A stretch of DNA of 64,000 bases from Lapillicoccus jejuensis. GTDB taxonomy: Bacteria > Actinomycetota > Actinomycetes > Actinomycetales > Dermatophilaceae. The stretch spans positions 1,178,001 through 1,242,000 of the forward strand of contig NZ_VFMN01000001.1 in the NCBI RefSeq assembly GCF_006715055.1, given 5' to 3'. The notes under the pieces were generated by a model. It ran no database searches and was not told the DNA's origin. It worked only from the letters and a program-made list of their open reading frames with translations. Positions within the stretch are counted from its first letter, which is position 1, and the number at the start of each line of letters is the position of its first letter. Below, one piece after another: positions 1 through 64,000 of the stretch. Position numbers and translations under genes: made by a program.

Positions 1-1
1 C

Positions 2-1567
2 ATCTGCTCCGTCGACGAGCGCGACGCCGGTCCCACCAACAACTGGATGGCGCCGGAGGAGATGAAGGAGATCATGCGCGGGCTCTACGCCGGCTGCATG
101 ACCGGCCGCACGATGTACGTCGTCCCGTTCGTCATGGGCCACCTCAACGCCGAGCACCCGATGTTCGGGGTCGAGATCACCGACAGCGAGTACGTCGTCG
201 TCTCGATGCGGGTCATGGCCCGCACCGGCGTCAGCGTCCTGCGCCGCATCGAGGAGCTCGACGCCGACTACGTCCCCGCGCTGCACTCGCTCGGCGCCCC
301 GCTGCAGCCCGGCCAGGCCGACGTGCCGTGGCCGTGCAACGAGACGAAGTACATCGTCCAGTTCCCCGAGCAGCGGATGATCTGGTCCTACGGCTCCGGC
401 TACGGCGGCAACGCGCTGCTGGGCAAGAAGTGCTACGCCCTGCGGATCGCCTCGGTCATGGCCCGCGACGAGGGCTGGCTGGCCGAGCACATGCTCATCC
501 TCAAGCTCACCTCGCCGGAGCAGCAGACCTACTACGTCGCCGCCGCGTTCCCCTCGGCCTGCGGCAAGACCAACCTCGCGATGCTCGCGCCCACCATCCC
601 GGGCTGGACGGTCGAGACGCTCGGCGACGACATCGCCTGGATGCGCTTCGGCGAGGACGGCCGGCTCTACGCGGTCAACCCCGAGTTCGGCTTCTTCGGG
701 GTCGCACCGGGCACCAACGAGCACACCAACCCCAACGCGATGCGCACCATCAACCTGGGCAACTCGGTCTTCACCAACGTCGCCCTCACCGACGACGGCG
801 ACGTGTGGTGGGAGGGCCTGGAGAACACGCCGGCCCACGCGACGTCGTGGAAGGGCGAGGACTGGACCCCGGACTCGGGAGAGCTGAGCGCGCACGCCAA
901 CAGCCGCTACTGCACCCCGATCGAGCAGTGCCCGATCCTCGCCGACGAGTACCACGACCCGCAGGGGGTGCCGATCTCGGCGATCTTCTTCGGCGGTCGC
1001 CGCCGCGACACCGTCCCGCTGGTCACCGAGTCGCGCGACTGGGTGCACGGCACCTTCATGGGCGCGACGCTCAGCTCGGAGACGACGGCCGCGGCGACCG
1101 GTCAGGTCGGCGTCGTGCGCCGCGACCCGATGGCCATGCTCCCGTTTATCGGGTACGACGCCGCCGACTACTTCCAGCACTGGATCGACCTCGGCAAGGA
1201 CGCCGACGCCACCAAGCTGCCGAGGATCTTCTACGTCAACTGGTTCCGCCGGGACGACGACGGCGACTTCCTGTGGCCCGGCTTCGGCGAGAACGCCCGC
1301 GTCCTCAAGTGGGCCATCGAGCGGATGGAGGGCAAGGCCGCCGCCGTCGAGACCCCGATCGGCCACGTCCCGACGCCCGAGGCGCTCGACACCACCGGCC
1401 TCGAGATGACCCCCGAGCAGGTCGAGGCCGCCCTGGCCGTCGACCCCGAGGAGTGGAAGCAGGAGATCCCGCAGATCGAGGAGTGGTTCGCCCGGTTCGA
1501 GGGCAACCTGCCGACCCAGCTCCAGGTCGAGCTCGACGGCCTCAAGGCGCGCCTCGGTCTGCTCTGA
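2..1567 (+). CDS. pckG: Phosphoenolpyruvate carboxykinase (GTP), 5'-truncated by the window edge
   Basis: Converts oxaloacetate + GTP to PEP + CO2 + GDP in gluconeogenesis and anaplerosis; cytosolic. The frame is open from base 2, and the residues before the first in-window Met (ATG at 47) read [11 protein letters not shown], which is conserved in the family. The real start therefore lies upstream, and roughly the first 90-100 of about 610 residues are missing. 521 residues are visible. The GTP-PEPCK signature PSACGKTN (P-loop with the reactive Cys, visible residue about 187), the kinase-2 motif [20 protein letters not shown] and [11 protein letters not shown] are all intact. The gene runs to a natural TGA, followed by a strong hairpin shared with the convergent cold-shock gene. 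Identity is very secure. Confidence 0.97.
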
Positions 1568-1614
1568 CGACCCGTACGGCGCCCCGCGCGGGCGCCGTGC
1601 GGCACCAGGACGCG

Positions 1615-1648
1615 ACGACGCCCCCCGGCCGGAGCCGGGGGGCGTCGT
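1615..1648. terminator. Bidirectional hairpin terminator between pckG and csp1
   Basis: A perfect 15-bp stem (1615-1629 with 1634-1648) with a 4-nt CGGA loop lies between two convergent genes. It has no long T-run, as is usual for GC-rich actinobacterial terminators. Confidence 0.8.
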
Positions 1649-1668
1649 ACGTCAGGCTGTGCGCGGTC

Positions 1669-1872
1669 TCAGACCGGGCGGACCTTCTCGGCCTGCGGGC
1701 CCTTGGGGCCCTGCGTGACCTCGAACTCGACCCGCTGGGCCTCGTCGAGCGAGCGGTAGCCGCCCGAGTCGATCGCGGAGTAGTGGACGAAGACGTCGGG
1801 GCCGCCGCCGTCCTGCGCGATGAAGCCGAAGCCCTTCTCGGCGTTGAACCACTTCACGGTGCCTTGTGCCAT
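1669..1872 (-). CDS. Cold-shock domain protein (CspA family), copy 1
   Basis: 67-residue single OB-fold CSD protein that binds single-stranded RNA/DNA as an RNA chaperone in the cytoplasm. It starts [18 protein letters not shown], which contains RNP1 (KGFGFI), followed by RNP2 (DVFVHYSAI). The ATG at 1872 is chosen because the family starts exactly there and a purine-rich GAGAGAG lies about 8-10 nt upstream; longer in-frame extensions are leader sequence. It differs from the second copy (15141-15344) at about 11 positions. Transcription probably starts near 2039, giving a leader of about 167 nt (separate entry). pckG is convergent downstream. Confidence 0.96.
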
Positions 1873-2051
1873 GGGAACAATCTCTCTCTTCGTGCGATGG
1901 GCCGGCACACCTCGTGACGACCCAGCTGCAACCCTGTCCCACACCACTGCCGGGCGGACCCGGACCGTGCTGCAACACCAGAAAAAAAGGCCCGCGTCTG
2001 GCGGGCCGGTCTTCGACATGCGAGGAATGAACTGCAACCGAGAGCAGGGTA
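1873..2051 (-). promoter_or_regulatory. csp1 promoter and long 5' leader with internal hairpin/U-run
   Basis: On the minus strand a -10 box TACCCT (2051-2046) is followed by a predicted start at about 2039. The RNA would begin GGUUGCAGUU (2039-2030). About 30-50 nt on, a hairpin (2007-2001 with 1995-1989, 5-nt loop) is followed by seven U (1988-1982), then about 109 nt to the ATG. The second csp gene has the same order: -10, GGTTGCAGTT at +1, hairpin/U-run, about 100 nt, ATG. The hairpin may be an attenuator inside the csp leader, or a terminator for the upstream hydrolase operon that happens to lie here. No clear -35 box is seen. Confidence 0.6.
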
Positions 2052-2109
2052 GCAGGTCGGGTCGGCGCGGCCCGGTGTCGGCGGGGAACCGACCCCGGGC
2101 CGCGCGCGC

Positions 2110-2853
2110 TCAGCCCAGGGTGCGGCGGTAGAGCTCCTCGAGCTCGGTGAAGGATCGCTCGGCACCGGCTTCCTGGTACATGGACGTGTCGGCCATCGAG
2201 TACCCGTGGGGCGCGTCGGGGTAGATCTCGTTGCGCGCCCGCAGGCCGGCCTTCTCGAGCGCCTCGCCGAGGGCCTGCACGGCCTCCGGGGGCATCGACC
2301 CGTCGTGGTCGGCGTGGCCGAGGACGAACTCGGCCCGGGCGTTGGCCAGCCCCAGGTGCGGGCTGTCCGGCTCGTCGGTGACGAGACCGCCGCCGTGGAA
2401 GCCGCCGACGGCGGCGACCCGCTCGGGGTGCCGCGAGGCGGCCCGCAGGGCGAGCCGCACCCCCATGCAGTAGCCGACGACGCCGACCTTGTCGCCGACG
2501 ACGCCGTCGAGGCCGGCGAGCGCGTCGAGGTACGCCGCGATGTCCGGCTGCGCCTGGTCGGTCGTCAGCCGGCCCACCCGACCCATGGCCGAGCCCATGA
2601 ACTCCTCGCGGGCTCCGGGCTCGCGCAGGTCCGCCGTCGGCGAGGTCTCCTGCGCGCTCCCCTCCCGCCAGAAGACGTTGGGCGCGAGGACGACGTACCC
2701 CCACCCGGCGATGCGGTCGGCCATCCGCGCGATCTGCGGCCGCAGGCCGATGGCGTCCATGAAGAGCAGCACGCCCGGGCCGGAGCCCGAGGCCGGCCGG
2801 GCGACGTACGCCTCGGCGGTCCCGTCGTTGACGGGGATCTCGATGAGGTCCAT
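2110..2853 (-). CDS. Dienelactone hydrolase family protein
   Basis: 247-residue alpha/beta-hydrolase of the DLH family, which opens dienelactones or related esters with a Cys-Asp-His triad. The nucleophile elbow reads VGYCMG with Cys129, the family-specific Cys in place of Ser. The histidine lies in DAPHGY near the C-terminus, and the acidic member is probably in GHADHDG. The start MDLIEIPVND is chosen because homologues begin there and earlier in-frame residues belong to the overlapping sulfotransferase; no good Shine-Dalgarno is visible, which fits coupling to the upstream gene 10 nt away. The substrate cannot be told from sequence. Confidence 0.88.
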   Translation of the reverse strand: MDLIEIPVNDGTAEAYVARPASGSGPGVLLFMDAIGLRPQIARMADRIAGWGYVVLAPNVFWREGSAQETSPTADLREPGAREEFMGSAMGRVGRLTTDQAQPDIAAYLDALAGLDGVVGDKVGVVGYCMGVRLALRAASRHPERVAAVGGFHGGGLVTDEPDSPHLGLANARAEFVLGHADHDGSMPPEAVQALGEALEKAGLRARNEIYPDAPHGYSMADTSMYQEAGAERSFTELEELYRRTLG

Positions 2854-2863
2854 GAGGGGGACG

Positions 2864-3526
2864 CTAGCCCCGGTCGTCGGCGCGTGTCCTGGGAGGGTCG
2901 GCGCTCCCGGCGGCCTCGCGGCGGGCGTTGAGGTGCGGGAACGGCTCCGCCGGTACGGCGACCCCCAGCGCCCGCGCCAGCGGCTCCCACCCGTCGCCGA
3001 CGCTCCACTCCACGAGCCGCTCCGGCGGGCAGGTGGCGCGCACGTCGGCGACGTGCCGCTCGTACGCCGCCACGGTCGCCTCCTCGTCGAGCACCGCCTC
3101 CCAGGAGCCGAACTCGGTGTCCCACACCAGCTGGACGAGGGCGAGGCCCTCGGGGGCGGGCTGGTCACCGGGGAACACCCGGCCCGGGCGGCTGCGCGGG
3201 TGGACGGTCGTCGTGAGACTGGCGTACCACTCGTGCGGGTCGCGGACGGTGAGCAGCACCGGGGCGTCCGGGTGGCGCTGCGCCAGCTCGCGCCAGGCCC
3301 AGCAGAACGGCCAGTCGACGCCCGAGCGGTAGAACGGCTCGAGGCGGTCGAGCGCGGGCTCCCCGCGCCGGTACGCCGCCCACAGCCGCGCCTCGTCCGG
3401 GTGGGTGAACATGCGGCTCATGTGGCACACCGGGCCGGCGCCGAGGCGCTCGAGGGCGGCCGCCACCGAGGTGGTCCCCGTCCGGCCCCAGCCCGCTCCG
3501 ATGATCCGCACCGCGTCGTCGGTCAT
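2864..3526 (-). CDS. P-loop sulfotransferase family protein
   Basis: 220 residues. The N-terminal GAGWGRTGTTS is the PAPS-binding (5'-PSB) P-loop of sulfotransferases, and VRDPHEWYASL further on resembles the 3'-phosphate loop of the Sulfotransfer_4 group. Members transfer sulfate from PAPS to hydroxyl acceptors, but many bacterial ones are uncharacterised. ATG at 3526. It is the middle gene of a minus-strand trio, 13 nt after the Gly/Gln-repeat protein and 10 nt before the dienelactone hydrolase, so co-transcription is likely. The acceptor is unknown; the family assignment is firm, the reaction is not. Confidence 0.83.
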   Translation of the reverse strand: MTDDAVRIIGAGWGRTGTTSVAAALERLGAGPVCHMSRMFTHPDEARLWAAYRRGEPALDRLEPFYRSGVDWPFCWAWRELAQRHPDAPVLLTVRDPHEWYASLTTTVHPRSRPGRVFPGDQPAPEGLALVQLVWDTEFGSWEAVLDEEATVAAYERHVADVRATCPPERLVEWSVGDGWEPLARALGVAVPAEPFPHLNARREAAGSADPPRTRADDRG

Positions 3527-3539
3527 GACCTCGATGCTG

Positions 3540-4019
3540 TCAGGAGCCGGGGGCCTGCCGCGCCCCCTGCTGAGCCTGCGGCCCGAAGCCCTGCTGACCC
3601 TGTTGCCCGAAGCCCTGCCGCCCCTGCTGACCCTGTGGCCCGAAGCCCTGCTGGCCCTGCGGCCCGAGGCCCCGCTGGTGCCGTCCGCCGAACCCGCCGC
3701 CCGGGAAGCCGCCGCCCGGGCCCATCCGGCTCTCCCCCGACCCGGTCGAGATCCCGTCCGGCGTCAGCGCCGCGGCGGCGACGCCGCCCGCGGTGGTGAG
3801 GGCGAGAGCCGCGCCGAGCACGGCCGCCGTACGCCGCCCCGACCACCGCCGCCGGTCCGCCGGCGTCGCGGCGGTGCCGCCGGGCGGCGGGAGGACGGCG
3901 TCCTGCGGGGGGCCGGGCGGGGGCGGGACGGCGTCGTACCGGCGTCCGTCGGCCTCGACCGCCCAGGCGCGGGTCGGGGGGACGAGCGGCGTGGCGGGGC
4001 GCTCGGGGTGCTGGGTCAC
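3540..4019 (-). CDS. Membrane-anchored protein with Gly/Gln-rich repeats
   Basis: 159-residue protein of unknown function. A Pro-rich cytoplasmic N-terminus (about 60 residues) precedes one hydrophobic segment (about residues 65-87, AAVLGAALALTTAGG). The C-terminus is built of GGFPGGGFGG and repeated GFGPQGQQG/GFGQQGQQG units. GTG start at 4019 is chosen for an AGGAGG Shine-Dalgarno at good spacing just upstream; in-frame codons further up lack one. It is divergent from the OmpR-type regulator and heads a trio with the sulfotransferase and hydrolase. The low-complexity tail resembles the Gly-rich linker of the GT39 protein at 10.4-12.6 kb. It may be a target or accessory of the two-component system; this is inference from position only. 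Confidence 0.7.
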   Translation of the reverse strand: MTQHPERPATPLVPPTRAWAVEADGRRYDAVPPPPGPPQDAVLPPPGGTAATPADRRRWSGRRTAAVLGAALALTTAGGVAAAALTPDGISTGSGESRMGPGGGFPGGGFGGRHQRGLGPQGQQGFGPQGQQGRQGFGQQGQQGFGPQAQQGARQAPGS

Positions 4020-4315
4020 GGGGACCTCCTGGGCGGCTGGGACGGGACGGAGGACAGGACGGGGGACGACGACGAACCTCTGCCCGCCGTCGCGCGTTCT
4101 GCTCACAGCGGGCCCCCAGCGGGACCGGCTCGGTGGCGGGCGGCCGTCGACGGCTGGAGACGGCCGACGACGACAACCCGTGACGGTGACGGCCCCGTCT
4201 GTGGTGGACCTGTGGCGGCCGTGTCGGCATGCTGTCGGCGCGGCACAGAGCGCCCACAGGATCGTCACAGGGAAGCCCTACCCCGCCCCTAGCCCACACA
4301 CCGAGGATGCTCACC
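4020..4315. promoter_or_regulatory. Divergent intergenic region, repeat-protein trio / two-component system
   Basis: 296 bp with no supported gene. It must carry promoters for both directions, and its left end holds the Shine-Dalgarno of the GTG-start gene. I see no convincing -35/-10 pair or operator palindrome. Confidence 0.5.
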
Positions 4316-5053
4316 ATGAACAAGGCACCGGCCAAGGCCCCCCAGCTGCAGCGCCCGGACGGGTCGGCCCCGCGCGTGCTCGTCGTCGACGACGAGCACA
4401 ACCTCACCGAGCTGCTGAGCATGGCGCTGCGCTACGAGGGCTGGGAGGTCCGGTCCGCCGCGACCGGGATGGCGGCGGTGCGGACGGCGCGCGAGTTCGA
4501 CCCCGACGCGGTCGCCCTCGACATCATGCTCCCCGACATGGACGGCCTCGAGGTCCTGCGCCGGATGCGCGAGCACGACGACCGGGTCCCGGTCCTCTTC
4601 CTCACGGCCAAGGACGCCGTCGAGGACCGCATCGCCGGCCTCACCGCCGGCGGCGACGACTACGTGACCAAGCCGTTCAGCCTCGAGGAGGTCGTCGCGC
4701 GGCTGCGCGGGCTGATGCGCCGTACGGCGATCCTCGCCGCCGACGCCGACGACAGCCGCCTCGTCGTCGGCGACCTCACCCTCGACGAGGACAGCCACGA
4801 GGTCACCCGCGGCGGCGACAGCATCACCCTCACCGCGACCGAGTTCGAGCTGCTGCGCTACCTCATGCGCAACCCCAAGCGGGTGCTGTCGAAGGCGCAG
4901 ATCCTCGACCGCGTGTGGAACTACGACTTCGGCGGCAAGGCCAACGTCGTCGAGCTCTACATCTCCTACCTGCGCAAGAAGATCGACGACGGCCGCGAAC
5001 CGATGATCCACACGATGCGAGGCGTGGGGTATGTCCTCAAGCCCACTGTCTGA
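4316..5053 (+). CDS. Response regulator, OmpR/PhoB family
   Basis: 245 residues: receiver domain (about 17-130) with acidic pair DDE, phospho-acceptor Asp69 in LDIML, switch Thr in LFLTAKD and Lys in VTKPFS. A winged-helix DNA-binding domain follows (about 145-243), with TATEFELLRYLM, recognition helix ANVVELYISYLRKK and wing HTMRGVGYVL. ATG 4316 has GAGG at 4303-4306 (9-nt spacing); the ATG at 4307 would overlap that site. The sensor kinase ORF begins inside its last codons. A regulator of envelope or surface genes is plausible from the neighbours (Gly-rich membrane protein, GT39/GtrA), but no target site is identified. Confidence 0.93.
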   Translation: MNKAPAKAPQLQRPDGSAPRVLVVDDEHNLTELLSMALRYEGWEVRSAATGMAAVRTAREFDPDAVALDIMLPDMDGLEVLRRMREHDDRVPVLFLTAKDAVEDRIAGLTAGGDDYVTKPFSLEEVVARLRGLMRRTAILAADADDSRLVVGDLTLDEDSHEVTRGGDSITLTATEFELLRYLMRNPKRVLSKAQILDRVWNYDFGGKANVVELYISYLRKKIDDGREPMIHTMRGVGYVLKPTV

Positions 5054-6608
5054 GGGCGACACCCCCACCTTCTACTCCAGCCCGCCCGCACCGCGGTTCG
5101 TCTCCGGCGCCGTGCCGCCGGAGGGTCACCGCGCGTCGCCGTACGGCGTCGTCCGCGGCTGGGGCCGGGCGGTGGCCAGCCCCCACCGCTGGCCGCTGCG
5201 CACGAAGATCGTCGTCGCGATGCTGGCCCTGTTCACCGTCGTGACGATGGCCATCGGGGCGGCCTCCGTCATCGCGCTGCGCAACTACCTCTACGCGCAG
5301 ATGGACCAGCAGCTGATGTCCACGCTGCAGCGCCCGCCGCCGCTCGAGCCCAACTGCGGCAACGGCGACGAGAGCTACCGCGGCCCGGGCAACGAGGGCC
5401 TCATCGCCGTGCAGTCGATCGACAGCTCGGCCGCGCAGGGCTGTGCCTCGGACAACGACAACCAGCGCTCACAGCTCACCTTCGCGCAGCTGTCCGAGAT
5501 CTTCGCCGCGGGGCTGCGCGAGCCGACCAACGTCGCCCTGCCGTCGCTCGGCGAGTACCGACTGGTCGCCGCGCAGGCGACCATCCGCGGGACGAACACG
5601 GTCGTGACCGTCGTGGTGGGTCTGCCGACCATGCCGGTCGAGCGGGTCCTCGCCCGCATGACGACCATCGTCGTCCTCGGTGTCCTGGGCGGCCTGCTCG
5701 TCGTCCTCGTCGCGGGAACCTACATCGTGCGACGCAGCCTGCGCCCGCTCGACCGGGTCGCCGCGACGGCGACCCGGGTCAGCCACCTGCCGCTCGACCG
5801 CGGTCAGGTCGACCTGTCCGAGCGGGTGCCCGAGGAGGACACCGACCCGCGGACCGAGGTCGGACAGGTGGGCCTCGCCCTCAACGAGATGCTCGAGCAC
5901 ATCGACGGCGCGCTGCAGGCCCGGCACCGCAGCGAGGAGCGGGTCCGGCAGTTCGTCGCCGACGCGAGCCACGAGCTCCGGACCCCGCTCGCCTCGATCC
6001 GCGGCTACGCCGAGCTGACCCGTCGCGAGCCGGAGCCGGTGCCGGCGTCGGTCACCCACGCCATCGGGCGGATCGAGTCCGAGGGCGTGCGGATGAGCTC
6101 GCTCGTCGAGGACCTGCTGCTGCTCGCGCGGCTCGACGCCGGCCGGCCGCTGGAGACCGAGACCGTCGACCTCAGCCTCCTGCTCGTCAACGCGGTCAGC
6201 GACGCGCACGCCGCGGCGCCCGAGCACGTCTGGGAGCTCGACCTGCCCGACGAGCCGGTCGAGGTGCCGGGTGACGGCTCGCGGCTGCACCAGATCGTCG
6301 CGAACCTGCTGGCCAACGCCCGCACCCACACCGACCCGGGGACGATCGTGCAGACCAGCCTCGCCCGCGAAGGCGACCGGGTGCGGATCACGGTGCACGA
6401 CGACGGGCCGGGCGTGCCGACGTCGTTGCAGGCCAACGTCTTCCAGCGCTTCGCCCGCGGTGACACCTCGCGCAACCGCGCCGGGGGCAGCACCGGTCTC
6501 GGCCTGTCCATCGTGGCCGCCGTGGCCCAGGCGCACGGCGGCACCGTCGAGCTGCGCTCGCAGCCGGGGGACACGACGTTCTCGGTCCTGCTGCCCGCCC
6601 CCGCCTGA
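5031..6608 (+). CDS. Sensor histidine kinase (HisKA type), partner of the OmpR-type regulator
   Basis: 525 residues. Membrane segments at about 58-84 and about 205-228 flank an extracytoplasmic sensor loop of about 120 residues containing two Cys. HAMP follows, then HisKA with H314 in VADASHELRTPLASIRGYA. The HATPase_c domain has N box NLLANARTHT, G1 DDGPGVP and G2 GSTGLGLSIV. The ATG at 5031 overlaps the regulator's end by 23 nt. A downstream start near the first membrane segment is possible because the first 50 residues are Pro-rich and poorly constrained. It should autophosphorylate and transfer to Asp69 of the regulator. The signal is unknown. Confidence 0.93.
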   Translation: MSSSPLSEGDTPTFYSSPPAPRFVSGAVPPEGHRASPYGVVRGWGRAVASPHRWPLRTKIVVAMLALFTVVTMAIGAASVIALRNYLYAQMDQQLMSTLQRPPPLEPNCGNGDESYRGPGNEGLIAVQSIDSSAAQGCASDNDNQRSQLTFAQLSEIFAAGLREPTNVALPSLGEYRLVAAQATIRGTNTVVTVVVGLPTMPVERVLARMTTIVVLGVLGGLLVVLVAGTYIVRRSLRPLDRVAATATRVSHLPLDRGQVDLSERVPEEDTDPRTEVGQVGLALNEMLEHIDGALQARHRSEERVRQFVADASHELRTPLASIRGYAELTRREPEPVPASVTHAIGRIESEGVRMSSLVEDLLLLARLDAGRPLETETVDLSLLLVNAVSDAHAAAPEHVWELDLPDEPVEVPGDGSRLHQIVANLLANARTHTDPGTIVQTSLAREGDRVRITVHDDGPGVPTSLQANVFQRFARGDTSRNRAGGSTGLGLSIVAAVAQAHGGTVELRSQPGDTTFSVLLPAPA

Positions 6609-6627
6609 GCCCCCGCCTGACTTCAAT

Positions 6628-6667
6628 GTCCGCACCGCCGCGGCACCGGTGCCCCCGCGGTGCGGAC
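6628..6667. terminator. 40-nt palindrome, copy 1 (convergent terminator between kinase and CGNR genes)
   Basis: 11-bp outer arms GTCCGCACCGC / GCGGTGCGGAC enclose a perfect GGCACCGGTGCC core. It lies between the convergent histidine kinase and CGNR-regulator genes, so it should terminate both. A near-identical element sits at 8557-8602 at the other end of the CGNR-MFS pair. Confidence 0.7.
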
Positions 6668-6688
6668 GCCAGGATCGGGACGCCCGGG

Positions 6689-7267
6689 TCAGGTCGCGGC
6701 GCGGGCGCGGTGCGCCGCCGCCTTGACCCGGCTCTGGCAGCGCGGTGAGCAGTAGCGTCGGGTGCCGTTCCTCGTCTCGTCGAGGAAGACCCGGTCGCAC
6801 GGGTCGGCGTCGCAGACCCCGAGCCGGCCCGCCCACGCGCTGCCCACGACGAGGGCGAGGGCCGACGCGATCCCCGCCATCCACCCGAGGACGACGCCGT
6901 CGTCGGGACCGTGGAAGTGCAGGCTCCAGCCGTCGTCGAACCGGTCGAGCCGCGGGCGCGCCGAGGTGTCGTCGAGCAGCGCGTTGACCAGCCGTGCCGC
7001 CTCGTCGACCCGGCCCGCGTCACCGGCGGCGAACACCGCCCGGACCCGTTCCGCCCACCCGGCCAGCTCGGCGGCCTGGGCCGCCGTCACCCGGCTCGCC
7101 CGGCCCTGCGACACCAGGGCCGCCCGGGCCGCCGCGACCGCGGCCGGACCGCGCGGGACGTCGTACGGCGTCGTGCCGTCGTGCCCGGGCGTCAGCCCGT
7201 CGACCAGCGCGCAGGCGGCGGCGAGCAGGGTCCGCACGTGACTGTCGAACTGCACTTGACCAGTCAC
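6689..7267 (-). CDS. CGNR-type zinc-finger transcriptional regulator (ABATE domain)
   Basis: 192 residues. The N-terminal two-thirds matches the ABATE sensor domain found in putative stress-induced regulators. The C-terminus is a four-Cys zinc finger, CDADPCDRVF...RYCSPRCQSRVKAAAHRAR. The usual CGNR tetrapeptide is CQSR here, but the RYC..RC and KAAAHRAR parts are kept. It is divergent from an MFS exporter with only 25 bp between, the usual arrangement for a local efflux-pump regulator. The start is ambiguous: GTG at 7267 lies 1 nt from GGGAG, whereas GTG at 7255 has 12-13 nt spacing; the longer form is given. Confidence 0.85.
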   Translation of the reverse strand: MTGQVQFDSHVRTLLAAACALVDGLTPGHDGTTPYDVPRGPAAVAAARAALVSQGRASRVTAAQAAELAGWAERVRAVFAAGDAGRVDEAARLVNALLDDTSARPRLDRFDDGWSLHFHGPDDGVVLGWMAGIASALALVVGSAWAGRLGVCDADPCDRVFLDETRNGTRRYCSPRCQSRVKAAAHRARAAT

Positions 7268-7292
7268 TCCCTTCGTCGTAGCGTCCTCGGAG
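7256..7292 (+). promoter_or_regulatory. Leaderless promoter of the MFS gene overlapping a TGAC-CA-GTCA palindrome
   Basis: -35 TTGACC (7256-7261), 17-bp spacer, -10 TAGCGT (7279-7284), then 8 nt to the ATG at 7293, so the mRNA would start at or within 2 nt of the start codon. GGAG touches the ATG and cannot act as a Shine-Dalgarno. The -35 lies in the near-palindrome TGACCAGTCA (7257-7266), which also covers the start of the divergent CGNR regulator. It is a natural operator position for that regulator. Confidence 0.65.
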
Positions 7293-8558
7293 ATGACTAC
7301 CGAAACCCATGATGCCAGTCACGCGTCCACCACCGCACCCCGGTGGCGCGACCTGCCGGCGCCGCTCTGGGCGCTCGTCGTCGCCCGGGCGGTCAACCGG
7401 GTCGGCGCCTTCACGCTCCCCTTCCTCGGGGTCGTGCTCGTCGACCGGCTGGGCACCTCCGCGGCGGTCGCCGGCGCGCTCGTCGCCCTCTTCGGCGTGG
7501 CGACGATCCCGTCGCGGCTGCTCGGCGGGGTGCTGGCCGACCGCCTGGGCCCGGTCCCGACGATGACCGTCGGCCTGGTCGGCTGCGCCGTCGGCCAGCT
7601 CCAGGTCGCCGCCGCCGGGGGCCTCGCGGCGGCGGCCGTCGGGGTGGTCGTCCTCGGGCTGGCCTTCGAGGTCTACGAGCCGCCCAGCCAGGCCCTCGTC
7701 GCCGACCTCGTGGGCGACCGCCTGCGCCCGATCGCGTACGGCGCCCTCTCGGCGGCCCTGGCGGGGGCGGGGCTGGTCGCCGGTCCGCTCGCGGTGCGGC
7801 TCGGCGGGATCGACGTGCGCGGGCTGCTCGTCGCCGACGCGGTCAGCTGCCTCGTCGCCGCCGGCCTCGTCGTGGCCGTCGTCCGCCCCGCGCTGCGCCA
7901 CCACGCTGCGTCCCCTGCGTCCGGGACGTCGGCGCCTCCGACCGCCGACCTCTCGGACGCACCCGCTCCGTCGACCCCGGCCACCACCCCATCGCCGACG
8001 TCGCCGTGGCGCGACCGACGGCTGCTCGTGCTGCTCGCGGCCGGGACGGCGTTCGCGACCGTCTACCTGGCCCTGGTCACCGTCCTGCCGCTCGCGCTGC
8101 CGCGGATCGGCCAGCCGCCGGAGCACGCCGGGCTCGTCGTCACCGTCGCCGCGGTCGTCGTCGTCGCCGGCCAGCCGCTGCTGCGCTGGGGACCGCTGCG
8201 CCCGACCGCCCGCGCCCTCGTCGTCGGGTACCTGCTGCTGGCCTTCGGGCTCGCCCTCCTCGCGGTCGCCCACGACCTGACGACGGTCCTGCTCGCGGCC
8301 GTGGTCTGGTCGCTCGGCGACCTGCTGCTCCTCGGCCACCTGCTCTCGCTCGTCAGCGGCCTCGCCCCGGCCGGCGCCCGGGCGCGGTGGCTCGCCGCGT
8401 ACGGCCTGTCGTGGGGCGTCGCCACCGCCCTCGCCCCGCTGCTCGGCACGCAGCTGCTGGTGCACGGCGGACCCGCGCTGCTGTGGGGCACGCTCGCGGT
8501 CGTCGCCCTGGGCCTCGCCGCGCTCCAGCCGGCGCTCGCGCGACCCCGTACCCCCTAG
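7293..8558 (+). CDS. MFS transporter (drug/metabolite efflux type)
   Basis: 421 residues with about 12 hydrophobic segments and a hydrophilic Ser/Thr/Pro-rich central loop (about 205-235), as in two six-helix halves. The motif-A-like loop between helices 2 and 3 reads GGVLADRLGPVP, typical of DHA/proton-coupled exporters. The start ATG 7293 fits a leaderless promoter (separate entry). It is divergent from the CGNR zinc-finger regulator, suggesting inducible export of a toxic compound. The substrate is unknown. The stop codon overlaps the left arm of palindrome copy 2. Confidence 0.88.
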   Translation: MTTETHDASHASTTAPRWRDLPAPLWALVVARAVNRVGAFTLPFLGVVLVDRLGTSAAVAGALVALFGVATIPSRLLGGVLADRLGPVPTMTVGLVGCAVGQLQVAAAGGLAAAAVGVVVLGLAFEVYEPPSQALVADLVGDRLRPIAYGALSAALAGAGLVAGPLAVRLGGIDVRGLLVADAVSCLVAAGLVVAVVRPALRHHAASPASGTSAPPTADLSDAPAPSTPATTPSPTSPWRDRRLLVLLAAGTAFATVYLALVTVLPLALPRIGQPPEHAGLVVTVAAVVVVAGQPLLRWGPLRPTARALVVGYLLLAFGLALLAVAHDLTTVLLAAVVWSLGDLLLLGHLLSLVSGLAPAGARARWLAAYGLSWGVATALAPLLGTQLLVHGGPALLWGTLAVVALGLAALQPALARPRTP

Positions 8559-8602
8559 CGTCCGCACCGCTGGGGCACCGGTGCCCCGTCGGTGCGGACG
8601 CT
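8557..8602. terminator. 40-nt palindrome, copy 2 (convergent terminator between MFS and acyl-CoA ligase)
   Basis: Outer arms 8557-8569 and 8590-8602 (13 bp) enclose GGGGCACCGGTGCCCC, a perfect 16-bp palindrome. It shares its outer arms and core with the element at 6628-6667. It lies between two convergent genes, and its left arm begins inside the MFS stop codon. Confidence 0.75.
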
Positions 8603-8610
8603 GCCGGGAC

Positions 8611-10233
8611 TCAGCCGTCGCCGGCCGCGATCGCGGCGTGCTCGTCGCGCAGCTGCCGCTTGAGGATCTTGCCGCTGGGGTTCTTCGGCAGGGCGCCCGC
8701 GATCACGACGTACTTCGGCGTCTTGTAGCCCGCGAGCACCGACCGGGCGTGCGCGACGACGGCCTCGGCCGTCAGCGTCATCCCCTCCTTCGGCACGACC
8801 ACCGCCGTGACCGCCTCGATCCACCGCGGGTGGCTCACCGCGAAGACGGCGACCTCGGCGACACCGGGCATCGTGTAGATCGCCTCCTCGACCTCGCGGC
8901 TGGCGACGTTCTCCCCGCCGGTCTTGATCATGTCCTTCTTGCGGTCGACGACGTAGAGCCGCCCGGCGTCGTCGACGTAGCCGAGGTCCCCGGAGTGGAA
9001 CCACCCGCCGCGGAACGCCTCCGCCGTCCGTTCCTCGTCACGGAAGTAGCCGAGCGTCGCGTGCGGCGAACGGTGGACGATCTCGCCGACCGTGCCCGAC
9101 GGCACCGGCCGGTCCTCGTCGTCGACGATCCGGGTCTCGACGTTGAGCGCCGCCCGGCCCGCCGACCCGGCGAACTCGAGCTGCTCGTCCGGCGGCAGGA
9201 TCGTCGCGAGCGGCGCCATCTCGGTCTGGCCGTAGAAGTTCCACAGCCGCACCTGCGGCAGCCGCCGCTGGATCTCGCGCAGCACCTCCACCGGCATCGC
9301 CGCGGCCCCGTAGTAGCCCTTGCGCAGCGACGACAGATCGGTCGAGTCGAAGTCGGGATGGCGCAGCAGGCCGATCCACACCGTCGGCGGCGCGAAGAAC
9401 TTGGTCACCCGGTGCTCGGCGATCGCCCGCAGCACCCCGCCCGGGTCGGGCGACGGCAGGACGATGCTCGTCGCGCCCAGCCAGACGTCGGTGCCCAGGA
9501 AGCAGTCGAGCTGGGCGCAGTGGTACATCGGCAGCGTGTGCAGCTCGACGTCGTCCACGCTCATCCCGCCGTCGAGCGCGCACGACGCGTACTGCCACAT
9601 CAGCGCCCGGCTCGACAGCAGCGCCCCCTTCGGACGCGACTCGGTGCCGGAGGTGAACATCATCCGCACCGGGTCGTCGTCGCCCACGAGCACCTCGGGG
9701 GCGCCGGGCGCGTGGCCGAGCCAGTCCCCCAGGTCCACCCACCCGTCGCGACCGGCACCCCGCCGTACGGCGACCCGGTGACGCACCGACCCCGTGCCCG
9801 ATCCCGTGCCCGACCCCGTGCCCGACCCCGTGCCCGCCGCCGCGAGCGCCGCGTCCGCCACCGGCACGAGGGAGTCCTCGACGACGAAGGCCACCGCCTC
9901 GCTGCGGTCGAGGATGAAGGCGATCTCGTCCGGGCCGAGCATGAAGTTGACCGGGACGAGGACCACCCCGGCCCGGGCCGTCGCGAAGTCGAGGACGACG
10001 TACTCCCAGCAGTTGTGCGCCAGCAGCGCGAGCCGGTCCCCGGGCGCCAGACCCGCGTCGGCGATCGCCGCCGCCGTCCGATCCACGAGGTCCTCCAGGT
10101 CGCGGAAGGTCAGCGACGTCGGGCCGTCGACGACCGCGACCTTGTCCGGCCACCGCGCCGCCGTGCGGCGGGGCAGGTCGCCGAGCGCGTGGGAGCGGGC
10201 GGCCCGGACGAGGGGGCTGGTCACGGTGTCCAC
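8611..10233 (-). CDS. AMP-dependent acyl-CoA synthetase/ligase (ANL superfamily)
   Basis: 540 residues. It activates a carboxylic acid with ATP to the acyl-AMP and passes it to CoA. Motifs: P-loop-like TSGTESRPKGA (about 200), FYGQTEMAPL, the hinge region with VDRKKDMIKTGGENV, and the catalytic Lys motif NPSGKILKRQL near the C-terminus. The GTG at 10233 lies 4 nt from a perfect GGAGGT; GTG 10224 (13 nt) is an alternative. Four in-frame GTGS tetrapeptides (12-bp repeats, 9791-9838) sit in a surface-loop region. The chain length of the substrate is unknown; it resembles medium/long-chain fatty-acid or aryl-acid ligases. Confidence 0.9.
   Translation of the reverse strand: MDTVTSPLVRAARSHALGDLPRRTAARWPDKVAVVDGPTSLTFRDLEDLVDRTAAAIADAGLAPGDRLALLAHNCWEYVVLDFATARAGVVLVPVNFMLGPDEIAFILDRSEAVAFVVEDSLVPVADAALAAAGTGSGTGSGTGSGTGSVRHRVAVRRGAGRDGWVDLGDWLGHAPGAPEVLVGDDDPVRMMFTSGTESRPKGALLSSRALMWQYASCALDGGMSVDDVELHTLPMYHCAQLDCFLGTDVWLGATSIVLPSPDPGGVLRAIAEHRVTKFFAPPTVWIGLLRHPDFDSTDLSSLRKGYYGAAAMPVEVLREIQRRLPQVRLWNFYGQTEMAPLATILPPDEQLEFAGSAGRAALNVETRIVDDEDRPVPSGTVGEIVHRSPHATLGYFRDEERTAEAFRGGWFHSGDLGYVDDAGRLYVVDRKKDMIKTGGENVASREVEEAIYTMPGVAEVAVFAVSHPRWIEAVTAVVVPKEGMTLTAEAVVAHARSVLAGYKTPKYVVIAGALPKNPSGKILKRQLRDEHAAIAAGDG
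9791..9838. repeat. 12-bp tandem repeat x4 inside the acyl-CoA ligase
   Basis: Four copies of CCCGTGCCCGAC (plus-strand reading; copies 1 and 4 each with one change) encode (Gly-Thr-Gly-Ser)4 in frame. Copy-number change would alter a loop by four residues without a frameshift. Confidence 0.9.
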
Positions 10234-10250
10234 GTCGACCTCCGTAGGGC

Positions 10251-10292
10251 GGGTGCTGGGTGCTGGGTGCTGGGTGCTGGGTGCTGGGTGCT
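10251..10292. repeat. 7-bp tandem repeat GGGTGCT x6 upstream of the acyl-CoA ligase
   Basis: Six perfect heptamers lie 8 bp upstream of the ligase Shine-Dalgarno, in the 177-bp space between the divergent ligase and GT39 genes. Slippage would change the promoter or leader geometry of the ligase by 7 bp per step. No ORF is interrupted. Confidence 0.92.
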
Positions 10293-10410
10293 GGCGACAC
10301 CGTACGACGCCGTGGGGCACTCGGGGGTCGCTCAGGGTGGACCCCGAGTCATCACCGGGTCAGCGGCGTGCCACAGCGACCGCACAGTCCCCGACCGGAC
10401 CGTGGTCGTC

Positions 10411-12588
10411 ATGGATTCGATCACCCTGCACCGCACCGCGGAGGAGGCCCCGCTCGGCTCGAGCGAGACCCCCCGCGCGACGCGACCGTCCCCGGCCGGC
10501 GCCACGCCGGGCCTCGGCCAGCGCCTGTGGCGCGGGGCCGACACCGACCCGAGCTGGGCCCGACCCGCCCTGCTCGGCCTCCTCGTCCTCACCGCCGGGT
10601 TCTACCTGTGGAACCTCACCGCCAGCGGCTGGGCGAACTCCTTCTACTCCGCCGCCGTCCAGGCCGGGTCGACCAGCTGGGAGGCGTTCTTCTACGGCTC
10701 CTCCGACGCCGGCAACTCGATCACCGTCGACAAGCCCCCGGCCTCGCTGTGGGTCATGGCCCTGTCGGTCCGGGTCCTCGGGCTCAGCTCGTTCGCCATC
10801 CTCCTGCCGCAGGTGCTCATGGGCGTCGCGAGCGTCGGCGTCCTGTACGCCGCCGTCCGGCGCTCCTTCGGCGCGGTCGCCGGCCTCCTCGCGGGGGTCA
10901 CCCTCGCGCTGACGCCCGTCGCGGTGCTGATGTTCCGCTTCAACAACCCCGACGCGCTGCTGACGCTGCTCATGGTCCTCGCGGGCTGGGCGACCCTGCG
11001 CGCCGTCGAGGCGACCCGGCACCGCAGCTCGTGGCGCTGGTTCGTCCTCGCGGGGGTGTTCCTCGGCTTCGCCTTCCTCACCAAGACCCTCCAGGCCTTC
11101 CTCGTCGTCCCCGGCTTCGGGGCGGCGTACCTCCTCGCCGCGAAGGGCACGCTGCGCCAGCGGCTCGGCGGCGCGGTCGCCGGTGGCCTCGCGTTCCTGC
11201 TCTCCGCGGGCTGGTGGGTCGCGATCGTCGAGCTGGTGCCGGCGAGCATGCGGCCCTACATCGGCGGCTCGCAGACGAACTCCTTCCTCGAGCTGACCTT
11301 CGGCTACAACGGCTTCGGCCGGATCACCGGTGACGAGACCGGCTCGGTCGGCGGCGGGGGCGGTGGCACCGGCACCGGGATGTGGGGCGAGACCGGCCTC
11401 GGGCGGCTGTTCGACTCCGAGATCGGCGGCCAGATCTCCTGGCTGCTCCCCGCGGCGCTGCTGCTGCTCGTCGCCGGCCTGTGGTGGCGAGGGCGCCGTC
11501 CGCGCACCGACGCCCGCCGGGCGGCGTACGTCGTCTGGGGCGGCTGGGTCCTCGTGACCGCGCTGACCTTCTCGCTGATGGCCGGGATCTTCCACGCGTA
11601 CTACACCGTCGCCCTCGCCCCGGGCATCGCCGCGCTCGTCGGCATGGGGCTCGCGGAGGCCTGGGAGCACCGCGAGCAGCTGCTCGGCCGGCTCACCCTC
11701 GCGGTCGTCGCGGCGGTGACGAGCGTCTGGTCCTTCGTCCTGCTGTCGCGCTCGGTCGAGTGGAACTCCTGGCTGCGGGTCGTCGTGCTCGCCCTCGGGC
11801 TGGCCGCGGCCGTCGGCGTCCTCCTGCTCTCCCGCATCGCCCGGCGCGCCGTCCCGGTGGTCGTCGCGGCGGGGCTGCTCGCCGGGCTGCTCGGCCCGGC
11901 CGCCTACGCGGCCCAGACCGTGTCGGTCGGCCACAGCGGCTCCATCGTCGACGCCGGCCCGACCGTCTCGGGCGGCCGCGGCGGTCCCGGCGGGGGCTTC
12001 GGTGGTGGCGGCGCCCGGGGTGGCTTCCCCGGCGGCGCCCCCGGCACCCAGGGCGGCACCCAGGGCGGCACCCAGGGCGGCACCGGTACGGCGCCCCAGG
12101 GCACCCCGCCCGGTTTCGGCACCCAGGGCGGCACCGGCACCCAGGGCGGCACCGGCACCCGGGGCACGAGGGGTGGCGGGATGGGTGGCCTGCTCGACGC
12201 GACCACCCCGAGCACCGCCGTCGTCGCCGCCCTCAGCCAGGACGCGTCGCAGTACACCTGGGTCGCGGCCGCCATCGGCTCGCAGAACGCGGCCGGCCTC
12301 CAGCTCGGCACGCAGCTGCCGGTCATGGCCATCGGCGGGTTCAACGGCAGCGACCCGAGCCCGACCCTGGCGCAGTTCCAGGCCGACGTCAGCGCGGGGA
12401 GGATCCACTACTTCCTCGCCGGCGGCGGGTTCGGCGGCCAGAACGGCGGCAGCGACACGGCCTCGCAGATCAGCACGTGGGTGCAGGACAACTTCCGAGC
12501 CGTCACCATTGACGGCATGACGTTCTACGACCTCACCCAGGCGGCCTCGGGCGGCACGTCGAGCAGCGCCTCGACCTCGACCACCTGA
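10411..12588 (+). CDS. GT39-family membrane glycosyltransferase (PMT/ArnT-like)
   Basis: 725 residues. After about 45 cytoplasmic residues come some 10-11 hydrophobic helices to about residue 500. The first extracytoplasmic loop carries the DKPP motif and the acidic region expected for a polyprenyl-phosphate-sugar-dependent transferase. The C-terminal third is a secreted domain: a Gly-rich linker with GTQGG repeats (about 525-590), then a globular part of about 130 residues like the YkcB-type C-terminal domain. The ATG at 10411 fits homologues; no Shine-Dalgarno is seen, and a GTG at 10402 is possible. Its stop overlaps the GtrA start. It probably glycosylates wall polymers or proteins using a GtrA-flipped donor. 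Confidence 0.88.
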   Translation: MDSITLHRTAEEAPLGSSETPRATRPSPAGATPGLGQRLWRGADTDPSWARPALLGLLVLTAGFYLWNLTASGWANSFYSAAVQAGSTSWEAFFYGSSDAGNSITVDKPPASLWVMALSVRVLGLSSFAILLPQVLMGVASVGVLYAAVRRSFGAVAGLLAGVTLALTPVAVLMFRFNNPDALLTLLMVLAGWATLRAVEATRHRSSWRWFVLAGVFLGFAFLTKTLQAFLVVPGFGAAYLLAAKGTLRQRLGGAVAGGLAFLLSAGWWVAIVELVPASMRPYIGGSQTNSFLELTFGYNGFGRITGDETGSVGGGGGGTGTGMWGETGLGRLFDSEIGGQISWLLPAALLLLVAGLWWRGRRPRTDARRAAYVVWGGWVLVTALTFSLMAGIFHAYYTVALAPGIAALVGMGLAEAWEHREQLLGRLTLAVVAAVTSVWSFVLLSRSVEWNSWLRVVVLALGLAAAVGVLLLSRIARRAVPVVVAAGLLAGLLGPAAYAAQTVSVGHSGSIVDAGPTVSGGRGGPGGGFGGGGARGGFPGGAPGTQGGTQGGTQGGTGTAPQGTPPGFGTQGGTGTQGGTGTRGTRGGGMGGLLDATTPSTAVVAALSQDASQYTWVAAAIGSQNAAGLQLGTQLPVMAIGGFNGSDPSPTLAQFQADVSAGRIHYFLAGGGFGGQNGGSDTASQISTWVQDNFRAVTIDGMTFYDLTQAASGGTSSSASTSTT

Positions 12589-13046
12589 TGGCGCCCGCCG
12601 AGGCGACCCGACCCGTCCCCTCCCCGGCTCCGGCCGGGGAGGGGCGGTCCCGTGCGCGCTGGGTCAAGCTGGGCCGGTTCGCGACGATCGGCGTCGCGAG
12701 CACCGTGCTCAACCTCGGGCTCCTCGCCCTGCTGCACCGCCCCCTCGGCGACCAGGTGGCCAACCTCGTCGCCCTCGTCGTCTCCACGCTCTTCAACACC
12801 GCCGCCAACCGGTGGTGGACCTTCGAGGTCCGCGGCCGCGAGGGGATGGGCCGCCACCAGGTGCAGGGGCTGCTCGTCTTCCTGCTCACCTGGGGCCTGA
12901 CGAGCGGGGCGCTCAAGCTCCTCGACGTCCTCGTGGACCGGCCGGCGACGATCGCGGTGGTCGCCGTCGTCGCGCTCGGCAACGTCGTCGCCACCGTCGT
13001 CCGGTACGTCGCCATGCAGCGCTGGATCTTCAAGCCCGCCCCCTGA
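12588..13046 (+). CDS. GtrA family membrane protein
   Basis: 152 residues, four hydrophobic helices from about residue 30, with conserved FNTAANRWWTF between helices 2 and 3 and a C-terminal RYVAMQRWIF, the PF04138 pattern. GtrA proteins are thought to help flip undecaprenyl-phosphate-linked sugars. The start ATG overlaps the GT39 stop by one base (TGATG), so translation is coupled and the two proteins are likely partners. A strong hairpin follows 57 nt downstream. Confidence 0.92.
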   Translation: MAPAEATRPVPSPAPAGEGRSRARWVKLGRFATIGVASTVLNLGLLALLHRPLGDQVANLVALVVSTLFNTAANRWWTFEVRGREGMGRHQVQGLLVFLLTWGLTSGALKLLDVLVDRPATIAVVAVVALGNVVATVVRYVAMQRWIFKPAP

Positions 13047-13102
13047 GGGCTCCGGTGAGCCGACCGAAGAGCCGGCCGACGAGCCGGTCGACGAGCACGG
13101 GA

Positions 13103-13134
13103 AGGGCCCCGCGACCGGGTGGTCGCGGGGCCCT
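13103..13134 (+). terminator. Hairpin terminator after GT39-GtrA
   Basis: 14-bp perfect stem (13103-13116 with 13121-13134), GGGT loop, 56 nt after the GtrA stop and just before the 3' end of the oppositely oriented tRNA-Ser gene. Confidence 0.82.
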
Positions 13135-13149
13135 CCTCGTGCGGCTCGG

Positions 13150-13237
13150 CGGAGGCGGCGGGATTTGAACCCGCGAGGGGTTGTTGACCCCAACCCGCTT
13201 AGCAGGCGGGCGCACTAGGCCACTATGCGACGCCTCC
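13150..13237 (-). tRNA. tRNA-Ser(GCT)
   Basis: 88 nt on the minus strand. The 7-bp acceptor GGAGGCG/CGCCTCC, D-arm, anticodon stem CCCGC/GCGGG with loop CTGCTAA (anticodon GCT, reads AGC/AGU), long class-II variable arm (GGGGTCAACAACCCC) and T-arm GCGGG-TTCAAAT-CCCGC are all present. The discriminator is G; CCA is not encoded. Confidence 0.95.
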
Positions 13238-13510
13238 CCGCCCCGAGCGCGGCGGGACGTCCTGCGGGAGGACGGCCGACCGGCGTGGGGCCAGCACAGC
13301 GTAGCGGCGGGGGGGAACGATGACCAAAGCGCCCCTGACGAGAGCCCGACGCAGGACCGGCCAACCATCCGGGCGCCTGCGGCGTCGAAGGGGAGGAGAC
13401 ACAGGACCCCCGGGTATCCTCGTCACGTTTCGGCACGGGCCCGACGCGACGGGGACCCCCGGACAGCCCCCGAACCCGCCGCCCAGGCCGGCCGACCGCG
13501 AAGGACCGAC

Positions 13511-15055
13511 GTGCAGGTGACCCCCGAGCACCGCGACGACACCGTCGGCGCGCGCACCCGTCGGCTGCAGGACCGCCGCCGCCGCAGCCGCCGCAGCCTG
13601 GGGCTCACCGTCCTCGCCCTCGTGCCGGGCGCCGGGCTGCTGCCCACCCGGTACCGCGCGCTCGGGTGGACCCTGCTCGGTCTGCTCCTCGCCGCGCTCG
13701 CCGTCCTCGGCGTCCTCGTCGCGACCAGGGGCCCCCGCGCCCTGGTGAGCAGCGTGCTGCGCGTCGTCGTCGACCCGACCCTGCTCCTCGTCCTGGCCGC
13801 CGCCCTCGTCGTCGGCGGTCTGCTCTGGGTCGGCTCGATCGTGCTCACGCACCGGGCCACCCGGCCGGCCGACGCCGACCCGGCCGCCCGCTGGGGTCTG
13901 CGGCTGGCCACCCTGCTGTGCGCCCTGCTCGTCGCGCTGCCCGTCGCCCAGTCGGTGCGCTACGTCGGCATCACCCGCGACACGGTGCAGGCGGTGGCCG
14001 GGACGAGCTCGCTGCAGCCGAAGGTCGCCTCCACCGCCAAGCCGGCGGCGCAGAAGGAGGACCCCTGGGCGTCCGTCCCCCGGGTCAACATGCTGCTCAT
14101 CGGCTCGGACGCGGGCACCGACCGCAGCGGGCTGCGGACCGACTCGATGGTCATCGCGAGCATCGACACGAAGACCGGGTCCACGGTCCTCGTCTCGATC
14201 CCCCGCAACCTCGAGCGGGTGCCGTTCCCGGCCGACAACCCGCTGCACCGCTACTTCCCCGACGGCTACTACTGCCCGCAGCGCGGCGTCGGCAACGAGT
14301 GCCTCATCAACGCCGTGTGGGAGGAGGCGCTCGGTCACAAGGACGAGTTCGCCGGCGACCGCAACCCCGGCCTGACCACCCTGCAGGGCGTGCTCACCGA
14401 GATCACCGGGCTGAAGATCGACGACACGACGATCATCGACCTCGACGGCTTCGAGCAGCTCGTCGACGCGATGGGCGGGGTCTACGTCAACAACACCGAG
14501 AAGCTCCCGATCAACGGCTACCACCTCAGCAACGGCGGCGTCGCCGGCATCGAGGGCTACATCGAGCCGGGCTACCAGAAGCTGAACGGCAAGCAGGCGC
14601 TGTGGTTCGCCCGCTCGCGGCTGCTGTCCGACGACTACTCCCGGATGCGCCGTCAGCGCTGCCTCATCGGCGCCATCGTCGACCAGGTCGACCCCGGCAC
14701 GATGCTCACCCGCTACCCGCAGCTGGCCAAGGTGGCGCAGAACAACGTCGAGACCGACGTCGCCGTCGGTGACCTGCCCGCGTGGGTCGATCTCGTCGAG
14801 CGGATCCAGAAGGGCGGCATCCGCTCGCTCGTCTTCACGTACGACGTCGTCAACGTCGCCAGGCCGAACTTCACCAAGATGAAGGCGGAGGTGGCGGCGG
14901 CGCTCGTGCCGCCGAAGGCCCCCGCCACCCCGACGGGGCCGTCCACCCCGTCGACGCCGTCGCCGTCGACGACGACGCCCTCCACCCCGACCGCGCCCCC
15001 GACGACCCGAGCCCCCGACACCTCGGCCGCCGTCGACCTCAAGCAGGCCTGCTGA
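13511..15055 (+). CDS. LytR-CpsA-Psr (LCP) family cell-wall polymer ligase
   Basis: 514 residues. Four hydrophobic segments lie in the first 160 residues, then an extracellular LCP domain (about 190-450). Its pyrophosphate/lipid-binding residues are visible: GSDAGTDRSGLRTDSM, SIPRNLERVP and WFARSRLLSDDYSRMRRQRC. A low-complexity Pro/Thr/Ser tail ends in a Cys. LCP enzymes attach teichoic acid-, arabinogalactan- or capsule-type polymers to peptidoglycan. GTG 13511 is chosen with GAAGGA 5 nt upstream; GTG 13517 is the alternative. A possible -10 (TATCCT, 13414-13419) lies about 90 nt upstream. Monocistronic, ending at a strong hairpin. Confidence 0.93.
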   Translation: MQVTPEHRDDTVGARTRRLQDRRRRSRRSLGLTVLALVPGAGLLPTRYRALGWTLLGLLLAALAVLGVLVATRGPRALVSSVLRVVVDPTLLLVLAAALVVGGLLWVGSIVLTHRATRPADADPAARWGLRLATLLCALLVALPVAQSVRYVGITRDTVQAVAGTSSLQPKVASTAKPAAQKEDPWASVPRVNMLLIGSDAGTDRSGLRTDSMVIASIDTKTGSTVLVSIPRNLERVPFPADNPLHRYFPDGYYCPQRGVGNECLINAVWEEALGHKDEFAGDRNPGLTTLQGVLTEITGLKIDDTTIIDLDGFEQLVDAMGGVYVNNTEKLPINGYHLSNGGVAGIEGYIEPGYQKLNGKQALWFARSRLLSDDYSRMRRQRCLIGAIVDQVDPGTMLTRYPQLAKVAQNNVETDVAVGDLPAWVDLVERIQKGGIRSLVFTYDVVNVARPNFTKMKAEVAAALVPPKAPATPTGPSTPSTPSPSTTTPSTPTAPPTTRAPDTSAAVDLKQAC

Positions 15056-15074
15056 CCCGGGCTGCACACGGAAC

Positions 15075-15106
15075 GGCCCCCCGCACCGTCGTCGGTGCGG
15101 GGGGCC
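15075..15106. terminator. Hairpin terminator between LCP gene and csp2
   Basis: 13-bp perfect stem (15075-15087 with 15094-15106), 6-nt loop, between the convergent LCP and cold-shock genes. Confidence 0.82.
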
Positions 15107-15140
15107 GGTCACGCAGCCGGGGCTGCGGTGGGACGCTCGG

Positions 15141-15344
15141 TCAGAGCGGACGGACGGCGTCCGCCTGCGGGCCCTTGGGGCCCTGGGTGACCTCGAACTC
15201 GACGGCCTGGTTCTCCTCGAGGGAGCGGTAGCCGTTGGACTGGATGGCCGAGTAGTGCACGAAGACGTCGGGGCCGCCCCCGTCCTGCGCAATGAAGCCG
15301 TAGCCCTTCTCGGCGTTGAACCACTTCACCTTGCCCTGTGCCAT
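15141..15344 (-). CDS. Cold-shock domain protein (CspA family), copy 2
   Basis: 67 residues, [18 protein letters not shown], with RNP1 KGYGFI and RNP2 DVFVHYSAI. It has the same length and layout as copy 1; the changes cluster in the loop after RNP2 and at the C-terminus. ATG 15344 is preceded by AAGGA. It is expressed from its own promoter (-10 at 15527-15522) through a leader of about 170 nt, almost the same length as that of copy 1. Functional divergence from copy 1 (for example constitutive versus cold-induced) cannot be judged from sequence. Confidence 0.96.
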
Positions 15345-15527
15345 GGGGTCTTGTTTCCTTCTCTCTGGCCGAGAGGACGTGCACAGCACACGCCCCCGGC
15401 TGCGGTCTCACCCCAACCGGGCCAGCCCCCCACCAGCAAGTAACGAAAAGCCCGCCACAACCTTCGCAGCGGGCCGACTTCCCTGTCTCACGTGCGGGTA
15501 CTGCAACTGCAACCGGCGCACACGCTA
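15345..15527 (-). promoter_or_regulatory. csp2 promoter and long 5' leader with internal hairpin/U-run
   Basis: -10 TAGCGT (15527-15522), predicted +1 at about 15514, RNA beginning GGUUGCAGUU (15514-15505). A GCCCGC/GCGGGC hairpin (15474-15469 with 15455-15450, 13-nt loop) is followed by UUUU (15449-15446), then about 100 nt to the ATG. The order and distances match the csp1 leader. The hairpin could instead end the upstream folP2-type transcript. Confidence 0.6.
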
Positions 15528-15589
15528 GCACGCAGGGTGCGGCCGGAACCGGTTGACGACGCAGGTTTCACCCACCGTCCGGAGGGTGG

Positions 15590-16534
15590 TCACCGGGCCC
15601 CGTCGGCCGGGGTCGAGGACGGTCCGAGGCCCCGTTCGGCGCGGGCCGGGGAACGGTCTCCGCGCACGCTCGCGACGAGGTCGAGGGCCCGCCGCGTGGC
15701 CCGGACGTCGTGGGTGCGGAAGACCGTCGCGCCGAGCCAGGCGGCGACGGCGGTGGCGGCGAGGCTGCCCTCGAGCCGCTCGTCGGCGGGCAGGTCGAGG
15801 GTCTCGCCGACGAAGTCCTTGCGCGAGATCGCCTGCAGCACGGGGTAACCCAGCGCGACGACGTCCGCGGTGTGCCGCAGGACCCGCAGCGAGTGCGCGG
15901 TCGTCTTCCCGAAGTCGAGGGTGGGGTCGACGAGCACCCGCTCCGGCGCGACCCCCGCCGCGACGGCCCGGGCCGCGCCGTCGGCGAGGGTCGCCACGAC
16001 GTCGCGCACGACGGCGAGCGGGTCGGGCCCGTACGTCGTGTCGACCGGGTCGGTGCGCGGCGGGAGACCACCGGTGTGCGAGACGACGTAGCCGGCGCCG
16101 GTGCGGGCGGCCACGTGGACCAGCTGCGGGTCGTGCCCGGCCCAGGTGTCGTTGACGAGGTCGAGCCCGACCTCGGCCGCCGCCGCGGCGACCTCGGCCC
16201 GCCAGGTGTCGAGGCTCAGCGCGAGGTGCGGGTGGGCGTCGCGGACCCACGCGAGGAACGGGACGACCCGCGCGATCTCCTCGTCGGGCGAGACCCGCTC
16301 GCCCTCCTGTCCGGCCCGCACCCCGCCGACGTCGACGAGGTCCGCGCCCTGCGCGACGGCCTCGTCGACGGCCCGCCGCGCCGAGTCGTCGTCGGCGTGC
16401 CGGTTGCCGGCGAAGAAGGAGTCCGTGGTGCGGTTGACGATCGCCATGACCGCGGGACGGGCCGCGTCGAACTCGCGTCCGCGCAGCACGAGGGGCGCCG
16501 GCCGCGGGAGCGACGGCGGGACGAGCTCAGCCAT
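15590..16534 (-). CDS. folP2: Dihydropteroate synthase-like protein, FolP2 type
   Basis: 314-residue TIM barrel of the DHPS family. The opening strand reads MAIVNRTTDSFF (DHPS usually MGIVNVTPDSF), and DTWRAEVA and LINDTWAG-like motifs follow. The pterin/pABA loop usually written GGESTRPG is GGVRAGQEGE here, as in mycobacterial FolP2, which lacks clear DHPS activity. ISRKDFVGETL and FRTHDV end the barrel. ATG 16534 is used; GTG 16561 would give a GTGA overlap with the preceding ABC gene and is equally possible. Role unknown; possibly pterin- or wall-related. I do not assign folate synthesis. Confidence 0.8.
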   Translation of the reverse strand: MAELVPPSLPRPAPLVLRGREFDAARPAVMAIVNRTTDSFFAGNRHADDDSARRAVDEAVAQGADLVDVGGVRAGQEGERVSPDEEIARVVPFLAWVRDAHPHLALSLDTWRAEVAAAAAEVGLDLVNDTWAGHDPQLVHVAARTGAGYVVSHTGGLPPRTDPVDTTYGPDPLAVVRDVVATLADGAARAVAAGVAPERVLVDPTLDFGKTTAHSLRVLRHTADVVALGYPVLQAISRKDFVGETLDLPADERLEGSLAATAVAAWLGATVFRTHDVRATRRALDLVASVRGDRSPARAERGLGPSSTPADGAR

Positions 16535-16557
16535 GGCGTCACTGTAGGCAGACGCCG

Positions 16558-18501
16558 TCACCCTTCGCCGGGCTGCTCCTCCCGCCCGTCCACCCCGGGT
16601 GCGACCGGGTGGGGGACCGCGTCGAGCAGGCGCTGGGTGTAGTCGTCACGCGGGTGCCGGATGACGTCGAGGGCGCGACCCTGCTCGACCACCCGGCCCT
16701 CGTGGAGCACGACGACCTCGTCCGCGATCATCCGCGCGCTGAGCAGGTCGTGGGTGATGTAGAGGATCCCCACCTCCGACTCACGCACGAGCGACGCGAG
16801 CAGCTCGAGCACCTCGGCGCGGATCGACACGTCGAGGCTGCTGACCGGCTCGTCGGCGACGATGAGCTCGGGCTGCACCGCGAGGGCGCGAGCGATGACG
16901 ACCCGCTGCCGCTGGCCCCCCGACAGCTCGTAGGGGTACCGGTTGGCGAACCGGTCCGACGGGGTCAGCGCCACCCGCTCGAGCAGTGCGTCGACGGCGC
17001 GGTCGAGCTCGGAGCCGCGCAGCCCGCGGTAGTTGTGCAGCGGCCGGGCGAGCGCGTGCCGCAACGTCTTCGCCGGGTTGAGCGACGAGTAGGGGTCCTG
17101 GAAGACGAGCTGGACGTGCGAGCGGTAGTCGCGCAGCGCGCGGCCGCGGTACGACGTCACCTCACGATCGCCCCCGGTGCCGGCGCCGCCGGTCCCCGCG
17201 CCGTGGAACACGACCCGCCCGGAGGTCGGGCGCTCGACGCCGGTGATCATCCGGCCGAGTGTCGTCTTGCCGCTGCCGGACTGGCCGACGAGCGCGGTGA
17301 CCTCACCGCGGCGCAGGACGAAGCTCGCCTCCTGCACCGCCGTGGTCCGGTCGACCCGGAAGCCGCGCCGCCGCTCGAAGACCTTGGTGACGTCCTCGAC
17401 CGTGACGAGCGGCGGCCGGGCCTCCACCCGCTCCACGCTCTCGGCCGTCTTGACGAACTGCGGGCCGGCGAAGCCACGGACCCGCTCGCCCGCCTCGTCG
17501 GCGCCCTCCCCACCCCGTCGCTGCAGGACGGCCACGTGGCAGGCGACCCGGCCGCCGTCGAGATCCTCCAGCGTCGGCTCGACGCTCGTGCACCGGGCGA
17601 TCCGCTCGGGGCAGCGCGGCGCGAACGCGCAGCCGACCACCGGCCGGCTGAGGTCCGGCGGGCGCCCGGGGACGTAGGTGATCCGCACGGTCTCGGCGCG
17701 CGGGTCGCCGTACGAGCCGAGCAGGCCCTTGGTGTAAGGGTGCAGCGGGTCGCGCAGGAGGTCGGCGGCCGTCTGCTCCTCGACGACGCTGCCGCCGTAC
17801 ATGACGAGGATGCGGTCGCTGAGGTCGAGGACGGTGCCGATGTCGTGGCTGATGAACAGGACGGCGAAGCCCTGCTCGGCCTGCAGCCGCCGGACCGCGG
17901 CGAGGATCTCGTGCTGGACGACGACGTCGAGCCCGGTCGTCGGCTCGTCGAGCAGGACCAGCCGCGGCTCGTCGGCGAGGGCCAGCGCGAGGTTGACGCG
18001 CTGCTTCATCCCGCCGGACAGCTCGTGCGGGTAGGCCGACATGAAGCGCGGGTCGATGCGCACCATCTCGAAGAGCTCGCGCACGCGGGCGGTGACCGCC
18101 TCACCGCGCCGGTCGCTGTGCAGCTCGATGACGTCACGGAACTGGTCCTCGACGCGGGCGACGGGGTTGAGCGCGTTCATGCTGCTCTGGAAGACGGTGG
18201 AGATGTCCTTCCAGCGCAGCGGGCGCAGCGCGTCCTCGTCGAGGTCGGTGATGTCGCGGCCGTCGAAGACGATCCGGCCGCCGCTGATCCGGCCCGGCCG
18301 CTCGAGCAGCCGCAGCAGCGCGGTGCCGAGCGTCGTCTTGCCGGAGCCGGACTCGCCGATGACGCCGACGAACTCACCCTCGCGCAGCGAGAAGGAGACG
18401 TCGCGGACGGCGTCGACGGCGTGGCCGCGTCGCGGCTCGTAGCGGACGTGGAGCTCCTGCACCTCGAGCAGGGTCGATCGGTCGGTGAGCACGTCGGTCA
18501 C
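16558..18501 (-). CDS. ABC importer ATP-binding protein with two fused ATPase domains (DppD-DppF type)
   Basis: 647 residues, two complete ATPases in one chain. NBD1 (about 10-320) has Walker A GESGSGKTT, signature LSGGMKQRV, Walker B LVLLDEPTTGLD and a C-terminal oligo_HPY extension with the Cys cluster GCAFAPRCPERIARC. NBD2 (about 365-640) has GQSGSGKTT, LSGGQRQRVVIARAL and LIVADEPVSSLD. It energises uptake through the two permeases encoded upstream; one base separates it from the DppC-type gene. The class carries peptides, nickel or oligosaccharides. Divergence from a GH94/GH3/GH35 operon favours a sugar substrate (inference). Confidence 0.92.
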   Translation of the reverse strand: MTDVLTDRSTLLEVQELHVRYEPRRGHAVDAVRDVSFSLREGEFVGVIGESGSGKTTLGTALLRLLERPGRISGGRIVFDGRDITDLDEDALRPLRWKDISTVFQSSMNALNPVARVEDQFRDVIELHSDRRGEAVTARVRELFEMVRIDPRFMSAYPHELSGGMKQRVNLALALADEPRLVLLDEPTTGLDVVVQHEILAAVRRLQAEQGFAVLFISHDIGTVLDLSDRILVMYGGSVVEEQTAADLLRDPLHPYTKGLLGSYGDPRAETVRITYVPGRPPDLSRPVVGCAFAPRCPERIARCTSVEPTLEDLDGGRVACHVAVLQRRGGEGADEAGERVRGFAGPQFVKTAESVERVEARPPLVTVEDVTKVFERRRGFRVDRTTAVQEASFVLRRGEVTALVGQSGSGKTTLGRMITGVERPTSGRVVFHGAGTGGAGTGGDREVTSYRGRALRDYRSHVQLVFQDPYSSLNPAKTLRHALARPLHNYRGLRGSELDRAVDALLERVALTPSDRFANRYPYELSGGQRQRVVIARALAVQPELIVADEPVSSLDVSIRAEVLELLASLVRESEVGILYITHDLLSARMIADEVVVLHEGRVVEQGRALDVIRHPRDDYTQRLLDAVPHPVAPGVDGREEQPGEG

Positions 18502-18502
18502 G

Positions 18503-19426
18503 TCAGTCCTCCCTCAGGTGCGGGTTGCTCAGCAGGTCGACCCCGAAGTTGACGAAGGTCATGGCGGTGATGAGCACGGCCAGCGCGAGTCCCGGCGCGA
18601 AGACCCACAGCAGCAGGCCCTGGGCGATCGCCCCCTGGGCGTTGGACTGGTAGAGCATCGTGCCCCACGACACGGCGTCGGAGTTGCCGAGGCCGAGCAC
18701 CGCCAGCCCGGCCTCCGCCCCGATGGCCCCGGTGGCCGAGGCGACGAAGCTCGCCGCGACCAGCGACGTCATGTTGGGCATGATCTCGCTGAAGACGATC
18801 CGCCAGGTGCCTTCCCCGGAGAACTTGGCCGCGGTGACGAAGTCGCGGTTGCGCAGGGTGATGATCTGCGCCCGCTTGGCGCGTGCCGCACCGGCCCACG
18901 AGGTGATGGCGATGACGCCGACGATGAGGCCGATGCCGCGCACGTCGGAGTAGGCGACGAGGGTGATGATGAGCGGCAGGGCCGGCACGACGAGCGCGAC
19001 GTTGGTGACGAAGGACAGCGCGTCGTCGACCCACGTCCCCTCGGCGTAGCCGGACACCATCCCGATGACGAGCGCGATGACGGTGGCCAGCAGCCCGCCG
19101 AACAGGCCGACCAGCAACGAGGTCCGGGTGCCGTAGACGAGCTGGGAGAAGATGTCCTGACCCGTCGTCGTCGTGCCGAACCAGTTGGTGGCACTGGGGT
19201 CCGCCAGCGGCGCGAAGGTCGAGTCGTTCGGGTCGTGCGGCGCGATGAGCGGCGCGAGGACCGCGACGAGGACGTAGACCGCGAGGACGACGATGCCGAC
19301 GCGCGCCTTGCGGCTGGACCAGACGACCTCGTACCAGCGCTCGGGGCGGGCGACCTCGGGGACGTCCTGCGTGGTGGGCACGGGGGTGCCGTCCGACATC
19401 GCCCCGGTGGTGGTGACGGCGCTCAT
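18503..19426 (-). CDS. ABC importer permease, DppC type
   Basis: 307 residues. A cytoplasmic N-terminus of about 35 residues and helix 1 (GIVVLAVYVLVAVLAPLI) are followed by the DppC-typical DPSATNWFGTTTTGQDIFSQ region and five more helices. The EAA coupling loop reads FVTAAKFSGEGTWRIVFSEI. The ATG at 19426 overlaps the DppB stop by 4 nt (ATGA). It forms the channel with the DppB-type protein. Confidence 0.93.
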   Translation of the reverse strand: MSAVTTTGAMSDGTPVPTTQDVPEVARPERWYEVVWSSRKARVGIVVLAVYVLVAVLAPLIAPHDPNDSTFAPLADPSATNWFGTTTTGQDIFSQLVYGTRTSLLVGLFGGLLATVIALVIGMVSGYAEGTWVDDALSFVTNVALVVPALPLIITLVAYSDVRGIGLIVGVIAITSWAGAARAKRAQIITLRNRDFVTAAKFSGEGTWRIVFSEIMPNMTSLVAASFVASATGAIGAEAGLAVLGLGNSDAVSWGTMLYQSNAQGAIAQGLLLWVFAPGLALAVLITAMTFVNFGVDLLSNPHLRED

Positions 19427-20412
19427 GCCTGGGCCCTCCTGGCGCGCGGGTCGAGGACGCCGTACAGGAGGTCCGCGACGAGGTTGGCGAGCAGGACGCC
19501 GGTGGTGGTGAGCAGCAGCAGCGCCTGCAGCAAGGGGTAGTCCTTGTTCTGCACGGCCTCGCCCATGAGGCGACCGAGGCCGGGGTAGTCGAAGGCGGTC
19601 TCGACGAGGATCGCCCCGCCGAGCACACCGCCGAGGGCGAGCGCGAACCCGGTCACGCTCGGGAGCAACGCGTTCCGCGCCGCGTAGCGCAGGGCGACCA
19701 CCCGGTCGGGCAGGCCCTTGGCGCGGGCGAGGCGGATGTAGTCCTCGCCGAGGTTCATCACCATCGTGTTGCGCATGCCGAGCACCCACCCGATCGGGGT
19801 GACGATGAGCAGCGCGACGGCCGGCAGCACGGTGTGCTCGAACGACTCCTTGAGGAAGAGCCAGTTCCAGCCCGGGGTCGCGCCGGCGTACCCGCCGGAC
19901 GTGGGGAAGATGCCCGTCGCGTAGCCGAGCACGTAGAGCAGCAGCAGCGCGATCCAGAACGGCTGGAGCGTGCCGAGGAAGGTCGAGCCGAGGGTGACGA
20001 CGGTGTCGAAGCGGCTGTTGCGCCGCCACGCCGCGAACGCCCCGAGCGTGACGCCGACGAGGAAGGACAGCACCTGCGTGGCCGTGACGAGGACCAGCGT
20101 CCACCAGATGCCCTGGCCGATGACGGCCGTCACCGAGTAGGGGTAGTAGGTGTAGGACAGGCCCAGGTCGCCGTGCAGGAGCTGGCCGAGGTAGCCGACG
20201 TACTGGCTCCACAGCGAGCCGTCCGGGGCACCGAGCATCGCGCGGATCGCCTTGACCTGGGCCGGGTCCAGTGCCGCGTCGCGGCCGGCGAGCCGCTGGA
20301 CGAGCTTGGTCGCCGGGTCGCCGGGCTGCAGCCGCGGGATGAGGAAGTTGAGCGTGACGACCGCCCACAGGGTGAGCAGGAAGAAGCCGATCTTGCGGAC
20401 GTAGTACCTCAT
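19423..20412 (-). CDS. ABC importer permease, DppB type
   Basis: 329 residues with six predicted helices, an N-terminal helix with the usual FLIPRLQPGDP motif after it, and an EAA loop around RLARAKGLPDRVVALRYAARN. ATG 20412, 4 nt after the binding-protein gene stop. Second permease of the importer; order is binding protein, DppB, DppC, fused ATPase. Confidence 0.93.
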   Translation of the reverse strand: MRYYVRKIGFFLLTLWAVVTLNFLIPRLQPGDPATKLVQRLAGRDAALDPAQVKAIRAMLGAPDGSLWSQYVGYLGQLLHGDLGLSYTYYPYSVTAVIGQGIWWTLVLVTATQVLSFLVGVTLGAFAAWRRNSRFDTVVTLGSTFLGTLQPFWIALLLLYVLGYATGIFPTSGGYAGATPGWNWLFLKESFEHTVLPAVALLIVTPIGWVLGMRNTMVMNLGEDYIRLARAKGLPDRVVALRYAARNALLPSVTGFALALGGVLGGAILVETAFDYPGLGRLMGEAVQNKDYPLLQALLLLTTTGVLLANLVADLLYGVLDPRARRAQA

Positions 20413-20416
20413 CGCG

Positions 20417-22126
20417 TCACCGGGCCGGGGTGAGGTGGGTGAGGATGAGCAGCTTGTCGTCCGACGGGTTGGCGTACGGGTTCTGCTCGCTGGGCCAGCC
20501 CTGCGCCTTGTCGGTGCGGTAGAGGATCCGCGAGGGCGCGTAGATGAGCGGAGTCACCGGGTACTGCGTGAGCATCGTGTCGACGAGCCGGCCGGCGAGG
20601 GTGGTCTGCTGCGACCGGGCGGCGGTCTTGTCGAGGTCGGCGACGACCGCGTCCGTGGCCGGGTCGTCCCACCGCTGCACGTTGGGGAAGATGTCGGTCT
20701 TGGTGGGGATCTGGCTGCTGACCAGCTTGGCGCCGAGGCCGCGGGCGACGTCGCAGCCGCCGTAGAGGAACTCGAACATCATCTGGAAGTCGCCCGTCTT
20801 CTTGGCCTGGTCGACCGAGTCCGGGGCGGTCGCGGTGACCTGGGTCCGGACGCCGATCCTGTTCAGACCCGCGGCGACGACGTCGGCCATCGCCTGGTAG
20901 TCGATGAACCCGGCCTGGACCGTGAAGGTCACCGCCAGCGGCGAGCCGTCGGGCTCGGTCCGGTAGCCGTCGCTCCCCTTCCGGTAGCCGGCGGCGTCGA
21001 GCAGCGAGCCGGCCTTGGCGACGTCGTACGGGAGCGGGGCGGAGGCGGCCCGGTCGCGGCTGGGCAGCAGCGAGGACTGGTAAGGCAGCTTGAGCCCGGT
21101 CTGGCTGGCGGGCTGCATGATCCCGTACGTCGCCTTGAGCGACATCGCGTCCTTGTCCATGGCGTAGGAGATCGCCTCGCGGAACCTCTCGTCCGAGAAG
21201 GGCCTCTTCTGCGTGTTGGTCGTCAGGACGGTCGAGCCGTTCGGCGCGTACCAGAACTTGTTGGTGCGCGGGTCGGCGCCGACGAAGGTCTTCTGCGGGT
21301 TGGGGATCTCGCCCCAGTAGGCGTCGAGCTGGCCGGCGCGCAGCTTGAGGGCGGCCGACGGGGCGTCGTACGTGCCCTCGAGGACGATCTTGGCGACCTT
21401 GATCTTGTCGGCCTGCCAGTAGTCGGGGTTGCGCTTCAGGGTGAGCCGGCGCCCGTTGTAGGAGTCGACGAGGAAGGAGCCGGTGCCGACCGGGCTCTTG
21501 TCGATGTACTTCGTCGGGTCGCCGACCTTGCCGTAGACGTGCTCGGGGAGGATCGGCGTCTTGATGATCCCCTCGTACTTGCCGACCGCCGGGCCCGAGA
21601 ACGTGAGGACGACCTGGTCGCCCTTCGCGACGACCGAGGACGCCTTGGCGCCGAAGGTGTCGTTCCAGACGCCGGCCTTGTCCGCGGCCTGGTACTGCTT
21701 GCCGAGGTTGAAGGTGAAGGCGACGTCCTGCGCGGTGAACGGCTGCCCGTCCGACCAGCGCACCCCCGGGCGGATGTCGAAGGTCAGCGTCGTCGCGCCG
21801 GTCCACGTCGCCTTGGTCGCGAGCCACGGGGTCTCCGTGCACGACAGGTTGTTGCGCACGATGAGCGGCTCGTAGAAGAACGGCGTCTGGACCAGCGGCT
21901 TGGCCGCCAGCGGGTTGTAGTTCGCCAGCCCGCCCACCGAGTTGTCCGCCTCGGCCGGGAAGGTGAGGACGGGGATGACGTTGCCCCCCACGCCGCTCAC
22001 GCCGGTGCCCGACACCGAGGTGTCGCGCCACCCGCCGCAGGCGGCCAGCCCGGTCGCCAGCCCGGTGGCCAGCACGGCCGAGAGCAGGGCCCTGCCCGGC
22101 CGGGGCAGACCTCGTCGTCGCGTCAT
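20417..22126 (-). CDS. ABC importer substrate-binding lipoprotein, family 5 (SBP_bac_5)
   Basis: 569-residue lipoprotein. The signal peptide ends in the lipobox LAAC. The mature protein shows the SBP_bac_5 landmarks IRPGVRWSDGQPFTAQDVAFTF, PVGTGSFLV, LKRNPDYW and FREAISYAMDK. ATG 22126 has AAGGAG at 5-nt spacing; the GTG one codon up does not. This family binds peptides, nickel, opines and, in several bacteria, beta-linked oligosaccharides. Divergent from the GH94 phosphorylase across a 201-bp region with an inverted repeat over its likely -35, so the sugar role is the best guess. Confidence 0.92.
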   Translation of the reverse strand: MTRRRGLPRPGRALLSAVLATGLATGLAACGGWRDTSVSGTGVSGVGGNVIPVLTFPAEADNSVGGLANYNPLAAKPLVQTPFFYEPLIVRNNLSCTETPWLATKATWTGATTLTFDIRPGVRWSDGQPFTAQDVAFTFNLGKQYQAADKAGVWNDTFGAKASSVVAKGDQVVLTFSGPAVGKYEGIIKTPILPEHVYGKVGDPTKYIDKSPVGTGSFLVDSYNGRRLTLKRNPDYWQADKIKVAKIVLEGTYDAPSAALKLRAGQLDAYWGEIPNPQKTFVGADPRTNKFWYAPNGSTVLTTNTQKRPFSDERFREAISYAMDKDAMSLKATYGIMQPASQTGLKLPYQSSLLPSRDRAASAPLPYDVAKAGSLLDAAGYRKGSDGYRTEPDGSPLAVTFTVQAGFIDYQAMADVVAAGLNRIGVRTQVTATAPDSVDQAKKTGDFQMMFEFLYGGCDVARGLGAKLVSSQIPTKTDIFPNVQRWDDPATDAVVADLDKTAARSQQTTLAGRLVDTMLTQYPVTPLIYAPSRILYRTDKAQGWPSEQNPYANPSDDKLLILTHLTPAR

Positions 22127-22241
22127 CACCGCTCCTTCGCGGTTCGGGGCACGGCTCGTGCCGTCGGTCCGGATGCCGGAGCCGGGACGCCCCAGGGCGC
22201 TCGCGGACGGCTCCGTCCTGGATCAGTCCTACCCCAGTCCG

Positions 22242-22258
22242 GTCTCGTTTGTCGAGAC
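22242..22258. promoter_or_regulatory. Inverted repeat GTCTCG-N5-CGAGAC, candidate operator of the divergent sugar locus
   Basis: Perfect 6-bp arms (22242-22247 and 22253-22258) around a 5-bp AT-rich spacer, in the only intergenic space between the importer operon and the glycosidase operon. On the minus strand a weak -35 (TCGACA) inside the repeat and TAGGAC 18 bp on could form the importer promoter, so a bound repressor would block it. No regulator gene is adjacent. Confidence 0.5.
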
Positions 22259-22290
22259 GCATGACGTCCCCCTGAAGGAGCTGGGGAGGG

Positions 22291-22327
22291 TTGGTCCGGT
22301 CCGCGGGGGTGTGGTTGTCTGGACGGC
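22291..22327 (+). promoter_or_regulatory. Possible leaderless promoter of the GH94-GH3-GH35 operon
   Basis: TTGGTC (22291-22296), 18-bp spacer, TTGTCT (22315-22320), then 7 nt to the GTG at 22328. The 7-nt spacing equals that of other leaderless genes here, and no Shine-Dalgarno is positioned for this GTG. The -10 lacks the usual A at position 2, so confidence is low. Confidence 0.35.
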
Positions 22328-25300
22328 GTGAGCCGGTCGACGACGACGTACGCACCCTCCGCGGACACCCTGACGTGGGCGAATCCCGTTGGCGTGCAAC
22401 TGGTCTGTACGCGATCGGGGTCACCTCTCGCCCTGCGGTACGGCGACCTGGACCTCCTGCAGCTGCCCGCCTCCGAGCTCGAGGACGGGCTGGTCCGTCT
22501 CGTGCTCCGAGTCCGCGGAGTGGGACGCGACGGCACCCCGACGGGTGAGCGGCGGCTCGTCCCGCTCGTCGGGCAGCACGCCCCCGCCCGGGTCGTCCCG
22601 GGCCCCCACGGGCCGGTGGCCGCGGGCACGGACGGTGGGCTGTCCTTCCGCGCCGTCCTGCGCCCGGCCGTCGCCGTCGCGGGGTGGGTGTGGCACGTCG
22701 AGGTGACCAACGTCGGCGACGAGACCGTCGAGGTCGACGTCGTCCACACCCACGACGTCGCGCTCGCCCCGCACGGGGCGGTCCGCTCCAGCGAGGCCTA
22801 CGTCAGCCAGTACCTCGACCTCACCCCGGTGGCCGTCCCGGGGCACGGCACCGCGGTGGCGGTGCGCCAGAACATGCCCGGGGAGCGGCAGCCGTGGGCG
22901 CTGCTCGGTGGCCTCGGCCGGGTCGTCGCGTGGTCGACCGACGCGCGCCAGCTCGCCGGCGACGGCGCGGGCGGCCTGCCCGGGCTGGCCCACGACCTGC
23001 CGTCGACCCGCCTGCAGCACGAGCACACCCTCGTCGGGCTGCAGAGCGAGGCGGTGCGGCTCGCCCCCGGGGACCGCACCCGCACGGGCTTCTTCGGCCT
23101 CGTCCGCGACGACCACGCGCAGGCCAGCGGCCCGGCGGACGCGGACCGCGCGCGGGTGGTCCTCGACGACCCGGCCGCGGCGCTCGTCGAGCTCGACGAG
23201 CCCGGCGACCTCGACGAGGGCGTCGGGGGCGCCGTCGTCCGCTCGGCGTTCACGCTCGCCGACGACCTCGCCTGCCGGGTCCTGGGCGACGACGAGCTGG
23301 TGACGCTGACCGGGGTCCCCCGCGAGCGGTGGGCGCAGGTGGAGACCGGGCCCGACGGCGCGCTGTGGTCGGCCTTCCTCGAGGACGGCGCCCACCTGGT
23401 CACCGCGGCCAAGGAGTCGGCCGTCCTGCGCCCGCACGGCCACGTGCTGCGCACCGGCAGCCACCTCGTGCCCGACGAGCGCGGCGTCACCTCCACGGTG
23501 TGGCTGGCGGGCGGGTTCGCGGGCCAGGTGACCCAGGGCCACGTCGCCCTCGGCTCGGTGCTGTCGCTGCGACGGACCCACCTCGGCCTCCAGCAGGCCA
23601 GCGGTCTGCGGATCCTGCTGCGGGAGGACGGTCGCGGCGACGAGCCGTCGTCCTGGCGGCTGCTCGGCCGCCCGTCGGCGTGGGTCGTCGAGCCCGGACG
23701 CTGCCGCTGGTTCTACGCGGTGGAGCAGGCGCCCGGCCGGCCGGGGCCCGTCGTCGAGGTCGCCACGACCGCACCCACCGACCGGCACGAGCTCGAGGTC
23801 GACGTCGTGGTGCACGGCGGGGCGTCGTACGTCGTCCGCGCGGCGCTGCACGTCGCCCTGGGCGGCGACGACGGCGCGACGCCCGTCGACCTGCCGGTCG
23901 AGCACCGTGTCGGTGGTCTCGTGGTCCGCCCCCCGGCGGGCAGCGACACCGCCGCGCGCTACCCGGGCGGCCGGGTCGAGCTGGCCTGGACGGGGGCGGT
24001 CGAGGTCGGCGACGACGGCACGCTGCTCGAGGACGGGCGCTCGGTCGGTCTGCCGTGGGTCACCCTCACCACCGCGCCCACCGACCGCTGGCGCCTCACC
24101 CTGCGACCGCACCTGGTCGCCGACGACGCCGCCGCCGACGACCTCACCCACGCCCAGGACCTCCCGGCCGGCCCGCAGACGGGCGACGCGTGGGCGCGGC
24201 GGGCGGCCGCCCTCGTCCTCGACCCGCCCGCCGGCGAGGCGGGCGAGGAGGTGACGCGGCTCCAGCGGGTGCTGCCGTGGTTCGCCCACGACGCCCTCGT
24301 GCACTACCTCTCCCCCCGCGGGCTCGAGCAGTACACCGGCGGCGGGTGGGGTACCCGCGACGTGTGCCAGGGACCGGTGGGGCTGCTCGCCGGGCTCGGC
24401 GAGGCGGACGCCCTCGTCGACGTCGCCCGCCGGGTCCTCGCCGCGCAGAACGCCCGTGGCGACTGGCCGCAGGCCTTCGACTTCCTCGCGCGGCACAAGT
24501 CCTTCGGGCAGTGGGACAGCCACGGCGACGTCGTCTACTGGCCGCTGCTCGCCCTCGCCGACGTCCTCGAGGTGACCGGGGAGCGCGCGCTGCTGCGCGA
24601 GCGGCTCCCCTTCACCGGCGACGGCGGTTGGACCGAGCCGGCGGAGGTGCTCGAGCACGTCCGGCGCGCGCTCGACCTCGTCGAGGGCACCTTCGTGCCC
24701 GGCACCCACCTGCCGCGCTACGGCCACGGGGACTGGAACGACTCGCTGCAGCCCGTCGACGCCGACCTGGCCCGCCACCTCGTGTCCACGTGGACCGTCG
24801 TGCTCCAGGCGCAGGCCCTGCTGGCGCTCGAGGCCGCCCTGCTCGACCGCGGTCACGAGAGCGACCCGCCGGTCCTGGCCCTCGCCGCCCGCTGCCGGGA
24901 GGTCGCCGACGCCGGGGTCCGCGACCTGCGCACGCACCTCGCGCCCGACGGGGTCCTCGCCGGCTACGGCGTCTTCGACGACGACGGCCGGCTGCAGGGC
25001 CACCTGGTGCACCCGCGCGACACCCGCACCGGGCTGACCTACAGCGTGCTGCCGATGATCCACGCCGTGACCGGCGACGTGCTCACGGCCGGCGAGGCGC
25101 GCCGGCACCTCGCCCTCGTGGCGAAGCACCTCACCGGCCCCGACGGCACCCGGCTCTTCGATCGGCCGGTGGCCTACCGTGGTGGGCCCATGGAGGTCTT
25201 CCAGCGGGCCGAGGCCAGCACCTTCTTCGGCCGCGAGATCGGGATCATGTACACCCACGCCCACCTGCGGCACGCGGAGGCGCTGGCCCGGGTCGGCGAC

Positions 25301-25894
25301 GGGGCCGGTCTGCTGCGGGGGCTCGCGCTGGCCAACCCCGTGGGGGTGACCGACCGGGTGCCGTCGGCGCGGCCGCGCCAGGCGACGACGTACTTCTCCT
25401 CCTCCGACGCGGCCTTCGCCGACCGGACCGAGGCCGACCGCGGGTACGCCGGCGTCCTCGACGGCACCGTGCCGCTCGAGGGCGGCTGGCGCGTCTACTC
25501 CTCCGGGCCGGGCCTCGTCATGCGCCTGGTCACCGAGACCCTGCTCGGCGTCCGCCGGCGCGGCTCCGTCGTCGAGCTCGACCCGGTCCTCGACCCCGGC
25601 CTCGACGGGCTGCGGGCGACGGTGACGCTGCTCGGTCGCCGCTGGCGGGTCTCGTACGCCGTGGCCGGACGGGGGTACGGCGTCACCCGGGTCTCGTTCT
25701 CACCCGGCGCCCGCGCGGAGCCGGCCGAGCTGGCGACGCGCGCGCTCGAGAACCCGCACCGCACCCCGGGGGTGGCCGTCGACGTCGACGTCCTCACGGC
25801 CGCCGTCGCCGCCGCTCCCCCACCCGGGCCCGGTGACCGGGCCGACCCGTCCGACCCCGACGACCTGCCGCACCTGCACGTGGAGACCTCGTGA
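22328..25894 (+). CDS. GH94 glycoside phosphorylase, probably 1,2-beta-oligoglucan phosphorylase
   Basis: 1188 residues. N-terminal beta-sandwich domains (including the AYVSQYLDL and RQNMPGERQPWALLGGLGRV blocks) precede an (alpha/alpha)6 barrel (about 640-1000) with GGGWGTRDVCQGP, SFGQWDSHGDVVYWPL and the GH94 catalytic motif HGDWNDSLQ (residues about 800-807). The family breaks beta-glucosidic bonds with phosphate, releasing glucose-1-phosphate. Length and N-terminal blocks suit the roughly 1100-residue sophorooligosaccharide phosphorylases, known from Listeria innocua next to a GH3 beta-glucosidase as here, rather than the roughly 800-residue cellobiose phosphorylases. No signal peptide, so cytoplasmic. 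Linkage specificity is inferred. Confidence 0.8.
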   Translation: MSRSTTTYAPSADTLTWANPVGVQLVCTRSGSPLALRYGDLDLLQLPASELEDGLVRLVLRVRGVGRDGTPTGERRLVPLVGQHAPARVVPGPHGPVAAGTDGGLSFRAVLRPAVAVAGWVWHVEVTNVGDETVEVDVVHTHDVALAPHGAVRSSEAYVSQYLDLTPVAVPGHGTAVAVRQNMPGERQPWALLGGLGRVVAWSTDARQLAGDGAGGLPGLAHDLPSTRLQHEHTLVGLQSEAVRLAPGDRTRTGFFGLVRDDHAQASGPADADRARVVLDDPAAALVELDEPGDLDEGVGGAVVRSAFTLADDLACRVLGDDELVTLTGVPRERWAQVETGPDGALWSAFLEDGAHLVTAAKESAVLRPHGHVLRTGSHLVPDERGVTSTVWLAGGFAGQVTQGHVALGSVLSLRRTHLGLQQASGLRILLREDGRGDEPSSWRLLGRPSAWVVEPGRCRWFYAVEQAPGRPGPVVEVATTAPTDRHELEVDVVVHGGASYVVRAALHVALGGDDGATPVDLPVEHRVGGLVVRPPAGSDTAARYPGGRVELAWTGAVEVGDDGTLLEDGRSVGLPWVTLTTAPTDRWRLTLRPHLVADDAAADDLTHAQDLPAGPQTGDAWARRAAALVLDPPAGEAGEEVTRLQRVLPWFAHDALVHYLSPRGLEQYTGGGWGTRDVCQGPVGLLAGLGEADALVDVARRVLAAQNARGDWPQAFDFLARHKSFGQWDSHGDVVYWPLLALADVLEVTGERALLRERLPFTGDGGWTEPAEVLEHVRRALDLVEGTFVPGTHLPRYGHGDWNDSLQPVDADLARHLVSTWTVVLQAQALLALEAALLDRGHESDPPVLALAARCREVADAGVRDLRTHLAPDGVLAGYGVFDDDGRLQGHLVHPRDTRTGLTYSVLPMIHAVTGDVLTAGEARRHLALVAKHLTGPDGTRLFDRPVAYRGGPMEVFQRAEASTFFGREIGIMYTHAHLRHAEALARVGDGAGLLRGLALANPVGVTDRVPSARPRQATTYFSSSDAAFADRTEADRGYAGVLDGTVPLEGGWRVYSSGPGLVMRLVTETLLGVRRRGSVVELDPVLDPGLDGLRATVTLLGRRWRVSYAVAGRGYGVTRVSFSPGARAEPAELATRALENPHRTPGVAVDVDVLTAAVAAAPPPGPGDRADPSDPDDLPHLHVETS

Positions 25895-28113
25895 CCCCGA
25901 CCCGCCGCACCGCCACCGCCCCCGACCGCCCGTGGCTCGACCCCGCCCTCGACGTGGAGCGCCGCGTCGACCTGCTCGTCGACGCGATGACGACCGAGGA
26001 GAAGGCGGCCCAGCTCACCCAGGTCGACAACCTCGAGCCCGGCCGCGACGCGGACCTCCTGCGCCGCGGCGTCGGCTCGAGCCTCTACGCGAGCGGGGCG
26101 ACGGCGGGCAACGTCCGCGACGGCGGCGTGCTCGCGTCGGCCGTCGACGAGTGCCAGCGGCTCGCGGTCGAGGGGTCGCGGCTGGGTGTCCCCGTCCTCT
26201 TCGGCCGGGACGTCATCCACGGGCACCGCACCGTGGCCCCCATCCCCCTCGGGCTGGCCGCCACCTTCGACGTCGACCTGCTGCGCCGGGTCAGCGCGCT
26301 CGCCGCCCGCGAGGCGAGCACCGAGGGCGTCGCCTGGACCTTCGCCCCGATGATGGACATCTCCGAGGAGCCGCGCTGGGGGCGGGTCGCGGAGTCGCTG
26401 GGCGAGTCCCCCGTCCTCGCCGGCCGGCTCGCCGCCGCCATGGTCGAGGGCTTCCAGGGCACCGCGCGCGAGCGGCGCGACGGGGCCCGCGAGCAGCAGG
26501 GGGGGCGGCCCACGCTCGGCGCGACGGCCAAGCACTACGTCGGCTACGGGCTCGTCCAGGGCGGGCGCGACTACGACACGGTCACCGTCGGCGAGAACAC
26601 CCTGCGCAACCTGCACCTGCGACCGTTCCGCGACGCCGTCGACGCCGGCGTGATGGCCGTCATGGCCGCCTTCAACGACGTCGACGGCGTGCCCATGCAC
26701 GCGCACCGGCACCTGCTGCGCGACGTCCTCAAGGGCGAGTGGGGCTTCGACGGCGTCGTCGTCGCGGACTGGAACGGCATCGGCCAGCTGGTCAACCAGG
26801 GCGTCGCCGCCGACCTGCGCGACGCCGCCCGGCAGGCGCTGCTCGCCGGGGTCGACCTCGACATGTGCTCGGGCGCCTACCTCGACCACCTGCCCGACCT
26901 GGTCGAGGACGGCGAGGTCCCGCTCGACCTCGTCGACGACGCGGTGCGCCGGGTGCTGCGGATGAAGCTGCGGCTCGGGCTGTTCGAGTCGCCGTACACC
27001 GACCCGTCGCGGACGCTCGCCGCCCCCGGACCGCAGGAGCGGGCCCTGGCCCGCGAGGCCGCCGCCCGCTCGATGGTCCTCGTGAAGAACGACGGGCTGC
27101 TGCCGCTGCACGCCAACATCGGCAAGATCCACCTGGCCGGACCGTTCGTCCACGACGGCGACGCGCTGCTGGGGACCTGGGTGCTGGACGGGCGGGGCGA
27201 GGAGGTCGTCACCCCGGCGCAGGCCTTCGCCGAGCGGCTCGCGGCCGAGGACCTCGTCGTCTCCGACGGACGCTTCTCCGACGTCGCCATGTCGATGGTC
27301 CGCGAGGCCGAGGTGACCGTCGCCGTCGTCGGCGAGCACCGCAGCCGCAGCGGCGAGGACCGCTGCATCAGCACGCTCGAGCTGCCCGCCGGCCAGCTCG
27401 AGGTGCTCGAGGAGATGGCCGGGCTCGGCAAGCCGCTCGTCGTGGTCGTGCACACCGGCCGGCCGCTCGAGCTGGGACGGGTCCTCGAGCTCGCGGACGC
27501 CGTCCTCGTCGCGTGGCACCCCGGCACCGAGGCCGGCCACGCGCTCACCGACGTCGTCTTCGGCGACGTCTCCCCCAGCGGGCGGCTCCCGATGACGTTC
27601 CCCCGCACCGTCGGCCACATCCCGAGCAGCTCGCACGAGCGCCCCACGGGGCGGCCGATCGACCGCGACCGCGACCGCCAGCTCGGCCGCTACCTCAACT
27701 CGCTCGTCTTCCCCGAGCTCACCTTCGGCTACGGGCTGACCTACACGCACATGGAGTACGGCGACCTCGAGGCCTCGCGGACCACGTTGCCCGTCAAGGG
27801 GAACGGCTCGGTCAGCGTCTCCGTCGAGGTGACCAACACCGGGGTGCGCGCCGGTCGCGAGGTCGTCCAGCTCTACGTGCGCGACCTCGTCGCCGACGTC
27901 ACCCGGCCGCTCGTCGAGCTCGCCGACTGGCGGGTGGTCGACCTCGAGCCGGGCGAGTCGACCAAGGTCGTCTTCAAGGTGACGCCGCGGATGTTCGGCT
28001 ACCACGACCGCGAGCTGCGCTGGCGCGTCGACCCCGGCGAGGTCGACGTCATGGTCGGCCCGAACGCGGCCTACTTCAGCCGGGTCCGGCTCACCCTGGT
28101 GGACGGGAAGTGA
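25891..28113 (+). CDS. GH3 beta-glucosidase
   Basis: 740 residues, no signal peptide. The TIM barrel (about 15-350) has GRDVIHGHRT, FAPMMDISEEPRWGR, KHYVGYG and nucleophile Asp293 in VVVADWNG. An alpha/beta-sandwich domain follows (about 380-580; GEHRSRSGEDR), then a fibronectin-III-like C-terminus (VTNTGVRAGREVVQLYV). It hydrolyses terminal beta-glucose from di- and oligosaccharides. GTG start overlaps the GH94 stop (GTGA), so coupled translation. Beside GH94 it probably completes breakdown to glucose, for example of sophorose left by the phosphorylase. Confidence 0.93.
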   Translation: MTPTRRTATAPDRPWLDPALDVERRVDLLVDAMTTEEKAAQLTQVDNLEPGRDADLLRRGVGSSLYASGATAGNVRDGGVLASAVDECQRLAVEGSRLGVPVLFGRDVIHGHRTVAPIPLGLAATFDVDLLRRVSALAAREASTEGVAWTFAPMMDISEEPRWGRVAESLGESPVLAGRLAAAMVEGFQGTARERRDGAREQQGGRPTLGATAKHYVGYGLVQGGRDYDTVTVGENTLRNLHLRPFRDAVDAGVMAVMAAFNDVDGVPMHAHRHLLRDVLKGEWGFDGVVVADWNGIGQLVNQGVAADLRDAARQALLAGVDLDMCSGAYLDHLPDLVEDGEVPLDLVDDAVRRVLRMKLRLGLFESPYTDPSRTLAAPGPQERALAREAAARSMVLVKNDGLLPLHANIGKIHLAGPFVHDGDALLGTWVLDGRGEEVVTPAQAFAERLAAEDLVVSDGRFSDVAMSMVREAEVTVAVVGEHRSRSGEDRCISTLELPAGQLEVLEEMAGLGKPLVVVVHTGRPLELGRVLELADAVLVAWHPGTEAGHALTDVVFGDVSPSGRLPMTFPRTVGHIPSSSHERPTGRPIDRDRDRQLGRYLNSLVFPELTFGYGLTYTHMEYGDLEASRTTLPVKGNGSVSVSVEVTNTGVRAGREVVQLYVRDLVADVTRPLVELADWRVVDLEPGESTKVVFKVTPRMFGYHDRELRWRVDPGEVDVMVGPNAAYFSRVRLTLVDGK

Positions 28114-30584
28114 CCGTCGAGCTCGCCCGCCACCGGATCCTCGAGGACGGCGAGCCGCGCCTGGTCCTCGCGGGCGAGGTCCACTACTTCCGGGTGCCGC
28201 GCGAGCAGTGGGGTCAGCGGCTCGACCTCGTCCGCGAGGTCGGGTGCACGACCGTGGCGTCGTACGTGCCGTGGCTGTGGCACGAGCTGCCCGACGGGAG
28301 CATCGACGTCACCGGCGCCACCCGTCCGGAGCGCGACCTGGGTGCGTTCCTCGACCTGTGCCACGAGCGCGGGTTCGACGTCCTCGTGCGACCCGGGCCG
28401 TTCCAGATGGCCGAGCTGAAGAACGAGGGGCTGCCCTACCGGCTCCACCGGGAGCACCCCGAGATCGTGCCGACCGGCTGGGACGGGGTGCCCGCGACGA
28501 CGGACACCGTCGACTACCTCGCGCCGGCGTTCCTCGCCGAGACGCGGCGGTGGTTCGACGCGGTGCTGCCGGTCGTCGCGGCGCGGACGGTGGACCGGGG
28601 CGGTCCGGTCTCGATGCTCCAGCTGGACAACGAGATCGGGATGCTCGCCTGGGTGAGCAACTCCCCCGACCTCACCGACGACCTGCTCGCCGACCTGCGG
28701 CGGTGGTGCGGGGCGACGTACGGCGACGCCCTGGGGGACCGCTACCCGCTGGACGCCGACTGGCGCTCCGTCGTCGAGTCGCCGGACGAGGAGTGGGCGG
28801 CCGCGCTGCGCGTCGACCTCACCCGGTTCGTGCGCGGCCGCTTCGCGCGCTACGTGCGGGCGCTGACCGCCCTGGTGCGCGGGCACGGCATCGACGTGCC
28901 GCTCTGCGTCAACGTCCACGGCACCGAGGGCGGCAACGGCGTCCCGTTCGCCATCGGCGTGAGTCAGCTGGTCGAGACGTGGGCCGGCGTGCCGGGGCTG
29001 TTCGCCGGGTCGGACCACTACCTCGGCGACCTCAGCCTCGACGTGACGACGGACCTGCACTTCGTCTCCGCCGTGATGGCCGCGGTCAACGGCCCGGACC
29101 AGCCGCTGACGTCGCTCGAGTTCGAGGCGGGCACGGGCGACTACGGGGGCGGTGCCGACCGGCTGTACGACGCCTCGACCGTCGACCTCAAGGCGCGGCT
29201 CGCCCTCGCGCAGGGCAACCGGCTGATCAACTACTACCTGCTGGCGGGCGGGGTGAACCCGCGCCTCGACGAGCCGGTGGGCGACGGCAACGACCGGATC
29301 AGCCACACCGGCGAGCGGCACGGCACCGCGGCCCCGATCGGTCCCGAGGGGCAGCAGGGCATCGCGTTCGCGTCGACCCGCGACGTCACCCACGTCGCGG
29401 CGCGGCACGCGCAATGGCTCGCCGACGGCGACGAGGAGCTCGACGACCTCGCGGTCGGGTTCTGGGCCGACGCCTTCGCGACCGAGTACCGGTACCCGGG
29501 GTCGGCGGCGATGTCCGCCGTCGTCGAGGACCTCGAGCGGCACCGGGGGCCCGGGCCGCGCAAGGCCCTGTGGCGCTCGCTCCTGTTCTCCGGATACCGC
29601 TTCTCAGGAGTGGACCTGACGAGCGAAGCACCGTGGCCGACGGTCGTCGCGCTGTCCGTCGGCCGGGTCCTCGACGCCGACGTCCAGCGCCGGCTGGCCG
29701 CGCACGTCACCGGCGGGGGCGCGCTGCTGCTGCTGGGGAAGGTCCCGACGCTGGACCTCCAGGGGCGACCGTGCACCCTGCTCGCCGACGCGCTCGGCGT
29801 CCGCGCGGGCGAGGTGGTCGCGGATCGACGGCACCGCTACGGCTCGGTCGTCGGGGTCGGGGCGGCCGCCCCGGCGGGCGCGGAGCGGACGAGCGAGGTG
29901 CGCGCCGGCTGGTTCGAGCTGCTCGAGGCGGTCGACGACGCCGCGGCCGAGCCGGTGCTCCGCGACGCCGACGGTCGCGTGTGCGGGCTCGAGGTCCGCG
30001 CCGGCGCGGGTCGTGCGGTGCTGCTCTGCGCCGAGCTGCCGTCGTGGCCCGAGGTGTTCGCCCGGTTGGCCACCCACCTCGGCGCCGCGCCCGGGCTGGT
30101 GCTGAGCACCGACGTCCCGGGGGTCGTCGTCACGACGACCCGCACCCCGTCGGACGACCGGCTGCTGCACCTGCTCGCGCCCCAGGGCTACGACGCCCAC
30201 GTCACCGTCACCGAGGACGGCTCACCGCTCGCCGGCGGCCCGCTCCTCGTCCCGGCCCGCACCGGTCACCTGCTCGCCCTCGGGCTCACCCTCCCCTGGG
30301 GTCGGCTGCTCGCCTCCAGCGCCGAGCTGACGGCGTACGACGACACCTCGCTCACCCTCGCGCCCGGGCTGGGCGACGGCCGGGGTGGTCCCGGCATCTG
30401 GTGCGTCCTGCAGGTGCCCGTCGGCTCCCGGGTCGTCGCACCCGACGCGGACGTCGAGGTGGTGGAGCGCGCCGACGACGTCGGCACCGGCGGCGACGAG
30501 GCGGGGCACGGGTCGTCGTACCGCGTCGTGGTCCGCCGGTCGGGCCCCCCGGCCCCCCTGCGGGTCGAGGTCTCCCCCACCTGA
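28110..30584 (+). CDS. GH35-family enzyme (annotated class beta-galactosidase; possibly beta-1,2-glucosyltransferase)
   Basis: 824 residues, cytoplasmic. The GH35 barrel starts with LAGEVHYFRVPREQWGQRL, and YVPWLWHELPDGSIDVTG and VRPGPFQMAELKNEGLP follow. The acid/base is Glu175 in LDNEIG, and the nucleophile is a Glu of SLEFEAG (337/339). From about 560 there is a Rossmann-like amidotransferase-fold region, then a beta-rich end. The usual EW..GW nucleophile context of beta-galactosidases is altered to EFEAG. A GH35 member has, to my recollection, been shown to act on beta-1,2-glucooligosaccharides, which would suit the GH94/GH3 neighbours. GTGA overlap with the GH3 gene. Confidence 0.82.
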   Translation: MTVELARHRILEDGEPRLVLAGEVHYFRVPREQWGQRLDLVREVGCTTVASYVPWLWHELPDGSIDVTGATRPERDLGAFLDLCHERGFDVLVRPGPFQMAELKNEGLPYRLHREHPEIVPTGWDGVPATTDTVDYLAPAFLAETRRWFDAVLPVVAARTVDRGGPVSMLQLDNEIGMLAWVSNSPDLTDDLLADLRRWCGATYGDALGDRYPLDADWRSVVESPDEEWAAALRVDLTRFVRGRFARYVRALTALVRGHGIDVPLCVNVHGTEGGNGVPFAIGVSQLVETWAGVPGLFAGSDHYLGDLSLDVTTDLHFVSAVMAAVNGPDQPLTSLEFEAGTGDYGGGADRLYDASTVDLKARLALAQGNRLINYYLLAGGVNPRLDEPVGDGNDRISHTGERHGTAAPIGPEGQQGIAFASTRDVTHVAARHAQWLADGDEELDDLAVGFWADAFATEYRYPGSAAMSAVVEDLERHRGPGPRKALWRSLLFSGYRFSGVDLTSEAPWPTVVALSVGRVLDADVQRRLAAHVTGGGALLLLGKVPTLDLQGRPCTLLADALGVRAGEVVADRRHRYGSVVGVGAAAPAGAERTSEVRAGWFELLEAVDDAAAEPVLRDADGRVCGLEVRAGAGRAVLLCAELPSWPEVFARLATHLGAAPGLVLSTDVPGVVVTTTRTPSDDRLLHLLAPQGYDAHVTVTEDGSPLAGGPLLVPARTGHLLALGLTLPWGRLLASSAELTAYDDTSLTLAPGLGDGRGGPGIWCVLQVPVGSRVVAPDADVEVVERADDVGTGGDEAGHGSSYRVVVRRSGPPAPLRVEVSPT

Positions 30585-30585
30585 C

Positions 30586-30717
30586 CCGGACTGCTGCGGG
30601 AAGGGGACGTCGACGTCACCCCAGGATCCGGACTGCTGCCCGACCGGGACCTCGACGTCACCCCACGATCGGGACTGCTGCCCGACCGGGACCTCCCCTC
30701 CCCGCAGCAGTCCGGAT
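30586..30717. repeat. Repeat array A: three 42-bp direct units plus one inverted end
   Basis: Units begin at 30586, 30628 and 30670 (exact 42-bp period). Each reads CCGGACTGCTGC, a variable hexamer, GGGACGTCGACGTC-like, then CACCCC. The third unit is cut and followed by the head in inverse orientation (30702-30717). It starts 2 bp after the GH35 stop, in the same orientation as that gene. Related units occur at 53.4 and 54.0 kb. Confidence 0.85.
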
Positions 30718-30727
30718 CAGGGGGTGG

Positions 30728-30815
30728 TGGCGGTGGGTGTGGGATTCGAACCCACGAGAGGTCACCCTCTGGTCGCTTTCAAGGCGACTGCACTCGGCCA
30801 CTATGCGAACCCACC
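30728..30815 (-). tRNA. tRNA-Ser(TGA)
   Basis: Minus strand, 85 nt plus an encoded CCA. Acceptor GGTGGGT/ACCCACC, anticodon stem GTCGC/GCGAC with loop CTTGAAA (anticodon TGA, reads UCN), long variable arm (AGAGGGTGACCTCT) and T-arm GTGGG-TTCGAAT-CCCAC. Discriminator G. Confidence 0.95.
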
Positions 30816-31162
30816 CGAGCGGGGCCAGTCTCCCAGACCGAGCGGCCGGTGGGGCACGGGAGGTGCGGTGCCGCCCACGCTCGTCCGCCCGGACCCCGAT
30901 CCCGGCGGAGGGTGCTGCGGCACCGCACCCGTCGTCGGCGCCTCCCGATGTGACGCCGACTCCGTGTGGTTCCGACGCCCCCGATGGGCCGGAACATCGG
31001 GGAAGGAGCGGGGCCCTACCGTCCTGATACACGGTTCTCGGAAGAAGTTCGGCGGGCCGCGCACGTATCAGCCGACGCCGATCGCGCTCCTTGCGCTGCA
31101 GACGCCCCTACCCTGAGCCGGACGGGGGACCCGACGAGCACGCGCACCGAGGAGACCGGGCC
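30816..31162. other. Intergenic region before the S8 protease cassette
   Basis: 347 bp with no supported gene. It contains an inverted repeat CCCCGATG-N8-CATCGGGG (30979-31002) that could be a terminator or operator. TACCCT (31109-31114) is a possible -10 for the protease gene, without a clear -35. The last bases hold its GAGGAG ribosome site. Confidence 0.45.
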
Positions 31163-32794
31163 ATGCCCTACCGCACCACCCCCGTCGTCCCGCCCGCCGC
31201 GGGCGAGGTCGCCCGGCCGCCGCAGCCGCCGATCCTCGGCGACACCCTCGCGCGGGTCAACGGGCACGTCCTCGTCCCCGAGCGCGCGGGGACGGTCGCC
31301 GGGCACCCGGTCAACCCGACGGCGTACGTCGGCGACGAGCTCCTCGTCCAGGGCCGCACCGAGGGCGAGGCGATGGCCGCGCTCGTCGAGGCGGCGACCC
31401 GGACGGGGCAGCGGCTCGCGCCGTCGACCGCCGCGAGCGGCAAGCGGCAGGCGTACGTCGACGCGCTGTCCGACCGCGCGCTGGCCGAGGTCGCGGAGCG
31501 GGTGTGGGTGACCCGGCTGCGGCTGACCCCGCCCGAGGACCCGCGAGCGCCCCGACCCGATGCCTGGAGCGTGCTGCAGGCCTACCGGGAGCTCGTGGGC
31601 CCGCAGGAGCAGGAGCTCACCGTCGGGCTCAACCACCTCGTCACCCTGGCGGGCGGGCCGACGATCACCGGCGAGCCCTACATCACCGGCCCGGCGACGA
31701 CCGGGACGCCGTACATCACCGGACCCGCGACGAGCGGGCTGCCCTACATCACCGGACCCGCCGGCGGCGGGCTGCCGTACATCACCGGTCCGGGCGCGCT
31801 CGGGAACCGCCAGCCGGTCACCTGGCTGGGCGAGCTGCCCGCCCCGACGGTGGCCGACCTCGCCACCCGCCGTCCCGTCGTCGCCGTCCTCGACACGGGG
31901 CTGGGGCAGCACGACTGGCTCGTCGCGCCGCACGCCGTCCTCGGCGCTCAGGTCGGCGGCGAGTCCATCGGCCTCGGCTCCGACGTCGTCGACGCCGAGC
32001 TGCTCGGGGTGCGCAACCCGTTGGCCGGGGACCTCGACCTCGACGCCGGGCACGGGACGTTCATCGCGGGCATCGTGCGCCAGATCTGCCCCGAGGCGCA
32101 GGTGCTGGCCATCCGGGTCATGCCGAGCGGCGGCGTCGTCGACGAGCACCAGCTGACGATCGCCCTCAACAAGCTGCTCGTGCGCCAGGCCCGGGCGCAG
32201 CTGCTCGGGCACGCCGACGAGCTCGTCGACGTCCTCAACCTCTCGCTCGGCTTCTACCACGAGACCCCCGACGACGTGGCCTTCAGCGGGGTCCTCGGCG
32301 GCACCCTCGACCAGCTCGGACGGCTCGGTGTCGCCGTCGTCGCCGCGGCCGGGAACGACGCCTCGTCGGTCCCGATGTTCCCCGCCGGCCTGGCCTCGCG
32401 GCAGCAGGGCGCCGACGAGCCCGGCGACCGGGTGCCGCTCCTCGCGGTCGGCGCCCTCAACCCGTCCGGCTCGATCGCGATCTTCTCCAACGCCGGGCCG
32501 TGGGTCAGCTGCCACCGCCCGGGCGCCAACGTCGTGAGCACGCTGCCGACGACGTTCAACGGCTCGCTCCAGCCGCAGCTGGCGACCGCCGACGGCCGCT
32601 CGTCGATCGACCCCGACAACTACTCGGGCGGCTTCGGCATCTGGAGCGGGACCTCCTTCGCCGCACCGGTGCTCGCCGCCGAGCTGGCGTGCGAGCTCGC
32701 CCGCGGCGGAGCCCTCGACGGGGCCGGCGCCGCGGCCGCCGTGGACCGCGGCTGGGCCGCCGTGAGCGCCTGCGTGGGGTGGCGACGCCCGTGA
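31163..32794 (+). CDS. Subtilisin-like serine protease (S8 family), cytoplasmic, with PYITGP repeats
   Basis: 543 residues. The catalytic triad is intact: Asp244 in VAVLDTGLG, His297 in DAGHGTFIAG and Ser498 in SGTSFAAP, with the oxyanion-type Asn in AAAGNDAS. The first 165 residues are an unrecognised alpha/beta region. Residues about 168-218 contain four PYITGP units about 12-15 residues apart. No signal peptide, prodomain of the secreted type, or C-terminal anchor is seen, so it is probably intracellular and not a mycosin. ATG 31163 has GAGGAG at 8 nt. Its stop overlaps the sigma-factor start (GTGA). Probably a signalling or effector protease of this cassette. Confidence 0.9.
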   Translation: MPYRTTPVVPPAAGEVARPPQPPILGDTLARVNGHVLVPERAGTVAGHPVNPTAYVGDELLVQGRTEGEAMAALVEAATRTGQRLAPSTAASGKRQAYVDALSDRALAEVAERVWVTRLRLTPPEDPRAPRPDAWSVLQAYRELVGPQEQELTVGLNHLVTLAGGPTITGEPYITGPATTGTPYITGPATSGLPYITGPAGGGLPYITGPGALGNRQPVTWLGELPAPTVADLATRRPVVAVLDTGLGQHDWLVAPHAVLGAQVGGESIGLGSDVVDAELLGVRNPLAGDLDLDAGHGTFIAGIVRQICPEAQVLAIRVMPSGGVVDEHQLTIALNKLLVRQARAQLLGHADELVDVLNLSLGFYHETPDDVAFSGVLGGTLDQLGRLGVAVVAAAGNDASSVPMFPAGLASRQQGADEPGDRVPLLAVGALNPSGSIAIFSNAGPWVSCHRPGANVVSTLPTTFNGSLQPQLATADGRSSIDPDNYSGGFGIWSGTSFAAPVLAAELACELARGGALDGAGAAAAVDRGWAAVSACVGWRRP

Positions 32795-33417
32795 CGACCG
32801 ACGTCCCCGCCGACCGGACACCCCCGGCGGCCGCCCCCGCGTCGACCCTCGCGCAGCGCGCGGCCACCGCCTTCGCGGCCTACCAGGGCGGCGACCGGCA
32901 GCGCCTCGCCGAGCTCGTCGACCTGCTCACCCCGCTGCTCTGGCACACCGTGCGCGCGCAGCGGGTCCCGTACGACGTCGCGGAGGACGTCGTCCAGACG
33001 ACCTGGCTGCGCCTCGTGCACGGGGCCGACGCGATCCACGACCCGGCGGCCGTGCTGGCCTGGCTCGTCACCACGGCCAAGCGGGAGAGCTGGCGGGTCG
33101 TGCGCGACCTGCGGCGGACGCAGGCGCTGCCCGACGAGCAGGAACGCGACGAGCTGCCCGACGAGACCGGTCCGGGACCGGAGGCCGCCACCCTCGCGGG
33201 GCTCGACGGACGGGTCCTGTGGGAGCACGTGCGGGCCCTGCCCGAGCGGTGCCGCAGCCTGCTGCGCGTCGTCGCCTTCTCCGACCGACCCGACTACGCC
33301 ACCGTCGCGCAGGCCCTCGGCATGCCCATCGGCAGCATCGGCCCCACCCGGGGCCGCTGCCTGGCCAAGCTGCGCCACCTGCTCGACGCCGACCCGCACT
33401 GGGGGGACACCCGATGA
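32791..33417 (+). CDS. ECF-like RNA polymerase sigma factor
   Basis: 208 residues. Region 2 (about 45-110) reads WHTVRAQRVPYDVAEDVVQTTWLRLV; region 4 (about 145-200) reads LPERCRSLLRVVAF and then VAQALGMPIGSIGPTRGRCLAKLRHLL, with the GSIGPTRGR recognition helix of ECF sigmas. GTG start overlaps the protease stop. It directs polymerase to specific promoters. No Zn-type anti-sigma (HxxxCxxC) is encoded nearby; the next gene or the protease itself may control it. The CHAT gene promoter 0.6 kb on is an obvious candidate target. Confidence 0.93.
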   Translation: MTTDVPADRTPPAAAPASTLAQRAATAFAAYQGGDRQRLAELVDLLTPLLWHTVRAQRVPYDVAEDVVQTTWLRLVHGADAIHDPAAVLAWLVTTAKRESWRVVRDLRRTQALPDEQERDELPDETGPGPEAATLAGLDGRVLWEHVRALPERCRSLLRVVAFSDRPDYATVAQALGMPIGSIGPTRGRCLAKLRHLLDADPHWGDTR

Positions 33418-33983
33418 CCGACGACCTCACGACCCCGTCGCCTCAGGAGCAGGCGCTCGCCGCCGGCACCCTCGACACCGTCGACCTCGACGCGCTCACG
33501 CACCTGCGCCGGCTGTGGGAGGCGGTCGATCCCGTCCCCACCGGTCTCACCGAGCGGATCCGCTTCGCCATCAGCCTCGGCGACCTCGAGGCCGAGGTCG
33601 CCCGGCTCCAGCGCGAGGGCGTGCCGGAGCTCGTCGCCCGGGGCGACGCCCGGCTCGACGACGCGCAGCGCGCGCGGACGGTGACCTTCACCTCCGACAC
33701 GGTGACGACGATGGTGACGATCACCGACACCGGCGGGACGGCGCCCGCGGGCACCCCGTCCGCCGGCGGTGCGCCCGGCACCGTGCGGGTCGACGGGTGG
33801 TCCACCCCCGGGGCCGGCCTGCGGGTCGAGCTGCGGACGGGGGGCGCCAGCCACGAGACGGTCGCCGACGACCACGGCCGCTTCGTCATCGACGGGGTCC
33901 CGCACGGCCTGGCCCAGCTGGTGCTGCGGCCCGCCGAGGGCACCGACGGGCCCACCGTCGTCACGCCCGCGCTCGAGATCTGA
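33414..33983 (+). CDS. Small cytoplasmic protein with C-terminal Ig-like domain, possible sigma partner
   Basis: 189 residues, ATGA overlap with the sigma factor. Residues about 25-80 are helical and acidic (LRRLWEAVDPVPTGLTERI, then DLEAEVARLQREG). Residues about 95-185 are a beta-sandwich like carboxypeptidase-regulatory domains (PGAGLRVELRTGG then GRFVIDGVPHGLAQLVL). No membrane segment and no Cys pair. By position it could be the anti-sigma factor or an adaptor, but it matches no anti-sigma family I recognise. The function is not assigned. Confidence 0.75.
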   Translation: MTDDLTTPSPQEQALAAGTLDTVDLDALTHLRRLWEAVDPVPTGLTERIRFAISLGDLEAEVARLQREGVPELVARGDARLDDAQRARTVTFTSDTVTTMVTITDTGGTAPAGTPSAGGAPGTVRVDGWSTPGAGLRVELRTGGASHETVADDHGRFVIDGVPHGLAQLVLRPAEGTDGPTVVTPALEI

Positions 33984-34036
33984 CCACTCGCCGCCGGGGG
34001 TGCGGCGGCGAGCGGTGGGCGGCCCGACGCCCTGGC

Positions 34037-34051
34037 TAGGCTGGCGGCCTG
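34037..34051 (+). promoter_or_regulatory. -10 box and possible leaderless CTG start of the CHAT gene
   Basis: TAGGCT (34037-34042) is followed after 6 nt by CTG ACC AGC GAC in frame with the CHAT ORF, four codons before its first GTG. This spacing matches leaderless starts elsewhere in the window. No recognisable housekeeping -35 is seen 17-18 bp upstream, which would fit recognition by an alternative sigma factor. Confidence 0.4.
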
Positions 34052-34060
34052 ACCAGCGAC

Positions 34061-36658
34061 GTGGCGCGGGTCCTGGCCCGCGCGGAGAGCGACCGCCTCC
34101 GGGCGCGCGACACCAACGACTCGGGGCGACCGGCCAGGGGCGCCTCGATCGCGCAGCGTGCCCTGGCGCGCCTCGACCGGCTCGACGGCGGGCCCGACGG
34201 CGGGCCCGACGGCGGGCCCGACGCCGCGCGGGTCCGTGCCCGGCTGCTCATGACCCTCGCCTTCGCCGAGCACGAGGTGCACGGCATCGGCCGCGCCCTG
34301 AGCCGGATGGACGAGGCCGAGCGGGCGGCCCGGGCCGTCGGCAGCCCCGAGCTGACGACCATCGGGCACGACCTGCGCGGCCTGCTGCTCTTCCGGGCCG
34401 GCCGGCTCGACGAGGCCCGCACCCACCTGGACCGCGCCGTCGCCGGCCTGCACCACCTCGACGACTTCGACCGGACCGCGCTGCTGCTCAACCGGGGCTC
34501 GCTGCGCCTCCTGCGCCACGACGTCGCGGGCGCCCGGGAGGACCTGCAGGGGGCGGCCGACCTGGCCGGACGCACCGGGCTGGCCCGGATGGAGTTCAAG
34601 GCGCGGCACAACCTCGGCTACGCCGCCCACCTCGCGGGCGACGTCCCGGCCGCCCTCGCCGCCTTCGCCGACGCCGACCGGCTCGACGTCGACGTCTCGC
34701 GCAGCGTGTGGCACCTCGACCGCGCCCGGGTCCTGCGCGAGGCCGGTCTGCTCGCCGAGGCGGCGGCCGCCCTCGGCGCGGCCGAGCGGTTGCTGGCCTC
34801 GGAGCGCGCCCGTCAGGACGCCGCCGAGGCCCGGCTCGAGCTGGCCGAGCTGGCCCTCGCTCGCGCCGACTGGGACGGCGCCCACGCGCTGGCCCGACGA
34901 GCCGGACGGGACTTCGCGCGCCGCGGCGCCACCGGCTGGGCCGCGCGCGCCGACCTCACGCGGTGGGAGGCGGACCTGGCCCGCCCCGGCGGGCCCCGCC
35001 GGGTGGCCGGCGAGACCGCGCGGGTGCTGGCCGACGAGGACACCGGGGGCGTCGGGCTCGGCCCGGCCGACCGGCGCCGCGCGCAGCTGCTCGCCGCCCA
35101 GGCCCTGCTGGGCTGCGGCCGCCCCGAGGAGGCCGCCCGCCGGCTCGCCGACGCCGGTCCGGCGCGCCGCACCGACCCGCTGACGACGCGGCTGCACCGG
35201 CACCTCGTGGTGGCGGGGGTGGCGCACGCCACGGACCGCCCGGAGGCGGCCCGACGCGAGCTGCGCACGGGCCTGCGGACCCTGGCCACGGCGCAGGCCC
35301 GTCACCACAGCCTCGACCTGCGCACCGCGATGGCGGTGCACGGCGCCCGGCTCACCCGGCTCGACCTGCGCCTCGCGGCCGGGTCCGGTTCGCCGGCGCG
35401 GGTGCTCGAGGCCGTCGAGCGGTGGCGGGCGATGTCGCACCGCCGCACCGCGGTCCGGCCCCCGGCCGACCCCGAGCTGGCCGGCCGGCTGACCGCGCTG
35501 CGGCTCGTGGACGAGCGGCTGCGCGCCGCCGTCGACGACCCGACGACGCAGGCGCTGCGCCGCCGGCGCGCCCGGCTCGAGGACGAGGTCCGCGAGCGCG
35601 AGTGGCTGCTCACCGGCGACGCGCGCACCGAGGACCCGGTCCGGCTGGGTGACCTGCGGCCGCTCCTCGCGCAGGAGGGCGCCGACCTCGTCGAGCACGT
35701 CGTCCTCGACGAGGTGCTGCACGCCGTGACCGTCCGGGACGGTCGGTCGCGGCTGGTGCGCCTTGCCGCCTGGCCGGCGGTGCAGGAGCTGCTGTCGCGG
35801 GTGCTCGCCGACCTCGACGCGCTGTCCGGGCCGATGCTCCCCGCCCCGCTGCGGGTCGCCGTCGCCGCCTCGCTCGAGGAGGACCTGGGCCGGCTGGGCG
35901 CCGCCGTCCTGCCGGCCGGGCCGGCCCGGGCGGACCGCCTGCTCGTCGTCCCCTCCCGGACCCTGCCGACCGTCCCGTGGTCGCTGCTGCCCGAACGGCG
36001 CGGGCGGTCGACGACGGTGAGCCTGTCGGCGACCGCCTGGGCCCGACACGCCGCGGCGGCCGGCCGGACCCGGACGGGAGCCCCTCGCGTCGCCGCCCTC
36101 GCCGGTCCCGGGCTCCCGGGCGCCGCCCGCGAGGTCGAGGACGTCGCCCGGCTCTGGTCGGGCGCGGGGGCGCCCGCCGAGGCGGTCGACCCGGCCCGCG
36201 CGGACGCGCACCGGCTCGCGACCGCGCTCACCGACCACGACCTCGTCCACATCGCCGCGCACGGCCGGCACAACCAGGACAACCCCCTCTTCAGCAGCGT
36301 GCTGCTGACGGGCGGGCCGCTCTTCGCGTACGACGTCCCCCAGGACACCGTCCCGGCCGCCCACGTCGTCCTGTCCGCCTGCGAGCTCGGGCTGGCCACC
36401 CCGCGCCCCGGCGGCGAGGTCCTCGGCCTCACCGCGGCCCTGCTGTCGATGGGGACCCGGTGCGTCGTCAGCGCCGTCTCCCGCGTCGACGACGAGGTCG
36501 CCCACGCCGCGATGCGGCACTACCACCGTGACCTCGCCCAGGGGGCGGACGCGGCCGGCGCGCTGGCCGCGGCGGTCTCGGCCGCCCGGGACGCCGACCC
36601 CACCCGACCGGCCCCGTTCGTCGCCTTCGGGTCGACCTGGTCGCTCGACCGCCCCTAA
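34061..36658 (+). CDS. CHAT-domain (caspase-fold) protease with N-terminal TPR repeats
   Basis: 865 residues from the GTG at 34061 (CTG 34049 is a possible true start). Residues about 50-400 are TPR-like helical pairs (for example GLLLFRAGRLDEARTHLDRA, HNLGYAAHLAGDVPAALAAF). A linker with helices follows. The CHAT domain (about 600-860) has the catalytic dyad His734 in VHIAAHGRH and Cys774 in VVLSACELG, and ends FVAFGSTWSL. CHAT enzymes are caspase-like peptidases that often use TPRs to sense or bind partners. It follows the S8-sigma-Ig operon by 77 nt. A GACGGCGGGCCC x3 tandem repeat encodes GGPD units near the N-terminus. Confidence 0.92.
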   Translation: MARVLARAESDRLRARDTNDSGRPARGASIAQRALARLDRLDGGPDGGPDGGPDAARVRARLLMTLAFAEHEVHGIGRALSRMDEAERAARAVGSPELTTIGHDLRGLLLFRAGRLDEARTHLDRAVAGLHHLDDFDRTALLLNRGSLRLLRHDVAGAREDLQGAADLAGRTGLARMEFKARHNLGYAAHLAGDVPAALAAFADADRLDVDVSRSVWHLDRARVLREAGLLAEAAAALGAAERLLASERARQDAAEARLELAELALARADWDGAHALARRAGRDFARRGATGWAARADLTRWEADLARPGGPRRVAGETARVLADEDTGGVGLGPADRRRAQLLAAQALLGCGRPEEAARRLADAGPARRTDPLTTRLHRHLVVAGVAHATDRPEAARRELRTGLRTLATAQARHHSLDLRTAMAVHGARLTRLDLRLAAGSGSPARVLEAVERWRAMSHRRTAVRPPADPELAGRLTALRLVDERLRAAVDDPTTQALRRRRARLEDEVREREWLLTGDARTEDPVRLGDLRPLLAQEGADLVEHVVLDEVLHAVTVRDGRSRLVRLAAWPAVQELLSRVLADLDALSGPMLPAPLRVAVAASLEEDLGRLGAAVLPAGPARADRLLVVPSRTLPTVPWSLLPERRGRSTTVSLSATAWARHAAAAGRTRTGAPRVAALAGPGLPGAAREVEDVARLWSGAGAPAEAVDPARADAHRLATALTDHDLVHIAAHGRHNQDNPLFSSVLLTGGPLFAYDVPQDTVPAAHVVLSACELGLATPRPGGEVLGLTAALLSMGTRCVVSAVSRVDDEVAHAAMRHYHRDLAQGADAAGALAAAVSAARDADPTRPAPFVAFGSTWSLDRP
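34184..34219. repeat. 12-bp tandem repeat x3 in the CHAT gene
   Basis: Three perfect GACGGCGGGCCC units encode Asp-Gly-Gly-Pro repeats in a linker before the first TPR. In frame, so copy changes would be tolerated. Confidence 0.9.
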
Positions 36659-36678
36659 CGGGTCGACGGACCCGGCCG

Positions 36679-38700
36679 TCACGACGGCAGCCGGTGCACG
36701 TGGCCACCGGTGGGCGCGCGGCGGGCCTCCGGGTCGTCGTACGGCGGGGGGACCGGCACCCCGGGCGGCAGCGGGAGCCCGCGCAGCCCGGGGGCGAACG
36801 GCGGCGGGTCGGTCCAGGAGCGTGCGCGACCGGGCCCGTCGACGACCATCCCCTCACCGGCGAGGTCCTGCCCGTGCCCGGCCGCGACGGCGCCGAGGCT
36901 CCACAGGGACTCCGAGCCGGGGTCGTAGTAGCGCGAGTGGTCGGCGACCCCGAGCGCGTCGAGCAGCCCCGGGTCGTCGCGGTGCACGCTCTCGGCGGCG
37001 AAGCGGACCGCGCCGACGCCGGGGGCGAGCGGGTCGGTCCCGAGGGTGGTCCCGCTGGCCAGGTGGATGACGTCGCGTGACGCCGACCCGACGTAGAGGT
37101 GGGCCGGGGTCACCCCGAGGCCCTCGACCGTCGTCGCCGTCCCCCCGAGCCCGGGGCTGCCGATGACGACGACGTCGTCGACCGAGGCCGCGAGACCCGA
37201 ATGCTGCAGCGCGAGACCGGTCGTCGTGCTGCCGTAGGAGTGGCCGACGACGGTGAGGTGCGGATCGGGGTCGGCGTGACCACCGGCGTGCGTCGCGACG
37301 AGGGCGGCCACGTCCACGGCCAGCAGGTCCCCGCCCGCCCGCGCCCGGGCCTGCCCGACGACACTGGTCCACTCGGGGGCGTCGTACCCCTGCCAGGCGA
37401 CGACCGCGCTCGAGCGGGTCGGGTCGACGGCCTGCGCCTCGCGCTGCAGGCGGACCGCGTCCTGCCCGACCTGGTCGAGCTTCGCCGCGCTCGACTCCAG
37501 CCCGGGGACGCACACGGCGACGTCGCTCGCGGTGTCCGGGTCGCCGTAGGCGACGGCGACGCGCCCGTCGGTCCGCGAGCCGTGCGCGAACGCGCGCGGG
37601 GCGTAGAGCAGCAGCAGGGCCGGCACCCCGGCGGCGAGACCCAGGGCGCCGGCGGTGCCGAGCGCCGAGCCGTAGACCGACAGCGCCCGCAGCACGTCCG
37701 GGGGGAGCAGCAGGGTGCCGGCCCCGAGCGGCGACCACGGTGGCGCGACCCCCGCGGCCCCGGCCAGCCGGACCCGCTGCTCGAGGGTGAGCCCGCGCAG
37801 GAGGGCGTCGAGCTGCTCCGGGTCGCCCACGCCCGGCAGCCCGGCCCGGGCGAGCAGCGCCGCCCCCGCGGCGAGGTCCGCCTGGAGCAGGCGGCGGTTC
37901 GCCAGGTCGCGGTCGCGGACGGGGACCCCGTCGGTGGCGCCCCACCGAGCGGGGTCGCCGGCCAGCAGCCGGGCCCGCTCGCTCCCCGTCAGGGTGGCCC
38001 AGAAGGCCCGCACCCCCGCCGCGGTGGTCGGCACCGCGGCGAGGCCGACCCGGGCCAGGGCGGCGGCGAGCGGGTCCGGCTCTTGCCCGAGGAGCAGCAG
38101 CGCGCCGCCGTACGACGACGCACCCGCCGGCCCACCGGCCCGGGCCGCCCCCCGGCCCACCCGGACCAGCTCGGCGGCCACGTCGTCGCGCAGCAGCCGC
38201 ACGCGGCGCACGAGCGCCGCGTAGGCCGCGTCGACCTCGGTGGTCGTGCGGAACCCGCTGAGCCGCCGCGCCACGGCGAGATCGGTGTCGGCGCGCTCCC
38301 ACTCCGTCGACCGCTCGGGCGGCGGCGGGAAGGCCAGGTGGGCGAGGACCTGCTCCGAGGGCGCGAGCACGGCCCAGGCCTCGTCCAGGTCCTCGAGCCG
38401 GCGCCGCTCCCGGTCGAGCTCGCCGGCGTAGTCCCCGATGAGGCCGGCCGCGGCGGTCAGCCGGGGCGCGACCCCGGACACCCACCGGGAGGTCACCTGC
38501 ACGTCGTGGACGGCCGCGTTGCCCGCCGGGCCGACCGGCCACGCCGAGCGCAGCGCCCCGAGGACGGCCCGGACCGCGGCGGCGAGCGCGACGACCCCCC
38601 GGGCGGCCGCGTCGAGCTCGGCGACCAGGCGGTGGAGCAGCGGCGGGTCGTCGCCCGGCCACCCGTAGTGGGCGGTCTCCTCCGTCGACGGCGGCCGCAT
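36679..38700 (-). CDS. DUF1023-type alpha/beta hydrolase with helical N-terminus
   Basis: 673 residues. A long helical N-terminal part (about 1-330) resembles WXG100-like coiled regions. The C-terminal DUF1023 (PF06259) alpha/beta hydrolase has the nucleophile elbow VVGHSYGS (Ser488), then IGSPGLGG and VYVGSASRD-like strands. The tail is Pro-rich. One hydrophobic stretch (about 345-370, GALGLAAGVPALLLLY) may be membrane or core. ATG at 38700 shares a base with the stop of the small upstream gene (TGATG), so the two are coupled. Enzymatic substrate unknown; such pairs are common in actinomycetes and some are suspected type VII-linked. Confidence 0.85.
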   Translation of the reverse strand: MRPPSTEETAHYGWPGDDPPLLHRLVAELDAAARGVVALAAAVRAVLGALRSAWPVGPAGNAAVHDVQVTSRWVSGVAPRLTAAAGLIGDYAGELDRERRRLEDLDEAWAVLAPSEQVLAHLAFPPPPERSTEWERADTDLAVARRLSGFRTTTEVDAAYAALVRRVRLLRDDVAAELVRVGRGAARAGGPAGASSYGGALLLLGQEPDPLAAALARVGLAAVPTTAAGVRAFWATLTGSERARLLAGDPARWGATDGVPVRDRDLANRRLLQADLAAGAALLARAGLPGVGDPEQLDALLRGLTLEQRVRLAGAAGVAPPWSPLGAGTLLLPPDVLRALSVYGSALGTAGALGLAAGVPALLLLYAPRAFAHGSRTDGRVAVAYGDPDTASDVAVCVPGLESSAAKLDQVGQDAVRLQREAQAVDPTRSSAVVAWQGYDAPEWTSVVGQARARAGGDLLAVDVAALVATHAGGHADPDPHLTVVGHSYGSTTTGLALQHSGLAASVDDVVVIGSPGLGGTATTVEGLGVTPAHLYVGSASRDVIHLASGTTLGTDPLAPGVGAVRFAAESVHRDDPGLLDALGVADHSRYYDPGSESLWSLGAVAAGHGQDLAGEGMVVDGPGRARSWTDPPPFAPGLRGLPLPPGVPVPPPYDDPEARRAPTGGHVHRLPS

Positions 38701-39014
38701 CAGCCCAGCGCCTCACGCAGGGCGGCCGAGGTGGGCCGCGCGAAACGCTGGGCCGCGGCCGCGTCGGCCGCGGCCACCGAGGCGGCGCCGGCGTCGGCCG
38801 CGTCACGCAGCAGCCCCAGCTCGACCGCGAGCGAGCGCAGCCCGTCGGCCTCGACGTCGAGGAAGGCGCCGATCTCGGCGCCCGCCGAGAGGTCGGGCGC
38901 CCCGCGCGGCACCGTCGCCCCCTGCAGCCGGGCGGCCACCGCCCGGGCGGTCCGCGACGGGCCCTCGAGCCCGTCGCCGGCGCGTCGTACCCCCGCCGGG
39001 TCCATCGCGAACAC
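38700..39014 (-). CDS. Small WXG100-like helical protein
   Basis: 104 residues, all helical, Ala-rich, with the size and style of ESAT-6/WXG100 partners but no clear WXG. It starts at GTG 39014 (VFAMDPAGVRR), chosen because GGGGAGG at 39029-39023 gives an 8-nt spacing. Translationally coupled to the DUF1023 hydrolase; probably its partner or chaperone. Confidence 0.7.
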   Translation of the reverse strand: MFAMDPAGVRRAGDGLEGPSRTARAVAARLQGATVPRGAPDLSAGAEIGAFLDVEADGLRSLAVELGLLRDAADAGAASVAAADAAAAQRFARPTSAALREALG

Positions 39015-39163
39015 GTCGTCCACCTCCCCGCGCCCCGGGCGGGGCGACGGGTCGAGCATCGCCGCTGCGGGCGGCCCGGCTCCGGGCCCTCCACAGGGGC
39101 CGCGGACCGCCTGACCCGCCCCCGGGGGTTGGGGACAGGGGGTCGCGGACCCGCGGGACGGGC

Positions 39164-39796
39164 TCAGATGAAGATCGCGGGGATCTCCTCGAGCATCTCC
39201 TCGGGCGTCAGCCCGGGGACGGCGGGGCGCACCTGCGCGGGGATGCCGACGGCCACCGAGCCGGCGGGCACGTCCTTGGTGACGACCGAGTTCGCGCCCA
39301 CCTGGACGTCGTCGCCGATGGTCACGTCGCCGAGGATGCGGGCGCCGGCACCGACGGTGACCCGGTCGCCGAGGGTCGGGTGGCGCTTGACCTTCTTCAG
39401 CGACCGGCCCCCGAGCGTGACCTGGTGGTAGAGCATGACGTCGTCGCCGACGACGGCCGTCTCGCCGATGACGACGCCCATGCCGTGGTCGATGAAGAAG
39501 CGCCGGCCGATCGTCGCACCGGGGTGGATTTCGACGCCGGTGACGGCCCGGGACAGCTGCGCCAGCAGCCGCGCCGGTAGCCGCCACCCCGGCGTGCGCC
39601 ACAGCCGGTGGGCCAGCCGGTGCACCCAGATCGCGTGCAGGCCGGGCGAGGCGAGGAACGTCTCGAGCCGGGACTGCGCGGCCGGGTCGCGCGCGATCGC
39701 GGCGTCGACGTCCTCGCGGACCGTGGCGAGGGCACGCCGCACCAGGGCCGGGGCGGTGTCGCCCCGGCCGGTCGCGCGGCGTCGTACGTCGTGCAC
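39164..39796 (-). CDS. cysE: Serine O-acetyltransferase
   Basis: 210 residues. It acetylates L-serine with acetyl-CoA, the first step of cysteine synthesis. An N-terminal helical region precedes a left-handed beta-helix with hexapeptide repeats and the signature GIEIHPGA-like [25 protein letters not shown]; the catalytic His lies in DHG. It ends in a hydrophobic IPAIFI tail, the kind that docks in the CysK active site. GTG 39796 has GGGAG at 8 nt; the upstream GTG 39805 touches the same GGGAG. It follows cysK by 49 nt in the same transcript. Confidence 0.95.
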
Positions 39797-39845
39797 GTCG
39801 GTCACTCCCGCTGGGTGGTGGTGGTGGTCGTCGACGTCGCCGACG

Positions 39846-40775
39846 TCAGTCGACGAGGCCCTCGAAGAGGACGGTCGAGAGGTAGCGCTCGCCGAAGCTC
39901 GGGATGATGACGACGATGGTCTTGCCCTCGTTCTCGGGGCGCTGCGCGACCTGCGCCGCGGCCGCGAGCGCCGCGCCGGACGACAGGCCGACGAGCAGGC
40001 CCTCCTCGGTGGCGGCCCGACGGGCGTACGCCACCGACGTGTCGATGTCGACGTCGATGACCTCGTCGTAGACCTGCGTGTCGAGGATCTCCGGGACGAA
40101 GTTCGCGCCGATGCCCTGGATCTTGTGCGGACCGGGCTGCCCGCCGTTGAGGATCGGGCTCTCCTTGGGCTCGACCGCGATGACCTGCAGGCCGGGCTTG
40201 CGCTCCTTGAGGACCTGCCCGACCCCGGTGATGGTCCCGCCGGTGCCGATGCCGGCGACGACGATGTCGACCGCGCCGTCCGTGTCCTTCCAGATCTCCT
40301 CGGCCGTCGTGCGGCGGTGGATCTCCGGGTTGGCCTCGTTGGCGAACTGGCGGGCGAGGATGCCGCCGCGCTCCTTGACGATCTCCTCGGACGCGTCGAC
40401 GGCGCCCTTCATGCCCTTGCTCGGGTCGGTGAGGACGAGCTCGGCGCCGAACGCCCGCAGCAGCGCGCGCCGCTCCTTGCTCATCGACTCCGGCATCGTG
40501 AGGACGACCTGGTAGCCGCGGGCCGCGCCGACCATCGCGAGGGCGATGCCGGTGTTGCCCGAGGTCGCCTCGACGATCGTGCCACCGGGCTGCAGCTGCC
40601 CGGACCTCTCCGCGGCGTCGATGATGGCGACGCCGATGCGGTCCTTGACCGAGTTCGCGGGGTTGTAGAACTCGAGCTTCGCGGCGACGGTGGCCTTCGC
40701 GCCGTCGGTCACCTTGTTGATCCGGACCAGCGGGGTGTTGCCGATGAGCTGGGTCACGTCGTCGTGGATGGGCAC
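39846..40775 (-). CDS. cysK: Cysteine synthase A (O-acetylserine sulfhydrylase)
   Basis: 309-residue PLP enzyme making cysteine from O-acetylserine and sulfide. The PLP lysine is K44 in NSVKDRIG. The substrate loop TSGNTG, the PLP phosphate loop [10 protein letters not shown] and the C-terminal SSGAALAAA are present. GTG 40775 ([15 protein letters not shown] follows) has GAAGG at about 8 nt; earlier in-frame residues are leader. Promoter must lie within 40776-40913, where GATAAC occurs twice 20-22 bp apart, but no clear -35/-10 pair is seen. Forms an operon with cysE. Confidence 0.96.
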
Positions 40776-40913
40776 GGGTGCTGCCTTCTTCCTTCGGAGG
40801 TCGGGACGGAGTCCGGTGGCGGTCCGCCGGACCGGCCACCCCTGAGAACTCACATCTGGTTATCCATGTTCCAACCTGACGTTATCGATCGGCAAGCGGG
40901 TCTCAGGAACGCG

Positions 40914-40948
40914 CGACGCCCCGCCCGGGTGACCCGGGCGGGGCGTCG
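40914..40948 (-). terminator. Hairpin terminator after the beta-propeller gene
   Basis: 16-bp perfect stem (40914-40929 with 40933-40948) with a 3-nt loop, 26 nt after the minus-strand stop at 40975. It separates this gene from the cysK promoter region. Confidence 0.85.
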
Positions 40949-40974
40949 TACGGAGCCGCTGGTGTCGCGGGCGG

Positions 40975-43554
40975 TCAGGACCGCGCGGGGGTCACCGTCC
41001 AGATGCCGCGGCCGTGCGTCCCGAGGACGGCGCTGCGGCCGTCCGCGGAGAGCGACACGTTGTTGACGACGACGGTCGGCAGACCCGCGACCCGCGACCA
41101 GCGCATCGGCGAGGACTGCGAGGCCGTGAAGGCGCCGAGGTCGGTGCCGAGCACCAGCGTGCCCTTGACGACGGCCAGCGCGTCTGCGGGGGCGTCGGGC
41201 AGGTTGCCGCTGATGTTGCGCCACGTCGAGCCACCGTCGGTGGACTCGAAGACGCCGCCGACACCGCCACCGGGGATCCACCGGCGCGAGTAGCCGCTGA
41301 ACGTCGCGTAGACGTGGGCCGGGTTGGCCGGGTCCACGGTCAGCCCGGTGACGAACCGGTTGGGCAGGACCGGCGAGGAGATCCGGTGCCACGAGCCGCC
41401 GTAGTTGGTGTCGATGCCGGAGGCGAACGCCGGGCCGGGGTTGCCCCCGCCGCCGACCCACCCGGCGTACGTCGTCACGCCGCTCACCGCGATGGCCGAG
41501 GCGAGGTTGTCGCCGCCCGCCGCGTCCTTGCCAAGGCTGTGCACCTGGGTGAAGTCGCACGTCGCGCCGGCGCAGCTGGTCGCCCAGCCCTTGGTGGTGT
41601 CCCAGATGGCCGAGCCGCCGACGACCCAGTGGTTGCTGTCGTGCACGTCCATCGCGATGGGGGCGATGAACCGGGCGGTCGGGTCGCAGTCGGCGCCGGT
41701 GTAGACGCCGCAGACCGGGCTGAGCGTCGTGAAGGAGTGACCACCGTCGCTGCTGCGGTACATCTGCAGGTTGGTGTACTCGCCGACCATGCGCTGGTAG
41801 CTGCTCGGGTCGACGAGGACGGCGCCGCCGTCACCACCGGCCGGCTCGACCGTCCGGCCGCTCGGCTGCACGAGGGCGGTGCCGTTGTCCTGCAGTCCAC
41901 CCCAGTAGCCGACGTTGCCGCCGGCCGCGCCGGCGCCGCTCTTCGCGTCGTAGAACTGCAGGGTGCGCAGGCCGTCGTTGAGGTCGCTCCACCGGCCGTA
42001 GCCGGTCACCGACAGCGGGCGGCGGTAGACGCCGCCGTCGTTGCCGATGACGATCTGGCCGTCGCCGGTCACGGCGAGCGCGTGCTGGTCCGGGTGCGTC
42101 GTGCGCGGGCACGAGTCGCCGCAGGCCAGGCCGTAGTTCCAGTACGGGCTGGCGGTCGTGAACGTCGTGCCGCCGTTGCGGGTCTGGAAGACCTCCTCGA
42201 GGCTGACGTAGACGTGCATCGGGTCGCTCGGGTCGACCTGGAGCGCCTGGTTGTACCAGGACTGGATGCCCACGTGGTAGCCCGGCATGTTCATCAGCGC
42301 CGAGCCGGAGGCACCGAGCTTGGCGCTGTCGGCGACGAGCTGCCACGGGCCGGTCGGGGCGCCGGACGGGGAGACGAAGACGCCCTGGAGGTTGGTGGCC
42401 CCGCCGGCGAGCAGCGCCTTCGGCGACTGGACGATCGCGTAGAGCCGCGAGCCGTCGGCGGCGTACTGCAGGGTCGTGCGGCCGATGTCGGTCGCGTCGA
42501 TGGCGCCCGCCGGCGTGAACTTCTTGAACGACCCGGCGCCGCCGCCGGTCGTCGAGCGGTAGAAGCCGTTGTACGACGACCCGTTGCGCCACCCGAGGAC
42601 CGCGGTGACGTCCTGCCCGTTCGTGCCCGGACGGACGACGACGTCGGTGATCTGCGAGGTGAGGTACGGCGACCCGGTCGGGTTGGGGTCCGGCTTGAGG
42701 ACGGACTGCCACTGGCCACCGGTGCGGTCCGAGCGGTGACGCCACAGGCCGTTGCTCGTCGCGGCGTAGACCCAGCCGTCGCCGGCGTCGCGCAGCCGGT
42801 AGACCTGGGCGTTCTGCAGCTCGGTCCCGCCGACGCGGGTGAAGGTCGCGCCCTGGTCGGCCGACCAGTAGACGCCGACGCCGAGGTAGGAGTCGCTGTT
42901 GGTGTTCGCCTCGCCGGTGCCGACCCACAGGTGGTGCCCGGCGTCGACGTACAGCGCGCCGATCGACTGCGACGGCTGGCCGTCCCAGATCGGGGTCCAC
43001 GTCGCGCCCTCGTCCTTGCTGCGCCAGACGCCACCGTCGGCGGCGCCGGCGTAGATGGTCGTCCCGTCGGTGGCCAGCGCGGTGGTGCGGCCCGCCACGA
43101 CGCCGAAGCCGGAGCCGGCGTTCGACCAGGTGGGGTCGGTGTAGCCGGGCGGGTTCGCGTCGTACGGCGCCCCGGTGATCTCCTTCAGACCGGCGCTCGA
43201 GGCCGGCATGCCGGCGGCGTGCGCCTGGGCCGCGAGCAGGGCCGCCGCGGGGGCGCTCACGGCCGGGGCCGAGCGCTCGTTGGCGAACTCGTCGGCGCGG
43301 TCGGCGACCTCGAGGGCGTCGCCGACGTCGCGGCCACCGCCGTCGTCCGCGGCCGCCGCGGCCTGCGCGGTGCGGGCGGCGGACGGGTGCGTGAGGGCGG
43401 CGTGGCGCTGGGCCTGGGTCGCCGCGGCGCCGGTGAGGGCGCCGGGCGCGCTCCCGCTCGCCGCGACGGGCCCGGCGGCCACGACGACGACGGCGAGGGC
43501 GGCGCCGAGGGCGCCGGCGGTGGTGCGCCGACGGCGCAGGACGGCATGGGGCAT
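40975..43554 (-). CDS. Secreted beta-propeller (BNR/sialidase-like repeat) protein
   Basis: 859 residues. Signal peptide: RRRR, hydrophobic core, AASGSA. A helical linker of about 90 residues follows, then tandem propeller blades with BNR-type Asp boxes, for example SKDEGATW, SADQGATF, SSDGGHSF and STDGGSTW. The layout suggests two seven-bladed propellers, as in GH74 xyloglucanases and Vps10-like proteins, but I cannot identify the catalytic Asp pair, so no enzymatic role is given. ATG 43554 has GGGAGG 4 nt upstream. Ends at a strong terminator. Exported, probably a carbohydrate- or surface-binding protein. Confidence 0.82.
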   Translation of the reverse strand: MPHAVLRRRRTTAGALGAALAVVVVAAGPVAASGSAPGALTGAAATQAQRHAALTHPSAARTAQAAAAADDGGGRDVGDALEVADRADEFANERSAPAVSAPAAALLAAQAHAAGMPASSAGLKEITGAPYDANPPGYTDPTWSNAGSGFGVVAGRTTALATDGTTIYAGAADGGVWRSKDEGATWTPIWDGQPSQSIGALYVDAGHHLWVGTGEANTNSDSYLGVGVYWSADQGATFTRVGGTELQNAQVYRLRDAGDGWVYAATSNGLWRHRSDRTGGQWQSVLKPDPNPTGSPYLTSQITDVVVRPGTNGQDVTAVLGWRNGSSYNGFYRSTTGGGAGSFKKFTPAGAIDATDIGRTTLQYAADGSRLYAIVQSPKALLAGGATNLQGVFVSPSGAPTGPWQLVADSAKLGASGSALMNMPGYHVGIQSWYNQALQVDPSDPMHVYVSLEEVFQTRNGGTTFTTASPYWNYGLACGDSCPRTTHPDQHALAVTGDGQIVIGNDGGVYRRPLSVTGYGRWSDLNDGLRTLQFYDAKSGAGAAGGNVGYWGGLQDNGTALVQPSGRTVEPAGGDGGAVLVDPSSYQRMVGEYTNLQMYRSSDGGHSFTTLSPVCGVYTGADCDPTARFIAPIAMDVHDSNHWVVGGSAIWDTTKGWATSCAGATCDFTQVHSLGKDAAGGDNLASAIAVSGVTTYAGWVGGGGNPGPAFASGIDTNYGGSWHRISSPVLPNRFVTGLTVDPANPAHVYATFSGYSRRWIPGGGVGGVFESTDGGSTWRNISGNLPDAPADALAVVKGTLVLGTDLGAFTASQSSPMRWSRVAGLPTVVVNNVSLSADGRSAVLGTHGRGIWTVTPARS

Positions 43555-43782
43555 GGGACCTCCCGGATCCGAGTCGTTTCCCGGCGTCACCCCCCGGTGC
43601 GCAGGACCCGCTGACCCTCGCACCCCGTCGAGGCGGGAACAATCGTCGGCGAAGGCTGCCAGCCAGTTACTAGGTGACGTTCAGCCAAAAGGGGCGAAAG
43701 GGTCTGCGACCCCGGTCCAGCCGCCGGACCCGGCGCGCGCGAGCGCCGTCACACGACAGGTGAGCGGGCGCTTACCCGCCAG

Positions 43783-43795
43783 TAGTGTGCTGCCC
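43783..43795 (+). promoter_or_regulatory. Leaderless promoter of the FeS oxidoreductase gene
   Basis: -10 TAGTGT (43783-43788) followed by exactly 7 nt and the ATG at 43796; no Shine-Dalgarno is present. The -35 is weak (around GTGAGC, 43760-43765). Confidence 0.5.
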
Positions 43796-46066
43796 ATGAC
43801 CGTGCTCCAGATCGTCGCCGGGACCGTCAGCCTGGCGGTCACGCTCGTCGGGGCGGTCCTGCTCGTGCTGGCCGTGCGCCGGTACCTGCAGGTCTTCCGC
43901 CTCGGCGCCCCCGCCCACCGCACCGACGCCCCCGGCACCCGCACGGTCACGTTGCTGCGCGAGTTCCTCGGCCACACCCGGATGTCGCGGCTACCGGTCG
44001 TCGCGACGGCGCACTGGTTCACGATGATCTCGTTCGGGGTCCTCTTCCTCACCCTCGTCACCGCGTTCGGCCAGCTCGCCGACCCGACCTTCGCGCTGCC
44101 GCTGCTCGGCCACTGGGTCGTCTACGAGTGGGTGACCGAGCTCTTCGCCTGGACCGGCCTGGTCGGCATCGTCGCGCTCATGGTCGTGCGGCAGCGCCAG
44201 CACCCGAGGAACAGCCCCGGCGAGGGTGGGCGCCGCTCGCGCTTCTACGGCTCGTCGTCCTGGCAGGCCAACTACGTCGAGCTGACCATCCTCGGCGTGA
44301 CGATCTGCATCCTCACCCTGCGCGGGCTGGAGTACGCGCTCGGCCGGGCCACCGGCGAGCCCAGCGCGACGGCAGCGCACTACCCCGGGACCGCGTGGCT
44401 GGGCAGCCTCTTCGGCACCGGCACGACCGGCCTCGAGGCGGCGATCGTCGTCGTCGCCGCGGTGAAGATCCTCATCTCGTTCGCGTGGATGATCACCATC
44501 GCGCTCACCCCGACGATGGGCGTGGCCTGGCACCGCTTCCTCGCCTTCTTCAACATCTGGTTCAAGCGCGAGGCCGACGGCCGCACCGCCCTCGGCGCGC
44601 TCCAGCCGATCCAGGTCGCGTCCGGCCCGCTCGACGTCGCGGCCCTCGAGGACCTGCCCGAGGACGCGACGCTCGGCGTCGGCACGGTCGAGGACTTCAC
44701 CTGGAAGGGCCTGCTCGACTTCACCACCTGCACCGAGTGCGGTCGCTGCCAGAGCCAGTGCCCGGCCTGGAACACCGAGAAGCCGCTCTCGCCCAAGCTG
44801 CTCGTCACGACGCTGCGCGACCACCTGTACGAGAAGTCGCCGTGGCTGCTGGCCGCCGAGGAGTCGCGCGACCGGCTGCCCGACACCGTGCGCGCCGCGG
44901 CCTCCGACGACCTCGCCCTCGTCGGCCCGACGGGGTACGACGTCGCCTCGCCGCTGGGCGCGTACAACCCGCACGGCCCCGACGCCGTCATCGACCAGGA
45001 CGTCCTGTGGTCGTGCACGACGTGCGGCGCCTGCGTCGAGCAGTGCCCCGTCGACATCGAGCACGTCGACACCATCGTCGAGCTGCGCCGCTACCAGGTC
45101 CTCATCGAGTCGGCCTTCCCGGCCGAGCTCGGCGGGCTGTTCAAGAACCTGGAGAAGAACGGCAACCCGTGGGGCATGTCGCCGCGGATGCGTCTGGACT
45201 GGGCCAAGGACCTGCCCTTCGACGTGCCGGTCGTCGGCCGGGACGTCGAGTCGGCCGAGGAGGTCGACTACCTCTTCTGGGTCGGCTGCGCCGGCGCGCT
45301 CGAGGACCGCGCGAAGCGCACGACCCGCGCCGTCGCCGAGCTGCTGCACACCGCCGGGGTCACCTTCGCCGTCCTCGGCGAGGGCGAGTCCTGCACCGGT
45401 GACTCGGCCCGTCGCGCCGGCAACGAGGTGCTCTTCCAGATGCTCGCCGCGCAGAACGTCGAGACCCTCAACGACGCGAAGGTCACCAAGGTCGTCGTCA
45501 CCTGCGCGCACTGCTTCAACACGCTGAAGAACGAGTACCCGCAGAACGGCGGGCGGTACGACGTCGTCCACCACACCCAGCTGCTCAACCGCCTCGTCCG
45601 CGAGAAGCGGCTCGTCCCGGTCGCCCGCCCCGACGAGGCCCCGACCGGCAAGGCCGCGGGCGCCGCGTCGACGGCGGCCAGCGTGACCTACCACGACCCG
45701 TGCTACCTCGGCCGGCACAACAACGTCTACGCCCCGCCGCGCGAGCTCATCGGCGCGCTGCCCGGCGTCGAGTACCGCGAGATGGAGCGCAGCGGCGAGC
45801 GGTCGTTCTGCTGCGGCGCCGGCGGCGCGAGGATGTGGATGGAGGAGAAGCTCGGCACCCGGATCAACGGCAACCGCGTCGACGAGGCGCTCGCCACCGG
45901 CGCCGACCGGATCGCCATCGGCTGCCCGTTCTGCAAGGTGATGATGAGCGACGGCGTGACCGGCAAGCAGTCGGCCGGCGAGGCCCGCGCCGAGGTCGAG
46001 GTCGTCGACGTCGCGCAGATGCTGCTCGCGGCGGTGCGGCGGGGCGAGGAGCCCGCGCAGGTCTAG
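43796..46066 (+). CDS. Membrane iron-sulfur oxidoreductase with CCG domains (heterodisulfide-reductase-like)
   Basis: 756 residues. Five hydrophobic helices in the first 250 residues resemble a NarI/HdrE-type cytochrome b subunit. Two [4Fe-4S] motifs follow, CTECGRCQSQCP and CTTCGACVEQCP, then two CCG domains with CxnCAHCF, DPCYLG, FCCGAGGARMW and GCPFCKVMM. The same architecture is found in the large actinobacterial FeS reductase typified by mycobacterial Rv0338c. It probably passes electrons between a cytosolic donor and menaquinone; partner unknown. ATG 43796 fits a leaderless promoter. Its TAG stop interlocks with that of the convergent PF10091 gene in CTAG. Confidence 0.92.
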   Translation: MTVLQIVAGTVSLAVTLVGAVLLVLAVRRYLQVFRLGAPAHRTDAPGTRTVTLLREFLGHTRMSRLPVVATAHWFTMISFGVLFLTLVTAFGQLADPTFALPLLGHWVVYEWVTELFAWTGLVGIVALMVVRQRQHPRNSPGEGGRRSRFYGSSSWQANYVELTILGVTICILTLRGLEYALGRATGEPSATAAHYPGTAWLGSLFGTGTTGLEAAIVVVAAVKILISFAWMITIALTPTMGVAWHRFLAFFNIWFKREADGRTALGALQPIQVASGPLDVAALEDLPEDATLGVGTVEDFTWKGLLDFTTCTECGRCQSQCPAWNTEKPLSPKLLVTTLRDHLYEKSPWLLAAEESRDRLPDTVRAAASDDLALVGPTGYDVASPLGAYNPHGPDAVIDQDVLWSCTTCGACVEQCPVDIEHVDTIVELRRYQVLIESAFPAELGGLFKNLEKNGNPWGMSPRMRLDWAKDLPFDVPVVGRDVESAEEVDYLFWVGCAGALEDRAKRTTRAVAELLHTAGVTFAVLGEGESCTGDSARRAGNEVLFQMLAAQNVETLNDAKVTKVVVTCAHCFNTLKNEYPQNGGRYDVVHHTQLLNRLVREKRLVPVARPDEAPTGKAAGAASTAASVTYHDPCYLGRHNNVYAPPRELIGALPGVEYREMERSGERSFCCGAGGARMWMEEKLGTRINGNRVDEALATGADRIAIGCPFCKVMMSDGVTGKQSAGEARAEVEVVDVAQMLLAAVRRGEEPAQV

Positions 46067-47352
46067 CGCGCGGGCCGGAACCCGGCCCGCGCCAGACCCC
46101 GCCGTAGCACCGGGTGGCCGCGCACGACGTCCCACACCAGCCCGGTCCGCAGGTTCTCGGCCATGAGCAGGATCGGCCCCTGGTCGATCCCGAGGTGCTG
46201 GTCGTCGACCCACCCGACGGTGGGGTTGATCGCGTCCAGGAACCCGTGCTCGGTGAGCAGCGCGTCGCCGTACCGGTCCGCCATCGCCCGCAGCGCGGGG
46301 AGGGCGATCTCCGGGGCGAAGGGCAGGCAGCCGCCGGCGGCGGTCGGCGCGATCGTGCCGTCGTCCTCGACCCAGCCGGGCCCCGCGCCGCGGGCGAGGT
46401 ACCCGTGGGTCCGCACCTCGCGGCCGTCGACGAGGTGGGTCCCCTCCCCCGGCCCGTCGCAGGCGGTCAACCCCCACACGTCCTGGTCGTAGCCCCGGAA
46501 ACCACCCGGGTTCGCGACCGCGTAGGCCTGCTGCGCGTGGGCCGCCCGGCGGCTGTTCTCCGCGTAGTCCAGCCCGTGCGCGCGGCCCCAGTCGTCGCGG
46601 ACCCCGCGGAAGTCGACCCAGACGTGGCTGTACTGGTGCCCGAAGAGCGGCCCGAAGCCGAGGTGCGTCCGCCCGTGGAACTCCTCCCACGTGCGCCCGT
46701 ACGACGCCGCCCACGCCGGCCACGCGTCGTCGCCCACCGGGTGCGTCGGCGACCCGAGGGCGAGCAGCACGACGAGCATCGCCTCGTTGTAGCCGCACCA
46801 GTCGGCGTCGAGGAACCCTTTCCCGGGAAGCCACCCCATGGAGATCAGCGGCGGGCGCGCCTGCATCCACGGCCACTCGACGCGCCGGTGCAGGGCGTCC
46901 GCGAGGGTGCGGATCTCGCGCTCGGCCGCGTCGTCGCCGTCGAACCACCGCTCGGCGAAGAGCACCCCGCCCAGGAGCAGCGCGGTGTCGACGGAGGACA
47001 GCTCGACGTCGTCCGACCAGCGCAGCCCGGTGGCCGGGTCGAGGAAGTGGTGGAAGAAGCCGCGGTGGCCGCTGGTGCCCGTGGCCGCCTCCCCCTGCGG
47101 GGCGTCGTGGAGCAGCCGGAGGGTGGCGAGGGTGCGCCGTACGGCGTCGTGCCGGGTGAGCCAGCCGCGCGACTGCCCGACCCCCCACGCGGTCAGGCCG
47201 AAGCCGACCGCGGCCACCGAGCAGGAGTCGGGGCGCGGCCAGCGGTCCGGGACCAGGCCGGTGTCCGGGTGCGCCGCGTCGGCGAACCACGCGAACGTCC
47301 GCCGCTGCAGGTCGTCGAGGAACCGCTCGTCGTCGGGGGCGGGGCCGCTCAC
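46063..47352 (-). CDS. PF10091 'glycoamylase' domain enzyme, GH144-like (beta-1,2-glucan-active family)
   Basis: 429 residues, a single (alpha/alpha)6 barrel with no signal peptide. PF10091 landmarks: RTFAWFADAAHPDTGLVPDR at the start, then LLHDAPQG, GFFHHFLDPATG, YNEAMLV, FGHQYSHVWVDFRG and WGLTACDGP. GH144, whose known members are endo-beta-1,2-glucanase or sophorose-releasing enzymes, belongs to this fold family. GTG 47352 is chosen because TAGCGT lies exactly 7 nt upstream (leaderless pattern); the GTG at 47361 would overlap that box. A GH94/GH3/GH35 set with the same predicted linkage lies 16 kb away. Activity is inferred. Confidence 0.82.
   Translation of the reverse strand: MSGPAPDDERFLDDLQRRTFAWFADAAHPDTGLVPDRWPRPDSCSVAAVGFGLTAWGVGQSRGWLTRHDAVRRTLATLRLLHDAPQGEAATGTSGHRGFFHHFLDPATGLRWSDDVELSSVDTALLLGGVLFAERWFDGDDAAEREIRTLADALHRRVEWPWMQARPPLISMGWLPGKGFLDADWCGYNEAMLVVLLALGSPTHPVGDDAWPAWAASYGRTWEEFHGRTHLGFGPLFGHQYSHVWVDFRGVRDDWGRAHGLDYAENSRRAAHAQQAYAVANPGGFRGYDQDVWGLTACDGPGEGTHLVDGREVRTHGYLARGAGPGWVEDDGTIAPTAAGGCLPFAPEIALPALRAMADRYGDALLTEHGFLDAINPTVGWVDDQHLGIDQGPILLMAENLRTGLVWDVVRGHPVLRRGLARAGFRPAR
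46068..46092. terminator. Bidirectional hairpin between convergent FeS and PF10091 genes
   Basis: 11-bp perfect stem (46068-46078 with 46082-46092), 3-nt loop, just past the shared CTAG stops. It lies within the last codons of the PF10091 gene. Confidence 0.7.
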
Positions 47353-47365
47353 CCACCCCACGCTA
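47353..47365 (-). promoter_or_regulatory. -10 box and leaderless spacing for the PF10091 gene
   Basis: TAGCGT (47365-47360, minus strand) then 7 nt to GTG 47352; no Shine-Dalgarno is positioned for it. Confidence 0.45.
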
Positions 47366-47557
47366 CGGGGAACGCCCAGGATCCTCCCGGCGTGCTGTCA
47401 GGTTCTCGCCATGCCGGTTCCGGACACCCGAACCCCTCCGCCCCGGGGCCTGCGCACGGCGAGGGTGGCGGCACGTCACCGGTCCCGCCGTGACGGTCCG
47501 GGCCCACCAGGGAGACCCGGGTGGCGGGAGCGGTCCGACGTCACGACAAGGAGACCC

Positions 47558-48808
47558 GTGAAGAAGAGCCTGACCTGGTCACTGACCGCCGTCACCTGCG
47601 CGACGCTGGCCCTCGGCACCGCCCTGCCCGCCCAGGCGAGCACCAGCCCCGCGGGCGCCACCGTCTCCGGCCCGTCGGCCCGGGTGGTCCCCGCCGGCTC
47701 CACGCTGTCGGCCCAGGGCCGCGCGACGCTCGACAGCATCATCGCCCAGCTGCCCGCCGACTGGCAGGCCCGGCGCGACGCGGCCGTGGCCCGCGCGCAC
47801 ATCGAGCACTCGCCCGCCCGCGAGGTCCTCGACCGCTCGGTCGCCAACGCCATCGACCCCGGCGACTACGTCTGCAACCCGACGCCGCTGGACGGCTACG
47901 TCGACCAGATCCTCTCGGGCGTCGACAACGACAGCCTCATCACCCTCGCCCTCGCGGGCGTGCTCGACTTCCCGACCTACGAGGCGATCTTCTACGGCAG
48001 CCCCAAGGACCCGGACTTCGCGCTCCCGGCGGCCTACGCCGGCACCCTGACGACGACCTTCGGCTACGCCCAGCGGTTCTGGGACGTCAAGCTCGAGGAC
48101 ATCCAGCTCATGGCGATGCACGGGGAGATGACCGTCGACGTCGCCCGCATGACGCGGATGGTCAAGCTCTTCTACGGCCTCGACGACGCCAAGGCCGTCA
48201 AGCTGGCCCGCCAGCTCGTCGGCATCGTCCGCAGCGACCCGGGCCTGCGGAACGGCCGCAACCCGATCTTCACCCTCAACGCGTTCGCGTTCTCCGCGCA
48301 GGGCGAGACCGACCCGCTGTTCCGGGGCATCAAGGACAAGATGGTCTTCGGCGACGGGATCCTCGACGCCCTCAAGGCCCTCGGGCTCAACGCGGTCGGG
48401 CCGAAGGCCGTCCTCGGCCACGAGATGGCGCACCACGTCCAGTTCGAGGACAACCTGTTCGTCTCCGACCTGACCGGCCCCGAGGCGACCCGGCGCACCG
48501 AGCTGATGGCCGACGCCTTCGGCTCGTACTTCGCCACCCACACCAAGGGCCTCAACCTCGCGCCGAACGCGCTGCTCCAGGTGACCAAGACGTTCTACGA
48601 CGTGGGCGACTGCCAGTTCACCTCTCCCGGCCACCACGGCACGCCGAACCAGCGCCAGGCCGCCTCCTCGTGGGGCATCGCCGTCGCCGCCAGCGGCGAC
48701 CCGCTCAAGGTCCTGCCGAGCCTGCGGCTCGACGCGAAGTTCGAGCGGGTGCTGCCGCAGCTCGTCGCGTCCGACGCCCCCAAGGTCCCGGCGGTCCCCG
48801 CCGCCTGA
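47558..48808 (+). CDS. Secreted zinc metallopeptidase (HExxH type)
   Basis: 416 residues. Signal peptide: KK, hydrophobic stretch, cleavage after AQA. HEMAH at 288-292 provides two zinc ligands and the catalytic Glu; ELMADAFGSY about 25 residues on supplies the likely third ligand (ExxxD gluzincin pattern). Cys pair CNP...GDCQF may form a disulfide. The rest is alpha-helical and unlike any family I can name, so it is placed only as a gluzincin-like extracellular peptidase. GTG 47558 has AAGGAG 4 nt upstream. Monocistronic, ended by the hairpin at 48828. Confidence 0.8.
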   Translation: MKKSLTWSLTAVTCATLALGTALPAQASTSPAGATVSGPSARVVPAGSTLSAQGRATLDSIIAQLPADWQARRDAAVARAHIEHSPAREVLDRSVANAIDPGDYVCNPTPLDGYVDQILSGVDNDSLITLALAGVLDFPTYEAIFYGSPKDPDFALPAAYAGTLTTTFGYAQRFWDVKLEDIQLMAMHGEMTVDVARMTRMVKLFYGLDDAKAVKLARQLVGIVRSDPGLRNGRNPIFTLNAFAFSAQGETDPLFRGIKDKMVFGDGILDALKALGLNAVGPKAVLGHEMAHHVQFEDNLFVSDLTGPEATRRTELMADAFGSYFATHTKGLNLAPNALLQVTKTFYDVGDCQFTSPGHHGTPNQRQAASSWGIAVAASGDPLKVLPSLRLDAKFERVLPQLVASDAPKVPAVPAA

Positions 48809-48827
48809 CCGCGCACCACGCACGCCC

Positions 48828-48863
48828 GTACGGCGGCGCCCGGGTCACCGGGCGTCGCCGTAC
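48828..48863. terminator. Bidirectional hairpin between metallopeptidase and regulator genes
   Basis: 16-bp stem with one G-U pair (48828-48843 with 48848-48863), 4-nt loop, between convergent genes. Confidence 0.75.
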
Positions 48864-48878
48864 GGCGTCCTCCGGTGG

Positions 48879-48913
48879 TCCTCGGAGCGATCCTCGGAGC
48901 GATCCTCGGGGCA
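48879..48913. repeat. 12-bp tandem repeat TCCTCGGAGCGA, about three copies
   Basis: Copies at 48879 and 48891 are perfect; a third from 48903 is degenerate. They lie just downstream of the regulator gene's stop. No function is evident. Confidence 0.8.
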
Positions 48914-48917
48914 GGAC

Positions 48918-49886
48918 TCACAGCAGGCCGCGGCGGCCGGCCTGCACCCCCAGCTGGAAGCGGCTCTGCACGCCGAGGTCGCGCTGCAGCGCGGCGATCC
49001 GCCGGGCGACCGTCCGCTCGCTCACCCCGAGCTCGCGTGCGATCGACTCGTCGGTGAGCCCGGCCGCCATGAGCGTCACGAGCAGCCGCGCGGCCGGCGT
49101 CACCGGCGGTGCCCACCCGTTCGGGCCGGAGCCGACCGCGGCGGTGAGCGGGACGGCGAGGCTCCAGAAGACCTCGAAGAGGCTGCTGAGCCGGTCGTAG
49201 AGGTCGGACGGGCGCACGAGCAGACCGTGCAGCCGCTCGGTGCCGGGCGCCCCGACCATGAGCAGCGCCCCGCCCTCCCCGACCGTGAGGTTGAGCGGCA
49301 CGTCCCGGTAGACCCGGGCCTCCTCGCCCTGGGCGATGCAGGTCGTGACGGCCCGGACCGCGACCGGGTGCTGGAGGATCCGTGCGCCGTACACCACGCG
49401 GTAGGCCACCCCACGGGCCAGGGCCGCCGCCACGCCGGGGGCGACCGCCGGCTCGGCGTCGACGCGCCCGACGGGGCCGATGGACAGGGCGTCCACCCGC
49501 GTGCGGGCCCGGTCGTGCAGGGCCCGGCTGGCCGCGGCCACCGCCTCCGTCGTGGTCAGCACCTCGAGGTACGACGGCCCGTCGACGTGCGCCGCCCACA
49601 GGTCGCCGAGCACCTGGGCGCTGCGGCGGGCCGCCTCCGCCTGGCGCGAACGGTCCTCGGCGAGGGCCTCGATGGCGGCCCGGGGCGGCAGCGGCTGGAC
49701 CGGCCCGTCGTCGGTCGCGGCGACCAGGCCCAGGCCGCGCAGCTCGCCGACGGCGGCGTGCACCTGCGCGGGTGGGGTGTCCAGGTGGGCGGCCAGGTCG
49801 GCCACGTCCTGGCGCCCGCGGTCGACGAGCAGGACGTACACCGCCTCGGCGGTCGGGCTGGCCCCGAGGTCGCGCAGTGCTCGCAC
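48918..49886 (-). CDS. Transcriptional regulator with TrmB-like N-terminus and LuxR-type C-terminal HTH
   Basis: 322 residues. The N-terminal winged helix (about 1-60) resembles TrmB: ALRDLGASPTAEAVYVLL then DLAAHLDTPPAQVHAAVGEL. A middle sensor region (about 85-240) follows. The C-terminal LuxR-like HTH (about 262-315) reads LMAAGLTDESIARELGVSERTVARRI. This two-HTH layout is a common, poorly studied actinobacterial regulator. GTG 49886 has GAGGGG adjacent. It is divergent from the GH92 mannosidase 154 bp away and may regulate it, although the visible operator there is LacI-like. Confidence 0.86.
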   Translation of the reverse strand: MRALRDLGASPTAEAVYVLLVDRGRQDVADLAAHLDTPPAQVHAAVGELRGLGLVAATDDGPVQPLPPRAAIEALAEDRSRQAEAARRSAQVLGDLWAAHVDGPSYLEVLTTTEAVAAASRALHDRARTRVDALSIGPVGRVDAEPAVAPGVAAALARGVAYRVVYGARILQHPVAVRAVTTCIAQGEEARVYRDVPLNLTVGEGGALLMVGAPGTERLHGLLVRPSDLYDRLSSLFEVFWSLAVPLTAAVGSGPNGWAPPVTPAARLLVTLMAAGLTDESIARELGVSERTVARRIAALQRDLGVQSRFQLGVQAGRRGLL

Positions 49887-50005
49887 CCCTCGAGTTCTAC
49901 CAGGCTCCTCCCAGGTCCGACCTCCCCCGTGGGGTGGAGGACGCGTCCGTCGCGCGACGTCCGGATCTCGACAGGACAGATCGCCGGAGCGGGTCTAGCC
50001 TCCGA

Positions 50006-50025
50006 TTTTGACAACGTTGTCGAAA
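50006..50025. promoter_or_regulatory. LacI-family operator upstream of the GH92 gene
   Basis: Palindrome with inner GACAACGTTGTC (50010-50021), central CG, and matching outer TTT/AAA (one mismatch), the classic LacI/CcpA-family half-site form. It sits 4 bp downstream of a possible -10 (TAGCCT, 49996-50001) and 3 bp before the AAGGAGG ribosome site, a blocking position. No LacI gene is in the window. Confidence 0.75.
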
Positions 50026-50040
50026 CAGAAGGAGGACCTC

Positions 50041-53000
50041 GTGTCCCAGCGTCCAGCACGCGCCCTGCGACCCGCCCTGGCGGTCGTCGGGGCCGTGGCG
50101 CTCGCCGCCGTCGGCGGCAGCGCCTCCCTCGCCGCGGCGGCCCCGCCCGGCGCGACGTCGTCCGCGACGGCCACCCCTCACCTGGCCGGCCGCTACTCCG
50201 ACTACGTCAACCCGATCATCGGCACCTCGGGGTACGTCGACACCTTCCCCGGGCCGGACGTGCCGTTCGGCATGGTGCAGCTCGGCCCCGACACCTCGCC
50301 CGACCGGCCCGCCGGTGGGGGGTACGAGTACACCGACAAGGACCTGCGCGGCTTCAGCCTGAGCCACGTCAGCGGCCCCGGGTGCGGTGCGGGCGGCGAC
50401 CTGCCGATGCTGCCGGTGTCCGGCGACGTCGGCTCCGACCCCGGCTCGCTCGTCCAGCCCTTCAGCCACACCGGCGAGGTGGCCAAGGCGGGCTTCTACC
50501 AGGTGACCACCGGCACGGGCGCCGCCGCCGTGACGTCGAGGATGTCGACGACGACCCGCGCGGGGATCTCCCAGTTCGCCTTCCCCTCGGGCGCCGACGG
50601 GCATCTCGTCCTCAAGCTCACCGACAGCGCGACCCCCGTCGACGGCACGACCGGTGCCGTGATCGGTGACCGGGAAGTCATTGCCTCGGTGACGACCGGT
50701 CACTTCTGCGGGCAGAGCCCCACGGTCGAGGACGACTACACGATCCACGTCGACCTGCGGTTCCAGCAGCCCTTCACGGCGAGCCACGTCACCGGGAAGA
50801 GCGCGAACGGCGGCCCGGGCACGATCGTGCTCGACTTCCCCGCGGGCACGACGGTGACGGCCAAGGCGGGTGTCTCCTACACGAGCGACGCCAACGCGGC
50901 GCTCAACCTCGCGACCGAGATCCCGGGCTGGAACCTCGCCGCGGTGCGCGAGGCGGCTCGCTCCGCGTGGGACGCCCAGCTCGGGAAGATCGAGGTCGGC
51001 GGCGGCACCAAGGACCAGCAGGTGCAGTTCTACACGGCGCTCTACCACGCGCTCCTGCATCCGAACACGTTCTCCGACGTCAACGGGCAGTACCCGGGCT
51101 TCGACGGCACGGTCCACACGACCGACCCGGGCCACGTCGAGTACGCGACGTTCTCCGGGTGGGACACCTACCGCAGCCAGGCCCAGCTCGAGGCGGTCGT
51201 CGCCCCGCAGCAGATGAGCGACACGGTGCGCTCGATGCTCCACCAGTACGAGCAGATGGGGCAGCTGCCCAAGTGGGCCTTCAACAACGGCGAGAGCTAC
51301 GTCATGGTCGGCGACCCGGCCGACGGGATCATCGCCGACGCCTACGCCTTCGGCGCCCGCGACTTCGACGTCCAAGAGGCCCTGGCCGCCATGGTCACCG
51401 AGGCGACCCAGAAGAACGACGTGCGCCCGGGCCAGCAGGTGAGGGACGTCAAGGGCTACCTGCCCGACGACGGCTCGTACGGCTGCTGCAACTTCTACGG
51501 CTCGGCGTCCACGCTGCTCGAGTACGACAGCGCCGACTACGCGATCGCGTCGCTGGCGCGGTCGCTCGGCAACGACTCCGTCTACCAGCGCTTCGCGACC
51601 CGCTCGCAGGACTGGCAGAACATCTTCAACCCGGCCACGGGCTACGTGCAGGCCAAGCTGGCCGACGGCACCTGGGCCCCGGGCTTCACGCCCGGCACGA
51701 GCACCGGGATGGTCGAGGGCTCGGCGTCGCAGTACACGCCGATGGTCCCGCACAACCTCGCCGCGCTCATCGCCGGCAAGGGCGGCCCGGTGAAGTACGA
51801 GTCCTTCCTCGACTCGCTCTTCACCTCGATCGACCACCCGGGGCCGCTCAACGCGGACCTGTCCAACGAGCCCAGCATCGAGATCCCGTGGGAGTACGAC
51901 TACGTCGGCGCCCCCTGGAAGACCCAGCAGGTCGTGCGGGAGGCGCAGCAGAAGCTCTACTTCAACGCGCCCGTCGGGTCGTTCGGCAACGACGACCTCG
52001 GGGCGATGAGCTCCTGGTACGTCTGGTCCAACCTCGGGATGTACCCGGAGACCCCGGGCACCGACACCCTCGTCCTCGGCAGCCCCGTCTTCCCCACCGC
52101 CACCGTGCACCTCGCGTCGGGCAAGGCCCTCACCGTCACCGCCCCCAGGGCGAGCACCGGGACGCCGTACGTGCAGTCGCTGACGCTGAACGGCTCCGCG
52201 TGGGACAAGCCGTGGGTGCCGGGGTCGCGCGTCCTGCAGGGGGCGAACCTCGCGTTCGACCTCGGCAGCACGCCGAACAAGGCCTGGGGCAGTGACCTGA
52301 GCAAGGCCCCGCCGTCGGACCCGACCGGTCAGCAGGACGCGTTCGTGGCCGCCAGCCCGAGCGACGTCATCCTCCAGCCCGGGGGGACGACGAAGGCGAC
52401 CGTCACCGTGACCAACCTCGCGGGCCGCGAGCGCACGGTGAGGTGGACGGCGACCGCGCAGAGCGGGGTGACGGTCTCGCCCAGGTCCGGCAGCATCACG
52501 GTGCCGGCCCACGGGAGCGCGTCCGCCACGGCCACGCTGACCGCGGCCGGTGACGCCGACGGGCGCTACACGGTGACGTTCGCCTTCACCTCCGGGCGCA
52601 CCGTCCTGCCGACGTCGTCCGTGCAGGTCGCGGTCGCCCCGGCCGGCGACATCTGGCCGTACTACACGAACGCCGGCATCACCGACGACGCGCACACCGG
52701 TGCGGCCAGCTTCGACGGGGGCGGCTGGAGCTACTCGGCCCAGGCCCTCGCGGCGGCCGGTGTCACGCCCGGCTCCACGGTGACGGCCGACGGGGTGCAC
52801 TACACCTGGCCGGACGTCCCGGTCGCGACCCCGGACAACATCGAGGAGTCCGGCCAGACCATCCCGCTGAAGGTGCCCGCGGGCGCGAGCACCATCGGCC
52901 TGCTCGGCTCGGCGTCCAACGCCGGTTCGTCCGGGGCGGGCGGGACCGTCACGGTGCACTACACCGACGGGACGTCGTCGACCTTCGACGCGTTCTTCAG

Positions 53001-53322
53001 CGACTGGACGCTGGGCGGCGGTGGCGGCACCCCGGTGCCGGGTGACACCACGGCGGTGACGACGGCGTACCGCAACTCGTCCGGCGGCCGCGACCCGGTG
53101 AAGACCTACGTCTTCTCGGTCAGCGCCCCGCTCGACGCCGGCAAGACGGTCGCGAGCATCACCCTGCCGCAGGCGCAGGGTGGCGACGCGCACGTCTTCG
53201 CCATCGGGTTCGACACGACGGGCGCCAGCTCGCAGGCCCCCTCCACCCCGCAGCACGGGGTGGCGGCTCGCGAGGTCGCCCCGACGCCGGCCCACGTCGT
53301 CCCCACGCCGACGCGGCGCTGA
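50041..53322 (+). CDS. Secreted GH92 alpha-mannosidase with C-terminal accessory domains
   Basis: 1093 residues. Signal peptide (RPARALRPAL, hydrophobic core, AAA). The N-terminal GH92 sandwich has YVNPIIGT, TFPGPDVPFGMVQLGPDT and GFSLSHVSGPGC. The (alpha/alpha)6 barrel has TFSGWDTYRSQ, EGSASQYTPMVPHN, NEPSIEIPWEYDYVG and the calcium/catalytic GNDDLGAMSSWYVWSNLGMYPE. Residues about 770-870 are an NEW3-type Ig domain, and about 880-1080 a carbohydrate-binding-like domain seen in related mannosidases. GH92 enzymes are Ca2+-dependent exo-alpha-mannosidases. GTG 50041 has AAGGAGG at 5 nt. Regulated by the LacI-type operator. Confidence 0.95.
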   Translation: MSQRPARALRPALAVVGAVALAAVGGSASLAAAAPPGATSSATATPHLAGRYSDYVNPIIGTSGYVDTFPGPDVPFGMVQLGPDTSPDRPAGGGYEYTDKDLRGFSLSHVSGPGCGAGGDLPMLPVSGDVGSDPGSLVQPFSHTGEVAKAGFYQVTTGTGAAAVTSRMSTTTRAGISQFAFPSGADGHLVLKLTDSATPVDGTTGAVIGDREVIASVTTGHFCGQSPTVEDDYTIHVDLRFQQPFTASHVTGKSANGGPGTIVLDFPAGTTVTAKAGVSYTSDANAALNLATEIPGWNLAAVREAARSAWDAQLGKIEVGGGTKDQQVQFYTALYHALLHPNTFSDVNGQYPGFDGTVHTTDPGHVEYATFSGWDTYRSQAQLEAVVAPQQMSDTVRSMLHQYEQMGQLPKWAFNNGESYVMVGDPADGIIADAYAFGARDFDVQEALAAMVTEATQKNDVRPGQQVRDVKGYLPDDGSYGCCNFYGSASTLLEYDSADYAIASLARSLGNDSVYQRFATRSQDWQNIFNPATGYVQAKLADGTWAPGFTPGTSTGMVEGSASQYTPMVPHNLAALIAGKGGPVKYESFLDSLFTSIDHPGPLNADLSNEPSIEIPWEYDYVGAPWKTQQVVREAQQKLYFNAPVGSFGNDDLGAMSSWYVWSNLGMYPETPGTDTLVLGSPVFPTATVHLASGKALTVTAPRASTGTPYVQSLTLNGSAWDKPWVPGSRVLQGANLAFDLGSTPNKAWGSDLSKAPPSDPTGQQDAFVAASPSDVILQPGGTTKATVTVTNLAGRERTVRWTATAQSGVTVSPRSGSITVPAHGSASATATLTAAGDADGRYTVTFAFTSGRTVLPTSSVQVAVAPAGDIWPYYTNAGITDDAHTGAASFDGGGWSYSAQALAAAGVTPGSTVTADGVHYTWPDVPVATPDNIEESGQTIPLKVPAGASTIGLLGSASNAGSSGAGGTVTVHYTDGTSSTFDAFFSDWTLGGGGGTPVPGDTTAVTTAYRNSSGGRDPVKTYVFSVSAPLDAGKTVASITLPQAQGGDAHVFAIGFDTTGASSQAPSTPQHGVAAREVAPTPAHVVPTPTRR

Positions 53323-53347
53323 CGACCACCGCTGCGCGGTGACCCAC

Positions 53348-53380
53348 GGCCGGTACGGCGCCCCGAGCGCCGTACCGGCC
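53348..53380 (+). terminator. Hairpin terminator after GH92
   Basis: 14-bp perfect stem (53348-53361 with 53367-53380), 5-nt loop, 25 nt after the GH92 stop. Confidence 0.82.
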
Positions 53381-53399
53381 TCGTCGTTCCCCGGGTCAT

Positions 53400-53480
53400 C
53401 CGGACCGCTGCGGGAGAGGGACGTCGACGTCACCCCCCGATCCGGACTGCTGCGGAAGCGGGACTCCGTACGGCGACACC
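53400..53480. repeat. Repeat array B: two 42-bp units
   Basis: Units start at 53400 and 53442 (42-bp period). The first is close to consensus (CCGGACCGCTGCGGG, GGGACGTCGACGTCACCCC); the second is diverged in its latter half. Plus orientation, downstream of GH92, and overlapping the 3' coding end of the convergent SAV_915-like gene. Confidence 0.8.
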
Positions 53481-53816
53481 CCGGTCGCCGTCGACGGGTT
53501 GGCGAGGCGCCCGCCGCGCTGGCGACGCGGGGCTCGCCGCTGCCGGAAGAGGGCGCAGCAGGACCGGGTCGACCACGAGGGTGCTGATGCCGAGCGGCGC
53601 GGCGAGAGCCCGCAGCGCCCTCTCGTGCAATCGCACCGATGCCTGGCCCTCACCGAGGACGGCGGACAACCGCTCCACGGTCGTGAAGGCGACGACCGTC
53701 GGCCGGCCGGTCGGGGTCCGAAGGATGCGCAGGGTCACCCCGGCGCGCGACGGGTTCACCGGGACGTGCAGCCCTCCGGCGACTCGGGGGTCGACATCGG
53801 TGGGGACGGTCGGCAT
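53430..53816 (-). CDS. SAV_915-like small protein
   Basis: 128 residues. The core (VPVNPSRAGVTLRILRTPTG, TVVAFTTVERLSAVLGEGQ, LHERALRALAAPLGISTLVVD) fits the SAV_915 family of small actinobacterial proteins, related to SseB-like domains; function unknown. The family core ends near residue 90. The remaining tail, rich in Ala/Pro/Arg, is partly encoded by repeat array B and is probably not functional. ATG at 53816. Separate from neighbours by repeats on both sides. Confidence 0.7.
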   Translation of the reverse strand: MPTVPTDVDPRVAGGLHVPVNPSRAGVTLRILRTPTGRPTVVAFTTVERLSAVLGEGQASVRLHERALRALAAPLGISTLVVDPVLLRPLPAAASPASPARRAPRQPVDGDRGVAVRSPASAAVRIGG

Positions 53817-54095
53817 GCAGGCGCTCCTGGTGCGTGGCGGAACCGGTCGAGCGGCCGGCCGGGTCCGACGCTAGGAGCCGGGACTGTTCTGGCGACGGGC
53901 CTTGACGGTGTCCTGACGAGCGCTGTGGGGACCTTGACGTCGTCACTGCGCCGGCCGACGCCCCGACGGGACAGCAGTCCGCGAACCAGGAGGGACGTGG
54001 ACGTCCCGGCCCCGCAGCAGTCCGCACACCAGGAGGGACGTCGAGGTCCCGTCCCCGCAGCAGTCCGGGGTCGGGGAGGGACGTCGACGTCCCGG
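53817..54095. other. Intergenic region holding repeat array C
   Basis: 279 bp between the SAV_915-like start and the membrane-protein stop, with no supported gene. The right half is repeat array C. The left part (53817-53960) must hold the SAV_915-like promoter, but no convincing box is seen. Confidence 0.6.
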
Positions 54096-54113
54096 TCAGG
54101 CAGCGGTCCGGAT
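53961..54113. repeat. Repeat array C: four units of 43 bp in inverse orientation
   Basis: Reading the minus strand, heads CGGACTGCTG or CGGACCGCTG recur with an exact 43-bp period; their 3'-most conserved G on the plus strand falls at 53981, 54024, 54067 and 54110. Bodies contain GGGACGTCGACGTCCC or one-base variants, a 16-bp palindrome. Oriented like the membrane-protein gene whose stop (54096) lies in the first unit. Confidence 0.85.
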
Positions 54114-54566
54114 CCGGTCGGCCCTCAGGGACAGCAGGGCGAGGACGCCGGGGACCGCGAGGACGAGCCAGAGGAGCCCGACGAGGAGCACCGAACCGGG
54201 CCGTAGGTCCCCGTTCGTGCCGGCTCGGACCACCGCGACCACACCACCCACCGCGAGCACCACGTCGACGACGACGGCGGCCGTCGTCAGCCCGAGACGT
54301 CGCCGGCCGTCGGGACGCCGCCGCAGCGAGGTGAGCGCGAGGACGGCGAGCACGGTGTACAGCAGCACCGGCCCGGCGAGGACACCGCCGATGACGACGA
54401 GCAGCCCCTCCAGCTCGGCGTTCGGGCGCAGACCGGTGACGATCATCGACGTCACGACGACGACCCCGGCGACCGCCAGCAGCAGCCGCAGCACCCCCAC
54501 GGCGACGAGGGCGACGAGGGCCGCCGGTCGGGCGCGCCCGACGGGGGCGGCGCCCGACGCCGTCAC
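54096..54566 (-). CDS. Small integral membrane protein, unknown function
   Basis: 156 residues with four hydrophobic segments (about 15-45, 55-80, 92-115, 125-148) and short charged loops. No family recognised. The last residues (RADRIRTAA) are encoded by unit 1 of repeat array C. GTG start overlaps the upstream gene's stop by 4 nt (GTGA), so the two are translated together. Confidence 0.7.
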   Translation of the reverse strand: MTASGAAPVGRARPAALVALVAVGVLRLLLAVAGVVVVTSMIVTGLRPNAELEGLLVVIGGVLAGPVLLYTVLAVLALTSLRRRPDGRRRLGLTTAAVVVDVVLAVGGVVAVVRAGTNGDLRPGSVLLVGLLWLVLAVPGVLALLSLRADRIRTAA

Positions 54567-55228
54567 GGCCGGGCGGCCGCCGCGAACCGGGCCGCGGTCA
54601 TCGGCGCCATCCGCGTCGTGCCGAGCACGACCTCGAGGGCGAGCCGGACCGCGACCTGCGGGTCGATGGCGTCCTTGGTCTGCTCGATCGCCGCGGCGAG
54701 CGCGCTGGCGGTGACGACGTGCCGGTCGGTGACCGGGGCGTTGAACGACCGCTCGGTGTCGAGCACCGCCGGGCGCACCTCGAAGGCACGGCGCAGCGGC
54801 GGCTGTGAGGGGGCGTGGTCGGCGCCGACGGTGAGGGGCACCTCGCCCCAGCCCGGCGTCCCCTCCGCGGACCCCAGCCCGCGCCGCAGCTCGTCGGGCG
54901 ACGGGAACGCCGACGGGGCGACGACCCGCTCGCGCAGGCCGGACAGGATCGACCAGACGGTGCCTGCGGGCGTCGTACCGGAGCCGGGGCCGACGCCGTC
55001 CGCCGGGTCGAGCCCGAGGCGCGAGGCCACCGGTCCGTGCGACAGCGGGGAGCCGGGCGTCAGGTCGTGGTGCTCGACGTCGAAGCCGGAGGCGGCCAGG
55101 GCCGCCTCGCCGGTGGCTGCGGCCAGGACGGTGAGGTAGTCCTCGACCCGCACCCGCCCGTCGGGTTCCTGGACCAGCCGCAGTGCGGCCTGCCTGATGC
55201 GGGACTCGGCGTCGGCAAGGGTGCCCAT
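54563..55228 (-). CDS. Conserved-looking cytoplasmic protein, unknown function
   Basis: 221 residues, no signal peptide or membrane segment. N-terminal helix TLADAESRIRQAALRLVQE, then DYLTVLAAATGEAAL; the middle is Gly/Pro-rich, and the C-terminal third (VTASALAAAIEQTKDAIDPQVAVRLALEVVLG) is helical. I do not recognise a family. ATG at 55228. Coupled by GTGA to a four-helix membrane protein, so the pair may form a membrane complex. Confidence 0.7.
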   Translation of the reverse strand: MGTLADAESRIRQAALRLVQEPDGRVRVEDYLTVLAAATGEAALAASGFDVEHHDLTPGSPLSHGPVASRLGLDPADGVGPGSGTTPAGTVWSILSGLRERVVAPSAFPSPDELRRGLGSAEGTPGWGEVPLTVGADHAPSQPPLRRAFEVRPAVLDTERSFNAPVTDRHVVTASALAAAIEQTKDAIDPQVAVRLALEVVLGTTRMAPMTAARFAAAARP

Positions 55229-55313
55229 GGGCGGTGCGGCTCCTGGCTGGAGGGGAGGACGGGACGCGGCGACGCCCGGGGGACGGTCGTCGCCGTCCCC
55301 CGAGCGTAGGGCG

Positions 55314-56246
55314 TCAGCCCAGCGAGTTCTTGCTCAGGAACTCCTGAGCGACGGCGGAGGCGTCCTTCTTGTCGATGACGACCTCCTTGACCAGCGAGGC
55401 GAGCGTCGTGGTGTCGAGCTTGGCCGACACCGCGTTGAGCGCCGAGGAGACGGTGTCGGAGCTCTTCGACTTCGTGATGAGCGGCACGACGTTCTGCGCG
55501 GCGAAGAGCGACTTCGGGTCCTCGAGGACGACGAAGTTGTTGGCCGGGATGTTGGGGTCGGTCGTGAAGAGGTTGGCCGCCTGGATCTGGCCGTTCTTCA
55601 GCGCGTTGACGGTGAGGGGACCGCCGGCGTCGAGCGACTTGAACTCCTTGAACTCCAGCCCGTAGACCTTCTTGAGGCCGGGCACGCCGGTCTCGCGGGT
55701 CTTCCACTCCGGCGGGCCGCCGAGGACGAGGTCCTTGGCGACGGGCGCCAGGTCGGCGATCGACTTGAGGTTGTACTTCGACGCCGTGTCGGAGCTGACG
55801 ACGACGCCGTCCTTGTCCTCGGCGGCCGACTTGTCGAGGACCTCGAGGGTCGACGGCAGCGACGACTTGAGCTCGGTGTAGACCTCGTCCGAGGTCGTGG
55901 CCTTGGCGCTCTTGTTGAAGTACTGGTCGAGGACCCCGGTGTACTCCGGCACCAGGTCGATCGAGCCGTCCTGGAGGGCGGGGATGTAGGTCTCGCGGCT
56001 GCCGATGTTGGGCTTGGTCGAGACCTTGACGCCCTTGGCCTTGAGGGCGCCGGCGTAGATGTCCATGATCAGCTCGGACTCGGGGAAGTTGGCCGAGCCG
56101 ACGACGATGGTGTCGCTGGGGGCCTTCGAGGCGCTGTCGCCGCCACCCGAGAGCGGGTCGCCGCCGCTCGAGTCCGACCCGCAGGCCGAGAGCGCGAGCG
56201 CCGAAGCGAGGGCGAGGGCGACGGCCCCGGTGGTCGTGGTCTTCAT
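55314..56246 (-). CDS. Osmoprotectant ABC transporter substrate-binding lipoprotein (OpuBC/OpuCC type)
   Basis: 310 residues. Lipobox LSAC, then a Ser/Gly linker and an OpuAC domain with VGSANFPESELIMDIYAGALK, SRETYIPALQDGSIDLVPEYTGVL and aromatic residues expected to cage quaternary ammonium groups. Binds betaine, choline or related solutes. ATG 56246, 5 nt after the permease stop; last gene of a four-gene minus-strand operon. Confidence 0.93.
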   Translation of the reverse strand: MKTTTTGAVALALASALALSACGSDSSGGDPLSGGGDSASKAPSDTIVVGSANFPESELIMDIYAGALKAKGVKVSTKPNIGSRETYIPALQDGSIDLVPEYTGVLDQYFNKSAKATTSDEVYTELKSSLPSTLEVLDKSAAEDKDGVVVSSDTASKYNLKSIADLAPVAKDLVLGGPPEWKTRETGVPGLKKVYGLEFKEFKSLDAGGPLTVNALKNGQIQAANLFTTDPNIPANNFVVLEDPKSLFAAQNVVPLITKSKSSDTVSSALNAVSAKLDTTTLASLVKEVVIDKKDASAVAQEFLSKNSLG

Positions 56247-56251
56247 GTGTG

Positions 56252-57070
56252 TCAGATCTCCGATGCGGTGGTGGTGGTGACGAGCGTCTCGTCGCGGTCG
56301 CGCGACGTACCGGCGGCGTCGGCGGTGCGGGCGTCGGTGGTGGGGTCGGTGGTGCCAGCGTCGTCGTCGCTGCGGGTGTTCCCGCGGCGACCGCGGCCGG
56401 CCCGGCCGCTGAGGCCGGGGGAGACGACAAGGCGCTGGACGAGGGCGAGCAGGAGGTCGACGACGATGGCGAGCAGCGCGACGAGGACGGCGCCGGAGGC
56501 CATCTGGTCGTAGTCGCGCACCGCCTGCCCGTCGATGAGGAAGCGGCCGAGGCCGTCCAGCCCGACGGAGGCGGCGATGGTCGCGGTCGCGATGACCTGG
56601 AGGAAGGCGGAGCGCAGCCCGGACAGGAAGAGCGGCAGGGCGCAGGGGATCTCGACCTTGCGCAGCACCTCCCACCCGCGCATCCCCATGCCCTTGGCGG
56701 CGTCGCGGGCGGCCGGGTCGACCTCGTCGATCCCCGCGTAGGTGCCCGACAGGATCGGCGGGATCGCGAGGACGACGAGGACGATCTCGCTCGGCAGCGA
56801 GAAGGCGAGGTCGCCGCTCACGTGCGGTCCGATGACGAGCACGATGAGGAAGAGCAGGCCGAGCGTGGGGATGGCCCGCGCCGCCCCGGTGAGGGTGACG
56901 GCGACGATCTTGCCCCGGCCGGTGTGCCCGATCCACAGCCCGAGCGGGATGGCGATCAAGGCAGCCACGACCACGGCGAGGACGGAGAAGCGCAGGTGCG
57001 CGAGGGTCTGCCCGATGATGTCCGAGCGGTTCGCCGGGTCGGTGAGCCAGCCGAGGATGCCCGCGATCAT
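56252..57070 (-). CDS. Osmoprotectant ABC transporter permease 2 (OpuCD type)
   Basis: 272 residues: six hydrophobic helices (about 25-215), the EAA loop DAAKGMGMRGWEVLRKVEIP, and a hydrophilic Asp/Thr-rich tail of about 60 residues longer than usual for the family. ATGA overlap with the first permease. Confidence 0.93.
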   Translation of the reverse strand: MIAGILGWLTDPANRSDIIGQTLAHLRFSVLAVVVAALIAIPLGLWIGHTGRGKIVAVTLTGAARAIPTLGLLFLIVLVIGPHVSGDLAFSLPSEIVLVVLAIPPILSGTYAGIDEVDPAARDAAKGMGMRGWEVLRKVEIPCALPLFLSGLRSAFLQVIATATIAASVGLDGLGRFLIDGQAVRDYDQMASGAVLVALLAIVVDLLLALVQRLVVSPGLSGRAGRGRRGNTRSDDDAGTTDPTTDARTADAAGTSRDRDETLVTTTTASEI

Positions 57071-57711
57071 GCCGGCCTCCCCGCCCGCAGCCACGGGGTG
57101 AGCAGCCGCGACAGCAGCACGACCGCGAGGTCGAGCACGAGCGCGAGGACCACGCACGCGACGACGCCGATGACGATGGGGTCGAGGAAGTTGCGGTTGA
57201 ACCCGTCCGTGAAGAGCGAGCCCAGCTGGGGCACGCCGATGAGGGCGGCGACGCTGACGATGCTGACGTTGCTCACGACGGCGACGCGCAGGCCGGCGGC
57301 GATGACCGGCACGGCCAGCGGCAGCTCGACGCGCACCAGCCGCGACAGCCCGCGGTAGCCCATGGCGGTGGCCGACAGCCGCACCTCCTCGGGCACCGCG
57401 CCGAGGCCGTCGGCGACGGTGCGCGCGAGCAGCGCCACCGTGTAGATCGTCATGGCGACGAGCACGTTGACCGGGTCGAGGATCTTCGTGCCGATGATGC
57501 CGGGCAGCAGGATGAAGACGGCCAGCGACGGCAGCGTGTACAGCAGGCCGGTGCCGATGACGACGGGCGTGTAGAGGGCGGTGTAGCGCCGGGCGAGCCA
57601 GCCGATCGGCAGCGACAGCACGAGCCCGATGAGCAGCGGCAGCAGCGAGAGGTAGAGGTGCCGCCCGGCCAGGGTGAGGATGTTTCCCCAGTGGTCGGCG
57701 AGGTAGGTCAC
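57067..57711 (-). CDS. Osmoprotectant ABC transporter permease 1 (OpuCB type)
   Basis: 214 residues, six helices, EAA loop SATAMGYRGLSRLVRVELP. GTG at 57711 overlaps the ATPase stop (GTGA). Forms the channel with permease 2. Confidence 0.93.
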   Translation of the reverse strand: MTYLADHWGNILTLAGRHLYLSLLPLLIGLVLSLPIGWLARRYTALYTPVVIGTGLLYTLPSLAVFILLPGIIGTKILDPVNVLVAMTIYTVALLARTVADGLGAVPEEVRLSATAMGYRGLSRLVRVELPLAVPVIAAGLRVAVVSNVSIVSVAALIGVPQLGSLFTDGFNRNFLDPIVIGVVACVVLALVLDLAVVLLSRLLTPWLRAGRPA

Positions 57712-58838
57712 CGGACGTCCTGGGCCGGCTCGACCCCCGCAGCGCGACCGTCGCCGTGCCCGGACTCCGCCTCGATGAGCGCGAGGACCTCGCGCGGCAG
57801 CACGGTGCCGAGCAGCCGCCCGTCGCCGTCGACGACGACGCCGCGACCGGCCGGTGAGGACAGGGCGGCGTCGAGCGCGGCTCGCAGCGAGCCGTCGACG
57901 GAGGCGACGGTGCCGCCCCGGTGCAGCCGCTCACGCCGTACGGAGCCCTCGACCCCGCTCGGCTCGACCCACCCCTGCGGGCGGCGGTCCTCGTCGACGA
58001 CGAGCACCCACGGCGCGCCGACGCCGCGGACCTGCTCGACCGAGGCCCCGAGGGGCACCGTCGGCTCGGGCGACACGGGCAGCTCACCCCGGCGGAAGCC
58101 GAGCGAGCGGTACCCGCGGTCGCGGCCCACGAAGTCGGCGACGAAGTCGTCGGCCGGCTGGGCGAGCAGCTCGGCCGGCGGCGCCAGCTGGGCGAGCTTG
58201 CCGCCCACCCGCAGCACCGCGACCTGGTCGCCGAGCTTGATGGCCTCGTCGATGTCGTGCGTGACGAAGACGATGGTCTTGCCGAGCTCGCCCTGCAGGC
58301 GCAGGAACTCGTCCTGCAGCTGCTCGCGCACGACCGGGTCGACCGCGCTGAACGGCTCGTCCATGAGCATGACCGGCGGGTCGGCGGCGAGCGCCCGGGC
58401 GACGCCGACGCGCTGCTGCTGGCCACCGGACAGCTGGGTCGGGTAGCGCTTGGCCATCGAGGTGTCGAGCCCGACCCGCTCCATCAGCTCCATCGAGCGG
58501 GCACGCGCCTTCTCGCGGTCCCACCCGAGCAGCAGCGGCACGGTCGAGATGTTGTCGACGATGGTGCGGTGCGGGAAGAGCCCCGCGTGCTGGATGACGT
58601 AGCCGATGCCGCGGCGCAGCGTGGCCGGGTCGGTCGTCGCGGTGTCCTGGCCGTCGACGAGGATCCGGCCCGACGTCAGGTCGATCATCCGGTTGATCAT
58701 CCGCAGCGACGTCGTCTTGCCGCAGCCGGACGGCCCGACGAGGACCGTGATCCTCCCCGAGGGGGCCGTGAGCGACAGGTCCCCCACGGCGACCGTGCCG
58801 TCGGGGTAGGCCTTGGTCACGGAGTCGAACTCGATCAT
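57708..58838 (-). CDS. Osmoprotectant ABC transporter ATPase with CBS domains (OpuCA type)
   Basis: 376 residues. ATPase domain (1-240) with Walker A GPSGCGKTT, signature LSGGQQQRVGVARAL, Walker B VMLMDEPFSAVD. The C-terminal CBS pair (about 255-360) is a likely ionic-strength or nucleotide sensor, as in OpuA/OpuC. ATG 58838; first gene of the operon. No promoter is recognised in the 160 bp before the next gene. Confidence 0.94.
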   Translation of the reverse strand: MIEFDSVTKAYPDGTVAVGDLSLTAPSGRITVLVGPSGCGKTTSLRMINRMIDLTSGRILVDGQDTATTDPATLRRGIGYVIQHAGLFPHRTIVDNISTVPLLLGWDREKARARSMELMERVGLDTSMAKRYPTQLSGGQQQRVGVARALAADPPVMLMDEPFSAVDPVVREQLQDEFLRLQGELGKTIVFVTHDIDEAIKLGDQVAVLRVGGKLAQLAPPAELLAQPADDFVADFVGRDRGYRSLGFRRGELPVSPEPTVPLGASVEQVRGVGAPWVLVVDEDRRPQGWVEPSGVEGSVRRERLHRGGTVASVDGSLRAALDAALSSPAGRGVVVDGDGRLLGTVLPREVLALIEAESGHGDGRAAGVEPAQDVR

Positions 58839-58999
58839 CCGTCGTCCTCGCAGGGTCGGTGCCGCCGGGTGCGCACGCGTCGTAAGACCCTACGGTCGGG
58901 CACCGACGGTGGCTCTCGTCGTCCCGCCGGGGAGGGCATCCGTGACCTGCGCGTGACCTGTCCGAGACCCTTCCGTGACCGGTGCGCCTGCGCCGGGCC

Positions 59000-59740
59000 T
59001 CACAGGCGGGCGAGGGCGCCGGGCTCCAGCGCCCGCCGCTCGGCGACGTCGAGCCGCTGGTCCTCCAGCGGCACCCCGCGCAGCGTGTGCCGCAGCTCGG
59101 CGACGAGGAGCCGGTCGAGCGTGCGACGGCGCATCGCGAGCGGGTGCCCGTCGCGCTCGAGGCCGACGTACGACGCGTCGCCCCCGGCCGCCGTCATCGC
59201 CTCGACCACCCGCCGGCTCGCCGAGGGCGAGGTCGTGCGGTCGGTGAGCCCGTGCAGGACGAGCAGCCGCGCCCCCGGGTGGGCGTCGTACCGGTGGGCG
59301 GAGACGTCCGCGGACTCGACCCAGGGAGCGAGGCCGACGACGAGGCGGACCCGCTCGTCACCCAGCAGCCGCAGGGCGACCCGACCGCCCATCGAGTGAC
59401 CGACGAGCGCGACGGGGACGCCGGGGTAGCGCGCGGCGACCGCGTCGAGGGCCTCGCGGGTGTCGGCGAGCGGGCTGGCCTGCGTGCCGTTCCACCCGCG
59501 CACCCCGTAGCGCAGCCGGGCGACGGCGAGGTCGCGGCCGGCCCGGCGCGCGGTCCAGGCGAACGGGGCCAGCCACCACACCGGCACCCGCCACCACGAG
59601 TTGGCGGCCGTGCTGTTCTCCTGGCCGCCGTGCAGGACGAGGACGACGGCCCGCGGGGTGGCGGGGGTGGCGTCCCAGCGCAGGTCCCAGTGCAGGTCGG
59701 AGCGCTGGTCGGAGCCGGTGCCGGTGGTCCGCAGGGTCAC
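59000..59740 (-). CDS. Alpha/beta hydrolase
   Basis: 246 residues. VLVLHGGQENS is the oxyanion strand, and the nucleophile elbow reads VGHSMGGR; the Asp is in LHGLTDRTTS, and the His in RDGHPLAMRR. A lysophospholipase-like serine hydrolase of unknown substrate. GTG 59740 is preferred over GTG 59746 because TAGGCT ends exactly 7 nt upstream of it (leaderless). Confidence 0.88.
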   Translation of the reverse strand: MTLRTTGTGSDQRSDLHWDLRWDATPATPRAVVLVLHGGQENSTAANSWWRVPVWWLAPFAWTARRAGRDLAVARLRYGVRGWNGTQASPLADTREALDAVAARYPGVPVALVGHSMGGRVALRLLGDERVRLVVGLAPWVESADVSAHRYDAHPGARLLVLHGLTDRTTSPSASRRVVEAMTAAGGDASYVGLERDGHPLAMRRRTLDRLLVAELRHTLRGVPLEDQRLDVAERRALEPGALARL

Positions 59741-59753
59741 CCTCACGAGCCTA
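59741..59753 (-). promoter_or_regulatory. -10 box with leaderless spacing for the alpha/beta hydrolase
   Basis: TAGGCT (59753-59748, minus strand), 7 nt, GTG 59740. No Shine-Dalgarno at either candidate start. Confidence 0.45.
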
Positions 59754-59902
59754 GGCGGGCCCCGCGCACCTCGCAGGCGTGCCGCCTCCCCCGCCCCTCA
59801 CCTGGTACTACGACCATCGCCCGATGGCGACTGCGCCCGCCCGACGACGACGGTGGTCACATCAGGTCGGAACGGTTCCGGCCCCGCCCCCAGGAGAACA
59901 CC

Positions 59903-60313
59903 ATGACCACCTCGCGTCCCTCCCGTCGCCCCGCCCGTCTGCTCGCCGGCACCGCCGTCGTCGCCCTCGCCCTCGTCACCACCGGCGCGGCCGCCGCCAA
60001 CGCCAAGGGCGGCGACGTCCGCCGCAGCGGCTCCTGCTCGATGGCGAGCACCTGGAAGCTCAAGGCCAAGCCGGACAACTCCGCGCTCCAGGTCGAGTTC
60101 GAGGTCGACCAGAACAAGGTCGGCCAGACCTGGTCGGTCGCCATCACCGACAACGGCGCGAACATCTTCTCCGGCACGCGGACCACGACGGCCCCCTCCG
60201 GTTCCTTCACCGTCGCCGTGCGCACCCCGAACCGTGCCGGCGCCGACCAGATCGTCGCCAAGGCCACCAACGCGGCCACCGGCGAGACCTGCCGCGGCGC
60301 GCTCAGCATCTGA
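59903..60313 (+). CDS. Small secreted protein with beta-sandwich domain, unknown function
   Basis: 136 residues. Signal peptide RPARLLAGTAVVALALVTTG with cleavage after AANA. The mature domain of about 100 residues is beta-rich (STWKLKAKPDNSALQVEFEV, TWSVAITDNG, SGSFTVAVRTPNR) with one Cys near each end, probably a disulfide. ATG 59903 has AGGAG 6 nt upstream. Precedes a DDHGG-repeat protein and a NarL-type two-component system, and may belong to the same regulon. Confidence 0.78.
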   Translation: MTTSRPSRRPARLLAGTAVVALALVTTGAAAANAKGGDVRRSGSCSMASTWKLKAKPDNSALQVEFEVDQNKVGQTWSVAITDNGANIFSGTRTTTAPSGSFTVAVRTPNRAGADQIVAKATNAATGETCRGALSI

Positions 60314-60436
60314 GCCACCGCGCGCCATCCCCCCGCTCGCTCCCCCTGCTCCCCCCCGGACCCGCGTCGCGCCCGTCGTCGAACCAGCCCGCGACGGGCG
60401 CGGCGTGGTCCACACTGCTTCTCGAGGAGAACCACC

Positions 60437-61084
60437 ATGTCCCCTGTGAAACGACTCGCGCTCACCGGCGCGGCCCTGGTCGTCGCCGTCACCCCGGCCG
60501 TCGTCGGGCTGGTCGGCAACGCCAGCTTCAGCGGTGCGGTCCCCGTGCGCGTCCCCGCCGGCGCCCAGACGCTCACCCCCTCCGGCACCTCCACCTCGGC
60601 GGGTCACGACGCCGGTGACGACCACGGCGGCGCCACCGCCACCCCCTCCGGTACGACGACCCGCGAGGACCGCCCCTCGGCGACCTCCACCCGCAGCGCC
60701 GAGGCCGGCGACGACCACGGCGGCGACCGGCCCGCCGGGGTCTCCGACGACGCCACCACCTCCGGCCCGCGGCCCTCCGCCTCGGCCGACGACCACGGCG
60801 GCCTGACGAAGTCCGGCTCCACCTCCCACTCGTCCGGCTCGACCTCGGGCTCGACCTCGGGCTCGACCTCGGGCTCGACGCCGCGGTCCACCTCGGGTGG
60901 CTCCGGCTCGACGTCCGGCGGCTCGGGCGGCACCTCGGGTGGTTCGGGCTCCACGTCCGGCGGGTCCGGCGGGTCCGGCTCCGGCTCGGGTGGGCACACC
61001 GGCGACGCCCCCGCCCCGGCGGGCGCGACGACCCCCGTCGACGACCACGGCGGCCACGGCGGGGACGGGTCCGGCCACCGGTGA
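60437..61084 (+). CDS. Secreted Ser/Gly-rich protein with DDHGG motifs
   Basis: 215 residues. Signal/anchor helix (LALTGAALVVAVTPAVVGLVG), then an entirely low-complexity chain: four DDHGG motifs spaced among Thr/Ser/Pro stretches, a run of GSTS units, and a His-rich end (DDHGGHGGDGSGHR). The Asp-Asp-His clusters could bind divalent metal. ATG 60437 has GAGGAG upstream. Its stop overlaps the histidine-kinase start (GTGA), so it is made together with the kinase, possibly as an extracytoplasmic ligand or metal collector for it. Confidence 0.75.
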   Translation: MSPVKRLALTGAALVVAVTPAVVGLVGNASFSGAVPVRVPAGAQTLTPSGTSTSAGHDAGDDHGGATATPSGTTTREDRPSATSTRSAEAGDDHGGDRPAGVSDDATTSGPRPSASADDHGGLTKSGSTSHSSGSTSGSTSGSTSGSTPRSTSGGSGSTSGGSGGTSGGSGSTSGGSGGSGSGSGGHTGDAPAPAGATTPVDDHGGHGGDGSGHR

Positions 61085-62535
61085 CCACCACCCCGGAGCA
61101 CGACGCGCCCCCCGCACCGACGGCACCCCTCGCGGTGACCCGGCCCCTCGAGGTCGGCTCACCGCGGGCGGCCGTGCCCACGTGGGTCACCGTGTCGCGC
61201 CCCGGGCGCCGCCTCGACACCCGCGCCGCCCCGACACCGCGACGCACGCTGCTGCAGCTGATCGGGGCGGTCGTCCTCGTCCTCGCGGTCGTCGTCGTGC
61301 TCGGCAGCCTCGCCGCGGCCCGGCTCGCCGAGCGCGAGGCGGTCAACGACGCCGCGCACACGACCGACCTCATCGCCGAGGCCGTGGTCCAGCCCGCCCT
61401 CACCGACGCGCTCGCCTCGGGCGACCCGACGGCGGTCAAGGCCTTCGACGTGCTCGTGCGCAAGCACGTCCTCGGGGACGACGTCAAGCGCGTCAAGCTC
61501 TGGAGCCCCGGCGGCACGGTCGTCTACGCGGACGAGCCGCGCCTGGTGGGCCGCACGTTCCCGCTCGACGCCGAGCAGCAGGAGGTGTTCGAGCACCCGA
61601 CCACCCGCGCCGAGATCAGCGACCTGTCGGCGCAGGAGAACCAGTTCGAGACCGGCGGCCGCCTGCTCGAGGTCTACCGCCCGGTGTGGACGTCCAGCGG
61701 ACGTCCCCTGCTCTTCGAGATCTACGCGCCCTACGGGCCCGTGGAGGACCGCGCCACCCAGCTGAGCCGCGGCTTCCTCGGCGTCTTCCTCAGCGCGCTG
61801 CTGCTGCTCGTCGTCCTCCTCGCCCCCGTCGTCCTCGGCCTCGCGCGCCGGCTGTCGCTCGCGGCCCGACAGCGCGAGCGGCTGCTCGAGCACGCCGTCG
61901 AGGCGTCCGGCGACGAGCGACGACGGATCGCGGGGACGCTGCACGACGGGCCGGTGCAGGAGCTCGTCGCGACGTCCTACGCCGTCTCGGGCGCCGCCGA
62001 GCGCGCCCGCCACGAGGGACAGGGCGCTCTGGCCCACGAGCTCGACGGCCTGGCCGGCACGGTGCGCGGGACGATCCGCGCCCTGCGCACGCTGCTCGTC
62101 GACATCTACCCGCCGAGCCTGGCCCAGGCCGGGCTGGCGGCCGCGCTCGCCGACCTCGCCCAGGTCGTCGGTCGCCGGGGCGTGCAGGTCCGGCTCGACG
62201 TCGACGAGCAGGCGGCCGGTGCGCTGTCGGACGCGCAGCAGCGGCTCATCCACCGGGTGGCCCAGGAGTGCCTGCGCAACGTCGCGACCCACGCCGCCCC
62301 GTGCACGGCGACGGTGTCGCTCTCGCGCGACCACGGCCGGACCGTCCTCGACGTCGTCGACGACGGGCCCGGCTTCGACACCGGCCTGGTCAGCGACCCG
62401 CGCGACGGCCACTACGGCCTGCGGGTGCTCGCCGACCTCGCCGGCGACGCCGGCGCCGACCTCGAGGTCGCGTCCGCGCCCGGCTCGGGGACCCACTGGC
62501 GGCTGGCGCTGCCCGAGACGGAGGCCACCCGATGA
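61081..62535 (+). CDS. Sensor histidine kinase, NarL/DegS type (HisKA_3)
   Basis: 484 residues. Helix at about 60-82, an extracytoplasmic sensor of about 160 residues, and a second helix (about 232-258). The dimerisation domain has H288 in RRIAGTLHDGPVQELVA. The HATPase_c domain has RVAQECLRNVATHA, VDDGPGF and HYGLRVLADLAGDAG. GTG start overlaps the DDHGG protein's stop. Partner of the LuxR-type regulator that overlaps its own stop. Confidence 0.93.
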   Translation: MTTTPEHDAPPAPTAPLAVTRPLEVGSPRAAVPTWVTVSRPGRRLDTRAAPTPRRTLLQLIGAVVLVLAVVVVLGSLAAARLAEREAVNDAAHTTDLIAEAVVQPALTDALASGDPTAVKAFDVLVRKHVLGDDVKRVKLWSPGGTVVYADEPRLVGRTFPLDAEQQEVFEHPTTRAEISDLSAQENQFETGGRLLEVYRPVWTSSGRPLLFEIYAPYGPVEDRATQLSRGFLGVFLSALLLLVVLLAPVVLGLARRLSLAARQRERLLEHAVEASGDERRRIAGTLHDGPVQELVATSYAVSGAAERARHEGQGALAHELDGLAGTVRGTIRALRTLLVDIYPPSLAQAGLAAALADLAQVVGRRGVQVRLDVDEQAAGALSDAQQRLIHRVAQECLRNVATHAAPCTATVSLSRDHGRTVLDVVDDGPGFDTGLVSDPRDGHYGLRVLADLAGDAGADLEVASAPGSGTHWRLALPETEATR

Positions 62536-63158
62536 GCGACTCCCCCACGACCGTCGTCCTCGTCGACGACCACCCGATGGTGCGGGCGGGCCTGGCCACC
62601 CTCGTCGACGCGGCCCCGGACCTGCAGGTCGTCGGCCAGGCGGGCGACGGGCGCGAGGCGCTCGACGTCGTCGCGACGGCCCGGCCCGACGTCGTCCTCA
62701 TGGACCTCTCGATGCCGGTGATGGACGGTGTCGAGGCGACCCGCTCGGTGCTGGCCCAGTCCCCCGACACCCACGTCGTCGTGCTCACCTCGTTCTCCGA
62801 CCGCGCCCGGGTCGGCGAGGCCCTCGCCGCCGGCGCGATCGGCTACCTGCTCAAGGACACCGAGCCCGCCGAGCTGCTCGCCGCCGTGCGCTCGGCGGCC
62901 GCCGGGCACGTGCCGCTCGACCCGCGCATCGCCGGGGTGCTGCTGCCGTCGGTGGGGGCGCCGAAGCCGGGCGACGGCCTCTCGGCCCGGGAGCGGGAGG
63001 TCCTCGACCTCGTCGCCGAGGGCATGGCCAACAAGCAGATCGGCCGCCGGCTCGGCATCAGCGAGCGCACGGTCAAGGCGCACCTCGGCCGGGTGTTCCG
63101 CGAGATCGGCGTCGTCGACCGCACCAGCGCGGCCCTGTGGGCGCGCGAGCACCTCTGA
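62532..63158 (+). CDS. Response regulator, NarL/LuxR family
   Basis: 208 residues. Receiver domain with DDH, phospho-acceptor Asp58 in VLMDLSMP, VLTSF and LLKDTEP. The C-terminal LuxR HTH reads LSAREREVLDLVAEGMANKQI then GISERTVKAHLGRVF. ATG overlaps the kinase stop (ATGA). Forms a two-component pair with it; target genes unknown. Confidence 0.95.
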   Translation: MSDSPTTVVLVDDHPMVRAGLATLVDAAPDLQVVGQAGDGREALDVVATARPDVVLMDLSMPVMDGVEATRSVLAQSPDTHVVVLTSFSDRARVGEALAAGAIGYLLKDTEPAELLAAVRSAAAGHVPLDPRIAGVLLPSVGAPKPGDGLSAREREVLDLVAEGMANKQIGRRLGISERTVKAHLGRVFREIGVVDRTSAALWAREHL

Positions 63159-63251
63159 CGCGGCGTCCCTGACCGGTCACCGGGTTCCGCGGAGACCGCT
63201 TCCTCGGCGACCACCGGGACGCGCCCGTACGGGGCGTCGTACGGTCGGGAC

Positions 63252-63971
63252 ATGGACCTGGGACTGGAGGGCAAGGTCGCGCTGGTCGTCGGCGGCGCGG
63301 GACTCGTGGGCAGCGCGGTCGCGCGGGCCCTGCACGCGGAGGGCGCGACCGTGGTCCTCGCCGGGCGCACCGCGGCGACGCTCGAGGAGCAGGCGGGCGC
63401 GATCGGCGACGGCGTGACGACGCAGGTGCTCGACTCGACCGACGACGCATCGGTCAGTGCCGGCGTGGCGGCGGTCGTCGAGCGGCACGGCCGCGTCGAC
63501 GTCCTGGTCAACTGCGCCGCGCCGTCCGCGCGGACCCTCGACCCGGACAAGCAGGCCGACCCCGAGCAGGTGACGTGGGCCTTCCAGACCAAGGCGATGG
63601 GCTACCTGCGCTGCGCCAACGCCGTCCTCCCCGCCATGGTCGAGGCCGGCTGGGGACGGGTCGTGCACGTCAGCGGGCAGAACGCCTACCTCACGACGAA
63701 CATCACCGGCGCGGTCCGAAACGGCGCCGTCGGCATCCTCGGCAAGGCGCTCGCCGACCAGGTCGCCGGGTCCGGGGTGACGGTCAACGTCGTCCACCCG
63801 GGGATCGTCACGCCCGACGCGGTCGCCGAGGTCGAGGTCGGCGCGGGTGGCCAGTCGACGCCCGAGCAGGTCGCCGCCGTCGTGACGTTCCTCTGCTCGC
63901 AGGCCGCGGCCGCGGTGTCCGGCGAGAGCGTCTCGGTCGGCCACCGGGTGCGCGGGGTCAGCGCCTACTGA
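63252..63971 (+). CDS. Short-chain dehydrogenase/reductase (SDR)
   Basis: 239 residues. Rossmann glycine motif GGAGLVGSAVARAL, then VLVNCAAPS. The catalytic region is altered: HVSGQNAYLTTNITGAVRNGAVGILGKAL keeps the Ser position (HVSG) but has no YxxxK Tyr-Lys pair at the usual spacing, so activity is uncertain. The end VTFLCSQAAAAVSGESVSVGHRVRG is typical. Probable NAD(P)-dependent or cofactor-binding SDR-like protein. A weak leaderless-type -10 (TACGGT) lies 6 nt upstream of ATG 63252. Confidence 0.82.
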   Translation: MDLGLEGKVALVVGGAGLVGSAVARALHAEGATVVLAGRTAATLEEQAGAIGDGVTTQVLDSTDDASVSAGVAAVVERHGRVDVLVNCAAPSARTLDPDKQADPEQVTWAFQTKAMGYLRCANAVLPAMVEAGWGRVVHVSGQNAYLTTNITGAVRNGAVGILGKALADQVAGSGVTVNVVHPGIVTPDAVAEVEVGAGGQSTPEQVAAVVTFLCSQAAAAVSGESVSVGHRVRGVSAY

Positions 63972-64000
63972 CGCCGCGGGGTCCGTCTCAGGACACCCCA

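Follow-up and report, generated by a model that had tools for sequence, protein, structure and literature searches.

The closest described clusters for the use of sophorooligosaccharides (Sop-n) come from Listeria, Ignavibacterium and Streptomyces. In Listeria innocua (lin1839-lin1841), the genes of a 1,2-β-oligoglucan phosphorylase (SOGP) and a GH3 β-glucosidase are adjacent and have an ABC importer beside them, whose Sop-n-binding protein is Lin1841 (PMC12369401, PMC8861115). The Ignavibacterium album cluster of IaSGT (IALB_1185) brings together a GH35 β-1,2-glucosyltransferase, a GH94 SOGP homologue, an importer with a Lin1841 homologue, and two GH144 genes (PMC8861115). Among actinobacteria, Streptomyces griseus has a Sop-n cluster (SGR_2422-2427) that includes an ABC importer; it comprises GH1 and GH193 enzymes and a Lin1841 homologue, and SOGP is not among the genes listed for it (PMC12369401). 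In the literature on oligoglucan phosphorylases with sophorose, or with a gene cluster and transporter, titles and the starts of abstracts name no family-5 importer, subscription journals lying mostly outside that coverage.

Here we analysed 64,000 nucleotides of the Lapillicoccus jejuensis genome (the window; NZ_VFMN01000001.1, positions 1,178,001 to 1,242,000), a single contig of 4.58 Mb. Judged from its sequence, the seven-gene locus described below is very probably a β-1,2-glucooligosaccharide utilisation locus, including the import and breakdown roles proposed for its genes (rough probability 0.86). It would represent a variation on the Sop-n utilisation clusters already described, distinguished by its family-5 importer. 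As in Listeria, SOGP and GH3 genes are adjacent with an importer beside them, but the importer belongs to family 5 with a fused ATPase rather than to the CUT1 kind of Lin1841, and a GH35 gene is added. An IaSGT-type GH35, a GH94 SOGP homologue and an importer are shared with I. album, whereas here the importer is of family 5 and a GH144 homologue lies 15.5 kb away. The enzymes are thus of known kinds, and their pairing with a family-5 importer seems to be undescribed. The features are as follows.

16514-30726, 14.2-kb stretch from folP to tRNA-Ser(UGA), its limits being the ends of DNA alignment
16558-18501, minus strand, fused double ATPase of the family-5 importer (two ABC_tran stretches and oligo_HPY; Pfam)
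18503-19426, minus strand, DppC-type permease (Pfam BPD_transp_1 and OppC_N in frame)
19423-20412, minus strand, DppB-type permease (BPD_transp_1, 133 bits)
20417-22129, minus strand, family-5 solute-binding lipoprotein (SBP_bac_5, 220 bits; PDB 6lzt, 1.1e-42)
22130-22327, divergent promoter region with an inverted repeat at 22242-22258
22328-25894, plus strand, GH94 SOGP homologue (1,2-β-oligoglucan phosphorylase), 1188 aa (Pfam, PDB, pocket residues)
25891-28113, plus strand, GH3 β-glucosidase homologue (Pfam; Lin1840, 436 bits)
28110-30584, plus strand, GH35 β-1,2-glucosyltransferase (IaSGT) homologue (PDB match, residues)
30728-30815, minus strand, tRNA-Ser(UGA), its 3′ end abutting the extra stretch
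46063-47361, minus strand, GH144 β-1,2-glucanase homologue, 15.5 kb from the locus

Open reading frames and Pfam confirmed the coordinates that the initial annotation had given for the seven genes, and the 4-base overlaps of GH94 with GH3 and of GH3 with GH35 match the coupled operon it described. The alternative-frame ORFs at 18498-19628, 20409-22424 and 28208-31027 had no Pfam match (opposite-strand ORFs over GH94, GH3 and the ATPase were left out). The divergent layout of importer and SOGP recurred in 11 of 80 fetched relatives and in one contig-truncated locus (L002), indicating that it is no chance arrangement.

By its profile scores and residues, the GH94 protein is an SOGP homologue, as had been suggested. 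Pfam matched SOGP_N at 152 bits and SOGP_2nd at 81 bits (cut-offs 27), and the best solved relative was LpSOGP (5h3z and three other entries; 427 bits, E 1.2e-126), whereas cellobiose phosphorylases reached 28.8 bits and lower, the next distinct sequence having an E value of 2.4e-6. The GDWND motif was confirmed, its last residue, D805, being equivalent to the LpSOGP catalytic acid D760. The enzyme matched in PMC8565777 is EC 2.4.1.334, which differs from SOGP (EC 2.4.1.333). Seventeen pocket residues are named for LpSOGP in PMC5309861, and 14 of them are identical in the window protein. The departures are N138 to S, G623 to T and A626 to G, at positions whose contacts in LpSOGP are water-mediated only and which are not treated as family-defining (PMC5309861). 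The identical residues include H924 and S1006, sulfate-site counterparts that do not touch phosphate in LpSOGP (PMC5309861). All seven catalytic-acid, −1 and phosphate residues (R630, D631, W758, D760, E917, Y922, S1005) were identical, and so were all seven that make direct contacts or form the pocket at +1/+2 (Q621, D631, Y1004, D760, R907, R916, Y141).

Fifteen of the pocket positions were then counted on an alignment of 81 GH94 rows (the window and 80 loci), the counterparts of G623 and A626 being read off the pairwise PDB alignment instead. Ten positions were unchanged in all 22 actinobacterial rows, and Y1004, S1005 and S1006 each departed only by one gapped row. Y141 was Phe in one actinobacterial row; N138 was Ser in three of the 22 (the window and two others) and in one of the 59 non-actinobacterial rows. 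Outside positions 138 and 141, departures in those 59 rows were gaps, one row at a time.

The GH3 protein matched β-glucosidases in general: Lin1840 scored 436 bits and the top solved relative 514 bits, so GH3 does not discriminate. One family-5 locus (L010) lacks GH3. The GH35 gene of the initial annotation is present, and its product can be sharpened to probably a β-1,2-glucosyltransferase: its best PDB relative was IaSGT (199.7 bits, E 7.6e-58), compared with 151 bits (E 3.6e-43) for an exo-glucosaminidase. Y52, E102, N175, E176, N275, E343 and Y378, the seven catalytic or −1 residues of IaSGT, among which N175 is used to separate IaSGT from glucosaminidases (PMC8861115), were kept and did not vary across the 14 aligned rows, of which the window protein is one. 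No signal peptide was visible by eye at the GH35 start.

IaSGT Arg349, at the +1 subsite, is replaced by Gly in the window protein, and Leu100 by Met; both places vary in many IaSGT homologues, and many lack Arg349 (PMC8861115). The Gly at position 349 means that the GH35 acceptor may differ. This variability of the acceptor site, the aryl and alkyl glucosides that IaSGT itself takes (PMC8861115), and the absence of a β-1,2-glucanase gene from the 14.2-kb stretch would suit a locus whose real substrate is another β-glucan or a sophoroside or glycolipid head group, for example of a glucosylated natural product. We regard this as unlikely, as the direct sophorose contacts of SOGP at +1/+2 are kept in GH94.

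The importer had initially been called Dpp-type. Its assignment to family 5 stood, with SBP_bac_5, DppB- and DppC-type permeases and an oligo_HPY ATPase all present by Pfam; the binding protein, however, is not nearest to DppA, and the label misleads as to ligand. This protein matched SBP_bac_5 alone and not the CUT1-type SBP_bac_1, and carries a lipobox-like LATGLAAC (by eye). As far as titles and PMC8449061 tell, its first eight PDB rows were Vibrio chitin-oligosaccharide binders at 145-150 bits: 5yqw, 6lzq and 7ebi are named chitin-oligosaccharide-binding protein in PMC8449061, 1zty is such a binder by its PDB title, and the other 6lz rows and 7ebm are taken to be the same Vibrio protein. 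The next rows were 8i5j (145 bits, its title giving no ligand) and Thermotoga-like entries down to the "mannoside" binder 4pfu (132 bits), and nickel binders scored about 90 bits. Seven further family-5 binding proteins were found in this genome; two of them, taken as controls, scored 190 and 99.6 bits against DppA, and chitin-oligosaccharide binders were missing from the best 60 of 68 rows of one and from all 48 rows of the other. A Dpp-type peptide role was set aside, because DppA reached 50 bits against 150 for VhCBP and the two controls showed the opposite. So far as can be computed from sequence, neither outcome named as refuting the initial annotation occurred: the GH94 protein goes with SOGP, and within family 5 the closest solved relatives of the binding protein are sugar binders.

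The nearest solved binding protein is VhCBP (Vibrio; family 5, cluster C-VI), although at about 150 bits only. Its residue Asp365, the largest contributor to binding in VhCBP (PMC8449061), corresponds to D410 of the window protein, an Asp in all 13 aligned rows; at the position of Trp363 every one of the 13 has an aromatic residue (6 W, 6 F, 1 Y). Asn204, in contrast, met Ala in the alignment, and Trp513 fell just past the end of the alignment, where no Trp occupies the position expected for it. Of the four residues that cluster C-VI sugar binders have in common (Asn204, Trp363, Asp365, Trp513), two were thus unmatched. Because of these two unmatched residues, and because nickel binders score above DppA, the glucan pocket of the binding protein is a candidate only. 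An AlphaFold2 model built from 13 rows was too poor to use (pLDDT 45). In a comparison with DppA, the profile alignment ends five residues short of DppA residue D408, and ungapped extension would give an invariant Gly there.

The importer might then carry peptides, nickel, or chito- or cello-oligosaccharides, its divergence from the SOGP operon being incidental. Family 5 includes many peptide and metal importers, the best matches of the binding protein are chito-oligosaccharide rather than β-1,2-glucan binders, and the unmatched C-VI residues fit as well. No GlcNAc-pathway gene was recognised in the window locus. This alternative appears improbable in view of gene linkage. SOGP homologues occurred in 27 of 186 genomes of the same family, its own included (E ≤ 1e-50), and the binding protein in 17 (E ≤ 1e-80), one of which (G167, 35% identity) lies outside the 27. 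In 16 of 16 genomes with a close orthologue of the binding protein (E ≤ 1e-217), this gene adjoined SOGP divergently, with 202-331 bp between the matched stretches, order and spacing being read from match coordinates. The 16 genomes represent 8 genera as coded there, and related ones among them are not independent. The search scores only the best first-look candidates per genome, which makes a missing match less certain than a found one. Eleven of the 27 SOGP-bearing genomes were without this binding protein, indicating that SOGP does not need it.

The importers found near SOGP in relatives also argue against an incidental divergence. Among the 80 fetched loci, 21 were actinobacterial: 12 had the family-5 type, 6 had a CUT1-like importer near SOGP, and in 3 (L004, L005, L020) neither type was recognised by eye. 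Eleven of the 12 family-5 loci had all four importer genes, and the twelfth, L002, a 6646-base Lapillicoccus sp. MAG contig contained in the same-genus genome G084, is cut by its contig ends. The same layout was present in Nocardioides and Micropruina records (L008, L022, L036) and in two MAGs (L007, L010). Pfam confirmed SBP_bac_1 near SOGP in 5 of 5 CUT1-like loci scanned (the sixth, L011, was left out), and the SBP_bac_1 protein of L067, the sole one compared with PDB, was closest to Lin1841 (E 1.1e-62). The proposal that a peptide-class importer takes the place of a CUT1 one thus finds its natural comparison in the CUT1-type systems near other actinobacterial SOGP genes. On an SOGP tree made from homologues only by a quick method, the two importer labels needed 3 changes, one of which rests on L017, and the window SOGP together with L002 was sister to the CUT1 trio L006/L037/L067 (SH-aLRT 96). 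The CUT1 set of L017 may be an unrelated neighbour, since a similar-looking gene lies beside the family-5 set of L012 (by eye).

At L017 (13353-16739; Terrabacter sp. Root85), SOGP and GH3 are kept, GH35 is partial and the family-5 importer is absent. Its near relatives L015 and L019 have the full gene set, which suggests recent decay or rearrangement in L017.

If the β-1,2-glucan reading holds, these loci name the likely importer of β-1,2-glucooligosaccharides in a set of actinobacteria. Family-5 binding proteins are often annotated as peptide binders, and the occurrence of family-5 and CUT1 importers beside the same phosphorylase would allow a direct test of ligand prediction for them.

Regulatory features were shared by the family-5 loci. 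In 11 of 11 loci with a whole family-5 importer, a gene of one cluster follows the ATPase gene, and the L012 copy is LacI-type by Pfam. Nine of these 11 loci carry the palindrome ATGWAAGTACTTWCAT, with at most 1 mismatch, in the promoter region that separates the two divergent operons, and L007 and L010 carry it with 3 and 4 mismatches; this again speaks against an importer placed there incidentally. Since the motif was identified in these same regions, its presence in 9 of 11 carries no independent weight; its absence elsewhere does, with no match within 2 mismatches in 1.33 Mb of other loci. ATGWAAGTACTTWCAT was absent within 4 mismatches from the window and L002, and within 2 from the window genome, where no close LacI was found either (best match 32% identical); the L002 contig ends before the place of the LacI gene. 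The window, at 22242-22258, and L002 have in common the inverted repeat GTCTCG-n5-CGAGAC. In the window genome this exact repeat occurs once; G084 carries it at one further place besides L002. With one mismatch allowed, 40 of 100 shuffled versions of the window reach the two matches seen. Conservation in L002 and the single exact copy make this repeat a weak candidate operator. A sigma-70 promoter scan of the 22130-22327 intergenic region found nothing.

A working scheme for the locus can be proposed from these assignments. The family-5 lipoprotein would capture Sop-n derived from the linear or cyclic β-1,2-glucans of other bacteria and pass them on to the permease pair and its fused ATPase. 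Once inside the cytosol, the predicted site of the enzymes, chains of at least three glucoses would be phosphorolysed by SOGP to glucose 1-phosphate, and GH3 would hydrolyse the leftover sophorose. GH35 may move β-1,2-glucosyl units between oligosaccharides or onto glucosides; sophorose being too short for SOGP, we propose that GH35 lets it re-enter as longer chains. Flux in the opposite direction, with the locus making β-1,2-glucan or glucosides from glucose 1-phosphate, is conceivable in that Lin1839 builds β-1,2-oligoglucans from glucose 1-phosphate in vitro (PMC3960220), but is very improbable here, for catabolism fits the binding-protein importer, the GH3 glucosidase and the LacI-type regulator of relatives.

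The initial annotation mentioned neither an insertion nor the GH144 homologue at 46063-47361. In another genome of the same genus (G085), the folP reading frame lies about 68 bp after tRNA-Ser(UGA) and the 14.2-kb locus is missing; the searches also found no SOGP or binding-protein gene anywhere in G085. Sequence of G084 (L100) spans the folP/ATPase junction of the window, so at least the folP side of the locus sits at the corresponding site in G084. By these alignments, the locus is a discrete, inserted or lineage-specific gene set, and gain in the window lineage and loss in G085 fit the three genomes equally well. Its ends, compared as 16480-16660 against 30560-30840, shared no word of 9 bases or longer and no att-like repeat, and by Pfam none of its seven genes encodes an integrase. 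The putative LacI operator motif and the empty site together offer a handle on how such loci come and go.

Several features adjoin the stretch. In the window, folP (15590-16561) overlaps the ATPase stop by 4 bases, while in G085 it closely follows tRNA-Ser(UGA); a change in its expression is possible. A 42-bp tandem repeat of 2.6 copies occupies 30586-30695, in the interval from the GH35 stop to tRNA-Ser, and an inverted partner of its core GGACTGCTGC comes after it; the repeat is possibly related to a terminator or boundary. At 31091-36658, a subtilase-like gene, a sigma-70 region 2 gene and a gene for an 865-aa CHAT-domain protein form one run; this DNA has an alignable counterpart in G085, next to tRNA-Ser(UGA).

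The GH144 homologue at 46063-47361 is the sole PF10091 match of the window genome. Its match to XcSGL, a GH144 enzyme with demonstrated activity on β-1,2-glucan, scored 468.5 bits, and the clan residues E239, F286 and Y367 of XcSGL (numbered by our own count) were E, F and Y in the window protein; the crystallised chain has Q at 239, which we take for the mutation introduced to obtain the complex. No signal peptide was visible by eye at its start. PF10091 matches occurred in 53 of the 186 family genomes, that of the window being the sole strong one (268 bits versus 73 for the next), and in 12 of the 27 SOGP-bearing genomes such a match fell within 10 kb of the SOGP match, as read from coordinates. 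The gene belongs to an 8.35-kb block (46048-54398) that is also missing from G085 and further contains the following.

47558-48808, protein with a signal-like start and no Pfam or PDB match
48918-49886, HTH (TrmB/LuxR-like) protein
50017-53322, GH92 homologue

A random place would fall within 15.5 kb of the locus with a chance of 0.7% (about 31 kb of 4579 kb), a figure that is post hoc and that an insertion-prone region would raise; the closeness of GH144 to the locus is therefore suggestive, and a link between them would be a tentative one.

In 6 of the 12 family-5 loci, a clan-SGL-like protein (β-1,2-glucanase clan) is encoded after the LacI gene, which points to polymeric β-1,2-glucan and argues against the sophoroside alternative. 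The start was in view in 5 of the 6 and showed no signal peptide by eye, the call in L019 being a fragment. Three of the 6 were checked with Pfam and one with PDB, where its best relatives were cyclic glucan synthases; going by PMC12102758, these proteins may belong to GH193. No protein like the clan-SGL one of L013 was found in the window genome (E ≤ 0.001). It is possible, though we hold it as a tentative extension, that the importers form an unrecognised Opp-family class that takes up long or cyclic β-1,2-glucans whole, a "selfish" route in which cytosolic clan glucanases cut first: GH144 here, and GH193/GH189-like proteins in relatives, none with a visible signal peptide, would act before SOGP, GH3 and GH35. 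Such a route, if true, would be one of uptake for rhizobial and agrobacterial cyclic glucans.

Beyond the actinobacteria, the proteobacterial or myxococcal SOGP loci L045, L052, L057, L059, L060, L072, L076 and L081 have a GH144 homologue about 6-7 kb upstream, 50-55% identical to that of the window.
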